From: Symploca sp. SIO2E9
Lineage (GTDB): Bacteria > Cyanobacteriota > Cyanobacteriia > Cyanobacteriales > Coleofasciculaceae
Direction: 5' to 3'
DNA: 46,177 nucleotides
NCBI GenBank assembly: GCA_010692645.1
Contig: JAAHGS010000003.1
Location: forward strand, 156,715 to 202,891
A model generated the notes under the pieces. It searched no databases. It had not been told where the DNA came from and saw only the letters and a list, made by a program, of their open reading frames with translations. Below are positions 1 to 46,177 of the stretch, in pieces. Every line of letters starts with the position of its first letter. Position 1 is the first letter of the stretch. The position numbers were made by a program, and so were the translations under genes.

Positions 1-560
1 CGTTGCCACTGCTCACACACTCCTAATTCTCGTCCAATACCTAAACCTACTTCTGGCATCCACACCGGTTCCCCTAGTTGACGCTCATAGGTACTATCGC
101 ACAGACGATACACTTCTAAGGGCTCGTGTTGATCTCGTTGCCAGTAGTCTGGATTATAGATAAGGTAATATCTTACTCCTAATCGAGCATAGTCTTCCAT
201 TTTTCGGTCATACTCGCCCCCATATGTTTTCGAGACATATTCGAGTACAAACACAGGAACAATATTATTCTCTTCGGCGAGCACATAACTGAGTCTTCCC
301 TTTGGTTTTTTGTGCCTTTGTACTCCTAAACTGAGAAATCCATCTGGGACAATGGGAGTTTGGAGTATTTGTCGAGAGCGGTCATAAATGCCCATGTCCA
401 CTCCGAAAAACCAGTCCTCACGAGCTGCCCAAATCAGCAGTAAAATCGCTCTGAGTAAGTTAGGAATGGTGTTTTGCAGTTCATGGTCCACAGGCGTATC
501 ATCAGAGCAGGGCAGTTCCTCTGAGGTTGGTAATCGTTGCTGTGGGTTGTAGTTTAGCAT
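1..560 (-). CDS. Uma2 family endonuclease (partial, 3' end outside window)
   Basis: Uma2 (DUF820) proteins have a PD-(D/E)XK nuclease-like fold, are greatly expanded in cyanobacteria, and their cellular role is largely unknown. The frame is open from the ATG at 558-560 to the window edge, giving about 186 codons. It is almost identical to the complete gene at 621-1358, shifted by 798 bp, with only a few differences near the start. It therefore carries the same core: VPDGF, the EYVSK segment at the place of the ExK motif, and the YDRKMEDYARLGVRYYLIY block. The C-terminal coiled coil of the sister copy is not visible here because the sequence stops. The family call is secure; activity is not known. 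Confidence 0.85.
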   Translation of the reverse strand, partial: MLNYNPQQRLPTSEELPCSDDTPVDHELQNTIPNLLRAILLLIWAAREDWFFGVDMGIYDRSRQILQTPIVPDGFLSLGVQRHKKPKGRLSYVLAEENNIVPVFVLEYVSKTYGGEYDRKMEDYARLGVRYYLIYNPDYWQRDQHEPLEVYRLCDSTYERQLGEPVWMPEVGLGIGRELGVCEQWQ

Positions 561-620
561 GCTAGGTCATAGGGAGATTAAATACTGCCTTGATCTTAAT
601 TAGGTAGGCATTTTATAAAC

Positions 621-1358
621 TTAAATAGAATCTGGATCAACTCCCATTTGGCGCAGCATATCTGCTAGTTGTTGCGATCGCATTTTCTCCTGCTCAAGTT
701 GAGACTCGGCTTGCCGTAGCTGTTGTTGCAACTGCTCAATTAGTTCTTCTGGCACCTGGTAGCGATTTAATTGCTGATCATACCAATAAAGCCAGTCCCG
801 TTGCCACTGCTCACACACTCCTAATTCTCGTCCAATACCTAAACCTACTTCTGGCATCCACACCGGTTCCCCTAGTTGACGCTCATAGGTACTATCGCAC
901 AGACGATACACTTCTAAGGGCTCGTGTTGATCTCGTTGCCAGTAGTCTGGATTATAGATAAGGTAATATCTTACTCCTAATCGAGCATAGTCTTCCATTT
1001 TTCGGTCATACTCGCCCCCATATGTTTTCGAGACATATTCGAGTACAAACACAGGAACAATATTATTCTCTTCGGCGAGCACATAACTGAGTCTTCCCTT
1101 TGGTTTTTTGTGCCTTTGTACTCCTAAACTGAGAAATCCATCTGGGACAATGGGAGTTTGGAGTATTTGTCGAGAGCGGTCATAAATGCCCATGTCCACT
1201 CCGAAAAACCAGTCCTCACGAGCTGCCCAAATCAGCAGTAAAATCGCTCTGAGTAAGTTAGGAATGGTGTTTTGCAGTTCATGGTCCACAGGCGTATCAT
1301 CAGAGCAAGGCAATTCCTCTGAGGTTGGTAATCGTTGCTGTGGGTTGTAGTTTAGCAT
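621..1358 (-). CDS. Uma2 family endonuclease (DUF820)
   Basis: A 245-residue member of the Uma2 family, a PD-(D/E)XK-like fold common in cyanobacteria and without an established role. Visible signatures are VPDGF (candidate Asp of the PD half), VFVLEYVSK (candidate ExK) and the family block KMEDYARLGVRYYLIYNPDY. The last 45 or so residues are a Gln/Glu-rich coiled coil (EQLQQQLRQAESQLEQEK), a frequent tail in this family. It starts at ATG 1356-1358, in the same context as the truncated neighbour, because the duplication includes about 40 bp upstream of the start. It ends with TAA at 621-623, so the C-terminal tail is natural and not cut by the duplication junction. Confidence 0.88.
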   Translation of the reverse strand: MLNYNPQQRLPTSEELPCSDDTPVDHELQNTIPNLLRAILLLIWAAREDWFFGVDMGIYDRSRQILQTPIVPDGFLSLGVQRHKKPKGRLSYVLAEENNIVPVFVLEYVSKTYGGEYDRKMEDYARLGVRYYLIYNPDYWQRDQHEPLEVYRLCDSTYERQLGEPVWMPEVGLGIGRELGVCEQWQRDWLYWYDQQLNRYQVPEELIEQLQQQLRQAESQLEQEKMRSQQLADMLRQMGVDPDSI

Positions 1359-1488
1359 GCTAGGTCAAAGGGAGATTAAATACTGCCTTGATCTTAATGC
1401 GATCGCACCAAGCAACTTGAGAGCTTCCATTTTAATATTTAACAGCTTATGACTTCCAAATGTAGTATTTGATAGGATTGGCACTTCA

Positions 1489-1569
1489 GTAATAAGTAAT
1501 AAGTAATAAGTAATAAGTAATAAGTAATAAGTAATAAGTAATAAGTAATAAGTAATAAGTAATAAGTAT
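1489..1569. repeat. Heptanucleotide tandem repeat, unit AATAAGT (about 11 copies)
   Basis: An uninterrupted run of the 7-bp unit AATAAGT lies in the gap between the Uma2 gene and the CobW-like gene. It is a short tandemly repeated repetitive (STRR) sequence of the 7-bp class known from filamentous cyanobacteria. No gene is visible in the rest of the 1359-1647 gap. Confidence 0.95.
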
Positions 1570-1647
1570 TTGCAGCAAAGATTTGGGAATCGGTATTAGT
1601 TTCTAGATTAGTTTAGTCAATGCCGAATCCCAAATCCAGAATTGAAG

Positions 1648-2817
1648 CTATGCCTCGAATCCTTTACCTATACTATTGGAAGAGAAACAAACACAATTTT
1701 CCAGTTGTTGGCGTAGCTGATTGTGATCCAAATCCTGTCCAATCAACACTAATTGAACTTTAGGTTCACCTTTCCACTGATCATCCTCAATTGAAAAACG
1801 CTTGCCGCTGAGGTGGAAAATATGACGTTCTGGACTCTCTTCAAACCAAAGGATTCCCTTAGCTCGGAAAATATTAGCAGGTAACTGATTGTCTAGAAAA
1901 TATTGAAACTTCTTGATTTTTAAAGGCTTATCACTCTCGAAAGAAAGTGATGTAAATCCGTCATTTTCTAGGTGATGGGAGTGGTGCTCATGGTGGTGAT
2001 CATGCTCATGGTGGTGATGCTCATGATTGTGGTCATGATCGTGATGTTGATGAGTATGATCGTGTTCATGATCGTGATGTTGATGAGTATGATCGTGGTC
2101 ATGGTGGTGATGCTCATGATTGTGCTCTTCATGAGCTGATGCCGCCTCGAAATATTTGTCAGACTCAAATAAACCGATACTGAGAATTAAAGGCAGTGCC
2201 ACCTGAGAATTTGCTGTTCTGAGAATTCTGGCATCGTTCTTAATTTCTCTAATCTTGACGTCTAGAGAATCTAACTTGGCTTTATCCACTAGGTCTATTT
2301 TATTAAGCAGAATAATATCGCCATAGGCAATCTGGCTATAGGCTGCTTCGCTATTAAATAGATCTAGGCTGAAGTTTTCTGAATCTACTAAGGTGATAAT
2401 TGAATCGAGACGAGTCATTTCTCGCAATTCCGTACCAAGGAAGGTAAGTGCCACTGGTAGAGGATCGGCAAGTCCAGTAGTTTCCACCACTAGATAATCC
2501 ACTTTGTCCTCACGCTCTAGAACAGAGTAAACAGCATTAACTAAATCATCATTAATCGTACAGCAGACACAACCATTATTAAGCGCCACCATATCATCTT
2601 CGGCGGCCACAATCAGCTCATTATCGATGCCGATTTCACCAAACTCATTAACTAAAACAGCAGTCTTGACTCCTTCCTGGTTACTCAAGATATGGTTGAG
2701 GAGGGTAGTTTTGCCGCTGCCCAGAAAACCAGTAATGATTGTGACTGGTAAACCATGTTTGGGGACATCTATGCCTTGAGACGGTGCAGACTGAGTAGTT
2801 ACTGATTGCATAGTCAA
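1648..2817 (-). CDS. COG0523/CobW-family GTP-binding metallochaperone with His-rich insert
   Basis: COG0523 G3E-family GTPases deliver metals, often zinc, to client enzymes; other members serve cobalamin synthesis. The 389-residue protein has a P-loop GFLGSGKTT (residues 30-38), the diagnostic CxCC motif GCVCC (82-86), ETTGLADP for switch II, NKIDLVD for guanine recognition, and a C-terminal CobW_C domain ending near residue 380. Between them lies an extreme His/Asp/Glu-rich stretch (about residues 229-284), probably a metal-binding loop. The His-rich insert favours zinc or nickel/cobalt handling, but the metal cannot be read from sequence. I saw no convincing Zur box upstream. The gene stands alone, divergent from cysS. 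Confidence 0.9.
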   Translation of the reverse strand: MTMQSVTTQSAPSQGIDVPKHGLPVTIITGFLGSGKTTLLNHILSNQEGVKTAVLVNEFGEIGIDNELIVAAEDDMVALNNGCVCCTINDDLVNAVYSVLEREDKVDYLVVETTGLADPLPVALTFLGTELREMTRLDSIITLVDSENFSLDLFNSEAAYSQIAYGDIILLNKIDLVDKAKLDSLDVKIREIKNDARILRTANSQVALPLILSIGLFESDKYFEAASAHEEHNHEHHHHDHDHTHQHHDHEHDHTHQHHDHDHNHEHHHHEHDHHHEHHSHHLENDGFTSLSFESDKPLKIKKFQYFLDNQLPANIFRAKGILWFEESPERHIFHLSGKRFSIEDDQWKGEPKVQLVLIGQDLDHNQLRQQLENCVCFSSNSIGKGFEA

Positions 2818-3151
2818 GCTGTGGAAAACGTTAGAATACAGGAGAATATGGTTAATTGTGCTAGTGATATCAGTCTCGGAAGGTAGCCGATAATACTAAC
2901 AAACCTATATTTCTTATGATAAGAGGCACTTAAGCGAGTTCCTTTTGACTTTCAACTTTTGAATGGGTGATTTCCACACAGTGGCACTAGTGATGGCACA
3001 ATTAAATAAGGTTGTTTCCCGTTCTGCCCGTTCTGTTTTAAGCTAATGTGCATTTAAAGCTTATATTTTCTGGTTGCATGAAAATCCTTCAAACCTTCCC
3101 CCCCTCTCCCCTTCCCCCCCTCTCCCCATCTTATTAAATGCGTGACAGCTT
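2818..3151. other. Divergent intergenic region between the CobW-like gene and cysS
   Basis: This 334-bp gap holds the promoters of two divergent genes, which I cannot place confidently. Its right part (about 3045-3130) is a copy of a dispersed repeat with a C-rich tail, described separately. No ORF or RNA gene is supported. Confidence 0.6.
3045..3130 (+). repeat. Dispersed repeat with C-rich tail, copy 1
   Basis: A leader of about 50 bp (AATGTGCATTT, then ATTTTCTGGTTGCAT, then CTTCAAACCTTC) is followed by runs of C interrupted by T (CCCCCCCTCTCCCC). Similar leader-plus-tail sequences occur at about 15395-15470 and 46030-46177. The end lies only about 20 bp upstream of the cysS start. Confidence 0.65.
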
Positions 3152-4609
3152 ATGACCCTGACACTCTACAACACCCTCACCGCCAGTAAGGAAGCTTTTG
3201 AGCCAGTGGAGACTGGCAAGGTACGGATGTATTGCTGTGGCATCACTGTGTATGACTATTGCCACTTGGGTCATGCCAGAACCTGTATCATTTGGGATAC
3301 TGCCCGCCAATATATGCAATGGCGCGGATATGATGTTCGATACCTACAGAATTTTACCGATATCGACGATAAGATTCTTAACCGAGCCAAGAAAGAGGGG
3401 ACATCGATGGAAGATGTCTCGGAGCGTTTCATCAAGGCTTATTTTGAGGATATGGAGCGTCTCAACATTAAGCCAGCAGATGACTATCCCCGTGCAACTC
3501 ACAACGTAGATGGCATTAAGCGGCTGGTTTCTGAATTAGAAGAAAAAGGCTATGCCTATCCGGCAGAGGGCGATGTTTATTATGCAGTGCGCCAGTTTCC
3601 TGAGTATGGTAAACTTTCCGGGTGCAAGTTAAAGGACTTGCGGGTGGGTGCCAGTGGACGAGTGGAGGTGAATACAGAGGAGTCTAAGAAAAAAGACCCC
3701 TTTGATTTTGCCTTGTGGAAAGCCTCTAAGCCAGGAGAACCATTCTGGGAATCCCCTTGGGGGGTGGGACGTCCTGGTTGGCATATTGAATGCTCAGCTA
3801 TGATTAGGGAACAGCTGGGGGAAACTATTGATATTCATGCGGGTGGTTCTGATTTAATTTTCCCCCATCATGAAAATGAAATTGCTCAATCGGAAGCTGC
3901 CAATGGTAAACCACTGGCTCGTTACTGGATGCATACTGGCATGGTGAAAGTGGGTGGTGAGAAGATGTCTAAGTCTTTGGGCAACTTTATCACAATCCGC
4001 GAGTTACTCGATCGCCCAGTTGAACCCATGGCAGTGCGATTATTTGTCCTGCAAGCTCAATACCGCAAGCCCCTTGATTTTACCGATGATGCCATCGAAG
4101 CAGCCACCAATGGTTGGAATACTCTTCAAGAAGGATTACGATTTGGTCATCAGTACGGTAAGCAATTAGGTTGGAAGGAATCTGTAGATACTTCCGAGCT
4201 AGGTTCCTCTAAGATTAGGGATGTGTTTGCTGAGGCAGTCGATGACGACTTCAATTTTGCTGGTGGTTTAGCTGTCTTGTTTGAAATTGCTAAGGATTTA
4301 CGCCGCCAGGGGAATCTTTTGGTGCATGAAGGGAAAACAGATAAATCATCTCCAGAGTTAGAGCAACAATGGCATACTCTGGTTGAACTAGCACAGGTGT
4401 TTGGTTTGGAAGCTCAACCACAGGAGGCAGTTAAAGAGGAAGTTAATGGTTTAAGCGATACTGAGATTGAGTCACTGATTGAGCAACGTCAGCAGGCACG
4501 CAAGGGGAAAAATTACCCAGAGAGCGATCGCATTCGTGATCAACTACAATCTCAAGGTATTACTCTGATTGATCAAGCTGGTGGTGTAACCCGGTGGCAT
4601 CGTGACTAG
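3152..4609 (+). CDS. cysS: Cysteinyl-tRNA synthetase
   Basis: This class I aminoacyl-tRNA synthetase charges tRNA-Cys with cysteine in the cytoplasm. The 485-residue length is normal. The zinc site begins with Cys28 (MYCCG) and continues with the Cys of HIECSAM and the His of HAGGSDLIFPHHENE. The HIGH motif reads HLGH (38-41) and the KMSKS loop is intact at 271-275. The C-terminal anticodon-binding DALR region is present and the protein ends in a typical GVTRWHRD tail. The ATG at 3152 is right for the family, which usually begins with a few residues before LYNTLT. An essential single-copy housekeeping gene; nothing unusual. Confidence 0.97.
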   Translation: MTLTLYNTLTASKEAFEPVETGKVRMYCCGITVYDYCHLGHARTCIIWDTARQYMQWRGYDVRYLQNFTDIDDKILNRAKKEGTSMEDVSERFIKAYFEDMERLNIKPADDYPRATHNVDGIKRLVSELEEKGYAYPAEGDVYYAVRQFPEYGKLSGCKLKDLRVGASGRVEVNTEESKKKDPFDFALWKASKPGEPFWESPWGVGRPGWHIECSAMIREQLGETIDIHAGGSDLIFPHHENEIAQSEAANGKPLARYWMHTGMVKVGGEKMSKSLGNFITIRELLDRPVEPMAVRLFVLQAQYRKPLDFTDDAIEAATNGWNTLQEGLRFGHQYGKQLGWKESVDTSELGSSKIRDVFAEAVDDDFNFAGGLAVLFEIAKDLRRQGNLLVHEGKTDKSSPELEQQWHTLVELAQVFGLEAQPQEAVKEEVNGLSDTEIESLIEQRQQARKGKNYPESDRIRDQLQSQGITLIDQAGGVTRWHRD

Positions 4610-4629
4610 AGCAGTTTTGTTCATAGAAG

Positions 4630-4665
4630 CTTAAATCATGAGCCATGAACATGAACCATAAGCAA
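4630..4665. repeat. Degenerate heptamer repeat near ATGAACC
   Basis: Units such as ATGAGCC, ATGAACA, TGAACCA and TAAGCAA follow one another with a 7-bp period just after cysS. The same family appears at 9784-9815 and, in reverse orientation, at 11121-11142. Confidence 0.55.
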
Positions 4666-4683
4666 TAAACCAAAACTGAAGCC

Positions 4684-4790
4684 GTGAAATGCCACTTTTG
4701 CAACTGCACATACTGAAAACTCTCCCTAGCAAGGAAAAAAGGGCTTCAGTAGGTATGTGCCAAAAGACTGTTCAAAAAGTGGCATTTCAC
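4684..4790. repeat. 107-bp inverted-repeat (MITE-like or hairpin) element
   Basis: The left end GTGAAATGCCACTTTT (4684-4699) is the exact reverse complement of the right end (4775-4790). Further inside, GCACATAC (4706-4713) pairs with GTATGTGC (4753-4760), and ACTGAA with TTCAGT. The whole could fold into a long interrupted hairpin. It lies about 85 bp before the PEP-CTERM gene, inside its likely leader or promoter. A 60-codon frame across it (4689-4871) looks like chance coding. No transposase is present. Confidence 0.75.
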
Positions 4791-4874
4791 CCAATTCCCG
4801 TAACAGCAGTTTCTTGTCTACTAATAATTAACAACGAAACGCTACAGAAACTGCTAAGCAAACGGAATTAAAAC

Positions 4875-5297
4875 ATGCACAACAAACTGTTCAAGAAATT
4901 AGTCCTAACTACTACAGTAGCTGCTATCGCTGTCGGCACTCAAGCAATAGCAGCTTCACCAGCAAGTGCAGAGGAAGTCTCAACTGGCAAGCTGATAAAA
5001 CAAGAGCGGCTAGAGAAAAAAACTGACAGGCTAGAAAGAAAAGCTGATCGATTCCAGGAAAAAGCTCAGAGGCTAGAGGCAAAAGCTGACAGGCTAGAAG
5101 AGAAAAACAAACTCAAAAGAGCTAAGCGGTTAGATAAAAAAGCTAACAGGCTAGAGAAAAGAGTTAACAAGCTAGATAAAAAAGCTGAAAAAATCAACAA
5201 AGCCTATAGTGAACCAGTGTCTATCCCTGAACCAGGAACTGTTTTCGGATTGAGTGCTTTAGGATTAGCTGGAGTTTGGAAAAAATTCAAATCCTAA
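4875..5297 (+). CDS. PEP-CTERM sorting domain protein, Lys-rich coiled coil
   Basis: PEP-CTERM proteins are exported and processed at the C-terminus by an exosortase, in bacteria that make extracellular polysaccharide. This 140-residue protein has a signal peptide (about residues 1-32: LVLTTTVAAIAVGTQAIA then ASA). The body is highly charged, with repeated motifs RLEKKxDRLERKADR and RLDKKANRLEKR (about 40-110) that should form a coiled coil. The C-terminal tripartite signal is SIPEPGT, a hydrophobic segment VFGLSALGLAG, and a basic end KKFKS. The mature product would be a short, strongly basic extracellular coiled coil that may bind anionic polysaccharide; that role is inference. No exosortase gene is in the window. 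Confidence 0.88.
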   Translation: MHNKLFKKLVLTTTVAAIAVGTQAIAASPASAEEVSTGKLIKQERLEKKTDRLERKADRFQEKAQRLEAKADRLEEKNKLKRAKRLDKKANRLEKRVNKLDKKAEKINKAYSEPVSIPEPGTVFGLSALGLAGVWKKFKS

Positions 5298-5572
5298 GTC
5301 TAAATTGCCAACAAATATAAATCTCCCTCATTCCTCAGAAGGTGTTTTAAAATTTGCCTCTAGGGATTTGTCGCGGCTAGTTTAGACAAGGAATGGTTAA
5401 TTATTTAATCGATAGCAAAAGTACAAAACTAGCCTTAACTATAGCATCGTAATTAGTACTGTTGGCATCTTTGCACCTAATTGATTAGATTATAGTAGTC
5501 GGGGAAAGAGCATTATAAAGTTTCTGGAATCAAACCGCACTTAACCTAAGTAAACTACAATTATTTTTCTCC

Positions 5573-6298
5573 ATGAGATTTAAAAAACTAGCCATAAAAA
5601 ACGCTAGTACTTTACTACTTTTAGTCTTTATCGTAATTGAAATATCTATAACTTTAATCTATTTACAAGGACTATTCAGCACAGGAAAAGCTTATCCTTG
5701 GTTTGACATGAATGGATTAAGGACAATTCCATCCTTGCTCCAAAGCTTACAATTATTTCTAATTGGTTTTATTTCTCTAAGTCTATTAATTGTTGGGCGT
5801 CGCTCCTCATTGCCCCCATCTCAATTATTTTTACTGGTAATAGCCCTATTGTTTATCTATGCATCCGTAGATGAATTATTTAAAATTCACCTTCAACTTC
5901 ATAAATTGTCTGAATCTGTAGGTAATCGAGACTGGATGCCAGTATATCTAGCTGTTGGAGTAGCAACACTCACCTTTTTTTACCGAGACTTCATTGCTCT
6001 GTGGTATTTCCAACGCAGAGCTATATTATTTGTAGCACTGGGAATGGGTATTTTTGTGTTTGGTGGGTTTGGTGCAGAAGTATTGAAAGATATATTATTT
6101 CAACCTCTAATTAGTCAAAGGTTTGAGCAAGGTGAGTTAGTTCCCTTCTTGCTGGAAAAAATGAGGGTAGCTTTTGAGGAATTCTCGGAAATGTTGGGGC
6201 AGAGCTTCACTTTGTACGGAATTTATCTATTTGTTGTCAAGCGATTTGAAAAAGAACCAATGACTGCAATGATTACAGAGCAAGAGAAGTGTCGTTAA
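5573..6298 (+). CDS. Multi-pass membrane protein of unknown function
   Basis: I do not recognise the family. The 241-residue product has about six hydrophobic segments: about residues 12-32, 55-75, 86-102, 124-140, 149-172 and a final one near 208-224. Acidic residues sit at or near membrane segments (ASVDELFKIH, GAEVLKDI, EEFSEMLGQS) and may be functional. The short soluble tail ends EKCR. The ATG at 5573 opens a basic N-terminus (MRFKKLAIKN) consistent with a membrane protein. It is isolated, with 275 bp before it and 440 bp after it, so context offers no clue. Confidence 0.75.
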   Translation: MRFKKLAIKNASTLLLLVFIVIEISITLIYLQGLFSTGKAYPWFDMNGLRTIPSLLQSLQLFLIGFISLSLLIVGRRSSLPPSQLFLLVIALLFIYASVDELFKIHLQLHKLSESVGNRDWMPVYLAVGVATLTFFYRDFIALWYFQRRAILFVALGMGIFVFGGFGAEVLKDILFQPLISQRFEQGELVPFLLEKMRVAFEEFSEMLGQSFTLYGIYLFVVKRFEKEPMTAMITEQEKCR

Positions 6299-6740
6299 GA
6301 ATTAGCTCATGTACTCTAAATATCTAAATTAGAAAAGTATGTAAAATTGAGATACACTAACTCAAATAATTAATATTAACTATATCCTTTGTCTAGACAA
6401 ACTTGCTTTATCAGTTGATAAAAATTATTGTTCATTTGGTTAATTGCCAATGACTTTATTATTATTGTATAATAATGCAATCTACAATAAGATAGTGTTG
6501 GCAAAACAAGCAACATTTATGACTTGAGTTATTAGCTACTCTGTGAGTAAGTAGTCGGACATAAATAAAAACAACTGTGTAAACAATTATGAAATCGCCC
6601 GGAATTCCCTTACACCCTACACCCCACACCCCACACCCTGCCTCAACCAGCAAACTTTATTTTTGTCCAGGTACTTAGCTAGGGTTTGTTTACCAAAAAA
6701 ATAACTGATTCGTCACTATGTCCAGTAAAACTCTAAACCC
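6299..6740. other. Gene-free AT-rich region before the Argonaute operon
   Basis: No convincing gene is visible. Near 6608-6640 there is a short heptamer repeat (ACACCCT/ACACCCC, about four units). The promoter of the nuclease-Argonaute operon should lie in the last 100 bp. An ATG at 6718 opens a 37-codon frame that is out of phase with the nuclease gene, and I do not support it. Confidence 0.55.
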
Positions 6741-7562
6741 ATGGCAAGAATTTGGCTACCATTTGCCAGCTATAACCTTTGGCTACAGTTTTCTCCCGCA
6801 GTTGGTAAAGAACGCTGGCATTGCGATATGAAACGAGGTTTTGCTAGAGCAAGAAAGCGAGAACCTCAAGTTAAAGAACTTTTAGATAAGGACAATATAC
6901 CTCAGCGTATTGGCATACTAGCACAGCAGGGGGTTTATGAGTTTCACCAAGACCCCTTGATACTTTACCAAAAAGAGGCAGTAGAACAAGTCGCAGAGAT
7001 TCTGCAATTGAGCAAAGAGCCAGTAGTTGTTCAGCAGCGAGTAATTTCTATCCTTGAAAATTACCAGGCTAATCCGATTCTCTTAGGAAAAAACATCATT
7101 AAACTTAGTCGAGGTGATGAGGGATTTCCTAAACCAATCTCCATTGTGAAGGATAGTTATGAAATCAATTTATTTGCGGCGATCGACTGCATTTTTACAG
7201 AGGAAGATGGAAGAGTTCACATTTTAGATTTCAAGACAGGTAAATCTGATTTTGACCGACGGCAGGGGTATGTTTATTTACTAGCAGCTAGCTACCTCCA
7301 CCCTAAACAACAAGCCGTTGCTTCCTTCTACAATTTGGAAACTGGTAAATGCTCTGAGTGTCTTAGTGCAACATCTGCTCAATTGAATGCTATTGAACGT
7401 AAACTAGTCTCCATTGCTCAACAACATCAGCAACAGTTAACACGCTACCGCCAAAATTCAGCTGATTTCAAGAAAATTTTTCCTCCTAATCCTGGAATTG
7501 CCTGTCAATACTGCTCATTAAATTCTATCTGCGAATTTTCTGTTCATAAAGTATCTACATGA
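6741..7562 (+). CDS. Cas4-like PD-(D/E)XK nuclease with Fe-S cluster motif, Argonaute partner
   Basis: A RecB/Cas4-type nuclease of 273 residues. The PD-(D/E)XK core reads AAIDCIF with Asp149, then HILDFKTGK with Asp163 and Lys165; the downstream [12 protein letters not shown] matches the QxxxY motif of Cas4/RecB nucleases. Four cysteines fit a Cas4/AddB-type iron-sulphur site: Cys28 near the N-terminus and Cys255, Cys258, Cys264 (CxxCx5C) at the end. This supports the start at ATG 6741; an in-frame stop at 6726-6728 excludes any earlier one. Its stop overlaps the Argonaute start in an ATGA (7559-7562), so the two are translationally coupled. It may process guides or target DNA for Argonaute; that role is inference. 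Confidence 0.85.
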
Positions 7563-9754
7563 GTGCTACTACTGTTACACATCCCCCTTTATCAACATTT
7601 CTGAGTGAAATTTTACCCTTATCTATCTCACAACTAAACTTATCTTGTTTTCGATTAATCCCTGACATCGATCAGGAAGATGGCAACCGTTTAAGCTTTC
7701 ATCTGAGTCTGAACATACTCAGAATGGTAGTCATTTGGGATCAAGGATATTTCTATACTCTGGGTAAACCTAATACGGATAAATTTCTTCAAGATGAATG
7801 GCAATATACACTAGAAGATGTTCAAGAAAAACTACCAGACTATAGCGATCGCTATTATTCAATCGAACTGCTAAATCAATTCCAAGTGACGCCAGATATC
7901 CTATCTAAACTAGCGTCTCAAGTTTTAAAAAAAACTGAATTTATTTCACCACATGCTATTACACCTCAGCGTAATGTTGTAGTGAGGCGCGAGCTGGACT
8001 TTTGGGCAGAAACCATTGAACTAAAATCACAATTAAAACCTGCTCTAAGTTTTACGGTTCGCAGCAGTATCTTATACCAGGGTAATTTAGAGAAGTTTTA
8101 CCAAAATAATCCTGAAAAGTCTTTGATTGGTTTGTCTGTTAGAGATTTTGAATTAAAAGGTAACGGCATTATCGTACAACTGCCTGGAACCGTCGGACAA
8201 CATCGAGAAAAACTAATCAACAAGGCTACTCGTGAAAGTAGTAAAAAAGCACTTCGGGATGCACCAGATAACCAACCTCTGGTTACTGTAGAATTTAAGA
8301 ATAGGAAGCAACGAGATTATCCGTTAGTGCTTTTACGCCCCTGTATCACCCCTGAAACTGCTGACAGGTTTGAGGTGGAATATGGGAAGTTGCTCAAAGC
8401 AACCAAGATTCCTTTCCATGAACGACAACAACTTTTAATTGATTATAAGAAAACAGCTGAAACAGCTTTGGATGAGTATGGATTTAGTTTAGAGCGCTGT
8501 ATCAATAACCGGGAGTACCCAACTTTATTCTGGCAACCACCATCTCCCCTCAAGAACACTCCTATACTCTTTGGGAGAAATTTCAAGGGGACCCGAGCTA
8601 AAATTCTGGAGGGATTGTCTAAGGGTGGGGTTTACCGTCGGCACAATATTTATTGTTCTCCATCAACAAAGATTAGCATTGGAGCATTAAAACTTTGTAA
8701 TGCAGAGCTAAATCCTTTTTTAAATGAAGTTCAGCAGCGCTTAAAAACCTATGGATTTAACAGTGAGATTCTTCTGAAAAAACATTTATCAATCAGTGAT
8801 GGTGCCAATGGCAGAGCAGAAGTAGATAGAAATGTAGATGAATTCATCGAGATTCCTCATGATATTGTCTTAACATTTTTACCCCAAAGTGACCGTAATG
8901 CCGATCAAGAAGATGGCGGCAGTCTTTACCATCGAATTTACTCACGACTAGTTCGACGGCAGATAGCTAGCCAAATAATTTATGCTGATACCTTAACTAA
9001 AGTTCAGTCTAAATACATCCTTAATCAGGTTATTCCTGGGATTCTGGCAAAACTAGGCAATTTACCCTTTGTGCTAGCTGAAGAGCTAGAGATTGCTGAT
9101 TATTTCCTGGGTTTAGATATTTCGAGACAGTCTAAGCAAAAGTTACCTGGAACCAAAAATGCCTGTGCAAGCATTCGTCTGTATAAAAAAAGAGGCGAGT
9201 TTCTTCGCTATCAGCTAGAAGATGCCTTAATTGATGGAGAAGAAATTCCTCAAAAATTTCTAGAGACATTGCTACGAGAAACTGAACTAAGAGGCAAAAC
9301 AGTCTTAATTTACCGAGACGGGCGTTTTCGTGGCAAAGAAACGAAGAATTTGTGTGAATGGGCAAGGGCAATCGGCTCTAAGTTTATTCTGGTAGAGTGT
9401 TCTAAATCTTGTATTCCCCGACTATACAATCTGAATCAGAAAGTTATTAGTGCACCAGAGCAAGGTTTGGCGTTGCGCTTATCCTCTCGTGAAGCAATTT
9501 TAGTAACTACTGATGTTTATCAGAAAGTTGGTTTAGCTCGTCCCCTACGTTTGAAAGTACACCCAGAAGGACATCAAGCCCCCATTAACGCAGTTATCGA
9601 AACTACTTTAAAACTTACCCTACTCCATTATGGAGGACTACAATCACCTCGCTTGCCAATGCCGCTCTATGGCTCAGATCGTATGGCAAAATTACGCTTA
9701 AAGGGAATTTATCCTACAAGTTTACTAGAAGGCGATCGCCAATTTTGGTTATAG
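7559..9754 (+). CDS. Prokaryotic Argonaute, long form, catalytic tetrad intact
   Basis: A 731-residue long prokaryotic Argonaute, a family that uses a small nucleic acid guide to cut complementary targets. The PIWI domain fills the last 300 or so residues. The tetrad can be read as Asp520 (LGLDISR), Glu554 (QLEDAL), Asp587 (IYRDGRF) and Asp707 (YGSDRMA). The spacings of +34, +67 and +187 are close to those of Thermus Argonaute, so slicer activity is expected. The N-terminal half should hold the N, PAZ-like and MID regions but is too divergent for me to place them. Expressed with the upstream Cas4-like nuclease through an ATGA overlap. Likely role: defence against plasmids or phage, or genome maintenance, as reported for cyanobacterial Argonautes. 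Confidence 0.92.
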
Positions 9755-9783
9755 TTTCAGAAAATTTGGTTAATCTTAGAGCA

Positions 9784-9815
9784 TCCATGAACCATAAGCA
9801 ATGAAGCATGAGGCT
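9784..9815. repeat. Heptamer repeat remnant near ATGAACC
   Basis: ATGAACC, ATAAGCA, ATGAAGC and ATGAGGC follow each other at 7-bp spacing. The first in-frame ATG of the downstream dihydroorotase homologue (9808) lies inside this repeat, which argues against it being the real start. Confidence 0.6.
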
Positions 9816-9849
9816 TGATAAGGTGGTATTGTGCCCATTATTAAACCGC

Positions 9850-11115
9850 ATGGATAGTGAACTGCTCCAACAAGTCCGGGTTTTAGACCCAGTTTCCGAA
9901 AAAGATTTCTTGGCTGATGTTCTCATCGTAGATGGCTTGATCAAGACAGTTGAAACTAAAATTACTGATTTGCCTACAGATACAAAGGTGCGAAATTGTC
10001 AGGGACTAATTTTAGGCCCTGGTTTGGTAGATCTCTATAGCCATTCTGGGGAACCGGGACATGAGGAAAGAGAAACTTGGTTATCACTCCTCAAGGCTGG
10101 GGCAGCTGGTGGCTTTACAAGGCTGGCAATTTTGCCCGATACTTTACCACCCTTAGACAACCCATCTGGATTAGCCCGGTTACATCAGCAACAGTTATGG
10201 GAATCAGAAACTCCCTTACCACACCTCTATTGTTGGGGCTCCCTAACTGTCAGTGTCCAAGGGCAACAAATGACAGAACTAGCGGAATTAGCAGCAGCAG
10301 GGGTTGTGGGCTTTGCAGATGGGCATCCACTCTCTACTTTGGCACTAATGCGGCGTTTATTAGAATATTTGCAACTCCTCAATAAGCCAGTGGCGCTGGT
10401 GCCTTGTGACCCTCAGTTAACTGATAAGGGGGTGATGCGAGAAGGTGTAAATTCTATTCGCCTCGGTTTGCCAGGGAGCCCTGCGATTGCCGAATCCAGT
10501 GCGATTGCTTCTATTTTAGAGGTGGTAGCAGCTGTTGGTACGCCAGTACATCTAATGCGTATCTCTACCAATCGAGGCGTAGAGCTAATCTCTGAAGCCA
10601 AGGCACGAGGATTGCCAGTGAGTGCCAGTACTACTTGGATGCACCTGCTCTTGAATACTGAAGACTTGGATAGTTACAACCCAAGTTTGCATCTAGAACC
10701 CCCCTTGGGCAACCCAGATGACCAAATTGCCCTAATTCAGGGTATAAAAGAGGGAATTATTGATGCGATCGCTATTGACCACACTCCCTACAGCTACGAA
10801 GAAAAAACCCTACCTTTTGCTGAAGCCCCTCCGGGTGCGATTGGTTTAGAGTTAGCTTTGCCTTTGCTCTGGTATAATCTGGTTGAGACAGGTGAGTGCT
10901 CGGCTTTGCAATTGTGGCGTAGTCTTAGCACAAATCCGGCAATTTGTCTACATCAAACTCCAGCTACAATTATCCCTAATCAACCTGCTGAGCTAGTTTT
11001 GTTCAATCCTCAGCAGGTTTGGCAAGTTGATAGATACCAACTAAAGTCCCTATCTGCCAATACTCCCTACCTAGGTAAGCAGATAACAGGTTGCGTAGTT
11101 AAAACTTGGTGTTGA
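9850..11115 (+). CDS. Dihydroorotase-like protein, probable pseudoenzyme
   Basis: A 421-residue amidohydrolase homologous along its length to the active-looking dihydroorotase at 12759-14093. Most metal ligands are gone. HxHFREPG has become YSHSGEPG, losing the first His and the substrate-binding Arg. The carbamylated Lys of GIKIFMG is replaced in GVVGFADG. VHAED becomes VPCDP, and ILHLST becomes LMRIST. Only the Asp-His of IDHTPY remains. It should not catalyse the reaction, and may be a structural partner of aspartate carbamoyltransferase, as inactive PyrC-like subunits are elsewhere; that is inference. I prefer ATG 9850 (MDSELLQQVRVLDP) over the in-frame ATG 9808, which falls in a heptamer repeat and adds 14 non-homologous residues. 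Confidence 0.85.
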   Translation: MDSELLQQVRVLDPVSEKDFLADVLIVDGLIKTVETKITDLPTDTKVRNCQGLILGPGLVDLYSHSGEPGHEERETWLSLLKAGAAGGFTRLAILPDTLPPLDNPSGLARLHQQQLWESETPLPHLYCWGSLTVSVQGQQMTELAELAAAGVVGFADGHPLSTLALMRRLLEYLQLLNKPVALVPCDPQLTDKGVMREGVNSIRLGLPGSPAIAESSAIASILEVVAAVGTPVHLMRISTNRGVELISEAKARGLPVSASTTWMHLLLNTEDLDSYNPSLHLEPPLGNPDDQIALIQGIKEGIIDAIAIDHTPYSYEEKTLPFAEAPPGAIGLELALPLLWYNLVETGECSALQLWRSLSTNPAICLHQTPATIIPNQPAELVLFNPQQVWQVDRYQLKSLSANTPYLGKQITGCVVKTWC

Positions 11116-11120
11116 TGCAA

Positions 11121-11142
11121 CCTGGTTCATGGTTCATAGTTC
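11121..11142. repeat. Heptamer repeat GGTTCAT (three units)
   Basis: GGTTCAT, GGTTCAT and AGTTCAT in a row just after the dihydroorotase homologue. A related inverted segment (AACTATGAAC) lies near 11190-11200, so the block can form a weak stem. Confidence 0.55.
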
Positions 11143-11219
11143 ATTGAGTAGTAGTTGAGGAGAAGTGGAATACAAACCCAATGAACAATCAACTATGAAC
11201 GAGAGAATTTAACCTTCAA

Positions 11220-11272
11220 TCGTGAGAAGTCCTACTCCTACCACGAAGTGGAGGTGTCAGGATGAATCACGA
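11220..11272. repeat. Imperfect palindrome
   Basis: TCGTGA at the left pairs with TCACGA at the right, with inner arms TCCT/AGGA and ACCTCCAC-like sequences around a CCACGAAGTGG core. It could be a stem-loop terminator for the upstream gene or an insertion-sequence relic. No T-run follows. Confidence 0.45.
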
Positions 11273-11389
11273 ACCGGCTCTGGCATATTATTAGATTTCA
11301 TGTGCTATCATAAGTGCCGTAGGTGTAACCCAATTTAAATGCAGAAATGCAGCCTACGAATACAAAAGAAATCTCTAACAATAAGTCCC

Positions 11390-11482
11390 TAGGGCGTAGG
11401 GCTTCAAAGCTCAGTCAATGTCGTCAAAGACGAGTCGCTGAGAAGCCGACACTTACTCGCTAGAGAAGTGTGGGTGCGTCAC
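11390..11482 (+). mobile_element. Probable orphan right end of an IS200/IS605-type (TnpB) element
   Basis: The stretch GGGCTTCAAAGCTCAGTCAA, then AAGACGAGTCGCTGAGAAGCC, then a small stem (ACACTT/AAGTGT) and a terminal GTCAC resembles, from memory, the conserved right end found downstream of tnpB genes in cyanobacteria. In such elements this end also encodes the omega-RNA scaffold. No tnpA or tnpB remains here. The end abuts the stop codon of the signal peptidase gene on the other strand. A library search would settle this. Confidence 0.45.
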
Positions 11483-11982
11483 AACTGACCAAACCGATTT
11501 AAAGGCCAGAAACGGATTGCTGCTCGACCAATAATGTGATCACGAGGGATAAATCCCCAGTTGTGAGAGTCATAGCTATGGTTGCGGTTATCTCCCAGTA
11601 CCAAATACTCGCCCGGTGGCACTTCTACAGGACCATAGCGGTATTCTGGCTTCTCTTCTAAATAGTTTTCCCACAGGGGTTGCCCGTTAATATAAACTCG
11701 TCCCCCTTTGACTTCTACCTTATCACCAGGGAGACCAATTACACGCTTGATCATGGCGTCTGTGTAATTTTGCTGCTTGAGGACTTCTGTCGGTTCAAAT
11801 ACCACAACTGCCCCCCGTTGTGGTTTACTGAATTTGTAACTTAATTTGTCAATAATCAAGCGGTCATTGAGTTGTAGGGTTGGTAGCATTGATTCGGAAG
11901 GGATGTAGCGTGGTTCTGCTACAAAAAAGCGAAGCCCCAAAACTAAAAAGAGGGTGAAACTAATTGTCTTAATTGTTTCCAT
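11479..11982 (-). CDS. lepB: Signal peptidase I (short form)
   Basis: Cleaves signal peptides from exported proteins at the membrane surface. The 167-residue protein has one N-terminal membrane segment (about residues 5-20). The catalytic dyad is Ser31 in PSESMLPTL and Lys79 in [11 protein letters not shown], and the C-terminal signature is [14 protein letters not shown]. It is short but complete, ending [10 protein letters not shown]. It follows the related gene at 11994-12599 by 11 bp on the same strand, so the two are probably cotranscribed tandem paralogues. The stop codon lies against a possible insertion-sequence end, which may have replaced the last codon or two. Confidence 0.92.
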
Positions 11983-11993
11983 GAGTTACCTCC

Positions 11994-12599
11994 TCACTCG
12001 GGAGTTATCGGATAAACTGGGTCTTTGTTAAGTCCTCCAACACTATTGAGAGGCCAGAAGCGGACGATGGCTTTACCAATAATATTGTCTCGGGGTACTA
12101 AACCCCAACAACGGCTGTCATAGCTACTTTGGCGATTATCTCCCAGTACTAGGTAGGAATCAGAGGGCACAGTTACTGCTTTCGATAGGTAGTAAGACGA
12201 TTGGTTATTGGAGTTATGACAAACATCAATGATTGTTTTCTGCCCTTGGTCGAGATATTTTTCTACCAGTGGTTGATTATTAACGTAAACTTTGCCATCC
12301 TGAAGTTCTACTTTATCTCCGGGTAGACCAATCACGCGCTTAATGAAAGCATCCTTGAAATTTTGCTTCTTGAGGGTGTCAGTGGGGCGAAACACCACTA
12401 CATCTCCTCGCTTGGGGTCCTGGAAGCGATAACTAACTTTGTCAATAATCAAGCGGTCATTTATTTGTAGCGTTGGCAACATTGAGCCAGAAGGAATCCA
12501 GCGTGCTTCTGCAACTAAAGTGCGAATTCCTAGGGCGAGAACTGCGCTTAAAGCAATTGTCTTCAATCCTTCTATCCAGGGATTTTCTCTCTTAGTCAT
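11994..12599 (-). CDS. lepB: Signal peptidase I (long form)
   Basis: A second leader peptidase of about 201 residues. It has a membrane anchor ([14 protein letters not shown]), catalytic Ser in PSGSMLPTL, Lys in [11 protein letters not shown], and [14 protein letters not shown]. Compared with the downstream paralogue it has an insertion of about 25 residues ([16 protein letters not shown]) between the conserved boxes and a longer C-terminus. The ATG at 12597-12599 (MTKRENPW) is preferred to an in-frame ATG seven codons earlier, because family members begin just before the membrane anchor. Two paralogous signal peptidases are common in cyanobacteria, where they may divide thylakoid and plasma-membrane substrates; I cannot say which is which. 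Confidence 0.92.
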
Positions 12600-12758
12600 A
12601 AGCTTGAAAATGTAATACAATTAAGAGTAAAGAGTAAAAAGGCAAAAAACAAATTAGTTCTCTAGTTTTCTCATAACAAAAAAAACAGTTTATAAAACTA
12701 TCTGTAGAAAATTTTTAATATTAAGTATTGAAACAAGGTTACATCCTAACATTCTACT

Positions 12759-14093
12759 ATGCCCTCTGACTTCTGCCTGTTGCTCCGCCAAGCTCGTATT
12801 CTCCTCCCTAGTGGTAAATTTTTACTGGGAGATGTTCAAACCTGCGGTAGAAAAATCTCTCAAGTTGGACCGCAAATATCAACTTCCGTAGATATGGAAA
12901 TAGACGCAACGGGTTTAACTTTGTTGCCTGGTGTGATTGATCCGCAGGTACATTTTCGGGAACCGGGGCTTGAGCATAAAGAAGATCTATTTACTGCTAG
13001 TTGTGCTTGTGCCAAGGGCGGGGTAACCTCTTTTCTGGAGATGCCCAATACTCGCCCCCTAACTATCACCCAGGAAGCACTCGATGATAAATTGCAGCGG
13101 GCAGCAAGTAAGTGCTTAGTAAATTATGGCTTTTTTATTGGGGCAACACCAGCGAATCTGCCAGATTTGCGCGATGCTAAGCCCACTTGCGGGATTAAAA
13201 TTTTTATGGGTTCGGCTCACGGTGATTTGTTGGTTGATCACGAGGCGGTGTTAGAACCAATTTTTGCACAAGGTAAGCGCTTAATTGCAGTTCATGCCGA
13301 AGATCAGGCTAGAATTAATCAGCGACGGCTGGAATTTGCTGGAATTACTGATCCGGCAATTCATTCCCAGATTCAGGATAGTCAAGCGGCTCTCAATGCT
13401 ACTAAGTTGGCACTGAAGTTATCTAAGAAATATCAGCGACGTTTGCATATTCTTCACCTTTCCACTGCTGAAGAAGCAGACTTACTGCGGCAGGACAAGC
13501 CTAGTTGGGTTACTGCGGAAGTGACTCCTCAACATTTGTTACTCAATAGCAGTGCTTATGAGCAAATGGGTACTTTGGCACAGATGAATCCGCCTTTGCG
13601 GGCGCTCCACGATAATCAAGTACTATGGCAAGCACTATTAGATGGTGTTATTGATTTTATTGCTACCGATCATGCTCCCCACACCTTGGCAGAGAAAGGT
13701 AAGGTCTATCCTAACACTCCTTCGGGAATGCCAGGGGTGGAAACCTCGCTACCACTGATGCTGACTCAGGCAATGCAGGGGCGTTGTAGTATTGCTCAAG
13801 TTTCTAATTGGATGTCTACAGCGCCCGCTAAAGCTTATTCTATTCCTAAAAAAGGTGCGATCGCTCCTGGCTATGATGCGGATTTAGTACTTGTGGATTT
13901 GGAGAATTACCGCCCGGTTTTGCGGGAGGAAGTGTTAAGTAAATGCGGTTGGAATCCTTTTGAAGGCTGGAAGCTCACGGGATGGCCTGTGATGACTATT
14001 GTTGGCGGGCAGATTGTTTATGAGCGAGGGCAATTGCATACAGAGGTGCGTGGTGAAGCTTTGAGTTTTGGGGATGGGGAGATAGGGAGATAG
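12759..14093 (+). CDS. pyrC: Dihydroorotase
   Basis: Closes carbamoyl-aspartate to dihydroorotate in pyrimidine synthesis. The 444-residue protein keeps the expected active-site blocks: IDPQVHFREPG (a Q-x-H version of the usual HxH, seen in one dihydroorotase subfamily), GIKIFMGSAHG with the carbamylated Lys, AVHAEDQ, HILHLSTAEE, TAEVTPQHL and ATDHAPHTLAEK. It is the likely catalytic partner of the degenerate homologue at 9850-11115. The last residues (GDGEIGR) and the stop codon are encoded by an octamer repeat (GGGGAGAT), so the C-terminus has been remodelled by repeat growth. It converges on the coiled-coil gene only 8 bp away. Confidence 0.93.
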   Translation: MPSDFCLLLRQARILLPSGKFLLGDVQTCGRKISQVGPQISTSVDMEIDATGLTLLPGVIDPQVHFREPGLEHKEDLFTASCACAKGGVTSFLEMPNTRPLTITQEALDDKLQRAASKCLVNYGFFIGATPANLPDLRDAKPTCGIKIFMGSAHGDLLVDHEAVLEPIFAQGKRLIAVHAEDQARINQRRLEFAGITDPAIHSQIQDSQAALNATKLALKLSKKYQRRLHILHLSTAEEADLLRQDKPSWVTAEVTPQHLLLNSSAYEQMGTLAQMNPPLRALHDNQVLWQALLDGVIDFIATDHAPHTLAEKGKVYPNTPSGMPGVETSLPLMLTQAMQGRCSIAQVSNWMSTAPAKAYSIPKKGAIAPGYDADLVLVDLENYRPVLREEVLSKCGWNPFEGWKLTGWPVMTIVGGQIVYERGQLHTEVRGEALSFGDGEIGR

Positions 14094-14101
14094 GGATTCT
14101 T

Positions 14102-15100
14102 TCAATCTCGATTTTGCCTAAGCAGATAATCCAAAACCCGATCAATTCGTTCCAGCGCCGCACTATTAGAGCGTTGGTTTTCAAGGCTAGCCCTTTGGAA
14201 TTCCTGGGTAGATTTTTGGAATTCTTGTAACTGAGACTGGAATGCTTGATCGTTGCGGGTTAACATCTGCGCAATTGCTTCTAGTCTTTCAGTCTGCCCC
14301 TCTAGTCTGTTTAATCTTTCGGCTTGTTGATTAAACAGTCGCTGAGCTTCAAAGACAAAGGAATCTACACGTTCAGATAGTCGATCTATCTTAGCTTGAG
14401 ATTGAATCTGTGACTCAAATAGTTGATCTATGTGAGTTTGAGACTGAGCCTGTGCCTCAAATAACTGATCTATGTGAGTTTGAGATTGAGTCTGTACCTC
14501 AAATAACTGATCTATCTTAGCTTGAGATTGAGCCTGTGACTCAAATAGTTGATCTATGTGAGTTTGAGAGTGAGCCTGTGACTCAAATAGTTGATCTATG
14601 TGAGTTTGAGAGTGAGCCTGTGCCTCAAATAACTGATCTATGTGAGTTTGAGAGTGAGCCTGTGCCTCAAATAACTGATCTATGTGAGTTTGAGAGTGAG
14701 CCTGTACCTCAAATAGCTGATCTATGTGAGTTTGAGAGTGAGCCTGTACCTCAAATAGCTGATCTATGTGAGTTTGAGATTGAGTCTGTGCCTCAAATAG
14801 TTGATCTATGTGAGTTTGAGATTGAGTCTGTACCTCAAATAGTTGATTGAATTGAGCTTGGCTTCTTGCTTGAGCATCCGTCAGCGAGTCAACTTTTACA
14901 GCTAGCTGATCTAAGTGAACTTGAGTTTGCTCGCTTCTTTGGTTGGCTGATTCTGCATAACCAGCTAACGAATCTACACGTTCAGATAACCGATCTATTC
15001 TTTGGTTGGCTGATTCTGCATAACGAGCTGCTGACATCAACAGTTCTTTGACTGTTTCAAATTCATCTTCTAAGCGATTTAGCCTCTGTTCTGTGGTCAT
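14102..15100 (-). CDS. Coiled-coil protein with tandem 14-residue repeats
   Basis: A soluble protein of 332 residues with no recognisable enzyme domain. It begins MTTEQRLNRLEDEFETVKEL, followed by ESANQRIDRLSERVDSL blocks. Then come about 11 copies of a 14-residue unit QTHIDQLFEAQAHS (two heptads), and a C-terminal coiled coil NRLEGQTERLEAIAQML ending LDYLLRQNRD. The repeats make a long continuous coiled coil likely, perhaps trimeric. I chose ATG 15098-15100, 16 codons into the longest frame, because coiled-coil homology starts there. Function unknown; possibly a scaffold or a cell-surface fibre, although no signal peptide is present. Out-of-frame ORFs on the other strand are products of the same repeat. 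Confidence 0.75.
   Translation of the reverse strand: MTTEQRLNRLEDEFETVKELLMSAARYAESANQRIDRLSERVDSLAGYAESANQRSEQTQVHLDQLAVKVDSLTDAQARSQAQFNQLFEVQTQSQTHIDQLFEAQTQSQTHIDQLFEVQAHSQTHIDQLFEVQAHSQTHIDQLFEAQAHSQTHIDQLFEAQAHSQTHIDQLFESQAHSQTHIDQLFESQAQSQAKIDQLFEVQTQSQTHIDQLFEAQAQSQTHIDQLFESQIQSQAKIDRLSERVDSFVFEAQRLFNQQAERLNRLEGQTERLEAIAQMLTRNDQAFQSQLQEFQKSTQEFQRASLENQRSNSAALERIDRVLDYLLRQNRD
14395..14850. repeat. 42-bp coding tandem repeat (about 11 copies)
   Basis: A unit that reads, on the plus strand, CTCAAATAGTTGATCTATGT, then GAGTTTGAGAGTGAGCCTGTG, repeats every 42 bp inside the coiled-coil gene. The middle copies are almost identical and the outer ones more diverged. This pattern fits growth from the centre by unequal crossing-over or slippage. 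The period is a multiple of 3, so copy number can change without a frameshift. Confidence 0.9.
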
Positions 15101-15394
15101 TTTTCTAGCCTCAAGCTTATCGAAATTAATATGGGTCAAATACCCCACCGTCTATACGGTGCCTAAAATTGATTGGGGTTAAATCCCCATCCAATTTATC
15201 TCCGCGTCCCCGTGTCTCCGTGTCCCCGCGTCTTTAATAACTTACCCCTCCTTGCTCTGAGTTCTGGTGGGAACTGCCGCCAGAGGTTCAAAAAAACATA
15301 ACACAATCTTGGGTAGAACGAAGTGAAACCCAACTCTAACTATTATATATGTTGGGTTTTGTTGCCTTAATCTAATCTACGAATAGTGCATCAG

Positions 15395-15470
15395 TTAATG
15401 TGCATTTTTATTACATATTTTCTGATTGAATTAGAATTCTTCTCTCCATTTCCCCATCTCCTTACTGTGC
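15395..15470 (+). repeat. Dispersed repeat with C-rich tail, copy 2 (degenerate)
   Basis: AATGTGCATTT, ATTTTCTGATTG and AGAATTCTTC, followed by CTCCATTTCCCCATCTCC, line up with the leaders at about 3045 and 46030. The C tail is short here. Confidence 0.5.
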
Positions 15471-15568
15471 TTTCCGATTTGTGTTTTTTTATTAAAACTT
15501 TTTGTTATTTTATATTAATTGTGATAAATTAAAAATGTTACAACAATTGCAGTTGCAACGCAGTCAGA

Positions 15569-15604
15569 AGCCAGCCCCTAGCTGTGGACAGGCGTGGGCT
15601 GGCT
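15569..15604 (+). promoter_or_regulatory. Stem-loop in the leader of the small gene
   Basis: AGCCAGCCC (15569-15577) and GGGCTGGCT (15596-15604) are perfect reverse complements around an 18-nt loop. The stem ends about 38 bp before the start codon and just upstream of a strong ribosome binding site. It could stabilise the mRNA or regulate translation. No T-run follows, so it is not a typical terminator. Confidence 0.5.
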
Positions 15605-15642
15605 CTGGCTCCTAATAACATAGAAAAGGAGTCATACTCATT

Positions 15643-15825
15643 ATGTACGATCAAAATAGCAATGAGCCTTGGGCAATTGTGCGTCTAATTACCCCGATGC
15701 AATGGGTGGTTATTACTCGCTATCGCAGTCGTGTAGATGCTGAAAGGAATTTGAGGTTATGCCGTCAACAAATTGCCGAAGTTAAGTTTGAACTAGTGTT
15801 TGATCCGCCTAATAATCAGGGTTGA
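15643..15825 (+). CDS. Small cyanobacterial protein of unknown function
   Basis: A 60-residue protein (MYDQNSNEPWAIVRL...) with no membrane segment. The pattern WAIVRL, then ITRYRSRVDAERNLRLCRQ, ending FELVFDP, resembles small conserved hypothetical proteins I have seen in cyanobacteria. It could adopt a beta-alpha-beta fold. A strong Shine-Dalgarno sequence (AAAGGAG) about 10 bp before the ATG and a GC-rich stem-loop in the leader argue that it is real and well translated. Function unknown. Confidence 0.7.
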   Translation: MYDQNSNEPWAIVRLITPMQWVVITRYRSRVDAERNLRLCRQQIAEVKFELVFDPPNNQG

Positions 15826-15855
15826 TTTTAGATTTTGCACTAGTTTCTTTACCCA

Positions 15856-15973
15856 CCTGGGGTTCAAACCCCAGGCTGATAGTTTAAGTCCTCTTTAAGA
15901 GGACTAAACGCTGATTTTTTTGAGTCCATTTTAATGGAATGAAAGCTATTAGCCCAGAGTTTGAACTCTGGGC
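15856..15973. repeat. Cluster of palindromes, copy 1
   Basis: Three perfect palindromes in a row: CCTGGGGTTCAAACCCCAGG (15856-15875), AGTCCTCTTTAAGAGGACT (15887-15905) and GCCCAGAG...CTCTGGGC (15952-15973), with a weaker TCCATT/AATGGA between. The first two recur in the same order and spacing at 43776-43825. The transcript would fold into a row of hairpins. Confidence 0.85.
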
Positions 15974-15999
15974 GAGAAAAGTAGTTTACTGAAAATAAT

Positions 16000-16044
16000 G
16001 TATTTGTAGATTGGTTTGGTTGCTTCAAACCAATCTACAAATAC
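16000..16044. repeat. 19-bp perfect inverted repeat, 7-nt loop
   Basis: GTATTTGTAGATTGGTTTG and its exact reverse complement are separated by GTTGCTT. It lies between convergent genes and could terminate transcription, but no T-run follows. It may equally be a REP-like palindrome. Confidence 0.75.
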
Positions 16045-16063
16045 TAAAGACAAATCTTCGTAA

Positions 16064-16083
16064 GGGCGCACAGCGGTGCGCCC
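16064..16083. repeat. GGGCGCAC...GTGCGCCC hairpin
   Basis: A perfect 8-bp stem with a 4-nt loop, followed by CCTACCC. The same hairpin closes the 17-bp array near 44620-44643, so this looks like the unexpanded form of that repeat. Confidence 0.75.
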
Positions 16084-16241
16084 CTACCCAAAATTAAATG
16101 CAATGCTAAAGGTAATTGGTATCAGTTAAAGGAAGATTTATAACATAATTTGCGATCGCTCTTGCTCACATTCGGGTTATTATAGAGGTAGTCTCGCGCC
16201 CAACTGCAACTGCGCTCTCGTAAATTATCTAGATCAAAATT

Positions 16242-19200
16242 CTAATTCGATTCAGCGATGCCCAACAAAGGCGCTTCCTTTAATTCTACAATTAAAATAC
16301 CTTTTCCTATACGTGTCCCTGACCTGAGTGATGCTGATACATCATCCAGAAATGGTTCTTGGCGCAATAGTCGCAGCATCTTTTCTAAGCGTTCAGTGTT
16401 CAAAGGGGTTTGAGCAGCAAGTGCAATGCGATCACGAATATAGCTCTCTCGGAGAGTAGTTACTCCTTTGATTTCAATCTCCTCTAGTTCTCCTTCTATT
16501 ACTCTAATGGTGACTACCCCATCGATCAGTTCTTGGTCAACAAGAATTGCTCTGGAAGTGAGATAACCCTCCTCAAGGTAGAGCTGAGTCACTTTATCAG
16601 CAGCTTGGGTTAATTCTTCCCAAGTGAAAGGACCTGCAGTAAAGGGAGCGAAAGCTTTGGCTATTTCTTGATCGCTAAAGACTGTATTACCCTCGATATT
16701 AAAACTTTGAACGGAAATAGTATCAGTAGGCGACTCTTCCAAAAGATATTTGCGATTTGAAGTTACGGAAGGAGCTAGAGAAATAAGTTGAGATGAAGCC
16801 TTGATAAAATGAGGTTCTTGAGTGTCTGCCGGAGGACTCTGTTGGGGTGTAGTTTCAGCAAGATTGGGCTTTGAGGTTTTTGGACAGAGATTGGGTTCCC
16901 TAACATCAGAGTTAGTCTTCAAATAGTCATCCAGCCAATTGCAAGCGCTTGCTATTAAACCCTCTAAATCTGAATTTTGCCAGTCGAGATTCCACTGATT
17001 GACTATTCCCTCCGAGCTGATCGAAATTAGCCTCTTACCGTCTGGGCTGAAACTTACGCTCAAGACTTCAGCAGTGTCTCTTTGAAAAGTTGTAATCTCC
17101 TTACCGTCAAGGCTCCAGAGTTTGATAGTTCCATCAACACTACCTGTAGCAATAGTTTTACCGTCGGGGCTAAAACTGAAGCTTTTGAGTGTGGCTTTAG
17201 GTCTAGCGATAGTTTTGAGTAGGTTGCCATCATCAAGACTCCAGAGCTGAATGCTCCCATCATCACTAGTTGAAGCAATAGTTTGACCATCGGGGCTAAA
17301 ACTGACACTGTTGAATGTGGCGCTAGATTTAGCGATAGTGTTGAGTAGCTTACCATCATCAAGACTCCAAATTTTGACCGTTCGATCAACACTAGTTGAA
17401 GCAATGGTTTTGCCGTCTGGACTAAAACTCACACTATTGATAAAGCTGCCATGCCCTGTGAGAGTTTTGATTTCTTTACCTTCAAGACTCCAAATTTTGA
17501 CCGTTCGATCAACACTAGCTGAAGCAATAGTTTGGCTGTTAGGGCTAAAACTGACGCTATTGACATAACTGCTATGCCCTCTAAGGGTTCCAATTTCTTC
17601 ACCTTCAAGGTTCCAGAGTTTAATGTTTTTATCAGCACTAGCACTAACCGTAGCAATAGTTTGACCATCTTGGCTAACACTGACGCTCTTGATATTATTA
17701 AGATTTATCAATTTGTTGCTATCATTGCCACTATCTTCAATAATTTTGATCTTCTCATTACTGTCATACCTCCAAAGTTTGATAATTTTATCGGTATCAG
17801 CTGAGGCAATCATTTGACCGTCGGGGCTGAAACTTACAGTAGTGACCTCAGAACCATGACTGTGGAGTATCACAGGTAATTTATCTTTGAGATTCCAAAG
17901 TTTGATAGTTCCATTAGTACTAGTCGAAACTAGGGTTTGACCATCCGAACTAAAACTGGCGCTAGTAACCTCAGTACTATGTCCTGACTGGGTTTTGAGC
18001 AAATTACCATCGCTGCTCCAAAGCTTGATAGTGCCATCAGCACTAGCAGAAACTAGGGTGTTACTATTTGGGCTAAAATTCACACTGTAGACCCAATCAC
18101 TATGTTCTCTAAGGGTTTTGATTTGCTCACCCTTAAGATTCCAGAGTTTGACAGTTCTATCAGCGCTAGCTGAAGCAATCGTCTCACTATCTCGGCTAAA
18201 ACTTACGCTAGTAACCTCAGCGCTATGTCCTTTAAAAGTTCTGATTTCTTCACCCTTAAGATTCCAGAGTTTGATAGTTTTATCAGCACCAGCTGAGGCA
18301 ATCAGCTCGCCATCGGGGCTGAAAGTTACGTCTCTAACACTGCTGCTATGTCCTTTAAAAGTTCTGATTTCTTCACCCTTAAGATTCCAGAGTTTGATAG
18401 TTTTATCAGCGCCAGCTGAAGCAATTAGCTTGTCATCTGGGCTGAAAGTAACACTGTAAATCCAGTTACTATGCCCTGTGAGAGTTTTGATTTCCTTGCC
18501 TTTATGGCTCCAGAGTTTGATAGTTCCATCAGCACTAGCTGAGGCAATCATCTCACCATCTTGACTAAAACTCACCCTTGAAACCCAAGACTGATGCCCC
18601 TTTAAGCGGTTGTACTCTTTCACTTTATAGAGGGCTTGCCTCAGAGATCTCACAATTTCATCATGAATTTCCTTTGGTACATTAGTTGCCTGTTTCAGTT
18701 GTCTACCAGCCTTTACAGCATTTACCAATGCTCCAAGTTGATCATTGGAGAGAAAAAGAGCTTGATAGGTTGAATTTATAGCTTTGAGTTCGGCGATTGT
18801 TCTTTGATTAACTTGATATTCTGCGTGTCGCCAAAACCCTATTGCTGAAGCTGTCATGATTGTCAATACTACTCCTGCTGCATAAGCTTCTCGCAGCCGC
18901 CGTTTCAGAAATCGGTTTAGCCGCTCTTGAGTGTGCTGTTGTTCTTCTTTAGCCTTTTCTAGTTCTGCAATTAATCGTGCCCACTGCTGCTGACGCACAA
19001 AAGGCACCAAATAATCATGAACCAATTGATAACGCTCAGCCGGAGAAGCTGGAACCCTCAAGACTATCCCCGATTTCACTAAAATTTCTAGAACTAAGTC
19101 TAATATTTCCGCCTTTACCTCTAACTCCAACTCCAAATCAGCCCTAGTCTTGAGAGGGCGAGTATTATTTTCATCCGTTAGTAAATACAAGACAAGTTTG

Positions 19201-21758
19201 GCAACCTGCTGATGCTCAGGGCCACAATCTTTAACTACTTCTTCTAAAAAACGCCCTACTAGTACTTCTTTGGAACCAGGTATCCGATACTGCTCTAGTG
19301 TGGTGATATTTTCTGTTTGCAGTTGTGCGCCTATAACTTGTAACTCAATGGGGCGCACCTCCCCCAACTCTCCCGCTAAATCTTCCACCAATTGTTCAAT
19401 TAATTCTGGCTCTAAGTAAAACTGAGTTTGTTCTGTTAAGGCTTGAATAACAGCCCTCGCGTCTGCTGGTGAGAAGTTGCCTAAATAATAGAGGATATTT
19501 TTATCGAGAATATTATTTCTAATGATCTCTAAATCGACGAGACGATTATTGCATTCCAACAGATAATGCAGATAATCTTCCCGCAGCGAGAGGATAACTT
19601 TTACATAATGGATATCTAGACAATCCCGCAGAAACTCATAAAATACTCTTCTTTGCTTAGGCTGCTTGCAAATGAAGAAAAACTCTTCAAACTGGTCAAA
19701 AATTAGCACCGTCAGCAAATTGTGATCAGCATTTCTGTGTAATTGTTCGAGAATAGCGGCGGTGGAATCGACAGGAAAGGCAGGAGGCAGAGGGCAGAAG
19801 GCAGAAGGTTTTTCCTGCCTAATAGTCGTCTGTTCTGAATTTATGTCTCCTTTTTCAAGACTTGTTTGTAGAGCAGGAATATATCGCCTCTCTGCCATGG
19901 TATCTGTCAAACAGTTGCTCAATTCCCCAACCCAATCGGTATAAACTTGCTGTAGAACAGGTAAAACATCGCGGCTATCAATAGCTCTGTTTGTCAAAAC
20001 TGGGATTAAACCAGCTTGTACAATCGAGCTTTTACCAACCCCTGATTGCCCTTGAATCACAGTCAATTTATGGTCATTGCGAGCCATACGCTCCACTAAG
20101 CGGTTAACATCCTGCTGCCTACCCGAAGCTGCGATTTCTTGAGTAACTGCCCCTTGCGGTTTAGCATCTGGTAAAGCTGGATTAATTACCCTTTGTTTTG
20201 GTTGCAATCTACCTGCACCAATAAAAGCCCGGAAACCATACTGCTGTTCAATTGATTGCCGCTCTCGCTTAATCTCAAAAGCCTTAAGATATTCCCCCTG
20301 TTCAAAATAAAGCGATCGCAACTCCTGCATAATCTGAATATAAAGGGAAGGGTCATACTGAGGATGACCTAATGTTATGGCTGTTTCTAAAGTTTTAATT
20401 GCTTCTTGCTTCTCACCTAAACCAGAAAGCGATCGCCCCAAGGATAATAAAGAAAATTCTCGAATATATTTCCTCAACCAGTCTAAAAATCTATCCTGCT
20501 CTGGCAAGTTACCACTACCGGCTGATTGTTCAAGTTCTGTGATAATTTCTAATGCTTGCTCAGCATATTCTTTAGCTTTGACCCAGGCTGATTTTGATAG
20601 TTCAACCTCAGCCAATAAATCATAATCATGGGCGATTCTCAGATACTCTGGATAGCCTTGATGAAGTTTTAGAGCCTTTTTAGCAACAATCTCTAACTCA
20701 TCCCAATCCTTTAACCGTAGTAGAACTTCCCCTAAGGAATTGATAAATTTAGCTACTAAATCAGGACGATTATGCTGTTCAAATACCTCAAGAGCTTGCT
20801 GGAAATAATTTCTGGCTTTACAGCAGGCTAATTCATACTCAGTTCTATGTTCAACAGCATACTTTCGCCACCATAAACCCATATAGAAGAGTACACATCC
20901 CTCTCGCTCAATCCATTTAGGATTAGTACTGCTCTCCTGACTCCTACCTTCTGCCTCCTGACTCCTGCCTCCTGCCTTCTGCCTTCTGCCTCCTGCCTCC
21001 TGCCTCCTACCTTCTGCCTCCTGAAACAGTGCCAGACTTCGCTCATAATGCCGCCATGAATCTTCCCTCGAATCATTAGCATCTTGTCCCAACACAAACT
21101 CAATATTAGCTGCCAATTCCGACTCTAACTGCACATCACGATTTTGCAAATCCTGTAAAGCTGATGCCAATTCCCACCAGCGACAGGAACCCACTTCTAA
21201 ATTGAAAATAGCATTATTAATAAATCTACCTGCGCCAACCTCTAAAATCTTGGTAAAGACTTGCTCAACAGCCTGCTCTATACTCTCAACTAACTCCTCC
21301 GTTGTCACCTCAAATTCAATCGGAGCAGCAGCCCAACTAGTGAAATCTGGAGCCACTCGCCTCAGCTTGTACTCTATCGCATCTGTCACCCACAACACCA
21401 GTGGGAAAGGGAAATTTTTACGAAACTCATCCCGTGCATTATTAGCGGTAATTAGTAACGCCTCAATCTCATCTATTAACTCTAAACCAGAGATAATTAA
21501 AGCTGAAGGCGGTTCCTCTCTCAATTCTTCAATAATTACTTGATAAAGGGACTTAACAGATGGCTGTAAGACTCGCTCTCGACAATTAACAGAACATAAT
21601 TCTCGCAATTGTTCTATCAAGCGTTCGCGCAATTGCCCATAGTTGCAGCGAACTAAAATCAGCGAAAACTGCTCCTGAGAAAAAGCAACTGCCCGCATCA
21701 ACATTCGCAATGATTCCTCATTGTCAGCATTGACATCCCTTGACTGAGACTTCACCAT
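16242..21758 (-). CDS. Giant TPR-STAND NTPase-WD40 protein fused to POTRA domains
   Basis: An 1838-residue protein. Order: an N-terminal module of about 225 residues (EESLRMLMRAVAFSQEQFSL) that looks like an ATPase without a P-loop; a TPR-like helical region to about 530; a STAND NTPase with Walker A GQSGVGKSS (about 569-577) and Walker B LLTVLIFDQFEE (about 684); a coiled coil and one membrane segment (about 955-975); 13 WD40 repeats (about 1050-1593); a linker; and two POTRA-like domains (about 1682-1838, VQSFNIEGNTVFSDQEI and EEIEIKGVTTLRESYI). STAND-WD40 proteins are signal-sensing switches, some of them antiviral. POTRA domains belong to outer-membrane TpsB/Omp85 transporters; here there is no beta barrel. 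Heptamer repeats encode two low-complexity inserts (about residues 247-273 and 648-660). It pairs with the AAA ATPase gene upstream. Confidence 0.85.
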   Translation of the reverse strand: MVKSQSRDVNADNEESLRMLMRAVAFSQEQFSLILVRCNYGQLRERLIEQLRELCSVNCRERVLQPSVKSLYQVIIEELREEPPSALIISGLELIDEIEALLITANNARDEFRKNFPFPLVLWVTDAIEYKLRRVAPDFTSWAAAPIEFEVTTEELVESIEQAVEQVFTKILEVGAGRFINNAIFNLEVGSCRWWELASALQDLQNRDVQLESELAANIEFVLGQDANDSREDSWRHYERSLALFQEAEGRRQEAGGRRQKAGGRSQEAEGRSQESSTNPKWIEREGCVLFYMGLWWRKYAVEHRTEYELACCKARNYFQQALEVFEQHNRPDLVAKFINSLGEVLLRLKDWDELEIVAKKALKLHQGYPEYLRIAHDYDLLAEVELSKSAWVKAKEYAEQALEIITELEQSAGSGNLPEQDRFLDWLRKYIREFSLLSLGRSLSGLGEKQEAIKTLETAITLGHPQYDPSLYIQIMQELRSLYFEQGEYLKAFEIKRERQSIEQQYGFRAFIGAGRLQPKQRVINPALPDAKPQGAVTQEIAASGRQQDVNRLVERMARNDHKLTVIQGQSGVGKSSIVQAGLIPVLTNRAIDSRDVLPVLQQVYTDWVGELSNCLTDTMAERRYIPALQTSLEKGDINSEQTTIRQEKPSAFCPLPPAFPVDSTAAILEQLHRNADHNLLTVLIFDQFEEFFFICKQPKQRRVFYEFLRDCLDIHYVKVILSLREDYLHYLLECNNRLVDLEIIRNNILDKNILYYLGNFSPADARAVIQALTEQTQFYLEPELIEQLVEDLAGELGEVRPIELQVIGAQLQTENITTLEQYRIPGSKEVLVGRFLEEVVKDCGPEHQQVAKLVLYLLTDENNTRPLKTRADLELELEVKAEILDLVLEILVKSGIVLRVPASPAERYQLVHDYLVPFVRQQQWARLIAELEKAKEEQQHTQERLNRFLKRRLREAYAAGVVLTIMTASAIGFWRHAEYQVNQRTIAELKAINSTYQALFLSNDQLGALVNAVKAGRQLKQATNVPKEIHDEIVRSLRQALYKVKEYNRLKGHQSWVSRVSFSQDGEMIASASADGTIKLWSHKGKEIKTLTGHSNWIYSVTFSPDDKLIASAGADKTIKLWNLKGEEIRTFKGHSSSVRDVTFSPDGELIASAGADKTIKLWNLKGEEIRTFKGHSAEVTSVSFSRDSETIASASADRTVKLWNLKGEQIKTLREHSDWVYSVNFSPNSNTLVSASADGTIKLWSSDGNLLKTQSGHSTEVTSASFSSDGQTLVSTSTNGTIKLWNLKDKLPVILHSHGSEVTTVSFSPDGQMIASADTDKIIKLWRYDSNEKIKIIEDSGNDSNKLINLNNIKSVSVSQDGQTIATVSASADKNIKLWNLEGEEIGTLRGHSSYVNSVSFSPNSQTIASASVDRTVKIWSLEGKEIKTLTGHGSFINSVSFSPDGKTIASTSVDRTVKIWSLDDGKLLNTIAKSSATFNSVSFSPDGQTIASTSDDGSIQLWSLDDGNLLKTIARPKATLKSFSFSPDGKTIATGSVDGTIKLWSLDGKEITTFQRDTAEVLSVSFSPDGKRLISISSEGIVNQWNLDWQNSDLEGLIASACNWLDDYLKTNSDVREPNLCPKTSKPNLAETTPQQSPPADTQEPHFIKASSQLISLAPSVTSNRKYLLEESPTDTISVQSFNIEGNTVFSDQEIAKAFAPFTAGPFTWEELTQAADKVTQLYLEEGYLTSRAILVDQELIDGVVTIRVIEGELEEIEIKGVTTLRESYIRDRIALAAQTPLNTERLEKMLRLLRQEPFLDDVSASLRSGTRIGKGILIVELKEAPLLGIAESN
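19778..19810. repeat. GGCAGRA-type heptamer insert in the STAND domain
   Basis: AGGCAGGAGGCAGAGGGCAG and following GAAGGCAGAAGG lie inside the coding sequence between the Walker A and Walker B motifs. They encode the low-complexity stretch PSAFCPLPPAFP. Confidence 0.75.
20940..21020. repeat. Heptamer array (about 12 units) inside the STAND gene
   Basis: Units CTCCTGC, CTTCTGC and CTCCTAC repeat with a 7-bp period. On the coding strand they read GGCAGRA and encode a heptapeptide repeat such as RRQEAGG. Seven is not a multiple of 3, so gain or loss of one unit shifts the frame and truncates about 1560 downstream residues. Confidence 0.9.
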
Positions 21759-21830
21759 CTGCTAACTACCCTTAAAACGCTCCACAAAAGCACTTTATTC
21801 CACTTTTGCTATTCCCGACTGTGCAACTGT

Positions 21831-21935
21831 TATAGCGCTACGCGCAAGGCAGAAGGCAGAAGGCAGAAGGCAGAAGTTGACTGTGACAAGGTTTTAGCGA
21901 TTTAGCTTTTCCTAACCTTAATACGTACTGCTATA
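21831..21935. mobile_element. MITE-like element with TATAGC ends, carrying AAGGCAG heptamers
   Basis: The left end TATAGCGCTACG and right end CGTACTGCTATA are inverted repeats with mismatches. Inside are about four AAGGCAG heptamers (21847-21876) and a CCTAACCTT motif near the right end. It directly abuts the next element at 21936. Non-autonomous; no coding capacity. Confidence 0.65.
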
Positions 21936-22052
21936 TATAGCGTTTCTCGAATAACTGAGATACACCTAGTTCTGTTCCCTGCTTCCTACTCCCTACTCCC
22001 TGCTCCCTAAAACCAAGAAGTTTGTATCTCACTAAGAAAGAGAAGTGCTATA
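21936..22052. mobile_element. MITE-like element with TATAGC ends, carrying CTCCCTR heptamers
   Basis: The left end TATAGCGTTTCTC and the reverse complement of the right end, TATAGCACTTCTC, match at 11 of 13 positions. A second shared block TGAGATACA/GTATCTCA lies inside each end. The centre is a heptamer run (CTTCCTACTCCCTACTCCCT, then GCTCCCT). A sister copy is at 45862-46027. Together with the preceding element it fills the gap between the AAA ATPase and STAND genes. Confidence 0.7.
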
Positions 22053-22070
22053 TTTTTTTCTATTTGTAGA

Positions 22071-23423
22071 TTACTGCAACTGCCTAGCCTCTGCCAAAAT
22101 TGGATTAATACTAAACCATCCCCCCTCTTCATCCTGATACTCAAACACAAACATACTGCGCATCAGAGTATGATACTCATCCTCCCCTTTCACCAGCTGC
22201 TGCCGCTTAACCTGAAACAACAACTCCCATTCCTGCTCATCCACAGCTCTCACTAAAGCATCCCGCTGTCTTCTAATCACATCTTCCAAACAATTGCGGG
22301 AGAAAGGAGGGTCATCTTTTTGCAGACAGCCATAGAGTAACACAAGTAAATTCCGCGCATGACCACCACTAACTCGGCACAAACGGTCTAAACTTTCAGC
22401 AGAATCGAATAACTCTGGGATAAGCTTGAGCCTTTGCTTCTCGTCAAGATTAGGAAAAGCCCTCGCCAATACCATTTGCCTAAGTAACCCCATTCCTTGA
22501 GCATAGTCACTGCCATTACGCGATCGCACTCTTACCATTGGTAATAGTTTAGGATCTATCCCAAAGCGATTACTCAGCATTCCTTGGTCATTAGAGAATG
22601 ATAAAACCAGGGGAATTGTGTAAACTAGATGGCACTTTAAACTTTTAAGCTGCTCACCCCTATCTACAAACAGATACTCAGGCTGAGTACGCCCTGTAGG
22701 CTTTGGTGAATTATCTACTCGATCAAGGTTATCAACAATTACTACCAATCCTTGTTTACCCTGCTGTTTAAGTAGTTTAATCGCAGGTTCGAGCAGCTCC
22801 TTATTGATTAATTCTATAATATTATCCGTGCGCGGCTCTAGATATTGCCTGAGCTTAGAACGCAATTCTGGGCTATTTTTCGCTTTAACTGAGATCTCAC
22901 CAATGCCCACACCTAGAGAAAGCTTCTTATCCTCTGTATTAATATTAATCTTGCCAATATTAGGAATAGAAGCTGCTGCCGAAACCTCTATTTCCGTTTG
23001 TAATATCTTCCATGCTCCCTGTAGTAACGCCTGAAAACCTCGGGGTTGCAGATTGACTTTAGCTTGTTCAAGACTTTCACTCACCTGACGGGCAATAGCC
23101 AGCAGCACATCAGTTATGTCAACATCCGCCATCACCAAGTCTTTACTAGATTCAAAATAGACTATATGAAACCCCTGCTGCTCTAAATGATATTTGAGTC
23201 GCAACAACTCAGTAGACTTACCGCAGCCGATATGTCCAGTAAATAACTGACAGGTAGGTTGATTAGGGGAAAGACGGGTAATTGTGCGTTCCAACTCTTT
23301 GATAATTGAAGCGCCTCGCACCGGGGAGAAATCTATATAGTATGGTCTATCTTCTGCCTTGCCGATGTCTAGAGTTTTACTGGGATTAGCTGCCAGGTAA
23401 AACTTCCCCAAATCCAGTTTCAT
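22071..23423 (-). CDS. AAA-type P-loop ATPase, partner of the STAND protein
   Basis: A 450-residue ATPase with Walker A GHIGCGKST (63-71) and Walker B GLVVIVDNLDR (about 224-234). The layout resembles ORC/Cdc6- or KAP-like regulatory ATPases. It starts MKLDLGKFYLAANPSKTLDIG and has a conserved YYIDFSPVRG before the P-loop; the C-terminal 150 residues (GGHARNLLVLL, then EYHTLMRSMFVFEY) look like a sensor and winged-helix region. I chose ATG 23421-23423, preceded by GGGAG, over an in-frame ATG six codons earlier. Such ATPases sit beside multi-domain proteins with the EESLRMLMRAVAFSQ N-terminus in other cyanobacteria, by my recollection, so the two probably act together, perhaps as an NTP-dependent sensor-switch. 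The downstream gap of about 310 bp is occupied by MITE-like elements. Confidence 0.82.
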   Translation of the reverse strand: MKLDLGKFYLAANPSKTLDIGKAEDRPYYIDFSPVRGASIIKELERTITRLSPNQPTCQLFTGHIGCGKSTELLRLKYHLEQQGFHIVYFESSKDLVMADVDITDVLLAIARQVSESLEQAKVNLQPRGFQALLQGAWKILQTEIEVSAAASIPNIGKININTEDKKLSLGVGIGEISVKAKNSPELRSKLRQYLEPRTDNIIELINKELLEPAIKLLKQQGKQGLVVIVDNLDRVDNSPKPTGRTQPEYLFVDRGEQLKSLKCHLVYTIPLVLSFSNDQGMLSNRFGIDPKLLPMVRVRSRNGSDYAQGMGLLRQMVLARAFPNLDEKQRLKLIPELFDSAESLDRLCRVSGGHARNLLVLLYGCLQKDDPPFSRNCLEDVIRRQRDALVRAVDEQEWELLFQVKRQQLVKGEDEYHTLMRSMFVFEYQDEEGGWFSINPILAEARQLQ

Positions 23424-23494
23424 AGTTTTTCTCCCTTGCACAGCTCGATTCTATTGCCTAGTGAGCTATTGTGCCAATCCCCTCCAAGAGAGTG

Positions 23495-23590
23495 TGGGGA
23501 GAGGGGGAGAGGGGGAGAGGGGGAGATGGGGAGATGGGGAGAGGGGGAGATGGGGAGATGGGGAGATGGGGAGAGGGGGAGATGGGGAGC
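23495..23590. repeat. Octanucleotide tandem repeat (AGAKGGGG)
   Basis: About 11 units of AGAGGGGG or AGATGGGG with an 8-bp period lie upstream of the AAA ATPase gene. The reverse complement of the same octamer forms the array at 34890-34977. Short ORFs across it are artefacts. Confidence 0.92.
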
Positions 23591-23604
23591 ATTTAGTTCA
23601 AAGA

Positions 23605-23695
23605 TATAGCAAAAGGCAAAAGGCAGAAGGTTAATTATTGATATTCCCTTGCTTGGAGGATTCAATCTGTCCTAACCTTTGTGCCTATCGCTATA
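23605..23695. mobile_element. MITE-like element with TATAGC ends (third copy)
   Basis: The left end TATAGCAAAAGGCAAAAGG and the reverse complement of the right end, TATAGCGATAGGCACAAAGG, match well. The right half contains CCTAACCTT before GCTATA, as in the element at 21831. GGCAGAAGG-type heptamers follow the left end. It lies between the proA-like and AAA ATPase genes. Confidence 0.6.
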
Positions 23696-23769
23696 ATTAC
23701 CTTCATGATCGGAAAACCTTCGTGTACCCCAACTTATGCCTAAAATTCCCTGATGAATTTCGACTGCCT

Positions 23770-25044
23770 CTAAAATTGTCCGTTACCTTGAACAACTTGT
23801 TTAAGGGTTGTGAGTGCTTCCAGGCTAATGAGCCCTCGGCGATACCCTTTCTGATTAGACATCCCCAGAAATACCGAGTCTCCACGTTTTGGGTTACGCG
23901 AAAAGCGTGGTGAGGAATTGATGTAGACAGAGGCACTATCAATGCCTAAGGCAAACTGGCGACTTTCTTGGTAGGACTCTGTAACGATACAGTCAGCATG
24001 GGCGCTACTATACTGGCTAATCCAGGCAATTGCTTCCTCAATACTATCTACCATGTGAAAGGCAATGATTTTATCAAGATAAGCTTGATTCCACTCAAAG
24101 TCTGCTGTCACTGTCAAATACTCTGGAAACTTAGCTACTAATTCAGAATCGCCTCTAAGTTTGAAACCTTTATGCTTAAGAGAATTCCAAAGTTGTATTA
24201 AGGATAAGTAATCTTGAGAGCGATCGATTAAAATCTTTTCAATAGCATTGACTGGGTCTGGTTCGCTGGCGTGACTATCTACAGTCACAGAAATAACCAT
24301 ATCTACGTTACCAGAGGCAGACCAGTAAAGGTAGCAGTTACCCATCGCTGACTTCAAAACCGGCGCAGTGGCTTGCTGCATCACATGTTGTACCAATGTT
24401 GGTCGTCCGTAGGGAATGACTAGATTAAGATATCTATCTTGAGTGACCAAATCTCTAATCGAAGCGCCTTGTTCTGAAGGTAAGATTTCTAGACATCCAG
24501 ATGGTAAGCCTGCATCTTCTAAGGCTTCGATTAAAACTGTAGCAATAACTTGATTGGATTGGCTAGCTTCGCTACCTCCCCTGAGAATTAGAGAGTTTCC
24601 CGTTTTAATGCAAAAACCCGCAGCAATCGCGCCCAATTCCGGGAAGGCTTCATAAATTAGAGCAATGACTCCCAGGGGCATCATTTGAGAGTATGTCTGA
24701 GAGTCTTCAAGTTGATAGGAGGCATTCATCACCCTTCTAATAGGATCTGATAATTCTCCAATTCTCTGCAAAATCTGAATGGTAATTCCCAGTCTTTCTG
24801 GCGTCAGTTTGAGCCAGTCTAAAATTAGTTCTGGCACTGCCATTTCCCGGCTAGCTTCCAAGTCTAGGGTATTGGCTTCCAAAATATCATCAAAGGAATT
24901 TTCCAGCGCTTGTGCCATCGCTTGTACGCCGACAGAACGCTCTACCCCTTTGGTGGTTGCTAATGCCAAAGAAGCATAGTATGCGCGTATTACTGCTTCA
25001 TTTGAGTTTAGCACCAAGCCACCGGTTTCCATTTCTATCTTCAT
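23770..25044 (-). CDS. proA: Glutamate-5-semialdehyde dehydrogenase (divergent ProA)
   Basis: Reduces glutamyl-5-phosphate to the semialdehyde in proline synthesis. About 424 residues with aldehyde-dehydrogenase-fold blocks: PLGVIALIYEAFPELGAIAAG and GNSLILRGGSEA for the dinucleotide site, IPYGRPTLV, and a Cys in SAMGNCYLYW at the position of the catalytic Cys. The C-terminal RGLISLEALTTLKQVV matches the ProA end. It is more divergent than a standard ProA, so it could be a paralogue with another substrate. The start is open: ATG 25042-25044 begins 2 bp after the stop of the preceding gene, which favours coupling; an in-frame ATG at 25068 would overlap that gene by 22 bp. Confidence 0.82.
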   Translation of the reverse strand: MKIEMETGGLVLNSNEAVIRAYYASLALATTKGVERSVGVQAMAQALENSFDDILEANTLDLEASREMAVPELILDWLKLTPERLGITIQILQRIGELSDPIRRVMNASYQLEDSQTYSQMMPLGVIALIYEAFPELGAIAAGFCIKTGNSLILRGGSEASQSNQVIATVLIEALEDAGLPSGCLEILPSEQGASIRDLVTQDRYLNLVIPYGRPTLVQHVMQQATAPVLKSAMGNCYLYWSASGNVDMVISVTVDSHASEPDPVNAIEKILIDRSQDYLSLIQLWNSLKHKGFKLRGDSELVAKFPEYLTVTADFEWNQAYLDKIIAFHMVDSIEEAIAWISQYSSAHADCIVTESYQESRQFALGIDSASVYINSSPRFSRNPKRGDSVFLGMSNQKGYRRGLISLEALTTLKQVVQGNGQF

Positions 25045-25046
25045 TG

Positions 25047-25454
25047 CTAACGCCGGTAAGCTAGCCACACCATTAGCGCCGGGAGTATTGCCAGCATAAC
25101 TGCCAACAGCGCCCAGAAAATTATACTTGGTCCTGTCGTAGAGCGCAGAGCCAAGGGCAGCCAGACAATTAGCAATACCATGACTATTAGCAGAGCCACT
25201 GGTAGGTAACTCTCCCCTATACTAGCATTAGCTGGAGTCCAACGATTCCCGCTCCAACGCCAAGCTTTCTTGTAAGGGTAGCTTGTGGAGAGTTGCTCAA
25301 TCATATACCCACCTTCTTCTACTACAAAGATTTGCTGACAGCGATTACAGCCTAAGGCTTCTGTCAACGTAATTTGCACTAAAGAACCCCGACGGCGACA
25401 AGGACAGGGATACTCAGCATTTAAGTCAATCTTCTGAGCTTTGTGGGATGGCAC
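25047..25454 (-). CDS. Zinc-ribbon membrane protein of unknown function
   Basis: A 135-residue protein with a predicted N-terminal zinc ribbon: CPCRRRG (first Cys pair) and GCNRC (second pair, about residue 36). A basic/aromatic stretch KKAWRWSGNRW follows, then two C-terminal membrane segments (about 83-102 and 110-131). The same architecture occurs in cyanobacterial hypothetical proteins beside proA-like genes, by my recollection. It should sit in the membrane with the zinc ribbon in the cytoplasm. It is the first gene of a two-gene unit with the ProA-like gene. Function unknown. Confidence 0.75.
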   Translation of the reverse strand: MPSHKAQKIDLNAEYPCPCRRRGSLVQITLTEALGCNRCQQIFVVEEGGYMIEQLSTSYPYKKAWRWSGNRWTPANASIGESYLPVALLIVMVLLIVWLPLALRSTTGPSIIFWALLAVMLAILPALMVWLAYRR

Positions 25455-25598
25455 GAGCGCTACTTAAAACCAAGACATTTCTATCAAAATTATCCAAGGT
25501 GACATCTAGCGAAAGCCAATTTTCTAAAGCTTTAATGTTGGCGTCCTTAATTGTAAGACATTTATTGAACAAACCGCAAATGGCAATTGTTAAATTAG

Positions 25599-25632
25599 AG
25601 GGTTTAGGGTTTAGGGTGTAGGGTTTAGGGAG
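25599..25632. repeat. Heptamer repeat AGGGTTT (telomere-like)
   Basis: AGGGTTTAGGGTTTAGGG, then TGTAGGGTTTAGGG: about five 7-bp units. The motif equals the plant telomere heptamer, but here it is one more member of the local heptamer class. Confidence 0.85.
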
Positions 25633-25763
25633 CTTTGAGATGGCGATTTTAAGGAGGGTGTCGAGTGTGGAAATAGAAAAAGACCCTGATCGAGTCCCTA
25701 CACTCCAAACCTTTGTTAATTTAACTTGGGGGAGTCAGTGTATCAAGGGATTATATTTTCAGA

Positions 25764-25835
25764 AGCGGGTAACGCGATTCGAACGCGCGACATTCACCTT
25801 GGCAAGGTGACGCTCTACCACTGAGCTATACCCGC
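25764..25835 (-). tRNA. tRNA-Gly (anticodon GCC)
   Basis: On the minus strand the acceptor stem GCGGGTA pairs with TACCCGC. The D arm contains AGCTCAGTGGTAGAGC. The anticodon arm is CACCTTGCCAAGGTG with GCC at its centre. The T arm is CGCGCGTTCGAATCGCG. It is 72 nt including the discriminator U. No CCA is encoded, as is usual in cyanobacteria. Confidence 0.97.
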
Positions 25836-26171
25836 GTTAGCTTACTCCCCTCTAGCTTGTCAGAACAATCAGAATTTGTCAACTTTTTAAGTTCGTAATC
25901 ATGAAGGAGACGCAGAATGTCTCCTTCATCATCTTCGATAAAAGGCTTTGCAGGCTTCCATTTATCAACATAAGAGTTGGAGAGGGAGAGTCTCTTCGCT
26001 CACTCGTCAACTATTCCCCCCTCTCCCTTGCTCCCTCTCCCGGGTGAGCGAAATTTTGGTTGGAATTTTAATTCTCCGCGTCTGGAGCGTCTCCGCGTCT
26101 GGAGCGTCTCCGCGTCTGGAGCGTCTGCTTACTTGTTCCCCCACCCTTTTTTTCGCTCACCCCCCTCTCTT
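25836..26171. other. Intergenic region with direct and inverted repeats
   Basis: Contains TTCGCTCAC at about 25995, its reverse complement GTGAGCGAA at about 26044, and TTTCGCTCAC again at 26151, enclosing CT-rich DNA and a 17-bp tandem repeat. It looks like a decayed repeat element downstream of ribH. No gene is supported. Confidence 0.55.
26075..26125. repeat. 17-bp tandem repeat, three perfect copies
   Basis: TCCGCGTCTGGAGCGTC occurs three times without a mismatch, between the tRNA-Gly gene and ribH. Confidence 0.92.
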
Positions 26172-26774
26172 TCAATCGTGAGCGGAGTCTTTATTTTTAA
26201 CCTCTGAGCGCTCAGCAATTGCCCGCCCAGATTCAACTGGCAGCGCCTGGGTAGTAACGACTCCGTCATCATAAACACCGTAGGCGGCTGAAGAGGTGCC
26301 CTTAAACTGCCGCATTAAACTTGCCATTTCTAGGGCATCCATGGCATAGCTCCAGCCTAGGTTACTCTTAATTCCTGCCCTTTCTAAGGCTTGCTGCATG
26401 GTATCAGTGGTTAAAACCCCAAAGATTACCGGCACACCAGTTTGGAAACTAGCAGCAGCAATTCCTTTAGAGACTTCTGCTGCTACATAATCAAAGTGAG
26501 GAGTTTGTCCCTTGATAACTGCACCTAGGCAAATCACAGCATCATAGCGATTACTTAGTGCTGCTTGGCGAGCCATCAGGGGTACCTCAAAGCTACCAGG
26601 CACCCAAATATAGTCAACTTGAGTACCATGGGGATTAGGATCAACGCCGTGGCGTTTCAAGCAATCTTGACACCCTTCAATAAGTTTGCCTGTTACCAGG
26701 TCATTGAATCTAGCAATGACGACCGCAAACTTGAAGGTGTTCGTTAAAGTGAAGTTTCCCTCGAAAACTGCCAT
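26172..26774 (-). CDS. ribH: 6,7-dimethyl-8-ribityllumazine synthase
   Basis: Penultimate enzyme of riboflavin synthesis; forms a 60-mer capsid or pentamers in the cytoplasm. The core of about 155 residues carries [40 protein letters not shown] with the catalytic His, and [16 protein letters not shown]. The start is ATG 26772-26774 (MAVFEGNFT), not the in-frame ATG 11 codons earlier. The C-terminal 40 or so residues ([16 protein letters not shown], ending NKDSAHD) extend beyond the usual length; the final part is likely encoded by repeat-derived DNA. Located about 100 bp after psbZ on the same strand, a pairing I know from other cyanobacteria. Confidence 0.93.
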
Positions 26775-27008
26775 GGCTGTGGATAAAAATCTTTTTGATC
26801 GTATCACGGCTGTATTGCTTCCATCCCCTCTTGATTTTGTCTATTTCAAGAGAGGGATGCCTGCAATCATTGTTAAACCACAAAAAAGTTTAAAATACCA
26901 ACTAAAATAACTAGAACTGTCCAGACACCGGAACCGATGAAGATCAAGGTTTTCGATTGACTCCAGTTTTGAGGTGAGGCGTAGGCGACTGGAACCCCGA
27001 CAACCATA

Positions 27009-28291
<1,283 letters not shown>

Positions 28292-28295
<4 letters not shown>

Positions 28296-29470
28296 TTAGA
28301 CAGTTTATTCATCCAACTAACTTGAGAATGTTACAGCCACAACTAATAGAGCTTGAAAGTGAGGATTTTGACTTCGCTAAAAAGACTAGTAACCAATACC
28401 GAGAGGAAGTTCATAAATGGCGAACCTATATAAATGCTCTAGCACTATGTGGTTTTGAGCATTGGCTGAATGAACGGATTGGTAATCTAGTAATCAATCA
28501 GGATAACTGTTCAATTTTTCAGCCCTCTTCTCAAGACATTAATGCTGTTTGCAATTTAAGGGTTTGTGAATTTAAGCTGTGCTTACTAGCCAAGGAAAGC
28601 ATGCTTGATGAAGTCGTGGATATACCACAAGTCGCCCTTGACGAGCCAAAGTTAGTTGCTCATTTCTACGTAGTGGTTGAGGTAGACGAAGAGCAGAAAG
28701 AAGCTATTATTAGGTGTTTGGCGCGTTATGATCAACTGGATAAGTATAGGCAAGCTGAGGGTTTAAATGAATATGGAGACGGTAATTACGAGTTTTCCCT
28801 ATCTTTATTTGAGCCTGAACTGAACCATTTACTGCAATTCTTACGTCACCTGAAACCAAAGGCAATTCCTCTGTCACCTATCTCAGGTGAAGTTAAGCAT
28901 TCCACCTTAAAAGAGTTACCAAATTCCTTGCCTCAAAAAGCCATAAATACTGCCAGATGGTTGCAAGGTGAAATAGATGAGTTGGGAAAAACTCTTTCAT
29001 GGCAACTGCTACCTGCTTCAACTTTTGCACCTGTACCAATGCGTCGTTCTCGGCGTCACATACTTGATGAACAACACAATAAGTACCAGGAAATTGTTAG
29101 AGAATTAGCACAAAAAGAAGGGTTAAGAATTCCTTCTCAAGCTCGTGGCTCTTGCAAAGAACTTAATTTAGATCAAGTTACTCTACAATTATCTGTGGTT
29201 AGTTGGTCTTATTCAGAACCAAGCCCAGAGCAAACTGGGGAATGGGTATTGCTGTTGATTCTCGAAGCTTTGTCTGAGAATAAATTACCCACTGGCACCA
29301 AACTACAAGTTAGTTCAGGAGCAAGTTTAGTTTCTGAAGATGTTTCAGAATATGCTAGTTATCTCTGTGTCGCTGTACTAGGTGACTGGGATGAAACTTT
29401 TGTCGTCACTATCGCTCTGAGTAATGGAAACACAATTAAATTAATACCGTTTGCCTTTGAACCAAGCTAA
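28292..29470 (+). CDS. DUF1822 family protein
   Basis: A 392-residue cyanobacterial DUF1822 protein. The family has no known activity but is often found next to CHAT and CHASE2 genes. Family features here are the FDFAKKTSNQYREEVHKWRTYINALALCGFEHWL block near the N-terminus (about residues 28-62), and beta-rich segments such as LVAHFYVVVEVDEEQKEAIIRCL and GEWVLLLILEALSE later. ATG 28292 shares four bases with the stop of the upstream gene, and the CHAT-CHASE2 gene follows after 5 bp, so the three are one operon. It may be a cytoplasmic adaptor or a substrate of the CHAT protease; that is inference. Confidence 0.85.
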
Positions 29471-29475
29471 TTGTT

Positions 29476-31992
29476 ATGACATCTAGAATTATTTTCCGAC
29501 TTAATATTTGGCAAGCTGACAAACATTGTGTCTTTCAATTACGTTATGGAGAGGGACAGGAAGTTTCAGATACGCTGGAATATCCAGAAGAACTAACAAC
29601 ACAGTATGAGAAGTGGAGAGAAATTTACCTTCAGTTATACCCCAATTTGCGAGCCAGAAAATTATCTGGAGCAAATTTAGATCCATCGGCATCAATTGAT
29701 TTTGGTCATGAATTGGAGGAAGCTAGAGCTAAACTTCTCGATAGCTTTCAACGCTGGTTAGCTCAGCTACGAGAGATTCGGGAAAAAATTCAAAACAAAA
29801 TTCACACAGTTGCTCAAAATATCTCCCACTCAGAGGAGAAAGAAGGAACTCGCCCAACAGTTGATATTTTTATTGCTTGTAATTCTATTGATTTAGAGCG
29901 TCTTCCTTGGGAAGCTTGGCAGTTAGTGCCAGAAGATATACCATCTGAAATCCTTCCCACTGAAATCCTTCGCATTGCCCGGATTCCCATTGCCACTCGT
30001 CAAGAATATATAGAATCTAATCCTCATTTACGCAGTGGCAAACCTAGAATTTTAGTAGTTTTGGGGGATAACACTGGTTTAGATTTGGATGAGGATAAGC
30101 AAACTGTCAAAGTACTCAAGCGCGTTGCCCAGCTCAAATTTTTTGACTGGCAGCAGAAAGAGGGTGTGGAAAATCTTAAAGCAGCACTATTGAAGGAAAT
30201 TGCTGATGAAAGAGGATGGGATGCTCTATTTTTGATGGGGCATAGCGAGGAAACGGAAGTCACTGATGGAGAATTGGCAATTGCTCCTAATACTTATTTG
30301 TCAATTGATCAGATTAAGGATTATCTGAGTATTGCTAAACAGAATGGACTTCGGTTTTGTTTATTTAACTCCTGTGATGGTTTGCAGATTGCTAACCGCT
30401 TGGCTGATTTAGGTTTGCAAGTGGTAGTGATGCGGGAGCCTATTCATGATGATGTTGCTCATGTCTTTCTGCGGCAGTTTTGTCAGGAGTTGGCTAGGCA
30501 TGAAGACGTTCATAATGCGATGTTAACTGCTTGTTGGCATTTGCAGCATGTGGAGAAGTTGGTTTATCCTTCTGCTTATTTAATTCCTTCGTTTTTTAGT
30601 CCCTATAGTGCGGAGCCGTTTCGGTTTGAGCGTTGGAAGTTAGGGAAAATAATTCGGCAGTGGATGCCAACGCGGGGAGAAGCAATTACCTTGGGAGTGG
30701 TTATACCACTAAGTCTAACTTTTGCCGTCCATAATTTGTTGTCAGATTTCCGGTATTCAGCCCAGGCTGTTTATCGTGATGTAACTAATCAAAGGGGTGA
30801 GTTGCCAGAAGGTGCGTTACCACCAGTTAATTTAATCAACATTGATCAAGAGTCAGTTAAATGGGGTATTGAAGAAATTCCAGGTTTTAAACCAAAACCA
30901 ATGGATAGGCAATTACTAGCTGAGTTAGTCACAAGGCTCTCAGAGTTAGAAGTTAAAGTGATTGGCATTAATTATGTTCTGTACAAACAAACACAAGCAG
31001 ACAAAACCCAAAAACTTGCTGAATCTATTCAATCTGCTGTCAATGAGCAAGGAACTTGGTTTGTCTTTAAAACAGGTCAATTTCCAGTATTTTCTGAAAT
31101 TGCCACTCCAAGCTGGAGTTTGCAAGGCAAGGCAGGTTTTTTGCCCTGGTATCTTGAACAACCTGAGGATAAAACCTGTACTGATTCATGTCCTTTTACC
31201 TATCTGCTAGCACTATCTCATATTCTCAGTCAGGAAGGATCACTAGCTAATTTTCCACAATCAAACCTGCAAAGTCAAAGAGGAACAGATTTTCAGGAGG
31301 AATTGAGTGAATATCTCAAGACTGAACATGTTTCCAGTGAGCTGAGTAATTTCCTTAAGCAAAAGAAATATCCCTTCTGGTTGCGTCCTATCATTGATTT
31401 CTCTATTCCTAATGAAAATGTCTACGATACAAAAAGTGTATATAAATCTATTTCTGCTAAAGATTTACTAGAGCGTGATTTATCTGATCTAGAATTACAA
31501 CAGCTAAAGCATGGAATGGCAATTATTACATCTGGTGGCTATAAGGAAGCAGGAGATAAAGCAGATGATTATTATTCAGTTCCTCTAGCTTTTAGATATT
31601 GGTGCTTTTCTCGTAATTTACAAAAACAACAGGCTAACGAATGTCCTCAGCAGCTTACTGGAGGTGAAGTTAATGCCTATATGATTAACCATCATCTCAA
31701 TCAATTATTAGGAAATCAGAAAGATGCTATTCCTGCTCCTTATCTAATTTCTGGATTTATGATCATAGCTATAGCAGGTTTTCTAGGAAAAGGAGTTACT
31801 CTTAGGCTTGCTAAATTACAAAAGAAACAACAAAAAAGATTTGTATTGACCTTAGTTTCTTCAACAGGTCTTTATGGAATAGTTGTATTCCAGATTTATA
31901 TTTCTGCTTCTATCTCAATTCCTTTATTTTTGCCATTACTGACATTTTGGATTTATATTCTATTGTTTTTGAGGAAGAAGTCTCATGCGTAG
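29476..31992 (+). CDS. CHAT-CHASE2 transmembrane caspase-like protease
   Basis: An 838-residue membrane receptor. The N-terminal 390 residues form a CHAT (caspase-like) peptidase with dyad His256 (LFLMGHSEE) and Cys300 (FNSCDGLQ). A membrane segment at about 403-421 leads to a CHASE2 sensor domain (about 430-750; VNLINIDQESVKWG, RLSELEVKVIGINYVLY), predicted outside the cytoplasmic membrane, and then three membrane helices at the C-terminus (about 754-833). The model is an external stimulus sensed by CHASE2 that switches a cytoplasmic protease. Candidate substrates are the sigma/HTH-like and DUF1822 proteins from the same operon. Both catalytic residues are present, so it should be active. 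Stop overlaps the next gene by 8 bp. Confidence 0.9.
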   Translation: MTSRIIFRLNIWQADKHCVFQLRYGEGQEVSDTLEYPEELTTQYEKWREIYLQLYPNLRARKLSGANLDPSASIDFGHELEEARAKLLDSFQRWLAQLREIREKIQNKIHTVAQNISHSEEKEGTRPTVDIFIACNSIDLERLPWEAWQLVPEDIPSEILPTEILRIARIPIATRQEYIESNPHLRSGKPRILVVLGDNTGLDLDEDKQTVKVLKRVAQLKFFDWQQKEGVENLKAALLKEIADERGWDALFLMGHSEETEVTDGELAIAPNTYLSIDQIKDYLSIAKQNGLRFCLFNSCDGLQIANRLADLGLQVVVMREPIHDDVAHVFLRQFCQELARHEDVHNAMLTACWHLQHVEKLVYPSAYLIPSFFSPYSAEPFRFERWKLGKIIRQWMPTRGEAITLGVVIPLSLTFAVHNLLSDFRYSAQAVYRDVTNQRGELPEGALPPVNLINIDQESVKWGIEEIPGFKPKPMDRQLLAELVTRLSELEVKVIGINYVLYKQTQADKTQKLAESIQSAVNEQGTWFVFKTGQFPVFSEIATPSWSLQGKAGFLPWYLEQPEDKTCTDSCPFTYLLALSHILSQEGSLANFPQSNLQSQRGTDFQEELSEYLKTEHVSSELSNFLKQKKYPFWLRPIIDFSIPNENVYDTKSVYKSISAKDLLERDLSDLELQQLKHGMAIITSGGYKEAGDKADDYYSVPLAFRYWCFSRNLQKQQANECPQQLTGGEVNAYMINHHLNQLLGNQKDAIPAPYLISGFMIIAIAGFLGKGVTLRLAKLQKKQQKRFVLTLVSSTGLYGIVVFQIYISASISIPLFLPLLTFWIYILLFLRKKSHA

Positions 31993-32200
31993 ACTTATTT
32001 CTGTACAGCCTCTGTTATTAATTTATGTGTTCATGAGCTTCAGTTTCTTAAAGCCAGCAGTTTCTGGAGAAATTGTAGATCAGATCAAAGATAATACTGA
32101 AGATCTAGTCATGAGCAAAAACAATGAAAAAGAAAAATCTATATTAGATAGGGTAATTGATATTGTTAGAGGCAAGAGAAAAGAAGCATATACAGAGTAA
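31985..32200 (+). CDS. Small exported protein at the end of the CHAT operon
   Basis: A 71-residue protein with a signal peptide (MRRLISVQPLLLIYVFMSFS, cleavage probably near PAVSG) and a mature part of about 45 charged residues (EIVDQIKDNTEDLVMSKNNE, then ILDRVIDIVRGKRKEAYTE). It overlaps the CHAT-CHASE2 gene by 8 bp, which supports translation. Exported DUF928-type proteins often neighbour such operons; this one is too short to assign. It may be a ligand or regulator of the CHASE2 sensor, or a truncated relic. Confidence 0.6.
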   Translation: MRRLISVQPLLLIYVFMSFSFLKPAVSGEIVDQIKDNTEDLVMSKNNEKEKSILDRVIDIVRGKRKEAYTE

Positions 32201-32248
32201 AGGATAAAACGATGACATCTGTTAGGGAATAGGGAATGGGGAGAGGAT

Positions 32249-32596
32249 TCAAAAAGGTAAGTTTTCAACTGTATTCAACCATTCCCTAGGCTCAGATACC
32301 TTAGCAATTAGTTCTAAATCTTTGACAAATTGCCCTATAGTGCCTCGCAATTGATGTCCGAAAATTAACCCTGCAAATGATTGCCCCTGACGCTGCCAAT
32401 CTTCAGCCAAAGCCTTGAAACGAATATCCTGAGTAAATATTACCCTACCAAGCACGCGGCAGTGTTCCAATAGTTGATCATCTGCCAAAGTTGCTGAATT
32501 ATCCTCAATCGCTGTAAGTACATCTACTCCACGACGACGCAGTTGCTCCGTAATAGCTTGGGGAACATGCACATCCATATATAGGGAAACTGCCAC
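32249..32596 (-). CDS. DUF5615 PIN-like protein (putative toxin)
   Basis: A 115-residue member of the DUF5615 family, related to PIN ribonucleases. The N-terminal LYMDVHVPQAITEQLRRRG carries the first Asp, DNSATLADDQLLEHC the middle acidic residues, and VIFTQDIRFKALA the last Asp, matching the family's acidic pattern. It would act as an RNase toxin held by the DUF433 protein encoded 51 bp upstream on the same strand, although toxicity of this class is not well proven. ATG at 32594-32596. Confidence 0.85.
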   Translation of the reverse strand: MAVSLYMDVHVPQAITEQLRRRGVDVLTAIEDNSATLADDQLLEHCRVLGRVIFTQDIRFKALAEDWQRQGQSFAGLIFGHQLRGTIGQFVKDLELIAKVSEPREWLNTVENLPF

Positions 32597-32647
32597 TCAT
32601 AGCACCCCTTTAGTCCTTATCCGAACCAAAAAAGGAGAAGGAAAGGA

Positions 32648-32914
32648 CTAAACCTTTGCCTCTTGAGCTTGCTCCCATTCTTGTCGAATTTCGTTATCTA
32701 TCTCCTCTTGATGATCGAAATAATAAGCCATCGCTGCATGAGCTTCCGCTCGCATCAGATAAGGATGCTGACGACACATTTCTTCAACTGACCAACCATA
32801 AGCTAAATAGTCCATGACAATCTGAGCAACACGCACTCGCGGTATCCGCTTTAACCGTGCTGGTTCTTTAGCACTAGCCTCTTCTATATGAGGATAAGTA
32901 ACTTCTAGATTCAT
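32648..32914 (-). CDS. DUF433 protein (putative antitoxin)
   Basis: An 88-residue DUF433 protein: RIPRVRVAQIVMDYLAYGWSVEEMCRQHPYL is the helix-turn-helix-like DUF433 signature. An acidic tail (HQEEIDNEIRQEWEQ) could bind the toxin. It is upstream of the DUF5615 gene in the usual antitoxin-toxin order and may autoregulate the pair. Confidence 0.85.
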   Translation of the reverse strand: MNLEVTYPHIEEASAKEPARLKRIPRVRVAQIVMDYLAYGWSVEEMCRQHPYLMRAEAHAAMAYYFDHQEEIDNEIRQEWEQAQEAKV

Positions 32915-33028
32915 GGCATCTCCTCAACTACTCCTGACCCAGAGATTATAACTAATAAAATCACGAAACAGCGGTCTTCGCGTGGCGATATAATTATCCC
33001 AGCAGATAAATATTTAGAATTCACCGCT

Positions 33029-33637
33029 TCAATCCTCAGCCCTAAAAATTTGTTCAGCAGTCAAATTCAAGCTTGGGAAAATTTTTGAAGAAATGACATC
33101 GCCTTCTCTAAACAGCTTAACTTGGTACTCACTATCAATAAGTTGGCAAACTAAGACAGTGGGGCGCTTAGGAGTGCCGATGTAACGTCTACCTCCCAAA
33201 CCCAGATAATCAACAATCCAGTATTCAGGAATACCCATTGCCTCATAATCTTCCAGCTTTCGGGCATAATCATTTTCCCAGTTAGTACTGACAACTTCTA
33301 CTACTAAGAGAATGGATTTTCCCGATGTGATTGTTGCTGCTTTTTCCCATAGGGGTTCATTCTTAAGGGAATGGGGGTTGGCAATTAGCACATCTGGTAA
33401 AAAACCTGTCTCCCAGCTAGGTGCTTTAACTAGGGCATGACTGGGAAAACGGTAAGGCAGTTGCTCTCTTGCAGCTTCCAGAATTAATTGTCTGGAGAGA
33501 AATTCAGTGACTTCCTCGTGTTTTCCTGTTGGCTGCATCTCTATAATTTGCCCATCAATTAGTTCGTATCGCCCATCCAGAGGATACCAGGCAATAAATT
33601 CATCAAATGTTACTTGTTTATGTATAGTTTGAATCAT
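33029..33637 (-). CDS. Uma2 family endonuclease (DUF820)
   Basis: A 202-residue Uma2 protein of a different subgroup from those at the left edge. Motifs: FDEFIAWYPLDGRYELIDGQ at the start, GFLPDVLIANP (PD motif), LLVVEVVSTNWENDYARK (E and K of the nuclease motif) and DYEAMGIPEYWIVDYLG. All candidate catalytic residues are present. It lies beside a relic of a further Uma2 gene on the opposite strand. Confidence 0.9.
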   Translation of the reverse strand: MIQTIHKQVTFDEFIAWYPLDGRYELIDGQIIEMQPTGKHEEVTEFLSRQLILEAAREQLPYRFPSHALVKAPSWETGFLPDVLIANPHSLKNEPLWEKAATITSGKSILLVVEVVSTNWENDYARKLEDYEAMGIPEYWIVDYLGLGGRRYIGTPKRPTVLVCQLIDSEYQVKLFREGDVISSKIFPSLNLTAEQIFRAED

Positions 33638-33729
33638 AGCGATCGCTAAATCACAATAAGTAATTACTTTTATGTCTAATTTTAAACTTCTATTATAATA
33701 AAAAAGCGTAGCGATCGCTATTATTTTTT

Positions 33730-33879
33730 ATGCAAACATCAACTCTTGAAATCGCTGAACAACGAGTAATTTTAAAAGGTATCAGTTGGTCTACATTTGA
33801 ACAAATACTTGCAGAATTAGGGGAAAACCGAGCCACGCGCTTAACTTACAAACAAGGATGTTTAGAAATGGTGAAGTAG
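33730..33879 (+). pseudogene. Truncated Uma2 gene relic
   Basis: The 49-codon frame begins MQTSTLEIAEQRVILKGISW and continues FEQILAELGENRATRLTYKQGCLEM before stopping. This is the typical first 50 residues of a Uma2 protein and ends just before the family's PD region. A few more codons with Uma2-like character (EEIIDVC) can be read after the stop in another frame, so the gene has decayed by deletion or frameshift. Confidence 0.7.
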
Positions 33880-33999
33880 AAGGAGCAGAGGAGATTATAG
33901 ATGTTTGCACCGATGACAGCAAGCCCTAACTAATTAAACTGGATTGATTATGAACTAAAAATCTGCTCCAATTATTTAAAAACTAAGCATAGGTTTTAA

Positions 34000-34866
34000 A
34001 TGCAACAGCAGACAGTGCAGCAACATACCAGACTTGGCAGGGAATTCCTGCCAGGTTGCAATCTCACGCAACTTACAGAGCAACAGGTAACTCAATTCAA
34101 GCAATCTCTTTGGGAACACGGTGTGATTGTTCTCAGACAGCAACATCTTACCGCATCACAGTTGAAGGAATTTGCGATCGCAACTTTTGGTGATTCAACC
34201 CTTGGGCGTTATACTAGGCCAATAGATCCCGAAATCGATCCAGACTTACAAAGTCCTGGTGTCTCTATTTTGGGAAATCCTAAAATGCATACTACCGAAA
34301 TTAGGGGAAAATTTGCTTGGGAATGGCATCATGATAAGGATCACCTTCCAAAAACAGAAGGAATGGATATGAATACTCTGTACGTGGTGATGCTTTATGG
34401 AGTGGAAATACCTCCAGAAGGAATCGATGGCAAGCCTCACACGACAGAATTCCTCGACATGGTAGAAGCCTACAATAACCTCTCTAGAGAACATCAACAG
34501 CAATTAGAGCAAACCTCGATGCATCATCTTTCACCATTCTTCCCTAAGCCTGGGAGCGATGTTCCAATGAAACTGCATCCCATCGTCTCAACCCACAAAG
34601 TGACTGGCAAAAAAGGACTATATCTCGGCTCAGACACATCAATTAGAGTTGGCATGGAGGAGAAACTAGAGGAAGCAAAACTTTTCTGGCAGGAACTTTT
34701 TGAGACTGTTTTAGAGCGTACACCAGTTTACGCTCATGTTTGGCAACCAGGGGATATTGTCTTTTGGGACAACTCCCAAGTCATGCACGCAGGCACTCCT
34801 TATGATGCCAATAAGTATAGGCGTATCGCTTTGCGCGTAGGAGTCGTAGACAAGACTTCCACTTAA
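34000..34866 (+). CDS. TauD/TfdA-family Fe(II)/2-oxoglutarate dioxygenase
   Basis: A 288-residue oxygenase with the iron triad His110-x-Asp112 (EWHHDKDH) and His263 (QVMHAGTPY), and a C-terminal Arg in RRIALRV for 2-oxoglutarate. Family members hydroxylate taurine, 2,4-D or natural product intermediates. The substrate is unknown. It lies 2.9 kb before the chorismatase cluster on the same strand, separated by an oppositely oriented kinase gene, so it could be a tailoring enzyme of that pathway; this is speculative. The ATG at 34000 is the natural start and no operon partner is adjacent. Confidence 0.88.
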   Translation: MQQQTVQQHTRLGREFLPGCNLTQLTEQQVTQFKQSLWEHGVIVLRQQHLTASQLKEFAIATFGDSTLGRYTRPIDPEIDPDLQSPGVSILGNPKMHTTEIRGKFAWEWHHDKDHLPKTEGMDMNTLYVVMLYGVEIPPEGIDGKPHTTEFLDMVEAYNNLSREHQQQLEQTSMHHLSPFFPKPGSDVPMKLHPIVSTHKVTGKKGLYLGSDTSIRVGMEEKLEEAKLFWQELFETVLERTPVYAHVWQPGDIVFWDNSQVMHAGTPYDANKYRRIALRVGVVDKTST

Positions 34867-34889
34867 AAAGATGAGCCAGCCTGCTGGAG

Positions 34890-34977
34890 AAACTCCCCAT
34901 CTCCCCATCTCCCCATCTCCCCATCTCCCCATCTCCCCATCTCCCCATCTCCCCATCTCCCCATCTCCCCATCTCCT
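34890..34977. repeat. Octanucleotide tandem repeat (CTCCCCAT, about 11 copies)
   Basis: A near-perfect 8-bp tandem repeat between two convergent genes. It is the same octamer family, inverted, as 23495-23590. ORFs across it on either strand are artefacts. Confidence 0.95.
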
Positions 34978-34990
34978 CCAATTACCGGCG

Positions 34991-37168
34991 TCATCTAGAG
35001 CGATTGAAATTGAGCCTGAGCCTAGGAAGCTGGGGCTTAGTTTTCTCTTGCTCTTGCTCTTGCTCTTGTTCTTGCTCTTGCTCTTGTTGCGGCTGTTCCT
35101 TTATTTCTTCTAGCCTTAGACGTGCATTCTGAAGCGCCTTTTGAGCTTGCTGATAATTTGGCTTATATCGAATTGCTTGCTCATAAGAATTTATCGCTTC
35201 TTGATATCGCTGCAAATTTACCAAAGCATTACCTTGAGAGTACCAAGATTGGTAGTGCTTGGGGTCATTTTTCAAAGCTGTTTTATAGGATTCAAAGGCA
35301 GCTTGGTATCTTGCTAATCTATAGAGAGCATTACCTCGGTTGTACCAAGCTTGTTCAGAGTTTGGTCGCAATTTAACCGCTTGATCAAAAGAAGCCACAG
35401 CTTCTTCGTATTGACCTAAATTATGTAATGCCCAGCCCTGGCTATTCCAACCTTCATAATGTTCAGGTTTAGATTTAAACACCCTCTCGAAAGAGGCGAC
35501 AGCTTCTTGATAGCGACGCAAAGCATTGAAGGAAATGCCTAGGGAATACCAGGCTTGGTAAAAATTGGGCTGGAATTGAACCGCCTTTTGATAAGATTCT
35601 ACAGCCTGTTCATACTGGTTCATATTGATTAAAGCATTACCACGCTGATACCAAGAGTGAGCTGAATCAGGCTTATATTCAAGGACTTGGTCATAGGATT
35701 CTACAGCTTCTTGATATAAACCCAGATTATGCAATGCCCAGCCACGCCCGTAGGATGCCCTAGGGTATTCTGGTCTAAGTTCAAGTGCTTCGTCAAAGGA
35801 AGCGATCGCAGCTGAATATTGCTTTAACTTAATCTGTAAATTACCTCTTTCATTCCAAGCTTCAAGGTCCGCGGGTGCAATTCTAATTGCCGAATCAAAA
35901 GCATCCATGGCTTGTTGATAACGTTGCAACTGTTTAAGTGCCTTACCTCGATCTTTCCAGGCTTGGAGATAATCGGGTAGAATTTCAATAGCTTTGTCGT
36001 AGGCATCCAGGGCATCTTCATAGCGTTGTAGTCCAGACAAAGTATTACCTATACCCTTCCAAGCTTGGGCATATTCTGGTCTAATCTCAACTGCTTGCTC
36101 ATAGGCTTCGAGGGCATCTTCGTAGCGGTTTAACTCTAGCAGAGTCTCACCTCGGTTGTAAAAATCAGTGGCGTTAGTAGCCTTGAGAAAAGTAACTACT
36201 CCAATAACTGCTGCAACTCCCAAGCCAAGGGCAACGATGGAAATCAAAATTTTGTGCAGTGGTGGTATGGAAATTGTCGATTTGCTGACAAAGGGTTGGG
36301 ATGAGGAGGTAGAGGGCACGGCTAAGGTGGCGCTAGTTGTAGTACCCAAATCTTTGATTGCTTGCAGGGCTGCGGTGGCTGTTTGGTAGCGCTCTCGGAA
36401 GTCATAGCGTACCATTTTGTCTAAGACTCTGGCTAAATCAGGAGTCACTGCTGCCTGTTGGTGCCAGCTAAATTCACCAGTTTCAGGGTTGCTTGGCAAT
36501 TCGCTAGGAGACAAGCCACTTAGAGCACCAATCCCCAGCATACCGACAGCATAGATATCACTACTTAATTTGGGGTTACCGTTGGCTTGTTCACTGGGTA
36601 AATAGCCAGGAGTACCAATAGCCACTGTCAATTTTGCCTGGCCCTGCTTGATGATTTGAGTGCTAACTTGCTTAACAGCACCAAAGTCGATTAAGATTAA
36701 TTTACCATCTTGCTTGCGCCTAATTAAGTTGCGCGGATTGAGATCACGGTGAATAACCTTTTGCTGATGTACAAACTCTAGGATTTCTAGGATTTCTTGC
36801 AGCAGAGGAATAACCTGATTTTCAGCTATGCGCTTCCCTGGCGTTAGTTCCTTACTGAGATCATCACCTGCAATCAATTCCTGCACCAGATAGAATTCTT
36901 GATTTTCCTCAAAATAAGCAAAAAGCTGAGGAATTCGAGGGTGGTGTCCTAACTTATGCAGGATTTTGGCTTCTGTTGCAAACATGCGCCTTGCCGTCTG
37001 TAGGGTGATAGGATCATTAGATTGAAGCTTCAATTGCTTAACGACACAATGCTCTTTACCGGGGAGATGTTGGTCTTCGGCTACAAAGGTTTGACCAAAC
37101 CCACCCTCTCCCAGTTGGGCAATAATTTTGTAGCGTCCACCGACTAAATCTCCTAAATCCAAGTTCAT
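34991..37168 (-). CDS. Serine/threonine protein kinase with TPR repeats
   Basis: A 725-residue Hanks-type kinase. The glycine loop is GEGGFG (20-25), the ATP Lys is probably Lys44 (CVVKQLK), the catalytic loop is HRDLNPRN (140-147) and the metal site DFG (161-163). The kinase domain ends near 275. A Ser/Thr-rich linker leads to one membrane helix (about 302-330), then about ten TPRs (from about 335; AWYNRGNALYRLARYQAAFESY and similar) and a low-complexity EQEQEQ tail. All catalytic residues are present, so it should be active; the TPRs may be outside the membrane as a sensor or recruit partners. Single gene, divergent from the biosynthetic cluster; a regulatory link to it is possible but unproven. 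Confidence 0.95.
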   Translation of the reverse strand: MNLDLGDLVGGRYKIIAQLGEGGFGQTFVAEDQHLPGKEHCVVKQLKLQSNDPITLQTARRMFATEAKILHKLGHHPRIPQLFAYFEENQEFYLVQELIAGDDLSKELTPGKRIAENQVIPLLQEILEILEFVHQQKVIHRDLNPRNLIRRKQDGKLILIDFGAVKQVSTQIIKQGQAKLTVAIGTPGYLPSEQANGNPKLSSDIYAVGMLGIGALSGLSPSELPSNPETGEFSWHQQAAVTPDLARVLDKMVRYDFRERYQTATAALQAIKDLGTTTSATLAVPSTSSSQPFVSKSTISIPPLHKILISIVALGLGVAAVIGVVTFLKATNATDFYNRGETLLELNRYEDALEAYEQAVEIRPEYAQAWKGIGNTLSGLQRYEDALDAYDKAIEILPDYLQAWKDRGKALKQLQRYQQAMDAFDSAIRIAPADLEAWNERGNLQIKLKQYSAAIASFDEALELRPEYPRASYGRGWALHNLGLYQEAVESYDQVLEYKPDSAHSWYQRGNALINMNQYEQAVESYQKAVQFQPNFYQAWYSLGISFNALRRYQEAVASFERVFKSKPEHYEGWNSQGWALHNLGQYEEAVASFDQAVKLRPNSEQAWYNRGNALYRLARYQAAFESYKTALKNDPKHYQSWYSQGNALVNLQRYQEAINSYEQAIRYKPNYQQAQKALQNARLRLEEIKEQPQQEQEQEQEQEQEQEKTKPQLPRLRLNFNRSR

Positions 37169-37788
37169 ACGGTTTTACCGAAGGAATGCAAAGGTGCAGC
37201 AACTACCTTCTCGATTTTTGCACATAATATGGAGTTAAAACGGTGGAAACTGCCCTGTAAGATGCACCACTGCTTACTAATTCAACATAAAAATTCACTT
37301 AATGTTTCGTAAAAATTATGACCTTGAATTCTAGGATTCTCTAGTAAATTGTAACCAATTATTAAGTAGGATTTAACAGCTAAGTTGGCATAAACGTTAG
37401 CTTCGTCACCATAGCTTCGTCACCATATTTTTTTTTCAGCCTGTGAGGATAATAAACTATTTTAAAGATTTGATGAAGTTACTTTTAATGTGTTGTCACT
37501 TTCATAATAACCTGAATATAATAATTCTCATGATGAGTCCAACTGTAAAGCTTAAAATCCTTCAATTTACGGTTTTTAAAAAATTGAGAGATTTTTGCCT
37601 ACAGGACTTGTTGTGGCAGCAATTAGCAAGGGGGTGCTGCCATAAAAACTACAATAATTTGTGACCACACAAATTAGCAAGCTACTAGTAAATCCGATTA
37701 ATTCAGTCAGATAGAATATTGACTAATTTTATCGGTATTGCTTGGACTAAATAAATATTGCTCTCGATGAAGTGGCATTGGTTAAATT
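37169..37788. other. 620-bp AT-rich gene-free region upstream of the biosynthetic cluster
   Basis: No gene is supported; a 73-codon frame at 37443-37664 lacks any recognisable feature. A short direct repeat (AGCTTCGTCACCATA, about 37399-37429) precedes a T-run. The region must hold divergent promoters for the kinase and the chorismatase genes. Confidence 0.55.
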
Positions 37789-38754
37789 ATGAAAACACTT
37801 GAAGCAGTAGGCCAGGATACTCAAAGTATTCAAATCATGTTTGGTCGAAATCAAACCTCTTGCATTCCTAGAAACAATGGCATTGATTTGTATGTAAAAA
37901 TTCCTACCTTGGGTGAAGATAGTAGAGAACGCTTAATTACCCAGCCCGGTTCCGTGTACCAAAAGCTAGGTTTTCACCTTGTTGAAACCGAAGATAGATT
38001 GGCTGGTGTTTTAGTCAAAGAGGCCCAATTTCCACTAGAGAAAATAACCTATCAGGTATATCTAGACTTTTTAGAATTAACTAAAGATTGGAATTTATTC
38101 CGCGTTTGGCATTACGTTCCCTTCATCAACGATGAAACTTCAGCCCTAGAAAATTACAAGTCATTTTGCAAGGCTCGTTCCTTAGCCTTTGAAGCTTTCT
38201 ACGGTGAAGATTTTAATATTGAACTGCCAGCTGCATCTGCTGTCGGCATTAACGACAACAACTTAGTGATGTACTTTATTGCAGGTAAAGAGAAGGGAAC
38301 TCATCTTGAAAATCCTGAACAAGTCTCGGCTTTTCACTATCCCAAACAGTATGGTCCAAGATCTCCTAGTTTCGCACGAGGTACCGTAATTAATCAGGAT
38401 GGAAAACAAGTCGGTTATCTGTCTGGAACCGCCAGTATTAAGAGTCATCAGTCAGTAATGTTGATGGATGTAGCTGATCAACTCTATACGACAGTTGATA
38501 ATATGAGCCTGGTTTTTGAAGGCATGGGTTTAGTCTTTGAACGCCAGAGTTACGGCAACATTATGCCTGATCCTGCTAAGTACAACCGAACTTTTAAGGT
38601 ATACATTAGACATGCAGAGGACGCCAATCGCGTGCGCGAACTTTTTCCGCAAGCGATTTTGGCTACTGAAGAGGATCACATTATTTACTTACACTCAGAT
38701 ATATGTCGCTCAGAATTAGATATTGAAATCGAAGCGATTATCGAAGAAAAGTAA
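37789..38754 (+). CDS. Chorismatase (FkbO/Hyg5/XanB2-like)
   Basis: A 321-residue chorismatase, which hydrolyses chorismate to pyruvate and a hydroxybenzoate or dihydroxy-cyclohexadiene acid. Family blocks: LFRVWHYVPFINDE, NYKSFCKARSLAFEAFYG, AASAVGINDN, VSAFHYPKQYGPRSPSFARGT and YLSGTASIKSHQSV. The protein is full length. FkbO-type, Hyg5-type (3-hydroxybenzoate) and XanB2-type enzymes give different products, and I cannot decide between them from the sequence. It is the first gene of a co-directional set of four (ligase, carrier protein, NRPS), so it probably supplies the aryl acid for that pathway from shikimate metabolism. Confidence 0.9.
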   Translation: MKTLEAVGQDTQSIQIMFGRNQTSCIPRNNGIDLYVKIPTLGEDSRERLITQPGSVYQKLGFHLVETEDRLAGVLVKEAQFPLEKITYQVYLDFLELTKDWNLFRVWHYVPFINDETSALENYKSFCKARSLAFEAFYGEDFNIELPAASAVGINDNNLVMYFIAGKEKGTHLENPEQVSAFHYPKQYGPRSPSFARGTVINQDGKQVGYLSGTASIKSHQSVMLMDVADQLYTTVDNMSLVFEGMGLVFERQSYGNIMPDPAKYNRTFKVYIRHAEDANRVRELFPQAILATEEDHIIYLHSDICRSELDIEIEAIIEEK

Positions 38755-38923
38755 GCAGTGATTAATCTTGAATTGGGGAGTAGATTATTCAATAAAATCA
38801 AATCTAACTCCTTTCCCATAACTTTGGGAAGAAGCTGCTTAAAAATTAAAGTAGAAGAATTTCTTCTAAGTAGTGTGACTGATATAAGTCGGAAGGAATT
38901 GATTAATTTTATGGAGTTCTTGT

Positions 38924-40447
38924 ATGCTTAACCAAATGCTCAATAAGACCGTAAAGCAGTATCCTGAGAAAACTGCGGTCGTCTACGGTTCCTCAAGGAT
39001 AAGTTATCAGGAACTCTACACTAGTGTCCTGGGATTGAGTAAGGGTTTAAGCTCAATAGGCGTTAAACAATCTGACTGTGTAGCGCTGATTTTGCCCAAT
39101 TGCCCAGAGTTTGTAGTTAGCTTCTATGCTACTGCCTATTTAAATGCAATCACGCTGCTGTTGCACCCTTCTTTCAAGGAAAACGATATCAAGCACTACG
39201 TCAGTGATAGCAATACTAGTGTAATTATTACTGATCATACGCGGGCTGAGGCTTGCCGTAAGGTTATCTCTCAACTAGATCAAAAAGTCGAATTGGTTAT
39301 AGTTGGGGGAGAGGATTCCCTTGGTATTCCATTTCAGGATTTAATTCACAAACAAGTGGATGATTTACCAGAAAATGCCTCTTATGAAGGAGACGTACTC
39401 TACCAATATTCCTCTGGCTCTACAGGAAGACCAAAGAGAATTTGTAGAACTCAGAAGAATCTCTTCCATCAGGCTAATAACTGTGTCCTCACCCTCAATA
39501 TTACAGAGTCTGATAATATTTTGTGCATCGTACCACTCTACCATGCCTATGGGTTTGGAGAATGCCTACTGGCAGCAATAAGTACTGGAGCAACACTCGT
39601 TATCCTCGAACCATTTTTGCAGGATGGAGTTCCTCTGGAAATGCCATTTGTTTTCAGGCGTCCGAGAGTATTAGAGTTAATTGAGAAGGAGCAAATTTCC
39701 CTTCTGCCAGCTGTGCCTTACATCTTTAGTATCTTGGCAGCAACTCCGCCAGAAACTCATGCCAGCTTACCCAGTTTAAGGTTATGTATTTCAGCCGGAA
39801 ACTTCCTATCTAAAGATATTTTTGATAAATTCCAGCAGAGATTTGGGATTCCCATCAGACAGCTTTATGGTTGTACAGAGGCTGGATCTATTGCCATTAA
39901 TATGGAAACTGGCTCAGAAATCAAACCTGATTCTATCGGTTTGCCCATGAAAAATGTCGAAATCAAAGTTATGGATGATAAGGGTGACGAGTTACCCAGT
40001 GGCATTGTTGGGGAACTTGTTGTCAACAGCCAAACTTTGACCAGCGGCTATTACAATGCTCCAGAAGTGAATAAAGAGGCATTCAAAAGTGGTCACTTTT
40101 TTACTGGTGACTTGGGTAAAAAAGATGAACAAGGTTATCTCTACATTACTGGACGTAAGAAAATATTTATTGACACTGGCGGCTATAAAGTTGACCCCTT
40201 AGAAGTTGAAGATGTCCTTAGCGCTCATCCTAAAGTAGAAGAGGTGGTAGTTGTCGGGATCAGTAGGCCCTATGCAGGAGAGATGATCAAAGCTGTTATA
40301 GTGTCCAAAGAAGAGTGTCAAGAGGATGAGCTTTTAAACTACTGCAAAAATAAACTGCCAGAATTCAAAGTACCCAGAATTATTGAATTCCGTGAAGAAA
40401 TTCCCAAGAGTCCACTAGGTAAGATTTTGAGAAAAGATCTAGTCTAG
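38924..40447 (+). CDS. AMP-dependent acyl/aryl ligase (candidate hydroxybenzoate-AMP ligase)
   Basis: A 507-residue ANL-superfamily enzyme that forms an acyl adenylate and transfers it to CoA or a carrier protein. Motifs: YSSGSTGRPKRI (A3), YGCTEAGSI (A5), FFTGDLGKKDEQGYLYITGRKK (A7-A8) and KSPLGKILRK with the catalytic Lys (A10). Located 170 bp after the chorismatase and before a free carrier protein, it most likely activates the chorismatase product and loads that carrier. Similar trios (chorismatase, ligase, ACP) start xanthomonadin synthesis. A GGAG ribosome binding site lies about 8 bp before the ATG. Substrate identity is inferred from context only. Confidence 0.88.
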   Translation: MLNQMLNKTVKQYPEKTAVVYGSSRISYQELYTSVLGLSKGLSSIGVKQSDCVALILPNCPEFVVSFYATAYLNAITLLLHPSFKENDIKHYVSDSNTSVIITDHTRAEACRKVISQLDQKVELVIVGGEDSLGIPFQDLIHKQVDDLPENASYEGDVLYQYSSGSTGRPKRICRTQKNLFHQANNCVLTLNITESDNILCIVPLYHAYGFGECLLAAISTGATLVILEPFLQDGVPLEMPFVFRRPRVLELIEKEQISLLPAVPYIFSILAATPPETHASLPSLRLCISAGNFLSKDIFDKFQQRFGIPIRQLYGCTEAGSIAINMETGSEIKPDSIGLPMKNVEIKVMDDKGDELPSGIVGELVVNSQTLTSGYYNAPEVNKEAFKSGHFFTGDLGKKDEQGYLYITGRKKIFIDTGGYKVDPLEVEDVLSAHPKVEEVVVVGISRPYAGEMIKAVIVSKEECQEDELLNYCKNKLPEFKVPRIIEFREEIPKSPLGKILRKDLV

Positions 40448-40642
40448 TTTGCTAACTGGAGCAATTCTAGGAATTTAGAATTTAGGAGTTACAGGAGTTC
40501 CTCCTACGGAGGCACTGCGCTAACAAAACACAGAAAAATATTTGGTTTGTGTCTTGTTTGAAGCGTAATAATTACTCGGTGTAACTCCCTCTAAATTCCT
40601 CTAACTTCCTGTAAATCCTTATTTAACGGTTAAACGAAGATC
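40448..40642. repeat. Intergenic repeat between ligase and carrier protein genes
   Basis: Heptamer-like units (GAATTTA, GAATTTA, GGAGTTA; about 40470-40497), a CCTCC/GGAGG stem (40500-40512), an imperfect hairpin around AACAAAACACAG and TGTGTCTTGTT, and inverted heptamer-like units (CCTCTAAATTCCTCTAACTT) at the right. The block looks like an inserted MITE-type element inside the operon. Confidence 0.5.
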
Positions 40643-40903
40643 ATGACTATTGAAGAAGTAAAACAAAAAACCCAAGCAGTTGTTTTAGAAATGCTGCCAG
40701 GTGTGAGCAGTGAAGAACTCTCCGATGACAGGGATATTTTTAGCCTAGGCTTAGACTCAATTAATGCCATGAATCTTATTTTTGGCTTGCAAGACGCCTT
40801 TGAGGTTCAATTTGCAACCAGTGAGATTAGCTTTGAAAATTTTCGGACTGTATCAGGAATTGTTGAATTGATACAAAGAAAACAACAGGAAGTGCTGGGG
40901 TAA
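40643..40903 (+). CDS. Free-standing acyl (aryl) carrier protein
   Basis: An 86-residue carrier protein. The phosphopantetheine site is Ser39 in FSLGLDSINAMNL, preceded by the acidic DDRDIF. The size and the LGLDSI motif are typical of discrete ACPs or aryl carrier proteins. Its place between an aryl ligase and a condensation-domain NRPS makes it the natural donor carrier for the acyl group. A phosphopantetheinyl transferase must act in trans; none is in the window. Confidence 0.92.
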   Translation: MTIEEVKQKTQAVVLEMLPGVSSEELSDDRDIFSLGLDSINAMNLIFGLQDAFEVQFATSEISFENFRTVSGIVELIQRKQQEVLG

Positions 40904-41053
40904 CTCGCCAACAGGAAAGAGGGTGGGAGATGGGGTGACACGGTGACACGGTGACGCAGTGATAGTTGCGGAACTTGCCTTGAAACCCCACGGTATTTTT
41001 AACCTCACCCTAGATAAAGATAGCAGTTCTTAGTTGAATGGTAGATAAAGACA

Positions 41054-43750
41054 ATGAACCCTCCCCAACCAAAAAATTCTAGCGTTTTAGAAGATAAGTT
41101 AAGCGACAATAGCCAAAGTAATCATCCTGCTGAAACACCTCCAGCAACTCGCAGTAAATCAGAAACAGCTTCAGCAGAACTTTGGGAATCGATTAAAACT
41201 ATCATTGGTTTACAGAATCAGGCACCGCCCTTAGTTCCTGTTTCTAGGGAAGGGAATCTACCATTGTCTTTTCCTCAAGAACGACTGTGGTTTCTTGAGC
41301 AATTAGAATCTGCCAACTCTTCTTACAACATACCTTTCACTTTTCGCATTAACGGTTCCCTCAATATACCGGCTTTAGAAGAAAGCCTCAAGGAAATTCT
41401 GCGACGCCACCAAGCCTTACGAACTAACTTTTCCTCTGTCGAGAGCAAACCAGTCCAAGTAATCGCTCCTACTGTAAATTTGAATCTATCGGTGGTAGAT
41501 TTGCAAGATTTACCAACTCAGGAGCGAGAGACTCGGGCAATGCAATTAGCTACTGAGTCAGCACAGCAGCCTTTTGAAATCACTCAAGAGCCACTGTTTC
41601 GGGCGAGTTTGCTCAAACTGGGAGAAGCCCAACATATACTACTCCTCAATATCCATCATATTGTCTTTGATGGTTGGTCAGAAGGAGTTTTGTTTAAGGA
41701 ACTAGCAACCCTCTACGAAGCCTTCGCTGACAACAAACCCTCCCCCTTGCCCGAGCTCCCCATCCAGTATCCAGATTTCGCCCCCTGGCAACGGCAATGG
41801 TTGCAGGGGGAGTTTTTAGAGGCGTTACTTTCTTACTGGAAAGGGCAGCTTGGGGGTAAAATCGGTGAGTTACACTTACCTACAGATCATCCTCAACCAG
41901 CTGTTCCTAAGCGTGGTAGTGCTTGCCAAAAGTTTGTCCTCAGTAAGGAGCTAACCGAATCGATTAAAACTCTTGGCCGTCAGGAGGGAGCAACTCTATT
42001 TGCAACACTACTAGCAGCTTTTAAAATTCTACTGCACCGCTACACAGAGCAGGATAACCTGTTTGTATGTTCTCCCATTGCTAACCGCAATCGTAAAGAA
42101 CTACGGGGATTAGTAGGATACTTTGTCAATCTGCTAATTTTGCGCACTGATTTTTCTGGTAACCCCAGTTTTCAAGAGTTGCTGGCTCAGGTACGTCAAG
42201 GGGCATCTGGAGCCTATGCTCATCAGGATTTGCCCTTGCAGCAGTTAGTGAGTCACCTGGATTTAGGTAAAGTACCTCTTTCTCAGGTGATGTTTGTACT
42301 TCAGAATACTCCCCAACAGGTACCGAAATTGCCTGGGCTAGAGGTAGAGGCGGTAGATATTGATAACGGCATGGCAGATTTTGATTTGTCCCTGTCGATG
42401 GTGGAGGAAGCTGGTACGTTAACGGGAACATTCAAATACAACACTGATTTGTTCGAGGAGAAGACAATCAACCAGATGCTAGAGCACTTTCAAACCGTGC
42501 TAGAGCAGGTTGTTGCCAATCCAGAGCAACCTCTGTCTCTACTGCTGCCTTTGAGTGAAGCCCAGCAACAGCAACTGCAAACAATGAGGCTTAACTCAGC
42601 ACCAAAGTCAGCCTCTGAGCAAGCCTTGGAGCGGGAAAAGAACTTTGTCGCGCCCCGAGATGCAATCGAAATTAAACTAGCCAAACTTTGGGAAGATGTT
42701 TTGGACATCCGCCCCATTGGTATTAAGGACAACTTTTTTGAGTTGGGGGGATACTCCTTAGTAGCTGTACGTCTGATAGCTGAAATTGAGAAAGCCTTCA
42801 ATAAAAATCTTACCCTTCCCACTATTTTTCAGGCACCAACAGTTGAAGAACTAGCCAAAATTATTACTCAAGAGGACTCCTCAACTTCTGGATTTTCCCT
42901 GGTGCCAGTTCAACCAAAAGGTTCAAAAACACCTTTATTTGCTATCCACTATCTCGGCACAAATATGAGATGGTATCGCCCTTTATCAGTTCATCTGGGT
43001 TTGGATCAACCTATTTATGGACTAGTGGATAAGCTGGCGATCGAAAATCTTTTGGATGAACAAAAGGCAATGCCCAATATTAAGGTTGAGGAGTTAGCGG
43101 CTTACTATATTCAAGAAATGCGAACTGTTCAGCCTGAGGGACCTTATTTCATGTCAGGCATATCTTTTGGAGGTGCCATTGCCTTCGAGATGGCTCAACA
43201 GCTTCATGCTCAAGGACAAAAAGTAGGTTTATTGGCTTTATTTGATACCCTCGGCCCAGATGATTCTTCCAAAATTTCAACACCCCGTCAGGGAGTTTCT
43301 AGTCATTTGAAAAATCTGTTAACCCTTCCACCCCAAGAAAAAATCAAATATCTTCGAGAGCAGGTAAGAAATAAGAGTATCTGGCTCATCAATAGGATTA
43401 AAGACAGGTTCAAAAAGCCATCTCAAAGATTTACGATAGCGTGGCGAAAGCTCACCTGTAGTTTTTACTTAGCGATTGGACGTCCTATACCTAAGAAACT
43501 CCTCGATTTTCGCGCTAGTGCAGCTAATAATCAAGCCAGGATAGATTATGTACCTAAAGTTTATCCTGGTCGCGTGACTATGTTTAGAGCTCTTGATAGT
43601 TACTTAGCACCAGGAAATCCTGATATGGGCTGGGGTAAATTAGCTGGTGGAGGTTTGGATCTTCATTATGTCCCTGGTGGTCATTCTTCTATGTATAATG
43701 AACCTCATGTGCAAGTATTGGCTGAGAAGTTAAAGGCTTGCTTGGAGTAG
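41054..43750 (+). CDS. Minimal NRPS module: condensation - carrier - thioesterase, no adenylation domain
   Basis: An 898-residue protein. After a flexible N-terminus (about 75 residues), the condensation domain (about 75-510) has PLSFPQERLWFLEQL and the active HHxxxDG as HHIVFDG (201-207). A carrier domain follows (about 530-610; DNFFELGGYSLV, Ser568). A type I thioesterase (about 625-898) has GISFGG (Ser704) and PGGHSS (His877). No adenylation domain is present. The condensation domain would take the aryl group from the discrete carrier protein. The amine partner must be loaded by an adenylation enzyme encoded elsewhere or be a free amine. The thioesterase releases the product. About 30 residues around GLQNQAPPLVPVSREG resemble linkers between NRPS modules. 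Confidence 0.93.
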   Translation: MNPPQPKNSSVLEDKLSDNSQSNHPAETPPATRSKSETASAELWESIKTIIGLQNQAPPLVPVSREGNLPLSFPQERLWFLEQLESANSSYNIPFTFRINGSLNIPALEESLKEILRRHQALRTNFSSVESKPVQVIAPTVNLNLSVVDLQDLPTQERETRAMQLATESAQQPFEITQEPLFRASLLKLGEAQHILLLNIHHIVFDGWSEGVLFKELATLYEAFADNKPSPLPELPIQYPDFAPWQRQWLQGEFLEALLSYWKGQLGGKIGELHLPTDHPQPAVPKRGSACQKFVLSKELTESIKTLGRQEGATLFATLLAAFKILLHRYTEQDNLFVCSPIANRNRKELRGLVGYFVNLLILRTDFSGNPSFQELLAQVRQGASGAYAHQDLPLQQLVSHLDLGKVPLSQVMFVLQNTPQQVPKLPGLEVEAVDIDNGMADFDLSLSMVEEAGTLTGTFKYNTDLFEEKTINQMLEHFQTVLEQVVANPEQPLSLLLPLSEAQQQQLQTMRLNSAPKSASEQALEREKNFVAPRDAIEIKLAKLWEDVLDIRPIGIKDNFFELGGYSLVAVRLIAEIEKAFNKNLTLPTIFQAPTVEELAKIITQEDSSTSGFSLVPVQPKGSKTPLFAIHYLGTNMRWYRPLSVHLGLDQPIYGLVDKLAIENLLDEQKAMPNIKVEELAAYYIQEMRTVQPEGPYFMSGISFGGAIAFEMAQQLHAQGQKVGLLALFDTLGPDDSSKISTPRQGVSSHLKNLLTLPPQEKIKYLREQVRNKSIWLINRIKDRFKKPSQRFTIAWRKLTCSFYLAIGRPIPKKLLDFRASAANNQARIDYVPKVYPGRVTMFRALDSYLAPGNPDMGWGKLAGGGLDLHYVPGGHSSMYNEPHVQVLAEKLKACLE

Positions 43751-43775
43751 GGAAGGGAATAACAGACAAAGACTA

Positions 43776-43825
43776 CCTGGGGTTTAAACCCCAGGCTCAT
43801 AGCGAAAGTCCTCTCAAAGAGGACT
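43776..43825. repeat. Cluster of palindromes, copy 2
   Basis: CCTGGGGTTTAAACCCCAGG (43776-43795) and AGTCCTCTCAAAGAGGACT (43807-43825). It has the same order, spacing and linker (GCTCATAG/GCTGATAG) as 15856-15905. It lies just after the NRPS stop. Confidence 0.85.
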
Positions 43826-43889
43826 AAATGACGACAAGATTTATAGCAGTTTTCACTTAAATAAAGTACAACACCTCTTAGTAAATTAG

Positions 43890-43935
43890 AGTAGTATTTG
43901 TAGGTTGGGTTGAGGCAACGAAATCCAACATATAT
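43890..43935. repeat. GTTGGGTT-type repeat
   Basis: GTAGGTTGGGTTGAGGCAAC, then GAAATCCAACATATA resembles a dispersed cyanobacterial repeat. Related pieces are at about 15310-15355. It sits between the NRPS and the small exported protein. Confidence 0.45.
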
Positions 43936-44005
43936 CTGGGAAGGATTTAGGTTTCATGCCCTAGTTTTTTTGGTTTATTTTTTAGCTTACAATTCATGAC
44001 AGCCC

Positions 44006-44239
44006 TTAGAAAATATTCTGGTATATGTTCCAGTCGCCTGAAATCACTTTCTCATTGCCGCTATTGTGGAAGTTATTGATATCCGGTAAACCACTATAGC
44101 TGTAATATGATAATTGACTGTTGGGTTTGAGGGCATAGAGAATCTGAATACCAGACTGTCCTTGAGTCAAAACAGGTGTAAAGATTGTCAACAGTGCGAT
44201 AACGCTTGCGAGTAAGACAACAAACATTCGACGCTGCAT
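44006..44239 (-). CDS. Small exported protein of unknown function
   Basis: A 77-residue protein with a signal peptide (MQRRMFVVLLASVIALLTIF, cleavage likely near TQGQSG) and a mature part of about 47 residues (IQILYALKPNSQLSYYSYSG, ending NIYQNIF). The ATG at 44237-44239 lies about 5 bp from the end of the 17-bp tandem array, so the array has invaded its leader. The longer open frame through the array is an artefact. No family recognised; it may be a truncated relic. Confidence 0.5.
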   Translation of the reverse strand: MQRRMFVVLLASVIALLTIFTPVLTQGQSGIQILYALKPNSQLSYYSYSGLPDINNFHNSGNEKVISGDWNIYQNIF

Positions 44240-44243
44240 GATA

Positions 44244-44640
44244 GCAGGGCGCACGTCGGTGCAGGGCGCACGTCGGTGCAGGGCGCACGTCGGTGCAGGG
44301 CGCACATCGGTGCAGGGCGCACGTCGGTAGAGGGCGCACGTCGGTAGAGGGCGCACGTCGGTAGAGGGCGCACGTCGGTAGAGGGCGCACGTCGGTAGAG
44401 GGCGCACGTCGGTAGAGGGCGCACGTCGGTGCAGGGCGCACGTCGGTAGAGGGCGCACGTCGGTGCAGGGCGCACATCGGTGCAGGGCGCACGTCGGTAG
44501 AGGGCGCACGTCGGTGCAGGGCGCACGTCGGTGGAGGGCGCACGTCGGTGGAGGGCGCACGTCGGTAGAGGGCGCACGTCGGTGGAGGGCGCACGTCGGT
44601 AGAGGGCGCACGTCGGTAGAGGGCGCACGTCGGTGCGCCC
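44244..44640. repeat. 17-bp tandem array (about 23 copies) of GGGCGCACGTCGGT
   Basis: The unit GCAGGGCGCACGTCGGT, with variants at its first three positions (GCA, AGA, GGA) and a rare CAT variant, repeats about 23 times. It ends in a GGGCGCAC...GTGCGCCC hairpin identical in stem to 16064-16083. It is open in all frames on the minus strand and yields arginine- and cysteine-rich 17-residue peptide repeats that are artefacts. The units are contiguous without spacers, so this is not a CRISPR array. Confidence 0.95.
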
Positions 44641-44733
44641 CTACGGTTGGGGATGAATGAATTGCCAGTGAGAGCAAGGACAATCCTTAAATCATGTGCT
44701 ACACCTGTAGTGCAAGAGTGACAAGGTAGACGG

Positions 44734-45840
44734 ATGCAAAGAGTTGCTGTCGAGTCCGGAATGATCTTACTTGGTCTTACTGGTAGTAATGCTTATGGTA
44801 CAGCGATCGCAACCTCGGATCAAGACTATAAAGGCGTGTTCATTGCTCCGAAAGAGTACTACTTGGGATTTAAGTCTATTGAGCAAAAGGATAGGGGTTG
44901 GGATAGTGAGCCTGGAAGTGGGCAATTCCCTTATCTCGACGGTATCAAAGATTGCGTAGTTTATGAACTCAGAAAGTTTTTATCACTGATTGCTAATAAT
45001 AACCCTAATATTTTAGAGACACTGTGGTTAGAACCGGAGTTTTATTTCTATATTTCTCCAGTGGGTTCACGCCTGCTTTCCTATCGTCAGGAATTTCTAT
45101 CTCAGAAAGTCAGGGGTTCTTTTGTTGGCTATGCCTACTCTCAAATCAAGAGGGTTGACACTCATAGAAAGTGGCTACTTAATCCTCCTGCAAAAAAGCC
45201 TATTCCCCAAGATTTTGGACTCAATGATGACGACTATCGACCTTTAACTAAGGGAGAAATGCATGCCTTCCTTGAGTTTCTTTATATGCTTGTCCGTGAC
45301 TGTATTGAATTCATGGAACCATCCCAAGAATTCTATGAGTTATTAGTTGAACGCATCGACTTCAAAGGAATTATCAAGCAATACCCCCTACCAGAAAAAA
45401 TACTACCCAAAGTGCAAGCCTATACTAGGGCAAAAGATGAATTTATCCATTTACTACACGTTTCCCAGGCTTATCGCAAAGCACTAAACCAATGGGATGC
45501 CTATTCTCGATGGCAGCAGGGTAGAAACCTAGAACGTAAAGCACTGGAACTCAAGTGTGGTTATGATTGCAAGCACATGAGTCATTGCATTCGTTTGCTA
45601 CGGATGGGTATTGAAATTCTCACAGAAGGTGTACTTAAAGTCAACAGGAAGAAAGTTGGCGATGCTGACTACCTCCTATTGATTCGACAGGGGGAGGTTT
45701 CCTATGAAGAGGTGAAGGAAACTGCTGATGATTTGTTTGAGGAAATTAAGCAAGTAAACACCAATCTGCCCAAGCACGTGGATAAAGAATTCCTCAATTC
45801 CGTTTGTGTGGAGTTGGTTGAAATGGCATCTGGCTCCTAG
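44734..45840 (+). CDS. Predicted nucleotidyltransferase (COG3541/YcgL-like)
   Basis: A 368-residue protein with a DNA polymerase beta-type nucleotidyltransferase head: GLTGSNAYGTAIATSDQDYKG gives the GS pair (17-18) and the metal-binding Asp29 and Asp31. Further family motifs are FLSLIANNNPNILETLWL and YAYSQIKRVDTHRKWLLNPP, and a helical C-terminus with MSHCIRLLRMGIEIL. Such proteins occur in bacteria and phages; the substrate is unknown, perhaps tRNA or a protein. It is isolated and co-directional with the upstream cluster, but separated from it by the 17-bp array. Confidence 0.85.
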   Translation: MQRVAVESGMILLGLTGSNAYGTAIATSDQDYKGVFIAPKEYYLGFKSIEQKDRGWDSEPGSGQFPYLDGIKDCVVYELRKFLSLIANNNPNILETLWLEPEFYFYISPVGSRLLSYRQEFLSQKVRGSFVGYAYSQIKRVDTHRKWLLNPPAKKPIPQDFGLNDDDYRPLTKGEMHAFLEFLYMLVRDCIEFMEPSQEFYELLVERIDFKGIIKQYPLPEKILPKVQAYTRAKDEFIHLLHVSQAYRKALNQWDAYSRWQQGRNLERKALELKCGYDCKHMSHCIRLLRMGIEILTEGVLKVNRKKVGDADYLLLIRQGEVSYEEVKETADDLFEEIKQVNTNLPKHVDKEFLNSVCVELVEMASGS

Positions 45841-45861
45841 GAATTAAATAAGCGTTAAGTT

Positions 45862-46027
45862 TATAGCGTTTCTCACATTGATGAGGTAGACTCGTCTGGG
45901 TTTTAGGGAACAGGGAATAGGGAATAGGGAACAGGGAATAGGGAACAGGGAATAGGGAATAGGGAATAGGGAATAGGGAATAGGTAAGAAAATGAAGTGT
46001 ATTTCACAAAGAAAGAGAATTGCTATA
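45862..46027. mobile_element. MITE-like element with TATAGC ends, carrying GGGAAYA heptamers
   Basis: The left end TATAGCGTTTCTC and the reverse complement of the right end, TATAGCAATTCTC, match closely, as in the element at 21936. The right end also shares AAAGAAAGAGAA. The interior is a heptamer array (GGGAACA/GGGAATA, about 11 units, 45905-45983). Confidence 0.72.

Positions 46028-46177
<150 letters not shown>

Follow-up and report, generated by a model that had tools for sequence, protein, structure and literature searches.

Relation to described systems

In the xanthomonadin pathway, a XanB2-type chorismatase, a 3-hydroxybenzoate (3-HBA):ACP ligase and an ACP are followed by a type II polyketide synthase as back end. 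The enterobactin line is built from a stand-alone aryl ligase, an aryl carrier, a condensation (C) domain and a thioesterase (TE), with EntF having its own adenylation (A) domain. The ambigol pathway of Fischerella ambigua comprises a DAHP synthase, a chorismate lyase, a 4-hydroxybenzoate (4-HBA) ligase, an ACP and a halogenase. Chorismatases of the Hyg5 type (CH-II) supply 3-HBA to assembly lines, e.g. Nat-hyg5 in the case of the unantimycins (PMC7170507).

We analysed a DNA stretch of 46,177 nucleotides from Symploca sp. SIO2E9 (the window), which encodes a chorismatase, an AMP-forming ligase, a free carrier protein and a protein with C, carrier (T) and TE domains. This cluster shares with the Hyg5-type systems the CH-II Gly and Cys of the chorismatase and, by prediction, 3-HBA as aryl starter on an NRPS-type line; it differs in that its chorismatase is 38% identical to Hyg5 over the aligned part and falls in a separate clade, and in that ligase and ACP are discrete proteins while a multimodular line is lacking. 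By description, chorismatase, ATP-dependent ligase and discrete ACP also form the front end of the xanthomonadin system, whereas the type II polyketide synthase found there is replaced by C-T-TE in the window. With the enterobactin line the cluster shares the four components named above, but its C-T-TE protein lacks the A domain of EntF, and an acid other than 2,3-dihydroxybenzoate is predicted. The ambigol gene content resembles sister clusters of the window, which itself has a chorismatase and no halogenase-like protein that we could find beside it. A limited search of the chorismatase literature including cyanobacteria, restricted to the chorismatase form of the cluster, did not return a description of this gene set, and to our knowledge no product is known for it.

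A conserved four-gene cluster

All four reading frames were open, intact and located on the plus strand. They encode an FkbO/Hyg5-like chorismatase and predicted 3-HBA synthase (37789-38754, 321 aa), an AMP-forming ligase whose predicted role is to charge the carrier protein(s) with hydroxybenzoate (38924-40447, 507 aa), a free-standing acyl/aryl carrier protein (40643-40903, 86 aa) and the C-T-TE protein (41054-43750, 898 aa). The same gene order recurred in Symploca sp. SIO3C6 (locus L001). Between the two loci, NG86 dN/dS was 0.22 for the chorismatase, 0.11 for the ligase, 0.23 for the carrier and 0.115 for the C-T-TE gene, with 0.066 for the TE domain. Purifying selection acts on all four genes and, together with the synteny, argues that the set did not arise by chance. 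A first-pass annotation made from the sequence alone had described four co-directional genes ending in a C-T-TE protein without A domain and had proposed looking for conserved synteny; open frames, Pfam domains, the L001 locus and dN/dS all bear this description out. Synteny at the loci of genomes G202, G285, G365 and G498 was restricted by short contigs.

A TauD-family dioxygenase gene (34000-34866) sits 2.9 kb upstream of the cluster. Its dN/dS was also low (0.175), so that low values indicate function and not cluster membership. It was found in the same position only in the same-genus relative and was absent from the stretches around the other loci, and was therefore excluded from the cluster. 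This gene aside, no tailoring genes were found beside the cluster, and no transporter or regulator gene was recognised within it. The contig stops 2.4 kb past the C-T-TE gene, and the downstream context is limited to that stretch. A candidate promoter-like site (TTGTCA-18-TATAAT, 37493-37522, plus strand) precedes the chorismatase gene; neither promoter-like sites (13 vs 13.7 in shuffled sequences) nor terminator-like sites (5 vs 6.2) were in excess.

Chorismatase and predicted product

The chorismatase passed the Pfam model FkbO_Hyg5-like_N (PF21168; 61.3 bits, gathering score 27). Its match to NCBIfam TIGR04444 (174 bits) stayed under the curated cut-off of 325, and we therefore call the protein chorismatase-like and outside the curated subfamily. 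Gly213, Cys306 and Glu313 of the window protein align with Gly240, Cys327 and Glu334 of Hyg5, of which the last is the catalytic Glu. Among 17 loci compared, 16 kept all three residues, and in the remaining one (L045) the sequence stops before the last two; the catalytic Glu is thus present in all 16 loci that reach this region. PMC7170507 lists this Gly and this Cys (Nat-hyg5 positions 231 and 318) among the residues of CH-II. A third CH-II Gly (Nat-hyg5 164, mapped here to Hyg5 173) is Ala in the window protein, for which reason we do not class it as CH-II but only as working like CH-II. At this position Gly was found in six of eight loci with a luciferase-like monooxygenase (LLM) and without ligase, and also in FkbO.

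With the catalytic Glu in place and Gly and Cys as in Hyg5, the likeliest product of the enzyme is 3-HBA. The first-pass annotation had left the choice between an aromatic and a dihydroaromatic acid; active-site residues point to the former, since Gly213 and Cys306 agree with Hyg5 and not with FkbO. A tree, which had also been proposed there, was calculated with fragments of Hyg5 and FkbO and three plasmid-borne chorismatases, and placed the window protein outside the clade of these five references. An AlphaFold model, built from four sequences, reached a pLDDT of 38, a quality too low for use.

Chorismatase genes were not found in viral contigs. An apparent pairing of LLM and chorismatase had arisen in a search restricted to chorismatase-bearing genomes; a strict pairing was rejected after an order-wide draw, in which three of 13 LLM genomes were without chorismatase.

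Carrier protein and C-T-TE protein

The free carrier protein matched Pfam PP-binding with 44.1 bits and carries its Ser39 in an LGLDS motif. In the C-T-TE protein we found Condensation (residues 66-508, 381.1 bits), PP-binding (541-603, 53.6 bits) and Thioesterase (627-893, 75.2 bits), with no Pfam match to AMP-binding; it does not form a complete NRPS elongation module, which has an A domain between C and T. Motif reading confirmed HHIVFDG (201-207), Ser568 in FFELGGYS and Ser704 in GISFGG as intact, as annotated before.

Proteins of this A-less type span seven cyanobacterial families by taxonomic labels, and each lies near a ligase of one clade. All 18 complete proteins had the carrier Ser, and 17 of them also retained the second His of the C motif; the TE nucleophile was Ser in 13, Cys in four and neither in one. 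In locus L035 the C motif reads HQIVFDG, and the catalytic His is thus lost, while L037 has a TE without nucleophile, His and Asp. The window C domain was closest to ordinary NRPS C domains, its top ten matches including 5u89, Txo2, TycC, Txo1 and PvdL; 8z0q, titled a special condensation domain, was also among the best matches. VibH, the type case for a C domain using a free nucleophile, was not found among the best 60 of 112 matches. The conservation of carrier Ser and C-domain His poses the question of what the C domain joins without adjacent amino-acid activation.

A wider, putative hydroxybenzoate cassette

The ligase matched AMP-binding (266.5 bits) and AMP-binding_C (61.6 bits) and shows an AYGFG motif and a C-terminal GK lysine motif. 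With these domains and an adjoining carrier protein it is a candidate aryl AMP ligase that would load a carrier, although scores to curated aryl ligase models were far under cut-off (DHB_AMP_lig 223 vs 723.55 bits, benz_CoA_lig 231 vs 375.25 bits). AYG-x-G is common to this ligase and the one adjoining a chorismatase of Streptomyces goshikiensis. In the ligase tree, the eight chorismatase-associated sequences formed one group (support 77/100).

We found 19 further orthologous ligase loci (57-63% identity) without chorismatase in the same order as the window organism. A chorismate-lyase-like gene precedes the ligase in 15 of these and an A-less C-T-TE gene is present in 13. Beside the latter, a halogenase-like FAD protein with WxWxIP was encoded at eight of the 13 loci, with a PobA-type protein in view at seven of the eight; one PobA-type neighbour, which we tested, passed the 4-hydroxybenzoate 3-monooxygenase subfamily model (414 vs 351 bits). 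Ligase, carrier and A-less C-T-TE protein are hence a wider, patchily spread cassette, located mostly beside a chorismate-lyase-like gene, and the window set is one chorismatase-fed branch of it. In most relatives the cassette appears to run on 4-HBA. Of the complete pathway envisaged in the first-pass annotation, the predicted sequence from chorismate via hydroxybenzoate and acyl-AMP to a carrier thioester and on to an A-less C-T-TE protein stands, yet not as an isolated pathway.

The C-T junction was readable at 23 ligase loci, 19 of them A-less (18 with complete proteins) and four in which an A domain follows the C domain (L010, L110, L114 and L115). L010 has C-A-T-TE in place of C-T-TE; at the other three, ligase and ACP are followed by C-A-T modules, which supports an aryl-ACP as C-domain donor. 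L037 encodes a C-A-T-TE protein about 1.8 kb after its C-T-TE. An A-domain gene adjacent to the cluster in relatives, earlier named as evidence against the annotated pathway, was thus found at two of nine ligase-bearing chorismatase loci (L037 and L010), and not beside C-T-TE in L001, L035 or L038. Nor was one detected in the neighbourhood read for the 13 C-T-TE genes without chorismatase, or in the window, whose contig ends 2.4 kb further on; contig ends also truncate L002, L003 and L011.

The L010 A domain passed TIGR01733 (360.6 vs 317.4 bits). The A domains of both C-A-T-TE chorismatase relatives kept the segment FDxVLRDIF with its Asp, which we take by GrsA numbering to be the alpha-amino-binding Asp. 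We know of no specificity code matching their residues and claim no substrate. The window genome gave 19 A-domain matches (E up to 1e-60), at most 41% identical to the L010 domain, and a trans-acting relative of the latter was rejected. Any of the 19 could nevertheless act in trans, which would speak against charging of the T domain by the ligase.

Predicted pathway and alternatives

We tentatively favour, with somewhat less than even confidence, a compact hydroxybenzoate thiotemplate pathway in which every substrate and the condensation step are predicted from the observed domains, residues, gene order and conservation. The chorismatase would convert chorismate to 3-HBA, as its residues suggest. 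Family, gene order and the neighbouring chorismate-lyase-like genes of the orthologs point to a ligase that would adenylate 3-HBA and load the free carrier. The C domain would accept this hydroxybenzoyl as donor. No dedicated A domain would serve the T domain; instead, the ligase would most likely charge it with another hydroxybenzoyl as well. The C domain might then couple two hydroxybenzoates via an ester (depside), and release or cyclisation of the product would fall to the TE. The A domains at L010, L110, L114 and L115 and the second protein of L037 count against this, as they indicate that amino acids can also be acceptors for the cassette. The active-site losses in L035 and L037, the variable TE nucleophile and the 8z0q match likewise speak against it. 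The first-pass annotation had considered a free amine or alcohol and loading in trans; both are kept as candidates, whereas loading of both carriers by one ligase, which we rank first, had been omitted.

Loading in trans would mean that an A domain encoded elsewhere charges the T domain with an amino acid, after which an N-(3-hydroxybenzoyl) amino acid would be formed by the C domain and set free by the TE. The ordinary NRPS sort of C domain, the invariant carrier Ser, the neighbouring C-A-T-TE proteins of two chorismatase relatives with their TIGR01733 match (L010) and retained Asp (in both), and the C-A-T modules behind the same ACP at three other loci are consistent with this possible, though rather unlikely, route. 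Such a partner would need to lie away from the cluster at L001, L035, L038 and all 13 chorismatase-free loci, and the best A domain of the window genome has the low identity to that of L010 given above. A transfer of the hydroxybenzoyl by the C domain to an untethered amine or alcohol also seems unlikely, as does a mere shift from ACP to T, where it would be tailored by halogenation or hydroxylation before TE hydrolysis; the end product would then be small, either a modified hydroxybenzoate or an amide or ester. The halogenase-like and PobA-type neighbours of chorismatase-free loci, an LLM at three ligase-bearing chorismatase loci, the catalytic His lost in one relative and a chorismatase near two stand-alone condensation-domain proteins on Pseudonocardia pBCI1-1 argue for such a role, but beside the window cluster the only tailoring neighbour found is the TauD-family gene, conserved within the genus only, and VibH is absent from the best 60 of 112 C-domain matches. 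A degenerate or silent cluster with no coherent pathway is very improbable: active-site losses in L035 and L037, an in-frame stop codon that interrupts the G632 chorismatase and the lack of a recognised transporter or regulator gene are outweighed by intact active-site motifs in the window and purifying selection on all four genes.

Extended to the whole cassette, the favoured charging of both carriers by one ligase would describe an NRPS line without any amino acid, a generalisation that we consider doubtful. The C domains would make phenol esters and the TE would release linear or cyclic hydroxybenzoate oligoesters, and the branches would differ in how the product is halogenated or oxidised and in the acid supplied: 3-HBA where a chorismatase is present, 4-HBA where there is a chorismate lyase, and both acids in two relatives. 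If hydroxybenzoate esters are made, they would represent a new product class for NRPS machinery; if not, this would point to a trans-loading partner overlooked by genome mining. With its four genes the window cluster can be expressed in its entirety, which makes its chemistry directly testable.

Four-gene cluster in Symploca sp. SIO2E9

The four genes proposed as a pathway by the first-pass annotation encode a chorismatase (37789-38754), an AMP ligase (38924-40447), a free carrier protein (ACP, 40643-40903) and a protein with condensation, carrier and thioesterase domains (C-T-TE, 41054-43750). All are intact and co-directional on the forward strand at the positions it had reported, and the motifs it had read in the C-T-TE protein, HHIVFDG (201-207), Ser568 and Ser704, were correct. 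Pfam assigned a chorismatase N-terminal domain, an AMP ligase and a carrier protein to the first three genes, and Condensation, PP-binding and Thioesterase without AMP-binding to the fourth. Among reading frames of at least 75 aa in the window, no adenylation (A) domain was found with an A-domain reference. Symploca sp. SIO3C6 (locus L001; L and G denote loci of relatives and genomes) encoded the same four genes, with dN/dS values of 0.22, 0.11, 0.23 and 0.115 in gene order and 0.066 for the TE. The cluster is real and, judged by selection, functional. Because the sequence downstream of the C-T-TE gene was not alike in both genomes, the right end of the cluster is suggested to lie just past this gene; the right edge of the window (G000:C223:156715-202891 of a 7.7 Mb assembly) is a contig end.

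An upstream gene for a TauD-family dioxygenase (34000-34866) occupied the same place in L001, with a dN/dS of 0.175, and was not found around the other loci. Two tandem arrays were observed: 22.9 copies of a 17-base unit at 44246-44635, in the gap that separates the C-T-TE gene from an RlaP-like gene (44734-45840), and 11.1 copies of a 42-base unit at 14383-14847, inside reading frame 14102-15148.

Chorismatase class and distribution

Solved relatives of the window chorismatase were 4bps (FkbO) and two entries, 5ag3 and 5a3k, that bear the title putative pteridine-dependent dioxygenase and that we take to be Hyg5. Hyg5 residues Gly240, Cys327 and Glu334 were kept in 16 of the 17 chorismatase loci compared; the exception, L045, stops short of the Cys327 and Glu334 positions, and the match in its genome (G632), the chorismatase of a pair with a luciferase-like monooxygenase (LLM), carries an in-frame stop. 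For Nat-hyg5, PMC7170507 describes Gly164, Gly231 and Cys318 as residues of the Hyg5-type subfamily CH-II and assigns Glu325 to the active site. The window chorismatase has Ala at the third CH-II position, which we map to Hyg5 173, and scored under the TIGR04444 cut-off. In a tree with long branches and two fragmentary rows, the 17 cyanobacterial rows were separate from five reference rows with support of 100/100. From its sequence, the enzyme is predicted to work like a 3-hydroxybenzoate (3-HBA) synthase within a clade of its own.

Chorismatase matches occurred in 5 of 388 genomes of the class draw, 14 of 388 of the order draw, 5 of 20 of the family, 1 of 29 in the order of G202, 2 of 27 in the family of G470 and 1 of 63 in the order of G365; these draws overlap and between them contain 17 distinct genomes. 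Nine of the 17 loci encoded the ligase (window, L001, L002, L003, L010, L011, L035, L037, L038), eleven the LLM (L010, L012, L035, L036, L037, L040-L045) and three both, with gene content bounded by contig ends in L002, L003, L011, L012 and L041. The chorismatase and ligase form a single fusion protein in L010 and L037. Downstream of its C-T-TE, L037 encoded a C-A-T-TE protein, and L010 had a C-A-T-TE only. A phosphopantetheinyl transferase gene lay near the L035 and L037 clusters; it is HetI-like, with scores of 296 and 315 bits under the model cut-off of 370. L002 and L038 had genes between ACP and C-T-TE for a DAHP synthase and a chorismate-lyase-like protein; the latter scored 72.3 bits with PF01947 in L002, against a cut-off of 22. 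A high-scoring chorismate lyase copy (204-217 bits) was present in six of seven genomes searched, with further copies at 53-72 bits. Going by these scores, the L002/L038 gene is a divergent paralog, and we infer that it makes 4-hydroxybenzoate.

In eight of the 17 loci (L012, L036, L040-L045) the chorismatase and LLM stood together without ligase or NRPS in view. Eight other genomes encoded LLMs with 76-84% identity to the L035 protein, and 10 of 13 LLM genomes in the order draw also had the chorismatase. Homologs near 40% were found on Streptomyces plasmids (25 records, E up to 1e-60).

A wider cassette mostly without adenylation domain

The window cluster belongs, as one branch, to a larger cassette that mostly lacks an A domain. 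Ligase matches were found in 26 of 388 genomes of the order draw (E up to 1e-110), scoring the best three first-look candidates per genome, so that paralogs may be missed. Leaving out a weaker match in G661 (44%), there were 26 ligase loci in 25 genomes at an identity of at least 57%, seven being chorismatase loci and 19 new. All 19 were compared with reference proteins: a gene like the L002 lyase lay directly upstream of the ligase in 15, was absent in L107, L110 and L115, and falls where the L113 stretch stops. Thirteen encoded an A-less C-T-TE. In L110, L114 and L115 the ACP was followed by C-A-T modules of larger NRPS genes, making hydroxybenzoyl-capped peptides probable products. L107 encoded a carnitine-acyltransferase-family protein with no NRPS in view, and the L104 and L116 stretches stop after the ligase. 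In the ligase tree, which left out the incomplete L003, eight chorismatase-associated rows were split from the remaining rows in 77% of bootstrap trees, and a single change of acid supply within the family is thus possible, though not proven. The Ala of the ligase AYG motif was kept in eight of nine sequences aligned and was Ser in L037.

Altogether there were 28 ligase loci, nine with and 19 without chorismatase. The C-T junction was readable in 23, since four stretches (L002, L003, L104, L116) stop before it and L107 shows no NRPS. Eighteen encoded a complete A-less C-T-TE, L011 was A-less at the junction and incomplete in T, and four (L010, L110, L114, L115) had an A domain; absence was judged by Pfam for the window and L103 and, for all others, by comparing the proteins and their length (852-943 aa). 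The 18 genomes span seven family labels (f1, f3, f5, f6, f7, f11, f44). All 18 proteins kept the carrier Ser and 17 the second His of the C motif (Gln in L035). The TE nucleophile was Ser in 13, Cys in four (L038, L111-L113) and neither in L037, whose TE also lacked the His and Asp; L108 had Glu in place of that Asp. The two L037 proteins with a TE domain (10520-13240 and 15059-19261) both had neither Ser nor Cys aligned with the TE nucleophile, and kept the carrier Ser and C-domain His.

Proposed pathway and alternatives

Of the pathway in the first-pass annotation, from chorismate hydrolysis through adenylation and carrier loading to amide or ester formation, the first half is well supported and the second has competing readings. 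Given the protein families and gene order, chorismate would be converted to 3-HBA, which would be adenylated and loaded on the ACP; 3-HBA as an assembly-line starter has precedent (PMC7170507). Since C-A-T modules come after this ligase-ACP pair in L110, L114 and L115, it is very likely that the aryl-ACP serves a C domain as donor. The C domain of the window protein is similar to those of ordinary NRPSs, and its T domain has retained the Ser, so that the acceptor is probably carrier-bound. As no A domain was seen next to any C-T-TE gene outside L037, the simplest reading is that the ligase that loads the ACP also charges the T domain, which would yield a hydroxybenzoate ester. Rival readings are transfer of the hydroxybenzoyl group to a free nucleophile and loading of the T domain by an unlinked A domain; the window genome offers 19 A-domain matches with 33-41% identity to that of L010.

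A limited literature search, aimed at the chorismatase form of the cluster, did not find the window gene set. Partial precedents were a Streptomyces goshikiensis plasmid with a chorismatase followed by an AMP ligase (AYGLG, against AYGFG in the window ligase), and Pseudonocardia pBCI1-1, where a chorismatase and a DAHP synthase occur with a pair of stand-alone condensation-domain proteins. FK-type chorismatase clusters are the topic of PMC11888242, and free 3-HBA is among the phenolics reported from a Leptolyngbya extract (PMC7600079).

Sister clusters with a halogenase-like protein

In eight of the 13 chorismatase-free C-T-TE loci (L103, L105, L106, L117-L121), a halogenase-like FAD protein adjoined the C-T-TE, together with the lyase-like gene, ligase and ACP. 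Their C motif was HHxxxDA or HHxxxDF, not HHxxxDG. The one FAD protein tested, from L103, passed Pfam Trp_halogenase (34.2 against 21 bits) and fell far under the CmlS model (55 of 900). All eight contained GxGxxG and WxWxIP, the signature of flavin halogenases. Seven loci encoded a PobA-type monooxygenase, none being found in the L117 stretch examined; the one tested scored 414 bits with the subfamily model, above the threshold of 351, and stayed under that of the equivalog (337 of 538.7). Cupin-domain proteins recurred, and most sister clusters held these, the PobA-type protein and a DAHP synthase. Their products are possibly halogenated hydroxybenzoates; the ambigol pathway, as a possible precedent, could make these clusters less new. 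Genomes G641 (L042, L121) and G632 (L045, L120) each encoded the chorismatase-LLM pair and a lyase-ligase-ACP-C-T-TE cluster with halogenase-like gene on separate contigs.
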